In this document: positions 1 through 37,864 of the stretch, one piece after another
Numbering within the stretch: position 1 is the first letter of the stretch
Layout of the letters: each line of letters begins with the position of its first letter
DNA from: Actinomycetaceae bacterium
GTDB lineage: Bacteria > Actinomycetota > Actinomycetes > Actinomycetales > Actinomycetaceae
Assembly (NCBI GenBank): GCA_030532405.1
Contig: JAUNLF010000012.1
Span: forward strand, 1 to 37,864
DNA length: 37,864 bases
Reading direction: 5' to 3'
The notes under the pieces: generated by a model
What the model was told of the DNA's origin: nothing
Database searches by the model: none
Seen by the model: the letters and a program-made list of their open reading frames with translations, nothing else
Position numbers and translations under genes: made by a program

Positions 1-712
1 CGCCGCAGGGGGATTCAGACCCAAACTGACCACTCCCCCAACCGCACGGTATGGGCTGGTGACCCTCTACAGGTGATTCAGACCCAAAGTGGCCAACCCA
101 GCCCGCCCTCACACCCCCAAAAAATGATTCAGACCCAAAGTGGCCAAAACAGGGGTCAATTCGGGCAGTTCCCCTCACAATGGCCGCGCAAAGCACGCCC
201 TCAAACACCATTCAGACCCAAACTACCCAAAACAGGGCCCAATTCGGGCACTCTCCCTCTGAATCACTTTCAGCAGCCCGCCGTAGGAACACCATTGAGA
301 CCCAAAGTGCCTAAAACAGGGGTCAATTCGGGCAGTTCCCCTCACAATGGCCGCGCAAAGCACGCCCTCAAACACCATTCAGACCCAAACTACCCAAAAC
401 AGGGCCCAATTCGGGCACTCTCCCTCTGAATCACTTTCAGCAGCCCCGCGTACAGACACTATTCAGACCCAAAGTGGCTAAAACAGGGCCTAATTCTGAC
501 AGTTCCCCTCTGAATCAAAATTCGACAGAAACCAAACCGGCAGTTGGGGTCTGAATCGCAATTATTAACAGCACCCAAATGGGCAGATTCCGTCTGAATC
601 ACCCACAGATGCCACACCACCCGACACTTTGGGTCTGAATCACGCGTACACCAGAAACGAGGCCGACACTTTGGGTCTGAATCGCAATTTATAGCGCCAC
701 CCAACAGCCCCG
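1..712. repeat. Left copy of long direct repeat, made of 55-bp-family units
   Basis: This gene-free stretch is built from repeat units that start ATTCAGACCCAAA and end near CCCCTCTGAAT. They are joined by linkers containing CGCCCTCAAACACC. About 1-692 matches 4606-5339 with a few substitutions and unit-number differences, so the sugar ABC operon between them is flanked by direct repeats. The left copy starts at the window edge and may be truncated there. Overlapping open frames here are repeat translation and show no protein family. Confidence 0.9.
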
Positions 713-1000
713 AGAGCAGCCCGCGAGCGACCGGGAGCGCACAAAGCCCCAGCGCAACACCCACACCAGCCCAATCGATACCGCCCACACAAACGAGATA
801 CCACAACCACCCACATACGAGCGGCCAAAGCACCCCCCGCCCACCAGAGGCCAAAGCAACCACCCACATACGAGCGGCCAAAGCAACCCACGCCCACCAG
901 AGGCCAACGCGCCCCGCCCACCAGAGGCCAGAACAACCCCAATCCGGCCGCGCCCCCAATCCAGCCGCACCCGCATGCCAGCCGCGCCCGCATGCCGGCC
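713..1000. repeat. Degenerate GC-rich short tandem repeats
   Basis: The spacer between the long repeat and the ABC operon leader is C-rich. It contains imperfect repeats of ACATACGAGCGGCCAAAGCA and CGCCCACCAGAGGCCA at roughly 50-bp and shorter spacing, then CCGCATGCCAGCCGCGCC-type repeats near 970-1000. Minus-strand frames across it are low complexity (Trp, Gly, Ala and Val rich) and overlap in several frames at once, as expected for GC-rich repeat DNA rather than genes. Confidence 0.65.
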
Positions 1001-1147
1001 GCGCGTGTCTCAAAGTGCGTTAGGTTACACCTAGGTAACGATTGGCCTACTTTTTCTACACAGTCCCCGCGGGTCGCTATTGTGGAAGCAGGCCTATACA
1101 AAGGTTACTTTCGTAAGGGTCTTATTAGTCATTTACAAGGAGAAGCA
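1001..1147 (+). promoter_or_regulatory. Leader and probable promoter region of sugar ABC operon
   Basis: Base composition becomes more balanced just before the binding-protein gene. An inverted element GTTAC-N6-GTAAC lies at 1024-1039, and a related GGTTACTTTCGTAAG lies near 1103-1117. A ribosome binding site AAGGAG precedes the ATG at 1148. No -10/-35 pair can be assigned with confidence. The two GTTAC elements could be operator half-sites, but that is only an inference. Confidence 0.4.
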
Positions 1148-2455
1148 ATGAAGCGGATCTCAGCATTAGCAGGCGTAGCTGCAGTTAGCCTGATCCTCAC
1201 CGCGTGCGGTGGTGGCGGATCTCAAGAATCAGCCCCGGAGGGTGAAGGTTCCGAGGCTGCAGGTGGCGCCACCGAAGTTTCGGTTGTCACCTGGTGGGAA
1301 GCGGGCACCGAGAAGGAAGGACGCGAAGCCCTCGTCGAGGTATTCGAGTCCGAGCACCCCGATTTCAAGTTCAACAACGCGGCGGTCGCTGGTGGTGGCG
1401 GCTCGCAGGCTAAGCAGAAGCTAGCTGCTGACCTTGCGGCCCAGAACCCGCCGGACACGTTCCAGGCTCACGCTGGCGCAGAACTCACCGACTACATTGA
1501 GGCACAGCAGATCGAGGACGTGTCAGCTCTGTACGACGAGTTCCAGCTGAACGAAGCGTTCCCTGAAACCCTGATCGACCGTCTAACTGTTGACGGCAAG
1601 ATCTACTCGGTCCCGACCAACATTCACCGCGCTAACGTGGTTTGGGCAAACAACGCTGTCCTGGAGGAAGCAGGCATCGACCCGACCACGCCGCCGGCTG
1701 ACGTTGAAAGCTGGATCGCGGACATGAAGAAGGTCAAGGAAGCCGGCAAGGTGCCGATCACGGTTGGTATGGCTTGGACGCAGCTGAACCTGCTTGAGTC
1801 CATCCTGATCGCCGACCTGGGCCCCGAGGCTTACAACGGCCTGTTCGACGGCACGACCGGATGGGACAGCGCAGAAGTAACCACCGCCCTCGAACACTAC
1901 GGTGAGATCATCGACCTGGCTGACAAGTCCTACTTGAATGAGGACTGGGAGCCCGCAATGAACCCGGTTATCAACGGTGAAGCCGCATACAACGTTATGG
2001 GTGACTGGGCAGTTGCCGCGTTCAACGCGTCGGAGAAGGTCTACAACGAAGACTACGTAGCATTCCCCGTTCCGGGCAGTGAGGGCGTATTCGACTTCCT
2101 GGCTGACTCGTTCACGCTCCCCGTTGGTGCGAAGAACGTTGATGGCACGAAGGCATGGTTGCAGTCGATCTCCGGCAAGCCCGGCCAGATCGCGTTCAAC
2201 ACGGTTAAGGGTTCGATCCCGGCTCGCGCTGACCTGACCGAAGAGGAGATCGGCCAGTTCGACGAGTACCAGCAGGATGCTATGAAGTCCTTCGCTGAGG
2301 ACACCATCGTTTCCTCTATCGCTCACGGTGCTGCAGCTCCGGTTGCGGTTTCGAACGCGATGAACGATGCGTGTGCGAAGTTCGCGCAGGGCGCCTCTGA
2401 CGTTGCCGGCTTCCAGGCTGAGCTTGTCAAGGCCGCCGAGCCGATGACGAAGTAG
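1148..2455 (+). CDS. Sugar ABC transporter substrate-binding lipoprotein
   Basis: This encodes an extracellular solute-binding protein of the family that delivers sugars to an ABC importer. It is 435 residues from the ATG at 1148, chosen because AAGGAG sits seven bases upstream and the signal peptide follows at once. The longer frame from 992 would put the signal peptide internally. The N-terminus is a lipoprotein signal with lipobox LTAC, then a Gly/Ser/Glu linker, so it should be membrane-anchored outside the cell. Mature sequence features include VVTWWEAG, AVAGGGG, FQAHAG and VPTNIHRANV, which resemble glucose/mannose-type (GtsA-like) binding proteins. The substrate is inferred. Two permease genes follow in the same direction. 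No ATPase gene is present, so a shared ATPase of MsiK type is probably used. Confidence 0.93.
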   Translation: MKRISALAGVAAVSLILTACGGGGSQESAPEGEGSEAAGGATEVSVVTWWEAGTEKEGREALVEVFESEHPDFKFNNAAVAGGGGSQAKQKLAADLAAQNPPDTFQAHAGAELTDYIEAQQIEDVSALYDEFQLNEAFPETLIDRLTVDGKIYSVPTNIHRANVVWANNAVLEEAGIDPTTPPADVESWIADMKKVKEAGKVPITVGMAWTQLNLLESILIADLGPEAYNGLFDGTTGWDSAEVTTALEHYGEIIDLADKSYLNEDWEPAMNPVINGEAAYNVMGDWAVAAFNASEKVYNEDYVAFPVPGSEGVFDFLADSFTLPVGAKNVDGTKAWLQSISGKPGQIAFNTVKGSIPARADLTEEEIGQFDEYQQDAMKSFAEDTIVSSIAHGAAAPVAVSNAMNDACAKFAQGASDVAGFQAELVKAAEPMTK

Positions 2456-2565
2456 ACGGAAAGGCATCCAGATCAAGCAAAACTAGCAATGGCGCTATTC
2501 AATGTGTGAGGGCGTGCCTGGCACGCGAAATCTTGAAGAGTTAGCGCTTTGACTAGTTGCTCATC

Positions 2566-2602
2566 CAGTTGCGGGTGGTGGCGCGGCCACCACCCGCAAC
2601 TG
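2566..2602 (+). promoter_or_regulatory. Intercistronic hairpin between binding protein and permease genes
   Basis: A perfect 16-bp stem (CAGTTGCGGGTGGTGG and its complement) closes a five-base loop, 13 bases before the permease start. There is no T-run, so it does not look like a full terminator. In sugar ABC operons such structures often protect the binding-protein mRNA or reduce readthrough, so that binding protein exceeds permease. That role is inferred here. Confidence 0.75.
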
Positions 2603-2615
2603 TGAAAGGACTGAC

Positions 2616-3614
2616 ATGGCGAATAAAGAAGGGCCAAGTCCCGCGCAGCAGCGACTTAGTCCCAGTAAGAAAACACGCAGTGACTCCCAGCGCAGCTCCT
2701 CGAAGCAGCGCGGCGACAATCAGAAGTGGCGCCGGTATGTGCCGCCCATCCTGTTAATCTCACCTTCCCTGATCCTCGTCGGCATTTTCGTCTACGGACT
2801 TATTGCGGCGAACACGTTCACATCCATGACGGATGCTCACACGGTCGCCCAGTACAACGGGGCGAAGGAAACCTCGTTCATCGGGTTTGAAAACTATAAG
2901 TTCCTGTTCGGCGACGCGGACTTCCAGCACTCCCTGCTGAACCTCCTCCTATTCACGGGCGCGTTCCTAGTGGGAACCCTATTGCTCGGGTTCATTTGGG
3001 CATGGCTACTTGAGCGTCCACTTAAGGGTGAAGGATTCTTCCGTTCCGTCTTCCTGTTCCCAATGGCGGTTTCGTTCATCGCCTCGGGTGTTGTTTGGAA
3101 GTGGCTCCTAAACCCGGGAACCGGAGATCAAGCAAAGGGCCTAAACCGCTTATTCCAGATGCTCGGTTTAGGGTTCCTAGAAAACTCGTGGACAGCTAAT
3201 ATCACCTTCGGCGTACTCGCGGTCGCCCTCCCCGCAATCTGGCAATTGTCGGGATACGTGATGGCACTATTCTTGGCAGGATTCCGCGGAATCAGCGACG
3301 ACCTACGCGAAGCAGGACGAGTTGACGGCGCGAGCGAATGGCAACTCTACCGCCACATCATCTTCCCGCAGCTTTCAGCAGTTGCACTGTCCGCGATCAT
3401 CATCATCGGACACATGGCATTGAAGTCCTTCGACTTGATCATGGCAGTCACGGACCAGAGGACATACTCCACGAAGGTTCCCGCCATCGACATGTACAAC
3501 TTCATGACGTCAGGCGACTACGCGAACGCGGCGGCCGTCGGAACGATCCTGCTAGTGATCGTTGCTGTACTGGTCGTGCCTTACCTCATCCACGATGCGA
3601 AGAAGAGGAAGTGA
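2616..3614 (+). CDS. Sugar ABC transporter permease, MalF/UgpA type
   Basis: This is the first membrane subunit of the sugar importer, 332 residues. The N-terminal 35 residues are charged and Ser/Gln rich, and the first membrane helix starts near residue 45 (PPILLISPSLILVGIFVYG). Several further helices follow. The permease EAA-type loop is visible at about residues 230-250 (DDLREAGRVDGASEWQLYRHI), where the ATPase docks. The start at 2616 is supported by GAAAGGA upstream. It follows the binding protein by 160 bases containing a strong hairpin and is followed by the partner permease after one base, so the two permeases are translated together. Confidence 0.93.
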   Translation: MANKEGPSPAQQRLSPSKKTRSDSQRSSSKQRGDNQKWRRYVPPILLISPSLILVGIFVYGLIAANTFTSMTDAHTVAQYNGAKETSFIGFENYKFLFGDADFQHSLLNLLLFTGAFLVGTLLLGFIWAWLLERPLKGEGFFRSVFLFPMAVSFIASGVVWKWLLNPGTGDQAKGLNRLFQMLGLGFLENSWTANITFGVLAVALPAIWQLSGYVMALFLAGFRGISDDLREAGRVDGASEWQLYRHIIFPQLSAVALSAIIIIGHMALKSFDLIMAVTDQRTYSTKVPAIDMYNFMTSGDYANAAAVGTILLVIVAVLVVPYLIHDAKKRK

Positions 3615-3615
3615 C

Positions 3616-4503
3616 ATGTCTGTAGTTGCTACACCACAAGAGACACGCAAACTCCGCGTAAACAGAAAGCGGAATGAGGGCGACGGAAGTACAGCTTCGA
3701 AGGCCATCCGGTACGCGATCCTGATCTTCTTCCTGGCAGTCGTACTGATCCCCGTGTACGTCCTCATCGTCACGTCCTTTAAAGGATCGGGCGAAGCAGA
3801 TCCGACGAGGACGTGGTACCTGCCTGAGGTCTGGAATTTTGAGAACTGGCAGCGAGCGTGGGACGCCCTCGCCGCCCCACTGGCACGCACATTCACGCTA
3901 GTGATCCCATCGTCGATCATTTCGGCAATCCTGGGGTCGATGAACGGTTACGTACTGTCGCGCTGGCGCTTCCCGGGCGCGAACGTGGTATTCACGCTGT
4001 TGCTGTTCGGCATGTTCATCCCCTACCAGGCCGTCATGATTCCGTTGATGAAGATGGTGCTCGCGATGGGGTTGCCAAACGGTATTCCAACGCTGATCCT
4101 CGCGCACGTCGTGTACGGTATTCCGATCACAACCCTGATTTTCAGGAACTACTACGAGTCAGTGCCACAAGAACTGATTGAGGCGGCACGCGTTGACGGT
4201 GCGGGCATGCTCCGCACGTACGCGTCAGTCGTGTTGCCGATCTCGATTCCGAGCTTCGTCGTCGTGCTGATCTGGCAGTTCACATCCGCGTGGAACGACT
4301 TCCTGTTCGCACTGTTCCTAACAAACACCGAGACCGGCCCCGTCACCCTGTCGTTGAACAACCTGGCACACGGGTCGATCATGGCGGACTACGGAGCATC
4401 CATGGCGGGCGCGCTCATCGCGTCCGCGCCGACGCTCATCGTGTACGTGCTGCTCGGCAAGTACTTTGTCGGCGGCCTGATGTCCGGCTCCGTGAAGGGA
4501 TAA
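3616..4503 (+). CDS. Sugar ABC transporter permease, MalG/UgpE type
   Basis: This is the second membrane subunit of the sugar importer, 295 residues from the ATG at 3616, with GAAGAGGAAG just upstream inside the end of the previous gene. It has about six membrane helices, starting near residue 30 (AIRYAILIFFLAVVLIPVYV), a periplasmic-side segment, and the EAA loop QELIEAARVDGAGML at about residues 183-197. The WNDFLFALFLT segment is typical of this family. It is the last gene of the operon and a hairpin terminator follows 40 bases later. A longer frame from 3562 overlaps the previous gene and is less likely. Confidence 0.93.
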   Translation: MSVVATPQETRKLRVNRKRNEGDGSTASKAIRYAILIFFLAVVLIPVYVLIVTSFKGSGEADPTRTWYLPEVWNFENWQRAWDALAAPLARTFTLVIPSSIISAILGSMNGYVLSRWRFPGANVVFTLLLFGMFIPYQAVMIPLMKMVLAMGLPNGIPTLILAHVVYGIPITTLIFRNYYESVPQELIEAARVDGAGMLRTYASVVLPISIPSFVVVLIWQFTSAWNDFLFALFLTNTETGPVTLSLNNLAHGSIMADYGASMAGALIASAPTLIVYVLLGKYFVGGLMSGSVKG

Positions 4504-4542
4504 ACCCCAACCAAGGTTGGTTCATAGGAGAGCGAAAATCGT

Positions 4543-4572
4543 CGCCCCGCGGCTGCGGGGCGGCGGTTTTTC
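4543..4572 (+). terminator. Rho-independent terminator of sugar ABC operon
   Basis: An 8-bp GC stem (CGCCCCGC / GCGGGGCG) with loop GGCT is followed by GGCGGTTTTTCC. It lies 40 bases after the last permease stop and marks the operon end before the second long direct repeat. Confidence 0.82.
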
Positions 4573-4605
4573 CATATAACCCCGGTTTGCCCGTGAACTA
4601 GCCCC

Positions 4606-5340
4606 GCCGCAGGGGGATTCAGACCCAAACTGACCACTCCCCCAACCGCACGGTATGGGATGGTGACCCTCTACAGGTGATTCAGACCCAAACTGACCAA
4701 CCCAGCCCGCCCTCACACCCCCCAAAAAAATGATTCAGACCCAAAGTGGCCAAAACAGGGGCTAATTCCGGCACTCCCCCTCTGAATCACTTTCAGCAGC
4801 CCCGCGTAGAAACACCATTCAGACCCAAAGTGGCCAAAACAGGGCCTAATTCCGGCAGTTCCCCTCACAATGGCCGCGCAAAGCACGCCCTCAAACACCA
4901 TTCAGACCCTAACTACCCAAAACAAGGGCCAATTCGGGCAGTTCCCCTCACAATGGCCGCGCAAAGCACGCCCTCAAACACCATTCAGACCCTAACTACC
5001 CAAAACAAGGGCCAATTCGGGCACTCCCCCTCTGAATCACTTTCAGCAGCCCCGCGTAGAAACACCATTCAGACCCAAAGTGGCCAAAACAGGAGCTAAT
5101 TCCGGCAGATCCCCTCTGAATCAAAATTCGGCAGAAACCAAACCGACAGTTGGGGTCTGAATCGCAATTATTAGCAGCACCCAAACGGGCAGATTCCGTC
5201 TGAATCACCCACAGATGCCACACCACCCGGCACTTTGGGTCTGAATCGCGCGTACGCCAACAACCAAACCGACACTTCGGGTCTGAATCACGCGTACGCC
5301 GACAACCAGGCCGACACTTTGGGTCTGAATCCCAATTATG
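4606..5340. repeat. Right copy of long direct repeat
   Basis: This starts with the same bases as window position 1 and keeps the same order of units through CCCACAGATGCCACACCACC and CACTTTGGGTCTGAATC. Inside, two near-identical 83-bp units (about 4855-5020) differ from the left copy, where the units are arranged differently. The final segment has an extra unit containing ACTTCGGGTCTGAATC. It ends about 40 bases from the pdtaS stop codon. Open frames across it are repeat translation. Confidence 0.9.
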
Positions 5341-5378
5341 AGCCGAAACCCACGGCGACAGAACCTGTCCCGGGGCTA

Positions 5379-6839
5379 CTACTCGTCGAGGTTCGCGTGC
5401 ACGCGCACAATGGTGCCGGACCCTGCGGTGCGGCGCTCCCAGTCGATAGTGCCCGCAAGTTCGCCGGCCACCACGGTCGACACAATTTGCGTGCCAAGGC
5501 CCGACATTGCGCGCCCCTCATCAATCCCGAGCCCGTCATCCGACACAGTGACGTCCAGCCGGTGGCCGTTGCGGGAAGCCTCCACCCGCACGACACCGCC
5601 GTAATCGCGGTAGCCGTGCTCGACACTGTTCGTCACAAGCTCCGTCAACACCGTTGCCAATGCCTGCGCCGCGTCGGCATCAACCTTGCCGAACTTGCCG
5701 CTCACCTCGACGGAAACCTGCTGGTTAGTTTTCGCCAGCACGCTGGCAAGATGCAGCACCTGTTTGCCGACCTCATCAAAGTCAACCGTCTCGTCAACGT
5801 TCTGCGAAAGCGCGGCATGCACTGTCGCAATCGTGGTGACGCGCCGCTCCGCCTCCGTCAACGCCGCGCGCACTTCCTCACTGTCCGACCGCCGCGCCTG
5901 CAACCTAATCAGCGCCGACACGGTTTGCAGATTGTTCTTCACGCGGTGGTGGATCTCGCGAATCGTCGCGTCCTTCGTCATCAGTTCAAGTTCGCGCCGC
6001 CGCATCTCCGACACGTCACGCGTTAGAAGTACGGCTCCCAACCGTTGCCCGCTTTCATACAGAGGAACAGCCCGCAGCGTCACCGTTGCCCGCGCCGACT
6101 CCAGTTCCGCCCTCCAAGACGCTTTACCCATCACAACAACAGCGAGAGTCTCGTCAACCTGCTGAGACTCCTTCAACAGCGCGGTCGCATCCTCACTCAG
6201 CGTGCGCCCAACAGGATTCCGCCGGATCCCAAGCCGGCGAAGGCACGAGATCGCGTTCGGCGTCGCCTCCCGCACCACCCCGTCCGCGTCAAGCAAAAGC
6301 GCCCCGTCCATCACGCGTGGCTGTCCGTGCGTGACCGAGGTCGGCGTAGCATCATACGGGTACTCTCCGCGCGCGATCATATCTGCAAGCACGTCCGCAG
6401 CGTCGAGCGTCCAGTTCTCCGCCCCCGACAGGAACCGCGGCGCCGACAGGTTTGATTCCCGCGTGATCACAGCGATTGCGCGCCCGCCCCTCACCACGGG
6501 GATGACAACTTCAGTCATCGAATACGCGCCGGCCCACCTTGCCGCCGCCGGCCGGATCACTTCGTGCGTGTCCAAAGCCTGTTGCAGAGGCTGCTGTCTC
6601 GTCGGCTGAATATACATGCCGACCACGTCATCCAAGTGCACAGTCGACGCCGTCGCCGGCCGCGCGTGCGCAACGCAGAGAAACCGCCCGTCGTGCGTCT
6701 TCACCCACATCACCAAGTCGGCCGCCGCCAGGTCTGAAATGACCTGCCAGTCCGCCAAAATGAGGTGCAACCAATCCAAATCCTCATGCCGCAAATTCGA
6801 GTTAGAAGCCGCGCGGGCCAGCTCAGTCAGACTCTGCAT
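5379..6839 (-). CDS. pdtaS: Two-component sensor histidine kinase, PdtaS type
   Basis: This is a cytosolic sensor kinase of 486 residues with no membrane segment. The N-terminal 1-150 region is GAF-like, residues about 170-275 are PAS-like, and the HisKA_2 box contains IREIHHRVKNN with the phospho-accepting His at about 297. The ATP-binding domain shows LTELVTNSVEHGY (N box, about 398-410), DDGLGI (about 434-439) and GLGTQIV. This architecture and the REIHHRVKNN motif match actinobacterial PdtaS, which signals to the RNA-binding ANTAR regulator PdtaR. No PdtaR or WhiB gene is next to it. The start is the ATG at 6839 with GGGGAT upstream, and the 3' end faces a repeat block. Confidence 0.93.
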   Translation of the reverse strand: MQSLTELARAASNSNLRHEDLDWLHLILADWQVISDLAAADLVMWVKTHDGRFLCVAHARPATASTVHLDDVVGMYIQPTRQQPLQQALDTHEVIRPAAARWAGAYSMTEVVIPVVRGGRAIAVITRESNLSAPRFLSGAENWTLDAADVLADMIARGEYPYDATPTSVTHGQPRVMDGALLLDADGVVREATPNAISCLRRLGIRRNPVGRTLSEDATALLKESQQVDETLAVVVMGKASWRAELESARATVTLRAVPLYESGQRLGAVLLTRDVSEMRRRELELMTKDATIREIHHRVKNNLQTVSALIRLQARRSDSEEVRAALTEAERRVTTIATVHAALSQNVDETVDFDEVGKQVLHLASVLAKTNQQVSVEVSGKFGKVDADAAQALATVLTELVTNSVEHGYRDYGGVVRVEASRNGHRLDVTVSDDGLGIDEGRAMSGLGTQIVSTVVAGELAGTIDWERRTAGSGTIVRVHANLDE

Positions 6840-7199
6840 ATCCCCACTTTACTTTTCCCCACCCCAAATCCGCACCTCCCGCGCGTACCAATACGAACCG
6901 GTAGCGAGGACGACGCAGCCTGGGGAAGCAAAGCTCCTCCCGCACGCCGGTGTCCATGCCGCGAGTGCGGTGAGGATGTTCCGGGTAAGCCGCACCTCCC
7001 GCGCGTTGCCCGTCGTCCGGCAGGCGTCCAACCGTGGGCCCTGCACGCCCTCGGAATAAATTCATCACAATGCGGGTTGGCTTATTTGGCGCGATAATGG
7101 AGGGCGGAGCTGGCAAACCGCACGGTCAAAAGCTAACGCTTTTGGACGCTGTTGGAATGACGCCCGGTCACCGGCAACGCGCCAGACTAGCGCGCGGCT
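6840..7199. other. Spacer without a convincing gene
   Basis: This lies upstream of pdtaS and should carry its minus-strand promoter. It contains two copies of CGCACCTCCCGCGCGT (about 6871 and 6991). One minus-strand frame (6849-7046) is clean but low complexity, overlaps another frame and has no recognisable family. I see no RNA gene or clear terminator. Confidence 0.4.
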
Positions 7200-7440
7200 A
7201 GCCCAGACCAGCGCGTCGCTAGCCCAAACTAGCAACGAACGTCTAGCTGACGGGACCGGAAGCGTGCAACCAGCGCGCGGCTGGCCCAAGAACGCCTGGC
7301 CGACGGGACTAGAAGCGCATAACCAGCGCGCGGCTGGCCCAAGAACGTCTGGCTGACGGGACCGGAAGCGTGCAACCAGCGCGCGGCTGGCCCAAAAACA
7401 CCTGGCCGACGGGACCGGAAGCGCGTAACTAGCGCGCGGT
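7200..7440. repeat. 53-bp imperfect tandem repeat, about four copies
   Basis: The unit contains ACCAGCGCGCGGCTGGCCCA followed by AAGAACGYCTGGCYGACGGG and RAAGCG. CAGCGCGCGG falls at 7271, 7324 and 7377, giving an exact 53-bp period, with more diverged copies on either side. Each unit holds the palindromic stretch CCAGCGCGCGGCTGG. It fills the spacer just before the DUF2505 gene. Confidence 0.85.
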
Positions 7441-7490
7441 AGGATGTCGGGCTAGGAGGCCGATGCCTGCATTCGTATGGGAGGAGTCAC

Positions 7491-7985
7491 GTGGAGTTTC
7501 GCACGCAAGCAACGTACCCAGCGCCGTTTGATGAGGTGCTGAAGATGCTCACGTCGGAGGACTTTCAGCGGCAGCGTCTCGCCGGCCTTCCGGTGACAAT
7601 CAAGTCGATCAAGGTGGAGGACGGCCCCGCAGCAGACCAGGTCACGGTGATCACGCAGATCCACGCGAAACCCGCAGACCTCCAGTTGCCGAACATGGTC
7701 GACCGGTTCATCCCTCGCGCCGGCATCACCGTGACGATGAGCGACACGTGGAACACAAAGACCGGCGACGGCATCCTGGTTTTCAACACCGGAAACCTGC
7801 CCGTCAAACTGGCAGCAACGTCGAAATTGGTGGATGAGGGCGGCTCTGTGACTCGCACGCTGGACGGGATGGTCACGGTGCGCGTGCCACTGATGGGCGG
7901 CAAGCTTGAAAAACAGGCTGTTCAGGAGCTCGACAAGATTGTGCGCGCCGAGGAGGCCGCGGCCCACAAATACTTAAAGGGTTAG
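7491..7985 (+). CDS. DUF2505 family protein
   Basis: A soluble 164-residue protein starting at the GTG at 7491 with GGGAGGAGT upstream. It begins with a short aromatic strand (MEFRTQATYPAPFDEVLKML), continues with alternating strands, and ends in an Ala/Glu-rich helix (EEAAAHKYLKG). The fold suggested is an SRPBCC/START-like beta-sheet wrapped on a helix, as in actinobacterial DUF2505. Its ligand is unknown. It lies upstream of the OsmC-family gene in the same direction, with a 196-base gap holding a duplicated copy of its own 3' end. Confidence 0.82.
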   Translation: MEFRTQATYPAPFDEVLKMLTSEDFQRQRLAGLPVTIKSIKVEDGPAADQVTVITQIHAKPADLQLPNMVDRFIPRAGITVTMSDTWNTKTGDGILVFNTGNLPVKLAATSKLVDEGGSVTRTLDGMVTVRVPLMGGKLEKQAVQELDKIVRAEEAAAHKYLKG

Positions 7986-8150
7986 CCTAGGCAAACAGGC
8001 CCCATAGCCAGGAGGGCGCGGCACAAATCCCTAAAGGGTTAGCCCCGGCCCAGCCAGGCAACACGGCCCAACAAGAACACAAAGCACAGCCAGGCCACAA
8101 GGCGCAGCCAGGCAACAAGGCGCAACCAGACTACAAACCACAGCAACCAA
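7963..8150. repeat. Duplicated 3' end of DUF2505 gene and short degenerate repeats
   Basis: The gene end CACAAATACTTAAAGGGTTAG (codons and stop) recurs about 60 bases downstream as CACAAATCCCTAAAGGGTTAG, preceded in both cases by a GAGG-CGCGGC run. After that, 8045-8150 holds degenerate GGCGCAGCCAGGCAACAA-type repeats with a period near 18 bases. No gene is seen in this gap. Confidence 0.7.
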
Positions 8151-8181
8151 ACCGGAGAGAACGCGTAGGAAAGGCAGACGA

Positions 8182-8649
8182 ATGGCTACAGATGTAACGC
8201 AGGCAACGGAAGCGACTGAAGAGAAGCACGAGGCGGAGGGCACGAAGGAGGCCCTGTGGCTGGAGCGGGTCGGTAAGGGCTCGTACGTGGCGCATAATTC
8301 GAAGGGCGCGTCGGTGCCGGTTGGCCACGCGGAGGGCGAGTTCTCGCCGGGCGAGCTTCTCCAGGTCGCGCTTGCGGGGTGTAACGCGACGTCTTCGGAT
8401 GCGCGTTACTCAGCCGCCCTCGGCGATGATTACAAGGCGATGGTTGGTGTTGAGGGCGAGTGGGATAAGGAAACGAACCGCTATCTCAACATGGTTATTG
8501 AGATTGTTACTGACATGTCTGGCCTTTCTGATGAGGAGCGTGAGAAGCTCGAAACTCGCGTGCGTCGTTCGATCGACCGCCACTGCACCGTTGGCCACAC
8601 TTTGAACGCGGGCATGCCGAACGACCTGATTTTAACGTCGGAGGGATAA
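8182..8649 (+). CDS. OsmC family peroxiredoxin-like protein
   Basis: A 155-residue protein of the OsmC/Ohr superfamily, thiol peroxidases that reduce hydroperoxides. The two conserved cysteines are visible in LAGCNATSS (about residue 66) and DRHCTVGHTL (about residue 134). The N-terminal 25 residues are acidic and Thr/Glu rich and appear to be an extension. The start at 8182 follows GGAAAGGCAGACGA. The next gene begins nine bases after the stop, suggesting co-transcription. OsmC rather than Ohr is favoured by the HCTVG motif, but the substrate is inferred. Confidence 0.88.
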   Translation: MATDVTQATEATEEKHEAEGTKEALWLERVGKGSYVAHNSKGASVPVGHAEGEFSPGELLQVALAGCNATSSDARYSAALGDDYKAMVGVEGEWDKETNRYLNMVIEIVTDMSGLSDEEREKLETRVRRSIDRHCTVGHTLNAGMPNDLILTSEG

Positions 8650-8658
8650 CCTCAAGCT

Positions 8659-9441
8659 ATGGGACTTTTTAAATCCGTAAAGAATACTCCGAAGGCGCTT
8701 AGCTCCACTTTTTCGTCCGCGAAGGAGGCCGTGCAGGGTCTGCGTGAGGCTAGCTCGATTCAAGATGTTGTTGACGTCATGATTTCGATACCTGCCGACA
8801 AGATTGATGACAAGGTGAATCAGCTTCGCGTTGAGCATCCGGACGCGTCACCTGAACAGTTGGCGAGGATTGTTACCAAACAGTTCCGCCGTCTGGCTTC
8901 TAACACGTCGGGTTTGGCTGGTGCTACCGCTGCTGTGCCGGGTCTTGGAACTATGGCGGCGTTCGGGGTGTCTTCGGCGCAGCTGGTTGGCTTCGTCACG
9001 GAGGCCGGCTATTACGTCCTCACTATGGCCCACATTTACGGGGTTCCGGTGGATGATATGGATAAGCGCCGCCTGCTGGTCCTCAGTTCGTTGATGGGTG
9101 AGCAGGGTGCGGAGATCGCGTCGTCCCAATTTGGGTTCTCTACGCTGACCGCGTTGAAGGGCTACGCGTCGGACATTCAGCGTCAAACGATTCAGAAGGT
9201 GAACCGGACTCTCGCGAAGCAGGCGTCTAAGCGCGCCGCGAAGAAGGGTGCTTCCGCAATGTTTGGGCGCCTCATGCCGTTCGGGATTGGCGCCGCCCTC
9301 GGATGGGTGATTGGCCGTTCCATGGCCGGTAACGTGATTGAGGGCGTTCAGGAGGCTTTGGGTGAGCCTCCCGCCCAGTTCGACTTCCCTGTCACGGTGG
9401 ACGTTGAGGGTGTCGAAGTGGTTGAAGAGCTAAGTGAATAG
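8659..9441 (+). CDS. EcsC-like membrane-associated protein
   Basis: A 260-residue protein that resembles the EcsC family in its Ala/Gly-rich hydrophobic hairpins. The segments are about residues 85-125 (AGATAAVPGLGTMAAFGVSSAQLVGF, then the LTMAHIYGV region) and about 200-225 (MPFGIGAALGWVIGRSMAGN). The N-terminus (MGLFKSVKNTPKALSSTFSS) is basic and amphipathic. The role of EcsC-like proteins is poorly defined. It sits nine bases after the OsmC gene and 18 bases before thyA, so it may be part of that operon. Family assignment is moderate. Confidence 0.65.
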   Translation: MGLFKSVKNTPKALSSTFSSAKEAVQGLREASSIQDVVDVMISIPADKIDDKVNQLRVEHPDASPEQLARIVTKQFRRLASNTSGLAGATAAVPGLGTMAAFGVSSAQLVGFVTEAGYYVLTMAHIYGVPVDDMDKRRLLVLSSLMGEQGAEIASSQFGFSTLTALKGYASDIQRQTIQKVNRTLAKQASKRAAKKGASAMFGRLMPFGIGAALGWVIGRSMAGNVIEGVQEALGEPPAQFDFPVTVDVEGVEVVEELSE

Positions 9442-9459
9442 TTTCCAGGAGGACGGGCT

Positions 9460-10260
9460 GTGACGATCAACAGGCAATACGAGGACCTGCTAAAGGACGT
9501 TCTGGAAAACGGCGCCGAGAAGGGTGACCGTACGGGCACGGGTACCCTGTCGGTGTTTGGCCGCCAGTTGCGTTTCGACCTGTCCGAAGGCTTCCCCGTT
9601 ATCACCACGAAGCGAGTGCACCTTAAGTCTGTGATTGGTGAACTCCTGTGGTTTTTGCGCGGTGATTCCAACGTGCGTTGGTTGCAAGAAAACGGTATTC
9701 GCATTTGGAATGAATGGGCCGATGAGGACGGTGAACTCGGCCCTGTGTACGGCGTTCAGTGGAGGTCGTGGCCCACGCCTGACGGCTCTCACATCGATCA
9801 GCTAAGCGACGTCCTCGAACTTGTCAAAAAGGACCCCGATTCGCGGCGAATGCTCGTGTCGGCGTGGAACGTGTCCGAGTTAGACAAGATGGCTTTGGCG
9901 CCTTGCCACGCGTTTTTCCAGCTGTACGTGGTGGATGGAAAGCTGTCGCTCCAGATTTACCAGCGGTCAGCTGACCTGTTCTTAGGGGTTCCGTTTAATA
10001 TCGCGTCGTACGCGCTTCTCACCCACATGATCGCCCAGCAGGCGGGCCTGCAACCCGGCGAGCTCGTGTGGACGGGCGGCGACTGCCACATTTACTCCAA
10101 CCACATGGAGCAAGTGAAAACCCAACTGGCGCGCGAGCCCTACCCGTTCCCGAAATTGCGGTTGCAGAAGGCGCCCTCATTATTCGAATATTCTTTTGAC
10201 GACATTGTCGTTGAAAACTACGTCCATCACCCAACTATCAAGGCAAAAGTTGCCGTCTGA
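9460..10260 (+). CDS. thyA: Thymidylate synthase
   Basis: This makes dTMP from dUMP, using methylene-tetrahydrofolate and releasing dihydrofolate. It is 266 residues, normal for bacterial ThyA. It shows [11 protein letters not shown] near the N-terminus, [16 protein letters not shown], the catalytic Cys at about residue 148 in [12 protein letters not shown], and the dUMP-binding [17 protein letters not shown]. The start is the GTG at 9460 preceded by CCAGGAGGA. folA follows 41 bases downstream, the usual pairing, because ThyA produces the dihydrofolate that FolA reduces. Confidence 0.98.
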
Positions 10261-10301
10261 CAAACCTGTCCCTTGGCCAAAATATTTGCATAGGAGTTGC
10301 A

Positions 10302-10814
10302 TTGACCATCGCGATGATCTGGGCGCAAGACGCTAACGGCCTGTTAGGCACCGGCACCGACATGGTGTGGAACGTGCCGGCTGACTTCCAACACTTCAAG
10401 AATGAAACGATGGGGAACCCCGTCATTATGGGCCGCGGATCATGGGAGGCACTCGGTGGTAAGCCGCTTCCCGGCCGCAAGAATATTGTCATGACCGAGC
10501 AGCCACACTACGTGGCGCCGGGCGCGGAAGTCGTGCACTCGTTGGAGGAGGCCCTCGCGCTCGCGCGTTGGAGTTCACGCAAAATCTGGATTGCCGGCGG
10601 CGCGAACGTGTACGAGCAGGCAATGTCGATTGCCGACGAGCTCGTCATCACCGACCTCGACATGGAGGCCGACACCGGCGGTGGCCCCGCCGTTTATGCG
10701 CCGAAAATCCTAGACGAATACTGGAAGGTAGACGAGGAGCGTTCCGACTCCGACTGGCGTGAAAAATCCGGCGACGCCCGTTGGCGCGTCACCACCTACG
10801 TTCGAAAAAAGTAG
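10302..10814 (+). CDS. folA: Dihydrofolate reductase
   Basis: This reduces dihydrofolate to tetrahydrofolate with NADPH, recycling the product of ThyA next door. It is 170 residues. Recognisable elements are IWAQDANGLLGTG at the N-terminus, MVWNVPADFQHFKNETMGNPVIMGR (read in two parts: the substrate-side helix, then the NADPH-binding GR) and IWIAGGANVYEQAM. I chose the TTG at 10302 because AGGAG lies five bases upstream and MTIAMIWAQ matches the normal family N-terminus. An ATG four codons later is the alternative. Confidence 0.95.
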   Translation: MTIAMIWAQDANGLLGTGTDMVWNVPADFQHFKNETMGNPVIMGRGSWEALGGKPLPGRKNIVMTEQPHYVAPGAEVVHSLEEALALARWSSRKIWIAGGANVYEQAMSIADELVITDLDMEADTGGGPAVYAPKILDEYWKVDEERSDSDWREKSGDARWRVTTYVRKK

Positions 10815-10915
10815 TTCGCGCACGAGGGCGAGCTGGCAGGCCCCAGGGTCACGCTGGCGCGCCCGTTACGGCACGCATTCGCGGTCGCAGCACGCGCAGG
10901 CCGCGAAAGTACGCT

Positions 10916-10973
10916 CCCGCGGGGCAGTTCGACCGCGCATCTTAGTGCCCGCGGGGCAGATCGACCGCGCATC
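10916..10973. repeat. Two 26-bp direct repeats in spacer
   Basis: CCCGCGGGGCAGTTCGACCG and the following CGCATC recur 32 bases later with one substitution. They lie between the folA stop and the convergent osmoprotectant operon. No terminator with a T-run is visible here. Confidence 0.6.
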
Positions 10974-11009
10974 CCCGTTCGCAAACCCCAGACCCGCGCA
11001 CGAGGGTGG

Positions 11010-11939
11010 TCACCAGGTTTGGGCGATCCAGTCTTCGGCGATGCGGCTGGCGGAGAGTTGTTCGTCGATGGAGCGCGCGTTCAGCGCTACCAGGGCGGAC
11101 TGCGTGAGTCTGCGGTTCACGTCCTCGACAATGGAAGCTGCCTGCAGGGTCAGGCGTCCGTGTCCGATCGCGATGATGTTTTGCGGCAGGATTAATGATT
11201 CGGGGTCCTCGAGGGTTACGAATCCGTTCTTTTCGATCGCGGGGTCGGACGTGTAAATGTCCGCAACGTCAACGTCACCGTCCTGCAGGGCTTTGACGGT
11301 TAGCGGACCGCCGGAGTCCTCGATCGGCACGAATTGGGCGTCAATACCGTAGTGTTCTTTCAAACCCTGCTGACCGTAGGGGCGGTCTTTCGCCTCGGAG
11401 TTCGCACCGATCCTGACCGGCCTGCCCAGGTTCTTAAGGTCACCAATCGTCTTCAGGCCGTATTCTTCCGCGAGCTGCGAGGTGACGTTGTACGAATCCT
11501 GGTCGGATGCGGGAGCCATCCCCAGCGGATGAATCGTGTCCGGCAGGACCTCGGGCAGTGCCGAGTAAATCTCTTCTTTCGTCCGCGCCGGGTGATCCGG
11601 AGCAAAGTATTGCATCAGGTTCCCCAGGTATTCAGGGAACAGTTCAAGATTGCCGGCCTCAAGTTCGGGCAGGAAAACTTCTCGCGGCCCGATGCGGAAC
11701 TGTCGAATAGCGGTAAAGCCCCCGGCTTCTAGGCGCTGGGCGTAGATCTCGCCAATAATTTCTGCCGAATAGTAGGTGGACGATCCGATAGTGACCGAGG
11801 ACGAGTCGGAGCCTCCATCTGAGTTTCTAAACGGGTCCGCGTTGGAACACGCGGTGAGCATAGTGCCGATCGCCCCAACACCGAGCAGGCCCCCTGCTTT
11901 TAGGAAGCCACGACGCGAGTGAGTTCTTTCTTCAGGCAT
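11010..11939 (-). CDS. Osmoprotectant ABC transporter substrate-binding lipoprotein
   Basis: Binding protein for glycine betaine, choline or carnitine-type solutes, 309 residues. The N-terminus combines a twin-arginine motif (SRRGFLK) and a lipobox (LTACSN), suggesting a Tat-exported lipoprotein. The mature part has IGPREVFLPELEAGNLELFPEYLGNL and later GDVDVADIYTSD, typical of the OpuC/ProX class. Substrate choice cannot be read from sequence. I prefer the ATG at 11939, eight bases after AAGGA. The GTG at 11945 is too close to that site. The start overlaps the end of the upstream permease, so translation is coupled. It is the last gene of a four-gene operon. Confidence 0.92.
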   Translation of the reverse strand: MPEERTHSRRGFLKAGGLLGVGAIGTMLTACSNADPFRNSDGGSDSSSVTIGSSTYYSAEIIGEIYAQRLEAGGFTAIRQFRIGPREVFLPELEAGNLELFPEYLGNLMQYFAPDHPARTKEEIYSALPEVLPDTIHPLGMAPASDQDSYNVTSQLAEEYGLKTIGDLKNLGRPVRIGANSEAKDRPYGQQGLKEHYGIDAQFVPIEDSGGPLTVKALQDGDVDVADIYTSDPAIEKNGFVTLEDPESLILPQNIIAIGHGRLTLQAASIVEDVNRRLTQSALVALNARSIDEQLSASRIAEDWIAQTW

Positions 11940-12615
11940 GAGCACTTTCCTTTGGTTGCAGACCCGTCGCTTTTGCCGCCGAGCGGGCGATGGTTACGAA
12001 TATGATTTCAAAAATGATCGCGAGGGCGATTACGAGCAGCGCGGCCGACACCATTAGTGAATAGTTCTGGGTGCGCAGGCCTAGGAACAGGTAGCGGCCA
12101 AAACCGCCCGCCCCCACGTAGGCCGCGAGCGTCGCGGTGGCAATCACCTGAAGCATGGCGGAGCGGAGCCCGCCGATGATGAGCGGCGCGGCGAGGGGGA
12201 CCTCAACTTTGGTGAGGACCTGCCAGGGCGTCATACCCTGCGCGTGCGCGGCGTCAACAGTGTCGCGGTTTACCGATTCAACGCCCGCGTAGGTTCCCGC
12301 CAGGATCGACGGGGTGGCTAGCACTACGAACGCGATCATGGGGGCGCCAAGCCCAATGCCGAGCCACAGTCCCGCGAGCGTCAAAATACCGAGTGTTGGT
12401 AGCGCCCTCAATCCGCCTGTAAGACCGACCGCAATGCCGCGCCCGCGGCCCGTATGCCCGATGTAGAGGCCGAGTGGAATCGCGATTATCGCCGAGATTG
12501 CGACACCCAGAACCGAGTACCACGCGTGTTCGACCAGTCGCATCCAAATACCGTCGTGGCCGACCCAGTTGGCGCCGGTGGCTAGCCACGTTAGGGCTTC
12601 GAGGAAATAGTTCAC
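11932..12615 (-). CDS. Osmoprotectant ABC transporter permease (second)
   Basis: Membrane subunit of the osmoprotectant importer, 227 residues with about six helices. After an N-terminal amphipathic stretch come SVLGVAISAIIAIPLGLYIG, ALPTLGILTLAGLWLGIGLG and a long C-terminal helix. The ATPase-docking loop is around residues 125-140 (DTVDAAHAQGMTPWQVL). GLRALPTLG is characteristic of OpuC/ProW-type permeases. Its ATG overlaps the TGA of the preceding permease by four bases, and its end overlaps the binding protein start, so all three are tightly coupled. Confidence 0.92.
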   Translation of the reverse strand: MNYFLEALTWLATGANWVGHDGIWMRLVEHAWYSVLGVAISAIIAIPLGLYIGHTGRGRGIAVGLTGGLRALPTLGILTLAGLWLGIGLGAPMIAFVVLATPSILAGTYAGVESVNRDTVDAAHAQGMTPWQVLTKVEVPLAAPLIIGGLRSAMLQVIATATLAAYVGAGGFGRYLFLGLRTQNYSLMVSAALLVIALAIIFEIIFVTIARSAAKATGLQPKESAHA

Positions 12616-13271
12616 GCCCTCGCCCCCTCGGCTTTACGAAGCGTCCGGTTGAACGGCATCACAAGGTTTCCAAGTAGGGAAATCACGACGTCGATTATGA
12701 CGGCGAGGCCGATTGTGAGGACCAGGCCGGTGATGATCTCAGGGAGGATGCCGCGCTGGAACCCGTCGGTGAACAGCGACCCGAGTGACGTGATGCCAAG
12801 GACCGCGCCCACCGTTGTCAGCGAGATCGTCGACACCGACACGACGCGCAGCCCGGCCAAAATCGCGGGGCCCGCGAGCGGCAGATGCACGCCGAACAGG
12901 AGCCGTCCGGGCCCGTATCCGGTTGCCTGCGCGGCCTCGAGCACGTCCCTGTCCACGGAATCAAACGCGTCCGCGGCGGCGCGAACCATGAGCGCGCAAC
13001 CGTAGATCGTGAGGACGATGTGCACGTTGGTGGATGAGCGCAGGGGCACTCCGACCATGATGGGCATGAGGACGAACAGCGGCAACGATGGGATCGCGTA
13101 TAACAATCCGGTTGAGGTGAGGGTGATTTCGCGGCTCTTCGGGTGCTTCGTCGCGAGGTACGCGATTGGCACCGAAATGAGGAGGCTCAAAAATATTGCG
13201 GGCACCGCCAAATACAGGTGCGCGTACAGTGCGAACCCTATGACGTCCAGGTTTTCCATCACCCAGGTCAT
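12612..13271 (-). CDS. Osmoprotectant ABC transporter permease (first)
   Basis: Paralogous membrane subunit, 219 residues with five to six helices. It shows the family features LYAIPSLPLFVLMPIMVGV and the docking loop RDVLEAAQATGYGPGRLLF (about residues 133-151). Together with the other permease it should form the channel. The start overlaps the ATPase stop by four bases (ATGA). A second in-frame ATG four codons inside is possible. The C-terminus ends in a basic tail (NRTLRKAEGARA). Confidence 0.92.
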   Translation of the reverse strand: MTWVMENLDVIGFALYAHLYLAVPAIFLSLLISVPIAYLATKHPKSREITLTSTGLLYAIPSLPLFVLMPIMVGVPLRSSTNVHIVLTIYGCALMVRAAADAFDSVDRDVLEAAQATGYGPGRLLFGVHLPLAGPAILAGLRVVSVSTISLTTVGAVLGITSLGSLFTDGFQRGILPEIITGLVLTIGLAVIIDVVISLLGNLVMPFNRTLRKAEGARA

Positions 13272-14131
13272 TGGTTCGGGCCCTCCCCCGCGCCAGTGAA
13301 GCCGGGACCGTCGGGCTGCGTGCCTGTGAGCGCTCCGAGAGGACGCCCACTGGAGTCCACCACGATGTTGTCGTCGCCAACGTACAAGTCGCGCGACGCC
13401 CTCACTCCCAAGAATTCCTCCACAAAATCGTTAGCGGGATTCGCCAAGATTTCCGAGGGCGTGCCGTGTTGCTGTATTTGCGCGCCCTGGGTCAGGATTA
13501 CGACCTCATCGGCGATTCGAAGCGCTTCATCGACGTCGTGGGTGACGAAGAGAATGGTGGTTTCAAGCTCGCGTTGCAGGTCCAGCACAAGTTCTTGCAG
13601 CTGGCGGCGAACGACGGGGTCGACAGCGGCAAAAGGCTCATCCATCAGCACGATGTTGGGGTTTGGCGCGAGCGCGCGGGCCACACCGACACGCTGCGCC
13701 TGACCGCCCGACAGGTGTGCGGGGTAGCGCTTCGCCAAGTCGGGCGAGAGCCCTACGAGTTCAAGCATTTCCATGCCGCGCTCGTGCGCCTTCTTCTTCG
13801 ACTGGCCCTGCAGGCGCAACACGGTAGTCACGTTGTCCATGACAGTGCGGTGCGGCAGCAGGCCCGAAGCCTGCATTACATAACCAATGGAACGGCGAAG
13901 CTGAACCTCATCAGCGTCCGCCACGTCCTCACCGTCGATCAAAATCTGCCCACTGGTGGGCGACTCCATGCGGTTAACCATCCGCAAAAGCGTAGTTTTT
14001 CCACAACCCGACGACCCTAGGAGGACGTGGATTGTGCGCGACTCTATCGTGTGCGTGAACTGACTGACCGCGGGAAGTGCGCCTTCCTTGGTCCGCTGGA
14101 AGCGTTTGGTCACGTTGCGGAACTCGATCAT
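13268..14131 (-). CDS. Osmoprotectant ABC transporter ATP-binding protein
   Basis: ATPase that energises the importer, 287 residues. Walker A is GSSGCGKTT (about 38-46), the signature is LSGGQAQRVGVARALA, Walker B is IVLMDEPFAAVD, and the switch His is in FVTHDVDEAL. It is first in the operon. The start ATG at 14131 follows GAGAGG. OpuCA and ProV usually carry C-terminal CBS domains that sense ionic strength. Here the C-terminal region after the ATPase is only about 50 residues (GVRASRDLYVGDDN onward) and seems too short for a CBS pair, so osmotic sensing may lie elsewhere. Confidence 0.93.
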   Translation of the reverse strand: MIEFRNVTKRFQRTKEGALPAVSQFTHTIESRTIHVLLGSSGCGKTTLLRMVNRMESPTSGQILIDGEDVADADEVQLRRSIGYVMQASGLLPHRTVMDNVTTVLRLQGQSKKKAHERGMEMLELVGLSPDLAKRYPAHLSGGQAQRVGVARALAPNPNIVLMDEPFAAVDPVVRRQLQELVLDLQRELETTILFVTHDVDEALRIADEVVILTQGAQIQQHGTPSEILANPANDFVEEFLGVRASRDLYVGDDNIVVDSSGRPLGALTGTQPDGPGFTGAGEGPNQ

Positions 14132-14315
14132 GAGGACCTCTCGTAGATGGTGCTACAAGCCTAGAAGCTTCAAACGAAAACTTCCGGATTTAGTTCAAAG
14201 TGTTACAAACTAGCAATACCTATTTACCGGTTTTGCGGCCCGGACGCACGTTCGGGCGGGGACTGTCGACGACCGGGCTCCGTAGCGCCGGTTGCCTGCG
14301 GCGGGGCGACTCGGA
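14132..14315 (-). promoter_or_regulatory. Upstream region of osmoprotectant operon
   Basis: The part next to the ATPase gene (14132-14230) is more AT-rich than its surroundings and should hold the minus-strand promoter. Candidate boxes such as TTGCTA and TAAATC are present with 18 bases between them, but the match is weak. The rest is GC-rich, with inverted stretches around CGGCCCGGACG and CGTTCGGGCGG. These could end Nudix transcription, but no T-run is seen. Confidence 0.35.
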
Positions 14316-14831
14316 CTATTTGCCGGGAAGTTCGGCGGTTCGTTCAACTTCTGCCGCGTCGAACTCGAAGATGGTCGGTTGCGGCTCGGCGAGCGCGCGA
14401 GCAACCGTTGTCGTAAAACGTTCATTCATGGGCGGGAGGGCGTTCACGTCGAACCACTTGACCTCGGAGTTTTCGCCATCGGCAGGGGTCGGATCGCCAC
14501 CCAGGTAACGCATGTGGAAAGAAATGTCGAGGTACCTGGTGACATCCCCGTTGTCGTAGACGACCGGGCCGACGGTATCGATCGAGATGACGCGAAGCGG
14601 CTCGACGTGGACGTTCGCTTCCTCCAGCGCTTCACGCGCGGCCGCGTTGGCGGGCTGCTCACCGGGGTCGATGATGCCGGTAACGGGCGTCCACTCCCCG
14701 TTGTCAGCGCGTTTTACCAGCAGGACCCGGGTGTCGTCCTCATTCGTGATCACCGCGGTAACACCGGACAACCACAGCTGCGCATGACCAATCCGCTTGC
14801 GAAGTTCGACTACAAATTCAGGAATAGGCAT
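14316..14831 (-). CDS. Nudix hydrolase
   Basis: A 171-residue enzyme that hydrolyses nucleoside diphosphate-linked compounds. The Nudix box runs over about residues 52-74: GIIDPGE, then seven residues, then REALEEANV. The usual Gly near the end of the box is Asn, a small departure that should not remove the catalytic glutamates. A conserved start MPIPEFVVELRKRIG and a Trp-containing strand (NGEWTPV) fit ADP-ribose or (deoxy)nucleotide hydrolases. The substrate is not decidable. ATG 14831 follows GAGGAC. It is divergent from the MFS gene. Confidence 0.9.
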   Translation of the reverse strand: MPIPEFVVELRKRIGHAQLWLSGVTAVITNEDDTRVLLVKRADNGEWTPVTGIIDPGEQPANAAAREALEEANVHVEPLRVISIDTVGPVVYDNGDVTRYLDISFHMRYLGGDPTPADGENSEVKWFDVNALPPMNERFTTTVARALAEPQPTIFEFDAAEVERTAELPGK

Positions 14832-14938
14832 GTCCTCATTCTAGCCCCGACCATTTTGGACTCTAGCGGCGGGGCCCGGACCAGACGCGCGGCTACAACC
14901 GGGCCGAACCGCGGCCCGCCCTCGAATGCTGACCGGTT

Positions 14939-14967
14939 TTGGACTCTTGCGAAGCGCTTCGTATGCT
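14939..14967 (+). promoter_or_regulatory. Promoter with embedded 12-bp palindromic operator for MFS gene
   Basis: TTGGAC (14939-14944) and TATGCT (14962-14967) are 17 bases apart, a good sigma-70-type pair. A perfect palindrome CGAAGCGCTTCG fills 14950-14961, exactly between the boxes. Its AAGCGCTT core resembles operators of LacI/GalR-family repressors. The predicted transcript start falls on or next to the GTG at 14974, suggesting a leaderless message. Confidence 0.6.
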
Positions 14968-14973
14968 TTAAGG

Positions 14974-16194
14974 GTGCCCAATGTTAAACGTATGCTGTCT
15001 GCGATTATCGCGATTGTTTTCTTCACCTACATCGGGCAGTTTTTACTAAATGCGGCGATCGCTCCGCTGGCTCGCGCAATGGGGTTAGCCGAGTGGCATA
15101 TGGGCGCCGCCCTATCCCTAGCGGCCGTGATGGTTACGCTTCTGAGTCAGCGTTGGGGCAGGGCATCCCTGTCGTGGGGTCGAAAACCGGTGCTCGTGAC
15201 GGCGCTGCTGTTAGCGCTCACGGCCGGACTGCTGTTCGCCCTCACGACATATGCGCGAACGAACATGTGGATTCCGGCGGGCGTTGCGGCGGCTGGGATC
15301 ATCCTGGCGAGAGGCGGCTTCTTCGGTGCGGCTGTGGCCGCGGTGCCGCCGACGGGCCAGGCGTTGATCGCGGAGCTGACTCCCGACGAGCAGTCCCGCG
15401 TGCGCGGCATGGCGGCCTTCGGATCCGCGTTCAACATTGCGGCAATGGTCGGAGCGCTCCTTTCAGGATTGCTGGCAGCGTGGTGGCTCATGGCTCCCGT
15501 GTACGCGACGCCGATAAGTGTCGGGATTGCGCTGATCATCGCAGTCGTGGTGATTCCGCGAACCGCGCCGGATAAGAAGATCAAGCAGCCGCCGAAACTC
15601 TCGCCGCGCGACAAACGCGTGCAACCGTACCTGTTCGCCGGGTTTGGAATGTTCTTCGCCGCGGGCATTATTCAGATTTGCATCGGGTTCATCATCCAAG
15701 ATCGTTTCGCGATTGAACCCGCCGAGGCCGTGTTGCCAACGGGTATAGCAATGCTCGGGCAGGCGGTTGGCGCACTGTTTGCGCAGCTCGTGCTGGTGCC
15801 GCGATTGGCGTGGCCGCCGCGCAAGTTGCTACGCGTGGGCCTGGTGATTGTGACGCTCGCCGTGACGAGTATTGCCCTGCCGCTACCGCTTTGGGCGACG
15901 ATTGTGAGCGTCGCAGTTATCGGCGTTGGCATGGGGTTTGCGGGACCCGGATACAACGCGGGTGCAAGTTTGAAGGTGCGGCCCGAGGAGCAGGGCTCCG
16001 TCGCCGGCCTCCTGTCCGCCGTTGGCGGCCTAACCTGGGTTTTCGCCCCCATAACGGGCACAACGATCTACGGTTGGAGTCCAACCGCCGCGATCCTGCT
16101 CGGCACCATCGCCGTCGGCACATCCGCCCTCGTTGCCTGGCTGCACCCCGAGTTCAAAGCCGACGCACGCCCTCGAACGCTACGAAAAAGCTAA
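14974..16194 (+). CDS. MFS transporter
   Basis: Major facilitator protein with about 12 membrane helices, 406 residues if it starts at the GTG at 14974. Helices begin at AIIAIVFFTYIGQFLLNAAIA. A cytoplasmic loop between halves (IPRTAPDKKIKQPPKLSPRD) lies near residue 205. SRVRGMAAFGSAFNIAAMVGALLSG is the helix-5 type exporter segment, hinting at a drug or metabolite exporter, although the substrate is unknown. No start codon has a ribosome binding site. The promoter geometry favours a leaderless GTG at 14974. ATG 14992 and ATG 14926 are alternatives. No regulator gene is adjacent. Confidence 0.88.
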   Translation: MPNVKRMLSAIIAIVFFTYIGQFLLNAAIAPLARAMGLAEWHMGAALSLAAVMVTLLSQRWGRASLSWGRKPVLVTALLLALTAGLLFALTTYARTNMWIPAGVAAAGIILARGGFFGAAVAAVPPTGQALIAELTPDEQSRVRGMAAFGSAFNIAAMVGALLSGLLAAWWLMAPVYATPISVGIALIIAVVVIPRTAPDKKIKQPPKLSPRDKRVQPYLFAGFGMFFAAGIIQICIGFIIQDRFAIEPAEAVLPTGIAMLGQAVGALFAQLVLVPRLAWPPRKLLRVGLVIVTLAVTSIALPLPLWATIVSVAVIGVGMGFAGPGYNAGASLKVRPEEQGSVAGLLSAVGGLTWVFAPITGTTIYGWSPTAAILLGTIAVGTSALVAWLHPEFKADARPRTLRKS

Positions 16195-16336
16195 ACTAAG
16201 CGCGGCCTGTAACCTGCCCACGCTGTTTTCCAACGCGCGTGCAAGCACGCCCCGACATCACGCCCGGCCGCGCGTAAGCAACTTCTGATGCGCATGCAAG
16301 CACGCCCTCGAACACTACGAAACAGCTAAACCAAGC
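16168..16336. repeat. Duplicated 3' end of MFS gene
   Basis: The end of the MFS gene, CACGCCCTCGAACGCTACGA then AAAAGCTAAACTAAGC (including the TAA stop), recurs about 132 bases downstream as CACGCCCTCGAACACTACGA then AACAGCTAAACCAAGC. Another CACGCCCTCG follows at once. The spacer between has CAAGCACGCCC-type fragments and no gene. Confidence 0.75.
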
Positions 16337-16352
16337 ACGCCCTCGTGCGCGA

Positions 16353-17405
16353 TTAGAAGTCTAGGTAGCCTTCGCGGCCTCCCTGGTAGAAGGTGTCCGG
16401 GTTCGGAGTGCGCAATTCAGACCCATCCTGCCAACGCTGAACCAGGTCGGGATTTGGAATCAGCATGCGCCCCACGGCGATGGCGTCCATGCCAAGATCC
16501 GCCATTTTTTGCGCGTCCTCGAGCTGCGTAATCGTCTCGAACCCGTTGTTCATGACGAACGCGCCCTTCCAACGGTCTTTCAGATGCGCGGTGAGCGCGG
16601 CGTCCGGATTTCCGAGGACTGAAAGGTACGCCAGGGCAAGGTCTTCAACACCGTCAAGGAGGGCGTCATAGGTGGCGGTAGAGTCGGCGCCCGGCTCTTC
16701 GATCGCACCCTGCGCGCCAGTGTTCGGCGAGATTCGAACGCCCACGCGGTCCGCCCCAATAGCGGCCGCAACGGCGCGAACCACTTCCACACCGAATCGA
16801 GCGCGATTCTGCGGGCTTCCACCGTACTCATCCTCACGCAGATTCGTGGACGGGGCGAGGAACTGGTGGATCAAATAGCCATTAGCACCGTGGATTTCAA
16901 CGCCATCCAGCCCGGCCGCAATAGCGTTCTGCGCGGCCGTCACGTATTCCTGCACGACGTCCGGAATTTCATTGATATTGAGGGCGCGCGCCTCCTCAAA
17001 CGGGACGCGCCCCTGAGCGGTCATGAGCTGGCCCGTCGGAGTCGTCGCCGACGCTGACACCGGCTGCAAACCACCCGTCGTCAAACGGTGTGCAATGCGT
17101 CCCGCATGCATGAGTTGAGCAAAAATAAGCCCGCCCTCGGAATGCACGGCATCAGCAACTTTACGCCAACCCTCAACTTGCTCCGCGGTGTGAAGGCCCG
17201 GCGTATTTATGTACGCTTGACCGACTTTGGAAGGCTGGGTTCCCTCCGTGATAATGAGGCCAACGCCCGCGCGAAGCCGGTAATACTCCACGTTTAAATC
17301 GTTTGGCACGCCGTCAACTTCGGATCGATTACGCGTCATCGGCGCCATCACAATGCGATTCTTAGCCGTGTAGCGTCCGATCTTCACCGGTTCAAACAAA
17401 GTCAT
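16353..17405 (-). CDS. Old Yellow Enzyme family FMN ene-reductase
   Basis: A flavin-dependent NAD(P)H:alkene reductase of the NemA/OYE class, 350 residues from the ATG at 17405, which has GAGAGGA upstream. The frame is open for another 82 codons, but these are repeat-derived and Ser/Ala rich. Motifs are KNRIVMAPMTRNR near the N-terminus, TEGTQPSKVGQAY, QLMHAGRIAH, GLDGVEIHGANGYLIHQFL (read around residue 180), RVGVRISP and a C-terminal flavin-binding stretch ending GRMLIPNPDLV. The Tyr/His active-site pair appears to be HGANGY. The physiological substrate is unknown. The gene stands alone. Confidence 0.95.
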   Translation of the reverse strand: MTLFEPVKIGRYTAKNRIVMAPMTRNRSEVDGVPNDLNVEYYRLRAGVGLIITEGTQPSKVGQAYINTPGLHTAEQVEGWRKVADAVHSEGGLIFAQLMHAGRIAHRLTTGGLQPVSASATTPTGQLMTAQGRVPFEEARALNINEIPDVVQEYVTAAQNAIAAGLDGVEIHGANGYLIHQFLAPSTNLREDEYGGSPQNRARFGVEVVRAVAAAIGADRVGVRISPNTGAQGAIEEPGADSTATYDALLDGVEDLALAYLSVLGNPDAALTAHLKDRWKGAFVMNNGFETITQLEDAQKMADLGMDAIAVGRMLIPNPDLVQRWQDGSELRTPNPDTFYQGGREGYLDF

Positions 17406-17875
17406 CTTCGATCCTCTCAGAAGCGGCCATCTCAGTGCGCCGCGCGCGATTCTCGACGCGTGGTTCTTTCGGCCAGGCGCGGGAACTCGAACTACTGCTC
17501 GACGCGTGCTGCTTTCCCATGCGCGGGAACTCGAACTACTGCTCGAGGCGTGCTGTTTTCGGCCAGGCGCCCAAGCTGGAGCCACTTTCCAGTGTGCACC
17601 AAAGCCCGCGAGTTCACGACCGCGTGCGCGTAGGCATTTTCGGGCAGGCACCCAAGCTCAAGCCACTTTCCAGTGTGCACCAAAGCCCGCGAGTTCACGG
17701 CCGCGTGCGCGTAGGCGTTTTCAGGCAGGCACCCAAGCTCAAGCCACTTTCCAGTGTGCGCAAAGCCCACGAGTTCACGACCGCGTACGCATAAGCATTT
17801 TCTGACGCGCGTCCAAGCACGCCCTCATTTGCAATGAAAAAGGATTGCGCGAGAATGCGGCCTGCGAATGTCAGA
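17406..17875. repeat. 81-bp tandem repeat block upstream of OYE gene
   Basis: GCCACTTTCCAGTGTGC occurs at 17581, 17662 and 17743, an exact 81-bp period, with CAAAGCCCGCGAGTTCACG and CCGCGTGCGCGTAGGC in each unit. Just before it, GCGCGGGAACTCGAACTACT is present twice 51 bases apart. Because 81 is a multiple of three the block stays open in several frames, giving spurious repetitive peptides and the false N-terminal extension of the OYE frame. The OYE promoter must lie within or near it. Confidence 0.85.
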
Positions 17876-18415
17876 CTACGCGGGAAGTTGGTTGCCCGTG
17901 TCGGAATCAACGGGATTCGTGCGCCGCGCGGTGCGGATACGCAGGTAAAGCGCGAGGCCTAGCGCCGCCACCGAAAACACTGCAATGTAGGGCTGTAAGG
18001 GGGCCCAAACGCCGAGCGCTCCCGCAGTTCCAAGCAGCAACAAAATCACCTTGTTACACACCGGACACGCAACCGCGAACAGCGCCAAAGTGACGCCACC
18101 AATCAGGCGGCCGTTCTTTTGAAACTCCATGGGAGGCGCCTGAATCGCAAACCAAAAGAACGTGAGAAGCACCGTCGCACCCACGATCGGGTACTCCCAC
18201 CAGCGGATCGGGACCTCACGCCCAAAGATCGGGTTCGGAATCAAATCCGTCGGCAACCCCAAGAACAGGAGCACCGCAAACGCCCACCCGAGCGCAATCA
18301 AAATACGCTTGCGACGCTCATTGCGCCTATCAACGTCAGCGGCTTTATAGCCGGTCCCTAAACCGTGCGGTTGCGGTCCCGACAAAACGGATAGCGTTGA
18401 GTGCTCATTCGACAT
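17876..18415 (-). CDS. Conserved membrane protein with CPVC motif
   Basis: A 179-residue protein with four likely membrane helices (about residues 38-55, 72-90, 105-130, 138-158). The third helix contains FAVACPVCNKVILLLLG. A CxxC pair in a membrane helix suggests metal or disulfide chemistry, but I do not recognise an assigned function. Similar proteins occur in actinobacteria as hypothetical membrane proteins. ATG 18415 follows ATAGGGAGG. The promoter region holds a palindrome resembling a CsoR-type copper operator, which would fit a thiol-based role. That link is inference. Confidence 0.8.
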   Translation of the reverse strand: MSNEHSTLSVLSGPQPHGLGTGYKAADVDRRNERRKRILIALGWAFAVLLFLGLPTDLIPNPIFGREVPIRWWEYPIVGATVLLTFFWFAIQAPPMEFQKNGRLIGGVTLALFAVACPVCNKVILLLLGTAGALGVWAPLQPYIAVFSVAALGLALYLRIRTARRTNPVDSDTGNQLPA

Positions 18416-18444
18416 TGGGCCTCCCTATGCTCTTTCAGCACACA

Positions 18445-18460
18445 ATACCCCAGGGGGTTT
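18445..18460 (-). promoter_or_regulatory. Possible CsoR-like operator
   Basis: ATACCCCAGGGGGTTT is an interrupted inverted repeat whose arms read TACCCC and GGGGT. It lies about 30-45 bases upstream of the CPVC gene start, where it would overlap the promoter. C-tract/G-tract palindromes flanked by TA are typical of CsoR/RcnR-family sites. No csoR gene is in the window, so the assignment is tentative. Confidence 0.35.
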
Positions 18461-18544
18461 CCATTTTCTCTGTGAAATAGCCTAAACCAGCGCCGAAAAA
18501 ATTCAATCCGACATTTTATACACGAGGGCGAGCTGGGCTGGGCG

Positions 18545-18625
18545 ATCGGTTTACCGCCCCTGTACTGGCGGGTTTCAGGTGTGGGCGGGTTTCAGGTGTG
18601 GGCCAGTTTCAGGTGTGCGCGGGGC
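18545..18625. repeat. Short tandem repeat of GGGTTTCAGGTGTGGGC
   Basis: Three copies of a GGYTTCAGGTGTGSGC unit, 17-18 bases each, lie in the spacer between the TSUP gene end and the CPVC gene promoter. Another CACGAGGGCGAGCTGG occurs just before them, nearly identical to a stretch at about 10818. No gene is seen. Confidence 0.65.
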
Positions 18626-18665
18626 GGACGCGTTCTCTAATGGGGCGCCGCGGGTGTGGGGCGGG

Positions 18666-19421
18666 CTACGAGATTAGTCCGGTGATGCCTTGGACGATAA
18701 CCCAGGACGCGCCGACGGTTGCGATTGCCATGGCAAAAGTGCGAGCTTGTTTCGGGGTGATTCGCTGAGCAACGCGCCGGGCGACCTCGGTCCCAACCCC
18801 AATTCCGACGAGGGCCGCTATGAACGTGGCCCAACCGATGGTCGAATCTTTGGGCCCGAATCCGACGGAGAGCTTCAGCGGAATATTCACAAAGTTCATC
18901 GCCAAGAAGTAGACCTGTAGGGTTGCGGCAAAGTTCTTTTGCGGCCACTGCGATGCCCTGGCGTACGCGGCCATGACCGGGCCTGCCTGGGACACGGATG
19001 CGGATAGGAACCCGCCGAGTACGCCCGTAATGTACATGGGAAGGCGGCCCTCAACTTTGGGGAGCTTCGGCGCCATGACAGCAAAAGCAACCATAACAAG
19101 CATGATCGCGCCGATCACCGCGTTCAACACGGGGCGGGAAATGTCCTTGGTCAGGAATACTGTTGCGAAAATGACGGGAATGGATGCCACGGTGAACCGG
19201 ATGGCAACGTTCCAGTCGATGTCACGCCACTTTTGGAACAGCAAAGCAGCAGAGGTTGTCATCCCCACGATGTTGCCCCAAAGCACGCCCTCAGTAGGCC
19301 CAAATAACGCCACAAAAACAGGTGTTGCAACGAGGCCGAATCCCATACCCGCGATACTTTGCACGACGGAACCGATGGCGGCGATCCCGAGGACGGCAAT
19401 GACGATGAGGGCTAGATCCAT
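18666..19421 (-). CDS. TSUP family transporter (TauE/SafE-like)
   Basis: Membrane transporter of 251 residues with seven to eight helices. The two half-repeats of the TauE/SafE family are visible. The first begins with AAIGSVVQSIAGMGFGLVATPVF and the second with GVLGGFLSASVSQAGPVMAAYA. These proteins usually move sulfite, sulfonates or other organic anions outward. The substrate cannot be told here because no sulfur gene is adjacent. ATG 19421 follows AGGGTAAAGG. It appears to be a single-gene unit. Confidence 0.9.
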   Translation of the reverse strand: MDLALIVIAVLGIAAIGSVVQSIAGMGFGLVATPVFVALFGPTEGVLWGNIVGMTTSAALLFQKWRDIDWNVAIRFTVASIPVIFATVFLTKDISRPVLNAVIGAIMLVMVAFAVMAPKLPKVEGRLPMYITGVLGGFLSASVSQAGPVMAAYARASQWPQKNFAATLQVYFLAMNFVNIPLKLSVGFGPKDSTIGWATFIAALVGIGVGTEVARRVAQRITPKQARTFAMAIATVGASWVIVQGITGLIS

Positions 19422-19594
19422 GCCTTTACCCTACTAGCGAGGGCGCCGACCGGCTACGACTGTCCGCGCAGAGCCGCTAGATGGCCTGGGGCGACCGGGT
19501 GGCCGAGTAAGGGCGCGACTGTCGTGGGGTCTGCGCTTGACGGTGCGCGCGGCCGCGACATGGGTCACGGTGATATATCGCACCCGGTTTTCGT

Positions 19595-19621
19595 TTGATT
19601 TATGAACGGTGGTCTCATAAA
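19595..19621 (+). promoter_or_regulatory. Possible promoter of initiator tRNA
   Basis: TTGATT (19595-19600) and CATAAA (19616-19621) are 15 bases apart and lie 14 bases before the tRNA. The spacing is short, so this is a moderate candidate. The region is the most AT-rich nearby, as expected of a stable-RNA promoter. Confidence 0.4.
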
Positions 19622-19634
19622 GTGGAATCACCGA

Positions 19635-19708
19635 CGCGGGGTGGAGCAGTTCGGTAGCTCGCCGGGCTCATAACCCGGAGGTCGTCAGTTCAAATCTGGC
19701 CCCCGCTA
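19635..19708 (+). tRNA. Initiator tRNA-Met (CAU)
   Basis: A complete 74-base cloverleaf without encoded CCA. The 5' acceptor CGCGGGG pairs with CCCCGCT from the second base, leaving the C1 mismatch typical of initiator tRNA. The D arm is GAGCAG...CTC. The anticodon stem shows the three initiator G-C pairs (GGGCTCATAACCC, anticodon CAT). The T arm contains GTTCAAATC. These features identify the formylated initiator rather than elongator Met or Ile. A terminator follows directly. Confidence 0.97.
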
Positions 19709-19714
19709 CGAGTT

Positions 19715-19757
19715 AAGGCCCGGTATTTCAACAAAACCGTTGAAATACCGGGCCTTT
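19715..19757 (+). terminator. Terminator of initiator tRNA
   Basis: AAGGCCCGGTATTTCAAC pairs perfectly over 18 bp with GTTGAAATACCGGGCCTT around a six-base loop, followed by TGTG. It starts seven bases after the tRNA. The T-run is short, but the long stable stem makes a terminator likely. Confidence 0.8.
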
Positions 19758-19856
19758 GTGTTACCCAGTTGCGAAACCGTTGAAACGCCGGGGCTTTGTG
19801 TTACCCAGTTGCGAAACCGTTGAAATGCCGGGCCATTGTGTTACCCAGTTGCGAAG
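19737..19856. repeat. 40-bp tandem copies of the terminator 3' arm
   Basis: CCGTTGAAATACCGGGCCTT, followed by TGTGTTACCCAGTTGCGAAA, is repeated at 19737, 19777 and 19817 with an exact 40-bp period. The copies carry small changes (AACGCCGGGGCTTT, AATGCCGGGCCATT). Only the first can pair perfectly with the 5' arm at 19715. Confidence 0.9.
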
Positions 19857-20024
19857 CTTGACAGCGGGCTTATAGGCCGGCTTATGGGTCATTTTTTGTT
19901 GATTTTGTGTTGGGTTTTCCTTGGTGTCACAAGGAAAAATGGTTGAAGAATTTGGCCTCATAGTAGAGGCGCACAAAAGCTTAGAACGACAACGGCCGCC
20001 CCCCACTCGGTTCCCTCCAACCTG
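19857..20024. other. AT-richer spacer without a recognisable gene
   Basis: This stretch holds TTTTTTGTTGATTTTGTG and a small inverted repeat CTTGGTGTCACAAGG. A minus-strand frame crosses it but runs from repeat sequence into the tandem terminator copies, so it is not credible as a gene. Confidence 0.4.
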
Positions 20025-20470
20025 ATTCAGACCCAAACTGCCAACAGCTTGCAGCCATTGCGCCGCACAAAATGATTCAGAAGGGAACCACCCGAAACCA
20101 AGGGTAAAACCGCCACTATGGGTCTGAATGGTGCACACAACCCGCCCTCCAAAACACGATTCAGACGGGAACTACCCAAAACAAGGGGTAAAACCGCCAC
20201 TATGGGTCTGAATGGTGCACACAACCCGCCCTCCAAAACACGATTCAGACGGGAACTACCCAAAACAAGGGGTAAAACCGCCACTATGGGTCTGAATGGT
20301 GCACACAACCCGCCCTCCAAAACACGATTCAGACGGGAACTACCCAAAACAGGGGGTAAAACTGCCACTTAGGGTCTGAATGGTTCCCGGCAGCACCACC
20401 CCGGTCAACCACCGTGAGGGGAACTACCCGAAACAAGGGGTAAAACTGCCACTTTAGGTCGGAATCATAA
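20025..20470. repeat. 55-bp-family repeat array with 84-bp period
   Basis: At least three consecutive units are nearly identical. Each is 55 bp from ATTCAGACGGGAACTACC to ACTATGGGTCTGAAT, plus a 29-bp linker GGTGCACACAACCCGCCCTC-CAAAACACG. Unit starts at 20159, 20243 and 20327 give an 84-bp period. Diverged units flank them on both sides, to TTTAGGTCGGAATC near 20465. The period is divisible by three, which creates long but meaningless open frames on both strands. Confidence 0.93.
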
Positions 20471-20538
20471 TTAAACGGACGGCCGCCAGCAGCGGCGGCC
20501 GCATTCCTCCTCTCCCCCCCCGCTCTAGACAAGCAAGT

Positions 20539-20580
20539 CCCCCGGAAGTGGAACTGAATGCTCAGTTCAACTTCCGGGGG
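20539..20580. repeat. Long near-perfect stem-loop
   Basis: The arms CCCCCGGAAGTGGAACTGA and TCAGTTCAACTTCCGGGGG pair over 19 positions with one mismatch around loop ATGC. It lies past the 3' end of the minus-strand membrane-protein gene ending at 20804, but neither side has a T-run. It may be a terminator-like structure for that gene or an unrelated palindromic element. Confidence 0.75.
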
Positions 20581-20663
20581 AACAGTTCAGCAAGAGCAAC
20601 CACGCCCGCCGGCTACACCCGCGGGTGCGGGCGACGAGAAACCGGCCGATACGGCAACTCCTA

Positions 20664-20797
20664 CGAAACAGACGCCAGGCCCGTCCTCCTACACGACGTA
20701 GCCAGCGACTGGCACTTCCCCTCACAATCACTATGTGTGTGTGAGAGAGAGAGGGGCGCACCACCCGTGCCGAGAAACAGACACCAGGCCCGCCCTC
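20664..20797. repeat. Direct repeat pair and GT/GA microsatellite
   Basis: GAAACAGACGCCAGGCCCGT recurs about 104 bases later as GAAACAGACACCAGGCCCGC, each followed by CCTC. Between them is a TGTGTGTGAGAGAGAGAGG microsatellite (about 20733-20755). No gene is seen in this spacer. Confidence 0.6.
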
Positions 20798-20803
20798 GGG
20801 GAT

Positions 20804-21844
20804 TTAACTGACGCGAGTCACGTCGTAGTGGCGATCGGTGGTAAAGCCGGCTTCCTCCGGGGTTTTGCCGATGCGGTGGGCGATGCGGGCTTGGACTTCG
20901 TCGGTGGCGGTCTCTGCGATGAGGCGCGGGTTGTCGAAGGCGTCGGCGTAAAGCTCGGCCTTGAACGGGTTGCGCTTCGTGGTCCAGATCCGCCACACGT
21001 GGTAGACGAACAGGCCCGCATTGAACAGCAGTGCCAGCAACGAGATCGTGAACATCGCGGTCGTGTTGTGACTGTGGTCGTGCGCGAACTGCGTGTCGTA
21101 CGTGAAGTGCGGGAACGTCAACACGAACGCCGACCAGAACGTCAGCGTGTACGCGCGGTATTGAATCCACGCGCCGCGGCCCATCTTCATGAACGCGGGA
21201 ATCGTACACGCCGCCAGCAGCGCGACACCGGAGTACCACGCACGATCCGACAAACAGTTGTACACGTAAGCGAAGTTCCACAGGTCGTACGCGATAATCC
21301 ACCAGATTGTCAGGTCCGCCCAAATGATGTGCTTGTCCTTCTTGGACACGTAAATGCCCACCCAACCGGCGATCATCAGCAGGTTCAAAATGCCGGCGAT
21401 CCCGTTCATGATGTTCCAGGGGCCACCCCACGTCCACAGTCCGTTCACCGGGTCGGTGCCGTGGATTCCGTAGCATTGGAAGTCACGAATCACGGCCTCC
21501 ATGATATTTACCGCCAAAATGAGCGGCGGAATCAATAGGTACACCTTGTTTCGACGCAGCTTCGGGAAGTACTGCAATGCGACCAATGACAGTGACCCGA
21601 GGAGGGCGGAGTACTGCTTCACGATCGCGAACCAGCCGGCGCTTTGGGTGCCCTCTGTGGAGTACGGCCACCAGAAAATCGTCAGTAGCACTGGGATCAC
21701 GATGAACAGTGCGATTGCTGCCCATTTGCTTCGAACCGCGAGCCACGCCAAGAACGCCAATACGGCGATTACGAGGGCGAGCATCGCGTAATCCCACCAC
21801 TCGCCAGCCTCAAAGAAGAACAGCGTGGGTTGCATCGGTAACAC
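20804..21844 (-). CDS. DUF5692-like polytopic membrane protein (A)
   Basis: A 346-residue membrane protein with about nine helices. It carries NIMEAVIRDFQCYGIHG (about residues 108-124), WNIMNGIAGILNLLMIAGWVGIY, then AYDLWNFAYVYNCLSDRAWY and ACTIPAFMKMGRGAW. These features match my memory of the Pfam family DUF5692, which has no known function. The cytosolic tail ends DRHYDVTRVS. It begins at the GTG at 21844, with GAGAGGACG inside the end of the upstream gene and almost no gap, so the two are translationally coupled. A relative is encoded divergently at 23242. The family name needs a profile search. Confidence 0.8.
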   Translation of the reverse strand: MLPMQPTLFFFEAGEWWDYAMLALVIAVLAFLAWLAVRSKWAAIALFIVIPVLLTIFWWPYSTEGTQSAGWFAIVKQYSALLGSLSLVALQYFPKLRRNKVYLLIPPLILAVNIMEAVIRDFQCYGIHGTDPVNGLWTWGGPWNIMNGIAGILNLLMIAGWVGIYVSKKDKHIIWADLTIWWIIAYDLWNFAYVYNCLSDRAWYSGVALLAACTIPAFMKMGRGAWIQYRAYTLTFWSAFVLTFPHFTYDTQFAHDHSHNTTAMFTISLLALLFNAGLFVYHVWRIWTTKRNPFKAELYADAFDNPRLIAETATDEVQARIAHRIGKTPEEAGFTTDRHYDVTRVS

Positions 21845-21846
21845 GG

Positions 21847-22971
21847 CTAATCGTCCTCTCCAAGGGTCGCGCCGTCAGGCACGGAGTCACCAGCCGCCGG
21901 TTCTGCGGTGAACTGAGCGGCAACAGCGGCCGCTGCGCGCTTGGCAGCCTCAGGGTTTTTGCCCCAGCCGGGCAGGTAAGTTTTCTCGACCTTCTGGCGG
22001 ATTTGCTCATCCCAGCTGAACTCGGGTTCAGACCAGCCGTCGAAGTACTCCTCATCAACCGTGTCCGCCCAAGGAGTTCCCGGACCCGTCGGCGGCCAAT
22101 TCGGATTATCCGTTACAGGAGGACGAATCTCGGCGACTGCCGGCGCCTGACGCCCATAGCGGAACCACTGGGTTTGAGTCTCTTCAAACAGCGGCGTACC
22201 AGACCAGCGGCTCGGAGGGGTTTCAGACCCAAAGAACCGTCCTCCTAGGAATCCACGCATGAATTTCGAATGCCACTGTTCCTTCTTACGGAACTCTGCC
22301 ACGCGCTTCACGTACATGTTCTGCATGTGCGCCATGACACCGCCGATCAGTTCAATGTTCACCCAGTTCAACGCATTCGCCCACGCAGTGTCCGGTTCGA
22401 GGCCGATGCGCCAATGGTTGATGAGGCGGCAACGCTCGCCCTTCAACGGGACAACGTAGAAACACCACGCTGCCGCATAATTCTTCATGAATGGGAAGCG
22501 GAACGCGTACGCTCCCGGGGCGGCCGGCGGGTTCTTCGTGTCCACCCACTGCACCAAGTACTTGCCCGGAACCACGTCAGCCCACTCCATGGACATACCG
22601 TGATAGTCGAACGCCGCAACATCGCCAGGTGCGATCGCGTCGGGGGTCTGATACTCCTCCTGAATCTCGTAATGGTTGTAGAAGGGCAGACGGGCAAAGA
22701 CACGCTCGAGGAATTCAGACGAGAACGACCCCGACTTCTGCACACCAATCTGCTTGAAAATACGGTAGACCGCGTATGCGGGCGCATCAATGTCAATGGC
22801 GTACGTTGACGACCGACCATTACTGTAATTCAAGTCGATAATGTCGTCCGCGGGATAGACCCACTCTTGCTCAGCCTTAGTCCCCTTACCGCTGAGCTGA
22901 GAGAAGTAAACCATTCCTCCCATCGCCGCCACTGACGCTAAGCCCGCGGCCTTCGCTACTGTCTTCCCCAT
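21847..22971 (-). CDS. Large SRPBCC/START-like protein, anchored N-terminus
   Basis: A 374-residue protein of unassigned function. From the ATG at 22971 it starts MGKTVAKAAGLASVAAMGGMVYF, a likely membrane anchor. Residues about 45-240 look like an SRPBCC/polyketide-cyclase-like domain: IDIDAPAYAVYRIFKQIG (strand and helix), WADVVPGKYLVQWVDT, WCFYVVPLKGERCRLINHWRI and a long C-terminal helix (LIGGVMAHMQNMYVKRVAEF). The remaining 120 residues are Pro/Trp rich with no recognised domain. A fragment of the 55-bp repeat encodes FGSE near residue 249. The frame continues to 23049 (TTG) with ATG 23034 as an alternative start. A TATACT box at 23000-23005 supports 22971. Confidence 0.72.
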   Translation of the reverse strand: MGKTVAKAAGLASVAAMGGMVYFSQLSGKGTKAEQEWVYPADDIIDLNYSNGRSSTYAIDIDAPAYAVYRIFKQIGVQKSGSFSSEFLERVFARLPFYNHYEIQEEYQTPDAIAPGDVAAFDYHGMSMEWADVVPGKYLVQWVDTKNPPAAPGAYAFRFPFMKNYAAAWCFYVVPLKGERCRLINHWRIGLEPDTAWANALNWVNIELIGGVMAHMQNMYVKRVAEFRKKEQWHSKFMRGFLGGRFFGSETPPSRWSGTPLFEETQTQWFRYGRQAPAVAEIRPPVTDNPNWPPTGPGTPWADTVDEEYFDGWSEPEFSWDEQIRQKVEKTYLPGWGKNPEAAKRAAAAVAAQFTAEPAAGDSVPDGATLGEDD

Positions 22972-23241
22972 CGAAGAAGCCAAAACAATCACCTGCCAAA
23001 GTATAGGTAAACTCGACCTCAAAAAATCGAGCATAATTTCATAGGACAATCTTCAAACTACCAAAGGCATCTTTCATTTCAGCCTCAAATTGAGCGGATA
23101 TCCGTTCAGGTTTTTCGCGGTATTCTGCACAAAAGCCACTCTGCCACGAAACGAACACCGCGTCTATAAACTCAAACTAGCTTTTGTAAAGAAGCACCCA
23201 AATCTTTTCTAACCCATACAGTTTTATAGAAAGCCGGAAAA
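22972..23241. promoter_or_regulatory. Divergent control region with central palindrome
   Basis: This AT-richer region separates the divergent module genes. Near its middle is GAGCGGATATCCGTTC (23092-23107), whose core CGGATATCCG is a perfect 10-bp palindrome and a plausible operator. On the minus strand TATACT (23000-23005) could be the -10 of the SRPBCC gene. On the plus strand TATAGA (23225-23230) sits 11 bases before the ATG at 23242. The -35 boxes are unclear. No regulator gene lies nearby. Confidence 0.5.
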
Positions 23242-24600
23242 ATGGATTCCCTCTTCCTTTGGGAGGTAGGCCCTCTGCGGGTATGGATAATCTGGCTTGT
23301 CGTATTCTTTGCGCAGATCGCTATCGCAGAGATAAACCGACGGTGGAACTGGACGATCTTCGCCCTGTGGACCGTTGGAGGCATCATCATGATGCCGTAC
23401 GCGGCAACAGTCGGAGAACCCGTATTCGGATGGTTCCCCTTTGGCAAATACGTACTAATGGTCATCACCGCGACCATGACCGGAGCGCTCCTCGTCTTCG
23501 GCAAACGCAACCCGCAGGCCGCCAGGCGCTACGCCTTCTGGTTTGGCGTGGCACTGTGGATCGGCCTCGTTTTCAACATCATGGAAGCAAACATTCGCGA
23601 TGTTGTTATCTACTTCCAGGCCGACGTGTACTACCAGTGCGCAGCAGACTGGGAGTGCTTGAAGACAATCAACGACACGCACGCCGCCGACATGCTCTCC
23701 GGGCTTCCCGAAGCGCGCGGTATCACCGCACCCCTATTGTCGACCGAATGGTACCAGGCGCTCGCCGCTAACTTCTCCGCCGCCAACGTCGGTATCGACC
23801 CGGCAACCGGGTTCCGCACGATTGGTGGATACTGGAACCTAATGAGCGCGGCCGCAGGCCTCCTGAACTGCATCACGGTGACCGGCCTGGGCAAGATTAT
23901 CGTCACCTCGCAGGGAAAGAAGAAGGTTCAAGGCCTGCTCTGGGTTGACCAGGTTTGGCCGTGGATCATCGCGTACGACCTGTGGAATCACGCGTTCTTG
24001 TACAACGCGTTGGCTGACTACACGTGGTATTGCACGCTCGCACTGCTACTGGCATGCACAATCCCAGCGTTCACGTGGGCGAAGGGCCAGTGGATCTGGT
24101 TCCGCTGCTTCACGCTCGTGTTCTGGATCAGTTTCTACAACTGGTTCCCATACCTATCCACCCCACCGGGCGCGATGCACAACTTCGCCACGATGGATCC
24201 GAACGCAAACATTTTCAGCTCCGGCCTCGCGCTCGCGTTCAACATTGGCGTGTTCATCTACTGGCTGTACAAAGTCATCAAACACCGCCGCAACCCGATC
24301 ACAAACGCGCTGTTCTTCGAGATGGGCGCATTCCGCAACCTCGTGAAGGATCACTGCGACGACAAGGACAAGTACTTCCTCACCGACATGATCCCCGAAA
24401 CCCCGCGCGAACTCGGCTTCGAACCCGAATCCGACACGCCACCCATAGACGGCTACGTGGGCAACATGCCGTGGTGGAAGATCGACAAACGCTGGCCCAA
24501 ACTACGCACACCACTGTCCGCCGATCCGAAACTCGTGGAGAAGGGCGTCAAGTCCGACCCCAAGTGGGACGTCACACGCAGGCATTCAGACCCGAAGTGA
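23242..24600 (+). CDS. DUF5692-like polytopic membrane protein (B)
   Basis: A 452-residue relative of protein A. Shared features in order are NIMEANIRDVVIYF (about residues 113-126), GYWNLMSAAAGLLNCITVTGLG, AYDLWNHAFLYNALADYTWY and ACTIPAFTWAKGQW. It carries an extra loop after the NIMEA motif (residues about 127-190, with two Cys) and a longer cytosolic tail (about 365-452) rich in Pro, Asp and Trp. The tail contains KWDVTR, like DVTR at the end of protein A. The last codons and TGA belong to a repeat unit. The ribosome binding site is weak, with CCGGAAAAA before the ATG. Transcribed divergently from A and the SRPBCC gene. Confidence 0.78.
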   Translation: MDSLFLWEVGPLRVWIIWLVVFFAQIAIAEINRRWNWTIFALWTVGGIIMMPYAATVGEPVFGWFPFGKYVLMVITATMTGALLVFGKRNPQAARRYAFWFGVALWIGLVFNIMEANIRDVVIYFQADVYYQCAADWECLKTINDTHAADMLSGLPEARGITAPLLSTEWYQALAANFSAANVGIDPATGFRTIGGYWNLMSAAAGLLNCITVTGLGKIIVTSQGKKKVQGLLWVDQVWPWIIAYDLWNHAFLYNALADYTWYCTLALLLACTIPAFTWAKGQWIWFRCFTLVFWISFYNWFPYLSTPPGAMHNFATMDPNANIFSSGLALAFNIGVFIYWLYKVIKHRRNPITNALFFEMGAFRNLVKDHCDDKDKYFLTDMIPETPRELGFEPESDTPPIDGYVGNMPWWKIDKRWPKLRTPLSADPKLVEKGVKSDPKWDVTRRHSDPK

Positions 24601-24666
24601 CCCCCCTGCGGGGATTCAGACCCGAAGTGACCCCCTCTGCGGGCATTCAGACCCGAAGTGCCACGG
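24584..24666 (+). repeat. Short tandem repeat spanning a stop codon
   Basis: ATTCAGACCCGAAGTGACCC occurs at 24584 and 24614, and a variant at 24645, with spacings of 30 and 31 bases separated by CTGCGGGG-type linkers. The first copy supplies the last codons (HSDPK) and the TGA of the membrane-protein gene. The others are untranslated. Confidence 0.85.
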
Positions 24667-24885
24667 CGCTTCCCAACGCAGTGAGGGCGAGCTTGGTTCC
24701 TCCCACTAAACCACCAACCCTCCCGGTGAGGTGCTTTTCAGCACGGATGTCCGCCAGGGGCTCCGGCGGGAGCGGTTGCCCGACTAGCTAGCGGCCGCTC
24801 CTGCGGTAGCTCCCGCAGGGACGGCGTTGGTTGGGACTCGGGTGGGGCGGCGAATCCGGCTGCGGCCGGATTCGCTCCCAAAAAA
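24667..24885. other. Spacer with two GC-rich hairpins
   Basis: CCTGCGG-TAGCTC-CCGCAGG (24800-24819) and a perfect 11-bp stem GCGAATCCGGC/GCCGGATTCGC with loop TGCG (24850-24875) follow the membrane-protein gene. The second is followed by CCCAAAAAATG, which is not a T-run in the plus direction. They may slow or end transcription from the left, but the evidence is structural only. Confidence 0.55.
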
Positions 24886-25370
24886 TGATTCAGACCCTAA
24901 GTGGCAGAAATTGGGGGTTTTCCGCCACTTAGGGTCTGAACGCTTCCCAGCAGCATTCGCCGGCCAAACCATTCAGAGGGAAACTGCCCAAAACAGGTGC
25001 CAATTCAGCCACCTTGGGTCTGAATCAGGTTGCCAGCCCGCCCTCCAAAACACGATTCAGACGGGAACTGCTCAAAACAGGTGCCAAAACCGTCACTTAG
25101 GGTCTGAATGGTTCCCAGCAGCATCCGCCAGTCAAACCATTCAGAGGGAAACTGGCAGAAACAACGGGCAAATCTGCCACCTTGGGTCTGAATCAGGTTG
25201 CCAGCCCGCCCTCCAAAACACGATTCAGACGGGAACTGCTCAAAACAGGTGCCAAAACCGTCACTTAGGGTCTGAATGGTTCCCAGCAGCACCCGCCCTC
25301 CAAAACACGAATCAGACGGGAACTACCCAAAACAGGTGCCAATCCAGCCACTTTGGGTCTGAATGGTGGT
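24886..25370. repeat. 55-bp-family repeat array
   Basis: This begins with a hairpin unit (17-bp perfect stem TTCAGACCCTAAGTGGC, 24889-24905, with its complement at 24924-24940). Alternating units then run from ATTCAGAGGG or ATTCAGACGG to GGGTCTGAAT. A composite of two units plus linkers (TTCCCAGCAGCATCCGCC and CAGGTTGCCAGCCCGCCCTC) is duplicated with a period of about 170 bases. No gene lies between here and 25542. Confidence 0.92.
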
Positions 25371-25541
25371 TTTGGGCGCGCGCTCGCACCGGCGGAGGAC
25401 CCAGCCCGCCCTCACAAATCAAAACCAACGGACCGTTTCAGAACTTAAGCGGACTTTGGGACCAAAACTGTTTATTCTTAGGTTAAGCACAGGGCACAGA
25501 AAGGTTGCTGCACGTCGCCCATCCGGCGTGCGCGCAGGTCT

Positions 25542-26492
25542 ATGTTCAAAGGGAAAGTACTTGTAGCTCTACTGGTAGGAGCTGTCGTCGCAGTGCTCGG
25601 CATGGCATTCGCGGCGATTTTCATCGTCGGAAACTCCGGCCAAGCGTGCGCGGAAGCACGCGAACGGTTCGAAACCTCAAAGGAACAGCTGGAGGGCGAG
25701 GCGACGCGTGCGCGGACAACGCTCAACTATTTGAACGACGAGAACTCATTCGGATACCAAGAAACCGAAGAAGGCTCGCGACTAATCGCCTCACTACGCG
25801 ACGCGGTCAGCGCGATTCAGAACCTTGAAGCCTCCGAGTGTTCATCCCGAATACAAGCCGAAAAGCTCTCCGACGATGCGAATTTGATAAACGAGGACGC
25901 AGCTCGGCTTGCCGACACCAACAGGCAGGTGACCGAAGGGCTAATCGTTCACGCCTCCGGGAAAATCACAGAAACCGCTAACGGTCACTTGAAGAAAATC
26001 GAGGAATCACGCAAAGTCGCGGCAGAAAGCCTCGCAAAAGCACACGACTCCGAAGGATACGGACAAGTCGACGGATCACTCGAACTGCTCATGAACGCGC
26101 AACACATGGTAGACAGCCAGGAAGCACCACCCACGATTCCCACTGAGATCGCAACGATCGAAGACTTGCGCGCCGCGAGCACCGCCCTCGACAAACTAGC
26201 CGAACAGGCATCCGGCGCAGAGCACTCCGCGCAGGCACTCAAACAATCTATAGACAAATACGCGGGCGAACTAGAAAAACAACTCGCCCAACAGAAAGCC
26301 GAAGAAGAAGCCGCACAACAGCAAGAAGACGCCGGTTGCACGGACGTCATCGTAGTGGCAGAACAATGCACGAGCTACGAGCTGGTCCACTACCTCGCAT
26401 CAAACGGCTGGTCCGTTGGCGAAGCGATTGCGGACGCACAGGCCGAGAACTGCCAGCGGATAGCGCCAGCTCCAAACCCATGCTCTAGGTAA
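25542..26492 (+). CDS. Membrane-anchored coiled-coil protein
   Basis: A 316-residue protein with an uncleaved-type N-terminal helix (about residues 5-30: VLVALLVGAVVAVLGMAFAAIFIVG), then a Cys (GQACAEA). Long Glu/Ala/Lys-rich helices follow, likely coiled coil, over about residues 35-265. The region about 240-265 is Gln/Glu dense (EKQLAQQKAEEEAAQQQED). The C-terminal 50 residues hold four Cys (GCTDV, EQCTSY, ENCQRI, NPCSR) and could form a small disulfide-bonded domain outside the cell. I do not recognise a family. The ribosome binding site is weak. It stands alone between repeat blocks. Confidence 0.75.
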   Translation: MFKGKVLVALLVGAVVAVLGMAFAAIFIVGNSGQACAEARERFETSKEQLEGEATRARTTLNYLNDENSFGYQETEEGSRLIASLRDAVSAIQNLEASECSSRIQAEKLSDDANLINEDAARLADTNRQVTEGLIVHASGKITETANGHLKKIEESRKVAAESLAKAHDSEGYGQVDGSLELLMNAQHMVDSQEAPPTIPTEIATIEDLRAASTALDKLAEQASGAEHSAQALKQSIDKYAGELEKQLAQQKAEEEAAQQQEDAGCTDVIVVAEQCTSYELVHYLASNGWSVGEAIADAQAENCQRIAPAPNPCSR

Positions 26493-26916
26493 CCCGCCAG
26501 GCCGACTGCAACAACGGAGGTTCAAGGCGGCGACGCCCTCCCCAAAACGTGATTCAGACGGGAACTACCCGAAACAGGTGGTAATTCCGTCACTTTGGGT
26601 CTGAATGGTTTCCGGTAGCGCCTCCCCGCGCAACCATTCAGAGGGTAACTACCCAAAACAGGGGCCAAAACCGTCACTTTGGGTCTGAATGGTGGTCCCA
26701 GCCCGCCCTCCAAAACACCATTCAGAGGGGAACTGCCCGAAACAGGGGCCAAAACAGCCACTTTGGGTCTGAATCATAATTTTGTAGGGACGGCCGCCAG
26801 ACGCGGCGGCCGCGCCCTCCCCCGCGAGCGCACAGTAAGCTTGAGGTAACGACCGGTGGCGCATGCGGCATACTCGGCCGGCCCGAGCCCGCGCCACCCG
26901 AGATGAGAGGCAAACC
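26493..26916. repeat. Three complete 55-bp repeat units and YchJ leader
   Basis: Units at 26552-26606, 26636-26690 and 26720-26774 are each exactly 55 bp from ATTCAGA to TCTGAAT and all in the same orientation, separated by 29-bp linkers, two of them containing CCGCCCTCC or CGCCTCCCC. They give the clearest definition of the family. The remainder (26775-26916) is GC-rich, with GACGGCCGCCAGACGCGGCGG, and contains the leader of the next gene with GAGAGGCAAACC before its ATG. Confidence 0.9.
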
Positions 26917-27282
26917 ATGATCTGTCCGTGCGGTTCCACCAAGGAGTACTCCCAGTGCTGCGAGCCTTACCACCGCGGCACGCCCGCCCCAACCGCGGAG
27001 GCCCTAATGCGTTCGCGCTACTCCGCGTTCGTCCTCGAAAATGAGGAGTACCTGCTCAGCACGTGGGATCCGCGCACTCGTCCGCCGCGCGTCGAGTTCC
27101 AACCCGACATCGAGTGGACCGGCCTCGAAATCCTCAAAACTGTGAAGGGCGGCCTGGCCGACACGATGGGCATGGTCCACTTCAAGGCGCACTTCAAAAC
27201 CGCGGACGGGCGCGGCGCCCAGGAGGAACGCTCGAAGTTCCTCCGCCCCGAATCCGGCGCACCCTGGATTTTCGTGGACTGA
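26917..27282 (+). CDS. YchJ family protein with SEC-C metal-binding motif
   Basis: A 121-residue protein. The N-terminus is a SEC-C zinc-type motif (CPCGSTKEYSQCC, residues about 3-15) directly followed by the family segment YHRGTPAPTAEALMRSRYSAFV. The rest is the NTF2-like part of YchJ proteins, ending FLRPESGAPWIFVD. The biochemical role of YchJ is not established. ATG 26917 is preferred over 26863 because the motif begins right after it and GAGAGG precedes it. Single gene ahead of a MazF-like gene 50 bases downstream. Confidence 0.9.
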   Translation: MICPCGSTKEYSQCCEPYHRGTPAPTAEALMRSRYSAFVLENEEYLLSTWDPRTRPPRVEFQPDIEWTGLEILKTVKGGLADTMGMVHFKAHFKTADGRGAQEERSKFLRPESGAPWIFVD

Positions 27283-27332
27283 GCTCCGCCCTCGTCGACT
27301 AATCTGGACACGACCCGCAAGAAAGGACCGCA

Positions 27333-28076
27333 ATGCCTGCGCGTAACATTTTCAATCGATTGATGAGGACGGTCGCGCGTACGGCGCGTTCTGAAGTGGG
27401 ACGGCAGGCTCGCAGGGCTGTGGAAACACAGCTTGACAGTTGGCTTGGGGAAAACTCCGGCAACCGGACGCCGCGACCCGGCAGCCAGAGACAAACACAA
27501 TACAACCCTGGGAGCCCGACGCCGCGACCCGACAACCGGACGCCGCGACCCGGCGGCCAGAGGCAAACACAAAATAACCACGGTAACCGCGACGGGTATA
27601 AGGCGCCGCAAAAGCAAGGGCGTAGCCGCGGCTCGAACACGGCCGCCGGCGCCGACCACCATTCAGAGGCATACTACCTACCGCGCGATGCGGCGTTGCC
27701 GAACTTCTCTTACACGCCGCAGCAGAATCACCGGGCTGATCCGGGCGAGGTCGTCTGGACGTGGGTTCCGTTCGAGGAGGACGCGTCGCGCGGCAAAGAC
27801 CGCCCCGTGTTGGTGCTCGCGGAGACGGACCGCGGGGTCATCGCCTCGCAAATGACCAGCCGCGATCGCACCGCCGATTTTCTGCCTGAAGACCGATATG
27901 GGAGGGCGTGGCTCGACATCGGCACGGGGTCGTGGGACCGCGAGGGCCGCAACTCCGAGGTCAGGTTGGACCGCCTCCTCATGATTCCGCGCGGATCGAT
28001 GCGCCGAGAGGGCGGCCGCCTCGACAAAGCTACCTTCCTGGAAGTCGTCGCCAGAATCCGCGAAATGCACGGATAA
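27333..28076 (+). CDS. MazF/PemK-like protein with low-complexity N-terminus
   Basis: A 247-residue protein. Residues about 135-247 resemble an actinobacterial PemK/MazF-type domain (GEVVWTWVPFEEDASRGKDRPVLVL, then TSRDRT, IGTGSWDREGRNSEVRLDRLL). MazF toxins are small ribonucleases, but this subgroup is much longer and is usually found without an antitoxin. Here too no antitoxin gene is adjacent. Residues 1-30 form a basic helix. About 40-110 is a repeated Arg/Pro/Gln/Asn tract with NRTPRPG and QRQTQ each twice, encoded by tandem DNA repeats. ATG 27333 follows AAAGGA. Ribonuclease activity is uncertain. Confidence 0.78.
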   Translation: MPARNIFNRLMRTVARTARSEVGRQARRAVETQLDSWLGENSGNRTPRPGSQRQTQYNPGSPTPRPDNRTPRPGGQRQTQNNHGNRDGYKAPQKQGRSRGSNTAAGADHHSEAYYLPRDAALPNFSYTPQQNHRADPGEVVWTWVPFEEDASRGKDRPVLVLAETDRGVIASQMTSRDRTADFLPEDRYGRAWLDIGTGSWDREGRNSEVRLDRLLMIPRGSMRREGGRLDKATFLEVVARIREMHG

Positions 28077-28382
28077 TTCGGGTTCCGAGGGCGGCTCGGT
28101 GCTGTTGGCATTTTGGGTCGGAATCAAAATCCCGGGTGCCGCCATCGGCGCACGTGAAGAATCAACACCAGCCCCGAGGTGCCGCCATCGGCGCACGTGA
28201 AGAATCAACACCAGCCCCGAGGTGCCGCCATCGGCGCACTTGAAGAATCAACACCAGCCCCGAGGTGCCGTCCTCCGCGCGTCGCGTCTTGCTGCTAAGC
28301 TGCTGGCAGCCGGAGGCCCGTCCTCCGCGCCGATTCGCGCGCACCTGCTCGCGATCCGCCGTTTTCCAGGCGAAAGTGACCC
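28077..28382. repeat. 43-bp tandem repeat before the helicase gene
   Basis: GCCGCCATCGGCGCACGTGA followed by AGAATCAACACCAGCCCCGAGGT starts at 28138, 28181 and 28224, with a broken fourth copy at 28267, an exact 43-bp period. Before it is TTTTGGGTCGGAATC, a fragment of the 55-bp family (about 28110). The rest up to 28382 is the helicase leader, with CCGTCCTCCGCGC twice and no obvious ribosome binding site. Confidence 0.88.
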
Positions 28383-31300
28383 ATGGACGAGTTTAGGCAG
28401 CTGGCCCCCGGCCTCTACGAGACGATCATCGACGCCGGACTGCAGTCCGCCCTCGAACACTACGGGGAGCGCGCCGTCCAACATGCCGTCGACACTCCTG
28501 ACTTCCCGTACGTAGTTTCGAAGTACGTGGCCGGGCGCGTGCAGGACGCGCTCGCCCAGAGCGATGACGCGGAAAAGTTTGAGCTTACCGACCGGATCCT
28601 TCAAGTTTTAGATGATTTTGGAGGGCGGAATGCGGAACCTCAGGCGGCGCAGAACCGCTCGGACGCGGCGTATGCCCGCGGGTTGGTCGTGCAGGGTAAC
28701 GCGGCGCAGATGCTGACCGAAATCAAGAACTCACCGAAGGTGCCCGCCCTCGTACGCCCGGAAACGCCCCTGAATGATGCGGCGCTGCTCACCAACGCGG
28801 AGCACGACCCGTCGATCCAGGCGGAGCTAGCAAAAGAGTTGCCGTCCGCGCAGAGGGTGGACGCCCTCATCGCATTCATTAAATGGACGGGGATTCGCAC
28901 GATTGCGACTGAATTGGCGGATTTGAGGGCGCGCGGGGTGCCGTTGCGGATTATTACGACCACGTACACGGGGGCGACGGAGCGGCGCGCGTTGGATCGG
29001 CTCGTGCGCGAGTTTGGGGCGCAGGTGAAGATTAGTTATCGCACGCGCTCGACCCGGCTGCATGCGAAGGCGTGGCTGATTCACCGGAATACCGGGTTTC
29101 ACACGGCGTTCGTGGGGTCGTCGAACCTGTCGGCGGCCGCGATGCAGGACGGTTTGGAGTGGAATGTGCGGTTGGCGAGGGCGAGCACTCCGTCGGTGTT
29201 TGCCAAGTTTGAGACGACGTTCAACTCGTACTGGGAGTCGCCCGCATTCGAAACTTATGATCCCGACCGTGATGCGGCGCGGCTGGACGCCGCCCTTGCG
29301 CAGGCTCGGTGGTTCGGCAAACCTGGTGCGGATGGCGTTTTGGGTCTGAATGGTTCAGAGGGCGGCACCGCGGGCGCGTTGGTCGGCCCGGATGGGCAGC
29401 CTGTTTCCGCCCTCAATTTCACGGCGCTGGATATTAGGCCGTACCCGTACCAGCAGGTGATGCTGGACGAGCTCGCGTACGAGCGTTCAAAGGGCCACCA
29501 CCAAAACCTCGTCGTCGCTGCCACGGGGACGGGCAAAACCGTGGTTGCCGCCCTCGACTATAGAAATCTGCGGACCGATTTTGAACGGGAGCATGGTCGC
29601 CTCCCGCGCACACTTTTTGTGGCGCATCGTGATGAGATTTTAAAGCAGTCGATGAGGACGTTTAGGGACGTGGTGAAGTCCTCGAAGGTGATTTGGTCAA
29701 CGTCTACCGGAGGGCGCCTCGCGGACCTCGATGAGGGCACGTTCCACCGTTATGACTCGATCGCGTTTGCGAGCATCCAGTCGCTGCATGAAAAGGCGCT
29801 GGGCGAGATCGGGCGAGACTTTTTCGACATTGTCATCATCGACGAGTTTCACCACGCGGAAGCGCGCACCTACCGCCGCGTCATGGAGCACTTTAAGGCG
29901 CGCGAGCTGGTCGCCCTCACGGCTACGCCAGAGCGCGGCGACGGCGTGAACGTTGCGCTCGAGTTTTTCGGCGGGCGCGTCGCAACCGAACTGCGCTTGT
30001 GGGACGCACTGGAAGAAGGCTTGCTCTCTCCGTTCCACTATTTCGTGAGCTTCGACGGCACGGACCTGTCGGGCGTGAAGATGCGCGGCGGCGACTACGT
30101 AACCAGCGAGCTTTCCAACGTTTTGACGGGAAACGACGCGCGCGTGCGCATGATCGTGGCGGCAATGCAGGACAAGATCATCGACCCATCGACCATGCGC
30201 GCCATGTGCTTTTGCGTGGACATCAATCACGCGCGATACATGGCGGAAAGCTTCCGCAAGTTCGGGTTCCGCGCCGAGTACGTCACGTCGCGAGAGTCCT
30301 CCATGCCCCGCGAGGACGCCCTGCACGCCCTCAAAAATGGGGAAATACAAATCATTTGTTCGGTCGACATTTTCAATGAGGGCGTGGATGTGCCGGACAT
30401 TGACACGGTGCTGATGCTCCGGCCGACGCAGTCTTCAACGATTTTCTTGCAGCAGCTTGGGCGCGGCTTGCGGCTGTCGGATTCGAAGTCTGTGCTTACG
30501 GTTTTGGATTTTGTGGGCAATCAGAATGAGGACTTCAGGTTTGATTTGAAGTTGCAGGCGCTCACCGGCACGTCGCGTAGGAATCTGACGAAGGCTGTCG
30601 AGTCTGGTTTCGGGCATTTGCCCGCGGGGTCGCAGATTATTTTGGAGGAGAAGCCCCAGCAGGTTGTCCTCAAGTCCATCAGGCAAAGCCTGCGGATCAC
30701 GACGCCGAAGCTTCCCTCTGAGATTCGCCGAACCGCGGAATCTGTGGGTGTTGGGGATGTTCGCGACTACCAGTTGACGGATTATTTGCATGACGCGCAG
30801 CGCGACTTGGCGGATATTTACAGTCGCGGGGCGTACGCGGGCAGGCCGGTTTCGTGGCGGCGCTTGAGGCACTGGGCGCACACGGGTAGTGACGCCGCGG
30901 CCGACGGGTTTGAGGACGTGCGCGCGCGGCTGCGGGCTTTGGCGCACGTGGCCGATCCGGAGCGGATTGACACCTACCTGCGTCTGGTGTCGGAACCGAA
31001 CCTGCGCTACGACGTTTTGTCGGCGCGAGAGAAGCTTTACGCGCACATGCTGATGTATTCATTTTGGCCGCAGGGTGCGCGCGATGGTGAAAAGTTCCGG
31101 TCGGTGGATTACGCGTTACAGGTTTTGAGGGCGACTCCGGGGCTCACGGACGAGCTGACGCAAATGTTCCGGGCCGCGAGCGACCGTGCAAAACGGTTGT
31201 ATGAGGCGCCCGCGGGGGCACTCGGTGTTTTGAGTCCGCTGAAGGTCGGGGCTAAGTACAGTCGCGAGGAGCTTCTAGCCGGCCTGGGTCAAGGGTTTGA

Positions 31301-31715
31301 GTTCGGCGACCTCGTTCCCGGACACGTGCGTGAGGGCGTGAAGTACTGCCGGAGGACGAATACGGATGCGCTCCTGGTAACGCTTGTGAAGTCGGAGGCT
31401 GACTTTTCACCAAATACGCTGTATCGGGACTATGCGCTATCCCCCACGCTGTTTCACTGGGAGTCACAGTCGCGAACGAGCCCCGAGTCGGAAACCGGGA
31501 AACGGTACCGCGGTTTGACGGACAAGCCGTCGAACATCGCTCTGTTCGTGAGGGAACGCAAACGAGACGACCTCGGAGAAGGCGCCGCATACACTTTCGC
31601 CGGCCCCGCAGCGTTCAAAGACACGCGAGGCTCAAAACCCATGCAAATCACGTGGGAACTCGCGCACCCCCTACCGCCAGAACTCTACGTAGCCGCCCGC
31701 GCCGTCGCATCCTAG
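28383..31715 (+). CDS. PLD nuclease-superfamily 2 helicase-DUF3427 protein
   Basis: A 1110-residue multidomain protein. Residues about 130-300 form a phospholipase D-like nuclease domain with LHAKAWLIH (HxK near 226) and VGSSNLSAAAM. Residues about 350-720 form a superfamily 2 helicase with Walker A ATGTGKT (about 379-385), DEFHH (about 487), LTATPERGDG and QQLGRGLRLSD. The remainder resembles DUF3427, including LFHWESQS near 1020. Such proteins are widespread and thought to act on DNA or RNA, possibly in repair or phage defence, but the role is not proven. A repeat fragment lies in the linker at about residues 317-326. ATG 28383 is chosen by length. Confidence 0.92.
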   Translation: MDEFRQLAPGLYETIIDAGLQSALEHYGERAVQHAVDTPDFPYVVSKYVAGRVQDALAQSDDAEKFELTDRILQVLDDFGGRNAEPQAAQNRSDAAYARGLVVQGNAAQMLTEIKNSPKVPALVRPETPLNDAALLTNAEHDPSIQAELAKELPSAQRVDALIAFIKWTGIRTIATELADLRARGVPLRIITTTYTGATERRALDRLVREFGAQVKISYRTRSTRLHAKAWLIHRNTGFHTAFVGSSNLSAAAMQDGLEWNVRLARASTPSVFAKFETTFNSYWESPAFETYDPDRDAARLDAALAQARWFGKPGADGVLGLNGSEGGTAGALVGPDGQPVSALNFTALDIRPYPYQQVMLDELAYERSKGHHQNLVVAATGTGKTVVAALDYRNLRTDFEREHGRLPRTLFVAHRDEILKQSMRTFRDVVKSSKVIWSTSTGGRLADLDEGTFHRYDSIAFASIQSLHEKALGEIGRDFFDIVIIDEFHHAEARTYRRVMEHFKARELVALTATPERGDGVNVALEFFGGRVATELRLWDALEEGLLSPFHYFVSFDGTDLSGVKMRGGDYVTSELSNVLTGNDARVRMIVAAMQDKIIDPSTMRAMCFCVDINHARYMAESFRKFGFRAEYVTSRESSMPREDALHALKNGEIQIICSVDIFNEGVDVPDIDTVLMLRPTQSSTIFLQQLGRGLRLSDSKSVLTVLDFVGNQNEDFRFDLKLQALTGTSRRNLTKAVESGFGHLPAGSQIILEEKPQQVVLKSIRQSLRITTPKLPSEIRRTAESVGVGDVRDYQLTDYLHDAQRDLADIYSRGAYAGRPVSWRRLRHWAHTGSDAAADGFEDVRARLRALAHVADPERIDTYLRLVSEPNLRYDVLSAREKLYAHMLMYSFWPQGARDGEKFRSVDYALQVLRATPGLTDELTQMFRAASDRAKRLYEAPAGALGVLSPLKVGAKYSREELLAGLGQGFEFGDLVPGHVREGVKYCRRTNTDALLVTLVKSEADFSPNTLYRDYALSPTLFHWESQSRTSPESETGKRYRGLTDKPSNIALFVRERKRDDLGEGAAYTFAGPAAFKDTRGSKPMQITWELAHPLPPELYVAARAVAS

Positions 31716-32160
31716 GCCGGGGCCGTGGCCGGCCGGTGCGGTTGGCTTGCGGGGCTGGGCGGTGGGCTTGCGGGGCTGGCCGGTGCGGTTGGGTGGCTGG
31801 GCCGGCCGGTGCACAGCCCGCAGCACCGACGCCCGACACTTTGGGTCTGAATCCCCACTTACAGGGCCCCACTCTCCCACACCCAGGTACTTTGGGTCTG
31901 AATTACCAACTACCGTGGTACTACCAGCTTCCGCATGGTACTTCGGGTCGGAATAGTTGATGGCTGTCACAGCCGCCCGCCGTCCGGCACTTTACTTCTG
32001 AATCCCCACGTACAGGGCCCCACTCTCCCGCGCCAGGACACTTCGGGTCTGAATGGCGCGACGGGTTTGCGGGGTCGGGCACTTTGGGTCTGAATGGCGC
32101 GACGGGCTTGTGGGGCCCGGCACTTTGGGTCTGAATGGCGCAACCAGAAAATTCACGATT
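31716..32160. repeat. GC-rich repeats and 55-bp-family half-units
   Basis: First comes CTTGCGGGGCTGG / GCCGGTGCGGTTGG repetition (31720-31815). Then at least six half-units ending in CTTTGGGTCTGAAT or a variant follow (near 31846, 31893, 31942, 32040, 32085, 32128). TACAGGGCCCCACTCTCCC appears twice, about 150 bases apart, each followed by one of these ends. No complete 55-bp unit is clear. 32161-32244 is the AT-richer leader of the transporter gene. Confidence 0.8.
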
Positions 32161-32244
32161 TTGTATCGTTTAGTGCTCGAGCTTGTGTCAGCATTCAGAT
32201 CTTGAAACAGTATTTACAGAGTTTCGTCGATCGAAAGTTGAACC

Positions 32245-34245
32245 GTGTCTAAGCCTGACGATGTGAGTCGTAACGAGAATAGTGAAGAAAATATAGTAGA
32301 CGCGCAGTCTAGCCCGCCCTCGTCGGTGAAAACTGGCAAGGTCGATATGAATGATTTGAGTAATCATAAGTTGACGAGGGCTGTTTTTTACCCGTCGGCA
32401 GTGATTTTGCTGGTGCTGGTCGCTATGGCGATTGTGATTCCGGATCAGCTGAATGCAGCGATTTCTTGGATGTCGACGGCGGTTATTAATAATCTTTCGT
32501 GGTATTACGTGCTGGCGGCGACGGGGTTCGTGGTGTTTGCGCTGGTGGTGGCGTTCACGCGGTTTGGGAATACGAAGCTCGGTGATGATGACGATGAGCC
32601 CGAATATTCCGTGAAGTCCTGGTTCGCCATGCTGTTCGCGGCGGGCATGGGCATCGGCCTCGTGTTTTACGGGGCTGGCGAACCTATGTCGCACTTCGCT
32701 TCGCCGCGCCCGGGCGTTGAAGGCAATGAGTCAGAGCTCGCCCGCGACGCCCTCGCCTCCACATTCCTGCACTGGGGTTTGCATCCGTGGGCGATTTACG
32801 TGGTTGTGGGGCTTGCGATCGCGTATTTCCACTTCCGCAAGAAGCGGCCAATTTCGATTCGTTGGACGCTTGAACCCGTTTTCGGTAAGAAGCGCGTCGA
32901 GGGCGGGCTTGGACACACGATTGACTCGGTGGCGATCCTTGGCACGGTGCTCGGTATTGCGACTTCGCTGGGATTCGGCGTGAATCAGGTTGCGGCGGGT
33001 ATCGAGTACCTGACTGGGTTTAAGTCAACTACGACCGTCCTCGTCGTCCTCGTGATCGTAATTTCTGCACTCGCGGCAACGTCTGTGGCGACGGGGTTGG
33101 ATAACGGTATTCAGTTCCTTTCTAACTTGAACTTGATTATGGCAGCGCTGCTAGCGTTTGTTGTAGCAGCGCTGGGGCCGACGGTGTTTATTCTCAATGA
33201 GTTCGTGCAAGACGTCGGCATATACCTAGCCAACATTGTGGAGCTGTCCTTTACAACACTGCCGTTCCAGGGTGTGGAAGGAACGACGTGGCTGACGTCG
33301 TGGACAACTTATTACTGGGGTTGGTGGATATCGTGGTCGCCGTTTGTGGGCGTGTTTATTGCGCGCATTTCTCGCGGGCGCACGATCCGCGAGTTCATCA
33401 TTGGCGTACTTGCGGTTCCCACTCTGGTGACGTTCATGTGGTTTGCAATTATGGGTGGCAACGCGTTGTACCAGCAGATGTTCGGCGAGGGCGGCCTGAT
33501 CGGCGACAACGGCCTCGTGAACGTTAATACGATTTTGTTCCAGTCCTTTGAGCCGTTGCCGGCCGCGCAGCTTTTGTCGGGCCTCGCGATGGTTATCGTG
33601 GTGATTTTCTTCATCACATCGTCGGACTCGGGATCGTACGTCATGTCAATGTTGTCAACTGGTGGTAATCCGAATCCCGCGCTTTATGTGCGGTTGACGT
33701 GGGCGACGCTGGTTGGTGCAGTGACGGCGGCGATGATTGGTGCGTCCGCGGGTGATACCGGTATGGCGGCGTTGCAGTCGTTGGCGATTTTGGCGGCTCT
33801 GCCGTTTAGTTTTGTGATGATTGCGATGTGCGTGGCGGTTTGGCGGTCGTTGCAGGGTGAGCATAAGAAGCGTCAGCGTGCTGAGCGCGCCATGATGGAA
33901 CGTCACCTTGTTAGCACTGTGCAGGCGCGTGTGGAGGAGGGACTCGAGGAGTCCGTTGCCGCCACCGCTGAGGCCGCCGCTGTGGAGGTGGCTGTTGAGG
34001 CCGCGTCCGCTGCGGCCGTTGAAGCTGCGGCCTCCTACGTGGCACGCGAGACTGATATTTCCGGGGCGAACACCGCCCACAGTTCCGAGGGTGACGGCAC
34101 GGGGCCCGGTCTTGGCGGTTCGGCCTCTGAGCGCGAGGGTGTTGTGCGTGCCCTTGGGAGTTCGTTGCGCTCCCCGATTCCTGTTGCTCCCGAAGTTGTG
34201 CAGTTCGTGCGTCGTTTGCGTCGCAAGCATCGCGACGATAAATGA
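32245..34245 (+). CDS. BCCT family betaine/carnitine/choline transporter
   Basis: A secondary transporter of 666 residues for compatible solutes, normally driven by sodium or protons. About 12 helices lie over residues 50-540. Family segments are FAAGMGIGLVFYGAGEPMSHF (the glycine-rich unwound stretch, about residues 130-150), WGLHPWAIYVVVGLAIAYF and TYYWGWWISWSPFVGVFIARISRGRT with the Trp-rich binding box. The N-terminal 35 residues are acidic and the C-terminal 125 are Ala/Glu/Val-rich, ending in a basic RRLRRKHRDDK. Such tails regulate osmotic activation in BetP. GTG 32245 has a weak site. ATG 32347 would be an alternative start. Confidence 0.93.
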   Translation: MSKPDDVSRNENSEENIVDAQSSPPSSVKTGKVDMNDLSNHKLTRAVFYPSAVILLVLVAMAIVIPDQLNAAISWMSTAVINNLSWYYVLAATGFVVFALVVAFTRFGNTKLGDDDDEPEYSVKSWFAMLFAAGMGIGLVFYGAGEPMSHFASPRPGVEGNESELARDALASTFLHWGLHPWAIYVVVGLAIAYFHFRKKRPISIRWTLEPVFGKKRVEGGLGHTIDSVAILGTVLGIATSLGFGVNQVAAGIEYLTGFKSTTTVLVVLVIVISALAATSVATGLDNGIQFLSNLNLIMAALLAFVVAALGPTVFILNEFVQDVGIYLANIVELSFTTLPFQGVEGTTWLTSWTTYYWGWWISWSPFVGVFIARISRGRTIREFIIGVLAVPTLVTFMWFAIMGGNALYQQMFGEGGLIGDNGLVNVNTILFQSFEPLPAAQLLSGLAMVIVVIFFITSSDSGSYVMSMLSTGGNPNPALYVRLTWATLVGAVTAAMIGASAGDTGMAALQSLAILAALPFSFVMIAMCVAVWRSLQGEHKKRQRAERAMMERHLVSTVQARVEEGLEESVAATAEAAAVEVAVEAASAAAVEAAASYVARETDISGANTAHSSEGDGTGPGLGGSASEREGVVRALGSSLRSPIPVAPEVVQFVRRLRRKHRDDK

Positions 34246-34815
34246 GGGCGTGCTGAGACACCCCTCGGTGAGGTTCCCCTGAGCGGCCGCCTAGGCAACC
34301 GCCGGGTGCGCCGGGTGCGCCGCCCTATCTTCGATGGGGTCGCGGTTCGCCACCCTGTCTTCGACGGGCTTGCGCTGTAGCGACGCGGGTGGACACGGTG
34401 CTCCAGGAGAAATCTCCTGGAGCCCTCTAGGCTGAGAGCCCCTCGGTTCCACCCAAACAAAATCTTCCGGCGAGCAACCCTTGTATTCGATGGGGTCGCG
34501 GTTCGCCCCCCTGTCTTCGATGGACTTGCGCTGTAGCGACGCGGGCGACGACAGGGAACGAGGGCGGATCAGGCGCCCCCTTGGCGGAGCCCCAAGCAAG
34601 GTGAATCTGGGGGCCCGAACTGGGCAAGTCAGCCCCTGACGAGGCGATCCAGGCGACGCAGGCGACGACCGTCGACAAGGCGGACGAGGGTGGACGTGGG
34701 TGGACACGGCGCTCCAAGAGATTTCTCTTGAAGCCCTCTAGACTGAGAGCCCCTCGGTGCCACCCAAACAAAATCCTCCGGCGAGCAGCCCTTGTATTCG
34801 CTGGGGTCGCGCTTT
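34246..34815. repeat. Two diverged copies of a ~130-bp repeat carrying a hairpin
   Basis: GGTGGACACGGYGCTCC, a stem-loop, CCCTCTAGRCTGAGAGCCCC and CCACCCAAACAAAATC, then GCGAGCARCCCTTGTATTCG, occur at about 34388-34510 and again at about 34698-34810. Separately CTTCGATGGGGTCGCGGTTC and GCTTGCGCTGTAGCGACGCG recur with an offset of about 157 bases (34328 and 34486). Frames on the minus strand read through both copies but differ between them and look non-coding. Confidence 0.82.
34400..34423. ncRNA. Stem-loop conserved in the repeat (copy 1)
   Basis: A perfect 11-bp stem GCTCCAGGAGA/TCTCCTGGAGC with loop AA. Copy 2 at 34711-34734 reads GCTCCAAGAGA/TCTCTTGAAGC with loop TT. A G-C pair in copy 1 becomes A-T in copy 2 with both sides changed, which suggests the structure, not the sequence, is kept. 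Whether it is transcribed is unknown. Confidence 0.45.
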
Positions 34816-35158
34816 GCTACGCAGGCTATACAGCGCGCGCCTTGTAGGGCTAGACATCTGGGCGCCTTGCGGGGAGGCGCCACCTCACCGAGCCGTCACT
34901 CATTTCCATGCGGGCAGGCTCCACCTCACCGAGCCGTCACTCGTTTCCGGGCTGATTCGAAGCGAAAACCTGCTCGCCCTCGTGAATGGAAAATATGCAT
35001 GGAAGTGCGCGAACGGGACGCAACACGTTTGGGTTTTTTGAGAAACGGCAGGTGCGGCGGACTCGAGTGTGGAAATCTGGCATTATGGGTCTGAATCGTG
35101 GTGGGAGCATGAGCTAACACCGGTGGAGCGTGGCTTCGCACTTGAGCGGGGAGGGATC
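34816..35158. other. Spacer with short direct repeats and TM2 gene leader
   Basis: CACCTCACCGAGCCGTCACT occurs twice (about 34879 and 34925), each followed by CRTTTCC. Near 35085-35097, ATTATGGGTCTGAATCG is a half-unit of the 55-bp family, placed just before the TM2 gene leader. GGGGAGGG precedes the GTG chosen for that gene. No other gene is seen. Confidence 0.5.
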
Positions 35159-36022
35159 GTGGCGGACTCGAATGGGCCTAGGCGTCCGAACTATGGGCGT
35201 CCGGAATGGCAGCAAGGCTGGGATGCGAATGCGGCCGGTGAGAACTCGTACGATCGTGGCATTGACCGTTGGAGTGATCGGAGTGGCGGGCAAGAGCGTC
35301 GCTGGGACCGCCCGAACGACAACGACATGAGCAACGGCTGGGATTCTTACCGCGGCGACAATCGTGGCAATACCCCGAATTCTTACGGCAGCCAGCACCC
35401 GAACGAGCATTGGAATGGCCGCGGAGGCCAGGACCCGAACAACCAGTGGAATCAGGGTGAGCGCTGGAACACTCACGACGGCCATAACTCTGGCAACGCC
35501 TACCGGGACAGCCGGCGGGCAAATAACGATTCAGACGGGAACTACCGCTCCCAGAACCGCAATTCAGACGGGAACTACCGCGCCCAAAACCGCGATTCAG
35601 ATGGGAACTACCGGGACGCGCAGACGTCACCTCGTTCAAACAGCTATTCTGCGGAGAACTACGCCCGCTACGAGCCTCCCCGAGCGCAGTGGGAGGAGGC
35701 TTCCTACCGGCCTGGAGCGCCCAACTTCCAGCAGGGTCCGCGTTCGTCGCAGCAGTCTCGCCCGCCAAGTTTCCAACAAGTGCCGCAGCGCAACGCGATT
35801 ATCGCGGGGTTGCTGGGGATTTTCCTGGGCGCTTTCGGGGCGCATAACTTCTACACGGGCCGATACAAAATCGCGGTGGTGCAACTGGCTTTGACCGTGT
35901 TGTCGAGCTTCGCCCTCGCATTCATAACCGGGCTTTGGGGGATCATCGAAGGCCTCATGTACCTTCTGGCTTCCACCCCCTACTACGAGCAAGACGGCTG
36001 GGGCCGCCCGCTCTCACGCTAA
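35159..36022 (+). CDS. TM2 domain protein with repetitive hydrophilic N-terminus
   Basis: A 287-residue protein. The C-terminal 75 residues are a TM2 domain: two helices (IIAGLLGIFLGAFGAHNFYTG and VVQLALTVLSSFALAFITG) with the family Gly-x-x-Asn/Phe-Tyr signature, then WGIIEGLMYLL. The long N-terminal part is Asn/Arg/Gly/Asp/Trp rich and probably disordered. Around residues 124-156 it contains three 11-residue repeats (SDGNYR core) encoded by fragments of the 55-bp repeat. I take the GTG at 35159 after GGGGAGGG. An upstream GTG at 35069 would add 30 residues translated from repeat sequence. Role unknown. Confidence 0.85.
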   Translation: MADSNGPRRPNYGRPEWQQGWDANAAGENSYDRGIDRWSDRSGGQERRWDRPNDNDMSNGWDSYRGDNRGNTPNSYGSQHPNEHWNGRGGQDPNNQWNQGERWNTHDGHNSGNAYRDSRRANNDSDGNYRSQNRNSDGNYRAQNRDSDGNYRDAQTSPRSNSYSAENYARYEPPRAQWEEASYRPGAPNFQQGPRSSQQSRPPSFQQVPQRNAIIAGLLGIFLGAFGAHNFYTGRYKIAVVQLALTVLSSFALAFITGLWGIIEGLMYLLASTPYYEQDGWGRPLSR

Positions 36023-36307
36023 CCACATGCACCGGCCTGTCGAGTTTCCGGCTCTCGAACCGTAACTTGTTTGAGGCTGCCTACTATGTCGTCGATTGCG
36101 CGGACGCACACCATTATCTTCGGCAGTCTTAGTTCGATGTTTGAGGGCGAGCACAGACACTTGGCCCCGCATTGTTGCAAGGCTCAGACGCACGGAGTTG
36201 CGCGCTGGACTCGCGCCTTGTTGCCGTCTGCCTGCACGGCGGTAGCAACCGGTCTGAACCTGAAAGTTACTTTCGCTTACCTGGCCCACGTTCCACGAGA
36301 GGTCTGA
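36023..36307. other. Convergent spacer, no gene
   Basis: This lies between the TM2 gene and the convergent lipoprotein genes. It contains one palindrome GAAAGT-T-ACTTTC (36262-36274) and one GAGGGCG. No terminator with T-run is evident, and the open frames present have no family features. Confidence 0.4.
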
Positions 36308-36952
36308 CTAGTCGTCGTAGACCTCCTCGTATGGAACCGCTTGCGCCTCTTCCACTTTCCAACCGTCATCCCACATCACTTCGACAGCAGCGACAAAATG
36401 AAACTCTTCGAACTTCCGAATCTCAGAGTCTCTAGCCACATGTCCATAATGTTCTGTTACGTAACCGATGACCTGCGTTCCCCACTCCACACGATCGGTA
36501 CTACCGCCTTGTAGCGAACCCGTTGCCTCGAGGCCACGTATGTCGTAACCGTCAAAGTACGACTCAGTCTCGGCGGCTCCCTCGATAACCTTGGCAAAAT
36601 AGTCACAGAACTCGGATGTCTCAGTGCAGACCCCCCTCAAAGCCTCGGGCTCCAGAGTTGCCATGGAGTACCCAAGCACCTCCATAAAATACACAGAAAA
36701 TGCCTCTGCACCTTGCTTAGTGCGTTGCTTCGCGGCATCGGGGAGCTCAGGAACCGGGTATGGGTAGAGTTCCTCCTTGGTCGGAGGCACAAGAGCCGTC
36801 GTTGGCTCCTCCGTAGGAGACTCATTCAACTCAGTTGCAGACTGCGAGGGATAAGTAGCTTCAGGCTCAGCCTCTGCCTCAGCATCAGAACAGCCCGCCA
36901 ACACCAATGCTGGTAACGCCAACCCGGCAGCAATCTTAAAGAACGTCCTCAT
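36308..36952 (-). CDS. DUF6318 family lipoprotein (A)
   Basis: A 214-residue lipoprotein with signal MRTFFKIAAGLALPALVLAGC (lipobox LAGC), an acidic Ala/Glu/Ser linker to about residue 50, and a folded domain starting VPPTKEELYPYPVPELPDAA. Two Cys (residues about 110-120, GVCTETSEFC) may form a disulfide. It ends DGWKVEEAQAVPYEEVYDD. The Pro-rich motif followed by AAKQRTKQGAEAF fits the actinobacterial DUF6318 family, which has no known role. ATG 36952 has a weak upstream site. It is a paralogue of the gene at 37112, 159 bases away. Confidence 0.85.
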   Translation of the reverse strand: MRTFFKIAAGLALPALVLAGCSDAEAEAEPEATYPSQSATELNESPTEEPTTALVPPTKEELYPYPVPELPDAAKQRTKQGAEAFSVYFMEVLGYSMATLEPEALRGVCTETSEFCDYFAKVIEGAAETESYFDGYDIRGLEATGSLQGGSTDRVEWGTQVIGYVTEHYGHVARDSEIRKFEEFHFVAAVEVMWDDGWKVEEAQAVPYEEVYDD

Positions 36953-37111
36953 AAATCACACCGCCATAAAAAATGAATAAGCACTACTTCTCAGTTTCTT
37001 GGGAGGGATAGGACCAGAACATCGAATAGAAAAAGAGACAAACCAGTTTGAGGATTTAGAACACGTCGGGCGCCAAAGCAAGATCGAACAGAGGCAAGAG
37101 CGATAGTTACA

Positions 37112-37768
37112 CTAATCGTCGTAGACCTCCTCATAGGGAAGCGCTTGTGCTTCTTCCACCTTCCAGCCGTCAAGCCAGGCGAGTTCGACTCCTGCTACAA
37201 ATCGCGATTCCTCCATGTGGGCTCTCTCCCCACTTGTGACATTTTGGAGTTCGTATGGTGCTATGTATCCAATGACTTGCGCGCCCCATTCAACACGGTC
37301 AGTAGTCCCGCCTTCGAGGGCGCCAGTTGCCTCGAGGTCGTACATAAAGTAACCGACCTTATAGGTGCCTGATTCAATGTTGTGCTCAATAAACTCAACA
37401 TTGGTCAGACAAAAACCCGCCGCGTCTGTACAGACTTCCATCAATGCCTGTGGATCTCGCGTCGCAGTCGCGTAGGCGTAAACTTCCACGAAGTACTCAG
37501 CAAAAGCCATAGCACCCTCTTTGGTGCGTGCTTTCGCCGCTTCAGGAATTACAGGTTTCGGATGGGGATAGAGCTCCTCCTTGGTCGGAGGAACAAGAGC
37601 CGTAGTCGGCTCCTCAGTAGGAGCCTCGGACAATTTCTCTGTTATTCGGGCTTGGGACGGTAAAGGTTCAACTACCTCATGCCTGGTATCCGTTGAAGTT
37701 TCAGCGCAACCCGCGAGAACCAATACGGGGAGCATGATTCTGACGGCGATTCTGTAGAACGTCCTCAC
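37112..37768 (-). CDS. DUF6318 family lipoprotein (B)
   Basis: A 218-residue paralogue of lipoprotein A. The signal ends LAGCAE. The TEEPTTALVPPTKEELYP core and the DGWKVEEAQALPYEEVYDD end are nearly the same as in A, also at DNA level, while the middle has diverged (CTDAAGFCLTNVEFIEHNIE). Start is the GTG at 37768 with GGAGTAACCT upstream. A short gap of 25 bases separates it from the end of another minus-strand gene, suggesting an operon with A as the last member. Confidence 0.85.
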   Translation of the reverse strand: MRTFYRIAVRIMLPVLVLAGCAETSTDTRHEVVEPLPSQARITEKLSEAPTEEPTTALVPPTKEELYPHPKPVIPEAAKARTKEGAMAFAEYFVEVYAYATATRDPQALMEVCTDAAGFCLTNVEFIEHNIESGTYKVGYFMYDLEATGALEGGTTDRVEWGAQVIGYIAPYELQNVTSGERAHMEESRFVAGVELAWLDGWKVEEAQALPYEEVYDD

Positions 37769-37793
37769 AGGTTACTCCGAAGTTATTCCGCCT

Positions 37794-37864
37794 CTATTTG
37801 CCTTTGTAGCCGGGTACGGTCAAGGAGAACTTAGGCTTGCGAACCTCGAACTCAGAAACCGTCG
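37794..37864 (-). CDS. 3' end of an unidentified gene (partial)
   Basis: On the minus strand a frame runs from the window edge to TAG at 37794-37796, ending FSLTVPGYKGK. The frame has a sensible composition and lies 25 bases upstream of lipoprotein B in the same direction. Only about 22 residues are visible, so no function can be given. Confidence 0.5.
   Translation of the reverse strand, partial: TVSEFEVRKPKFSLTVPGYKGK

Follow-up and report, generated by a model that had tools for sequence, protein, structure and literature searches.

Short repeats in the 37,864-nucleotide stretch of Gleimia DNA analyzed here (hereafter the window) are built from an 18-letter site that occurs in clusters, at spacings that tend to follow the turn of the DNA helix. 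These features lead us to prefer landing platforms over tiny jumping genes as an explanation. With confidence somewhat above even, we regard the family as cis-acting phased binding arrays of a putative architectural protein that grew by local duplication, and not as a 55-bp mobile element.

Half-sites, 55-bp units, and arrays

The basic module is a non-palindromic half-site of about 18 bp, GATTCAGACCCnAASTGnC, or in general form GATTCAGA-SSS-n-AA-S-TG-n-C. Some of its bases are nearly invariant, including C18 (98%), which lies outside the search pattern. The half-site PWM finds 83 sites in the window and 0, 1, and 2 in three Markov sequences. Likewise, ATTCAGA occurs 74 times in the window compared with 2.6 expected, and none of 100 shuffles had a count as high. 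A half-site may stand by itself, belong to a direct series, or form part of an inverted pair whose length is exactly 55 bp and in which a CCC-type half usually faces a GGG-type half (16 of 19 non-redundant units in the host genome, p = 0.003; 11 of 15 in the related genome G003, p = 0.055). The half-sites are distributed in the window as follows.

13..682: 16 half-sites in an array oriented +++-+-+-+-+-----
4617..5330: 17 half-sites in an array oriented +++-+-+-+-+------, flanked by two convergent genes
16415..16432 (+): weaker half-site (score 20.1) within ORF 16353-17651
20025..20465: 10 half-sites in an array that includes four 55-bp units (20075, 20159, 20243, 20327); a remote 11th site, ending at 20728, was chained to it in the site listing
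24584..25364: 15 half-sites in an array that begins as a direct series spaced by 30-31 bp and continues as 55-bp units every 84 bp; the final codons of ORF 23242-24600 overlap the first site
26552..26774: six half-sites in an array of three 55-bp units, repeated every 84 bp
27661..27678 (+): single isolated half-site scoring 21.4
28107..28124 (-): single isolated half-site scoring 21.9
29334..29351 (-): half-site within a PLD/helicase-like gene (28383-31715)
31835..32136 (-): seven half-sites in a single orientation, without a 55-bp unit, upstream of ORF 32245-34245, which resembles a BCCT transporter
35079..35096 (-): half-site scoring 25.6, close to where a TM2-domain ORF starts
35529..35612 (+): three half-sites, located where the TM2-domain gene has a coding repeat (SDGNYR)

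The 55-bp unit is one arrangement of this smaller module and not itself the basic module, since the cluster at 31835-32136 has half-sites but no such unit, and at 24584-24660 the half-sites form a direct series spaced by 30-31 bp. Exact units number 17 in the window. When lengths of 50-60 bp are permitted (ATTCAGA-N36-46-TCTGAAT), the genome has 28 matching places, 17 of them within the window; 27 measure 55 bp and one measures 51 bp. The first-pass annotation, which took the 55-bp unit as the repeat, was accurate in much of its description. The four units that it named (26552-26606, 26636-26690, 26720-26774, and 20159-20213) are each 55 bp when re-measured, the 84-bp period of the arrays was recovered independently by Tandem Repeats Finder, and copies are present at all of the loci that it gave (1-712, 4606-5340, 20025-20470, 24584-25370, 26552-26774, 28110, and 31840-32140). 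The 16-letter unit start that it reported, ATTCAGACSGGGAACT, has one base in excess; the four named units start with ATTCAGACGGGAACT, ATTCAGAGGGTAACT, or ATTCAGAGGGGAACT. Its 29-bp linker does have a constant length at many places, but the sequence that it was said to carry, CCGCCCTC, is present in some linkers only.

Spacing, orientation, and distribution

Neighboring sites tend to lie whole helical turns apart (3, 4, 5, 8 turns, etc.), and the spacings of direct neighbors are phased. For non-redundant direct spacings, the Rayleigh R at 10.5 bp is 0.55 in the host genome (n = 69) and 0.67 in G003 (n = 21), with p < 5e-5 and p = 0.00005, respectively, against jitter of +-5 bp. The phasing persists without the spacings of 39-44 and 81-86 bp (host p = 0.0015, n = 45; G003 p = 0.02, n = 13). 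Values of R are higher still for convergent (0.90, n = 26 in the host; 0.97, n = 18 in G003) and divergent spacings (0.92, n = 30; 0.97, n = 14). Nearly all of these spacings take one or two values (in the host, 37 in 56 of 73 convergent pairs and 47 in 41 of 52 divergent pairs), such that the high R reflects a fixed geometry more than a lattice. When each distinct distance is counted once, the phasing is weaker (host direct p = 0.027, convergent 0.009, and divergent 0.040; G003 direct 0.003). In two other carriers, G010 and G002, arrays are short and often uniformly oriented, and their spacings are mostly 82-85 bp, the others (112, 120, 216, or 238) being off the lattice.

The larger arrays are bordered by inward-facing sites, an orientation rule seen in two species. 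With duplicated arrays included in the counts, inward-facing sites make up 145 of the 174 in the outer thirds of the 22 host arrays (2000 permutations gave a mean of 86.7 and a maximum of 105) and 51 of the 64 in G003 (permutation mean 32.1, maximum 47).

The sites are also clustered regionally. All 77 strict-pattern sites of the host genome fall on six of its 33 contigs, that is, on five contigs besides that of the window; a looser match lies on C16 among the 100 of 169 places listed. About 317 PWM sites occur in the loci read, and the larger arrays occupy housekeeping spacers in part of the chromosome. Placement near parS or dif was considered and rejected because the contigs differ: no array lies on those of the parS cluster or the dif candidate, both of which were sought by sequence pattern. 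By rough gene calls, arrays occupy convergent, tandem, and divergent spacers, a distribution that fits no simple operator role, and an operator regulon was therefore rejected. A coding origin was set aside as well: 84 is divisible by 3, but 31, 53, and 55 are not, and sites within genes lie in several reading frames. A 491-base array stretch (window 24880-25370) had no match in plasmid and phage records.

Within the family, arrays are present in four of 11 Gleimia genomes and in none of 202 other genomes of the family. Corresponding spacers carry arrays in G002 and G010, and the sucD spacer carries one in both G000 and G003. Over ten paired stretches of G010 and G002, the sites are better conserved (91.8% identity, 526/573) than the DNA between them (81.6%, 1201/1472); this comparison covers one species pair. 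The spacing series is identical in three of the ten pairs, and the rest differ in a distance or in site number. The genome G005, which is nested among the carriers, keeps the gene order and has orthologous spacers empty of sites, with no PWM site in the 40 kb scanned and no strict-pattern site in its 89%-complete genome. This pattern suggests either that cells can do without the system or that its gain happened twice. The host is a little-studied human-associated bacterium. No description of the Gleimia half-site array family was found in the literature searched.

A putative architectural role and its alternatives

Protein binding, wrapping, and an architectural role are what we infer for the arrays. 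Most likely, a putative sequence-specific DNA-binding protein would assemble on each array and form a bent or wrapped nucleoprotein body. Protein molecules on sites whole turns apart would occupy the same face of the DNA and could touch, and the alternation of A/T-rich and G/C-rich blocks in the 55-bp unit, at about one helical turn, is as may be expected of bent or wrapped DNA. Such bodies between transcription units may organize or insulate the array-bearing part of the chromosome. Evidence against this reading comes from the A/T blocks of the linkers, which do not follow the phase of the unit, from the resemblance of segments in two genes (61 bp at 77%), and from the site-free spacers of G005. 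As a species-matched factor, tyrosine recombinases were rejected: there are two to six per genome, and their counts do not track array presence. A bolder version, which is conceivable but rather doubtful, is that a dedicated wrapping protein with sequence specificity packages one domain of the bacterial chromosome, with up to 17 in-phase sites per array and an eight-turn (84-bp) pitch giving nucleosome-like or boundary bodies; the system would belong to one Gleimia clade, with spread from spacer to spacer and wholesale loss in one lineage.

The first-pass annotation proposed a REP/BIME-like or MITE-like element that a transposase encoded elsewhere would mobilize. The DNA does contain a repeat family that has short inverted ends, fills spacers, and forms arrays, but the very small mobile or REP-like element is poorly supported, and we consider it unlikely. 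The inverted ends, the constant 55 bp, and the many copies are in its favor. In addition, the mismatch between CCC and GGG halves recalls the bulge that E. coli REPs require (PMC8266576). G005 has empty orthologous spacers. Moreover, the half-site at 29334..29351 sits in an in-frame 25-codon segment that is absent from the G003 orthologue and thus present in one of two sister species. This segment resembles a site-bearing segment of another gene (61 bp at 77%). For 13 half-sites that are solitary or lie within genes, the matches to array sites usually cover 17-28 bp, the longest for each half-site measuring 20 to 73 bp. Matches of up to 73 bp and a 61-bp segment common to two genes suggest that copying may have involved stretches extending beyond the site itself. 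Against mobility, the RAYT gene that the annotation suggested seeking did not appear: PF01797 (Y1_Tnp/RAYT) is absent from all 11 Gleimia genomes, with a control that was positive in five of 14. Neither GTAG nor CGTC occurs at any of the 112 ends of 56 host units (16-base stretches around each end). Transposase families had no Pfam match among 60 proteins from around arrays (50 from the host and 10 from G010; five lacked any match). At the genome level, the transposase families sought were PF01797 and PF09299; the latter, the TnsB/MuA profile, gave no hit, but neither did its control, so that its negative carries no weight. Furthermore, 55-bp units lie almost exclusively inside arrays, half-sites exist without a partner, half-sites in direct series are helically phased, and the corresponding spacers named above carry arrays in both members of each pair.

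It is similarly improbable that the arrays are BIME-2-like strong gyrase sites, in which the C-terminal domains of GyrA would wrap the phased A/T and G/C blocks and gyrase would absorb supercoils between genes. PMC6379681 gives an E. coli gyrase motif of about 130 bp with flank GC content changing at 10.75 bp, and a preference of gyrase for BIMEs. A strong gyrase site would show A/T-G/C alternation at ~10.7 bp over ~130 bp; within its 55 bp the unit alternates at about one helical turn, with A/T blocks at 2, 12, and 22 (and at 34, 44, and 54 in the symmetrized profile), and mean A/T power at 10.5 bp is 13.2 in 22 arrays vs. 1.1 in 227 background segments. However, the A/T blocks of the linkers do not keep phase with those of the unit, and an A/T phase along the whole array was rejected for this reason. 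Masking the sites lowers the power at 10.5 to 2.6, which is less than at other harmonics of 84 bp, and the near-invariant bases of the half-site, with C18 at 98%, exceed the needs of indirect readout. Gyrase is also, to our knowledge, universal, whereas the half-sites are not.

A non-functional satellite, that is, a chance 84-bp tandem repeat (eight turns) grown by slippage and recombination and from which the remaining spacings descend, is quite improbable. It would account for the 84-bp periodicity, for the sum of the 31- and 53-bp spacings (84 bp, the eight-turn array pitch), for whole-array duplications (window 1-683 and 4605-5289 share 87.8% identity over 689 bp), and for the rapidly changing number of sites at the sucD spacer (16 in G000, 6 in G003). 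It does not account for the phasing that non-redundant direct spacings retain beyond the ranges of 39-44 and 81-86 bp, the lower conservation of the intervening DNA relative to the sites, or the several reading frames of in-gene sites. Least probable are RNA-level hairpins serving as terminators or mRNA 3'-end protectors: inverted pairs exist (one near-perfect at 51 bp, G000 C4:48794) and several arrays are close to gene 3' ends, but the SSS tracts of the two halves are mostly unpaired, direct series lack hairpins, divergent spacers hold some of the arrays, and Rfam matches in the window comprise one tRNA and nothing else.

If phased binding arrays are the right reading, they would be dense, lineage-restricted, and set among core genes in part of one chromosome, and a repeat family that looks like MITEs can be binding sites under spacing selection. 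The close relative G005, with the gene order and without the arrays, would then offer a natural experiment on array function.

Comparison with known systems

Several known systems share features with the Gleimia arrays. Like RAYT-associated BIME/REP sequences, they comprise short imperfect palindromes with a mismatched stem and variable copy number, in tandem and alternating orientation (strings such as +-+-+-) in spacers. They differ in that no RAYT was found in the genus, unit ends have no GTAG tag, half-sites are also solitary, direct spacings are phased, arrays have inward polarity, and they are confined to part of the chromosome. Plasmid iterons are non-palindromic sites of about 20 bp in helically phased series. 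The half-sites resemble them in being non-palindromic and phased in series, but lie in both orientations and off the parS-cluster contig; no replication initiator was among the 60 proteins scanned. Strong gyrase sites such as the Mu SGS share the phased A/T-G/C alternation, here in the 55-bp unit, whereas the Gleimia sites have a strict sequence motif, many copies, and out-of-phase linkers. The matS/MatP system of E. coli is likewise based on a short site that is concentrated among the core genes of a single chromosomal region (13 bp, with 23 repeats in 800 kb; PMC3330122), unlike the about 317 PWM sites in the loci read here, which form dense arrays off the dif-candidate contig. Finally, the TAACTGA repeats of Beggiatoaceae (PMC4679880) have another sequence and a motif of 7 bp, but are similarly intergenic series of a short motif with an unknown binder, some of them inside reading frames.

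Half-sites and the 55-bp unit

The first-pass annotation described 55-bp units of constant length with ATTCAGA/TCTGAAT ends. These units are present at the coordinates claimed, far above chance. In the own genome (2.23 Mb, 33 contigs; the window is contig C17:1-37864), 27 of 28 places measured 55 bp in a search that permitted 50–60 bp, and the window holds 17. Each unit comprises two inverted half-sites, 19 bp apart, with the non-palindromic motif GATTCAGACCC-n-AA-S-TG-n-C (stack of 243 unique half-sites). Most motif positions were already demanded by the half-site search; the exceptions, G0 and C18, lie outside the search pattern and occur in 71% and 98% of these half-sites, respectively. Profile (PWM) matching found 83 sites in the window; three windows simulated with a Markov model gave 0, 1, and 2. 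The same profile found 317 sites in all own-genome loci read (the window and L020–L027), where a few are expected by chance. Seven half-sites at 31835-32136 point in a single direction and form no 55-bp unit.

Among non-redundant units, a CCC-type half stands opposite a GGG-type half in 16 of 19 cases (p=0.003) in the own genome and in 11 of 15 (p=0.055) in the sister species G003, such that full pairing of the unit is usually avoided. Each half has A/T blocks at positions 2, 12, and 22 alternating with G/C (the profile was symmetrised, and blocks at 34, 44, and 54 mirror these). This rhythm is not followed in the linkers.

Orientation and spacing within arrays

Larger arrays have orientation strings such as ++++-+-+-+----. 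Outer sites face inward in 145 of 174 cases in 22 own arrays with at least six sites (permutation mean 86.7, maximum 105) and in 51 of 64 cases in 12 G003 arrays (mean 32.1, maximum 47), both counts including duplicated arrays. The short arrays of the other two carriers, G010 and G002, frequently have one orientation throughout; in one of these, inspected by eye, the opposite half of each unit is degenerate (GTGAGGGG).

Direct neighbour spacings in the own genome peak at 31, 41–42, 51–54, 63, 83–84, 125–126, and 208–209 bp, and those in G003 include a cluster at 94 bp. Convergent spacings cluster at 37 and 47–48 bp, and divergent spacings at 46–47 bp. With one interval kept per set (length within 2 bp, at least 60% identity), Rayleigh R at the 10.5-bp helical period was 0.55 (own, n=69) and 0.67 (G003, n=21) for direct, 0.90 (n=26) and 0.97 (n=18) for convergent, and 0.92 (n=30) and 0.97 (n=14) for divergent spacings. 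Against a ±5 bp jitter null, each of the three classes in the own genome had p<5e-5, and G003 direct spacings had p=0.00005. After removal of direct spacings of 39–44 and 81–86 bp, p was 0.0015 (own, n=45) and 0.02 (G003, n=13). When each distinct distance was counted once, p was 0.027, 0.009, and 0.040 for own direct, convergent, and divergent spacings, and 0.003 for G003 direct spacings. One or two distances make up most of each inverted class, so these classes show a constant arrangement and not a lattice. Spacings in G010 and G002 are mainly 82–85 bp, with a few unphased, and thus provide no independent support for phasing.

Distribution and possible gain or loss

The motif is carried by 4 of 213 genomes of the family, all four Gleimia. 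When the whole collection was scanned with a 20-base version of the unit, 9 stretches matched, only in records titled Actinomyces urinae, Gleimia europaea, and Actinomyces sp. AS08sgBPME_431, with records near the own genome possibly omitted. All 77 strict pattern matches in the own genome lie on 6 of 33 contigs (C4, C9, C17, C18, C20, and C29), which include neither the contig of the dif candidate (C31) nor that of the parS cluster (C12). In G010, contigs C1 and C2 carry the strict sites, and C3 carries dif and parS. All 11 Gleimia genomes contain the candidate dif core, ATAATGTAYATTATGTCA (own C31:100025). Of the genes next to arrays that matched Pfam families, most have housekeeping roles (YchF, TypA/BipA, citrate synthase, Maf, NAPRTase, oligopeptide ABC, succinyl-CoA ligase, NAD-dependent DNA ligase, GatB, UvrD-type helicase, and others).

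Eight gene pairs, one without a value in the own genome, were compared across relatives, with spacers measured between tblastn match ends and possibly including small genes. In six spacers that hold no acquired genes, the own genome has 5–16 sites in 612–2745 bp and G005 none in 162–1039 bp; one further spacer, with extra genes in the own genome, has 18 sites in 4741 bp compared with 0 in 433 bp in G005. G010 (two spacers) and G002 (three spacers) have 2–4 sites per spacer, and G007, G009, and G001 have 0 in the spacers measured. A midpoint-rooted four-protein tree placed G005 as sister to G002 and G010 (ultrafast bootstrap 100). Because G005 is nested inside the carriers, the sites were either lost in G005 or gained twice; loss is favoured by sites at corresponding places in other species. 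In ten stretches paired between G010 and G002, identity is 91.8% in sites (called in G010; 92 positions unaligned) and 81.6% between sites (253 unaligned), and the spacing series is identical in three pairs.

Half-sites inside genes fall in several reading frames. A 25-codon segment with one half-site in the own PLD/helicase-like gene is absent from the G003 helicase, and an aminotransferase segment of about 70 residues with two half-sites is mostly missing in G005. For 13 sites that are solitary or lie inside genes, matches to arrays extend mainly over 17–28 bp (longest per site 20–73 bp). The in-frame, site-bearing segments of two unrelated genes, the helicase (window 29310-29400) and the aminotransferase (L021 7890-8010), share 61 bp at 77% identity, which favours the view that more than the site alone has been copied. 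Two array pairs are near-identical:

Near-identical array pairs
Window 13-682 and 4617-5330, around a sugar-transporter-like operon, 87.8% over 689 bp
L022 13907-14254 and 17678-18025, around S51 peptidase and DcuC-type carrier genes, 98.6% over 508 bp

G005, G010, G002, G007, G009, and G001 lack the S51/DcuC-type block at this position. Genes may be acquired by homologous recombination at arrays.

Further features observed
Window 7237-7439, 17556-17802, 19734-19855, 28131-28270: tandem repeats of 53, 81, 40, and 43 bp, respectively; short-period repeats are abundant in the window
Window 27333-28076: PemK/MazF-like domain protein, adjoining the PLD/helicase/DUF3427 protein at 28383-31715; possibly a small defence neighbourhood
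Window 35529-35612: half-site within a coding repeat (SDGNYR) of a TM2-domain protein
L023 8492-9898: protein with a sub-threshold MTES_1575 endonuclease-like match; its five in-frame half-sites encode SDPKRQ-like peptides in low-complexity stretches

Readings of the arrays

A protein-binding array predicts direct spacings on a helical lattice, an orientation rule, sites better conserved than the intervals, and half-sites without a partner; a 55-bp transposon predicts none of these. We read the family as probable protein-binding arrays, for which we infer an architectural role. Duplication of units and whole arrays, perhaps with some copying of pieces, would account for array growth and spread. 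The earlier description of a repeat family with inverted ends holds; its proposal of a very small mobile or REP-like element is not well supported. REP-like elements, as described in PMC8266576, PMC2817692, and PMC3733652, would explain the mosaic and the mismatch in the stem. However, no Y1/RAYT transposase was found in 11 Gleimia genomes, and no GTAG or CGTC tag at 112 unit ends. Gyrase sites, as presented in PMC6379681, would account for the alternation of A/T and G/C in the unit, but they fit neither the strict motif nor its restriction to four species.
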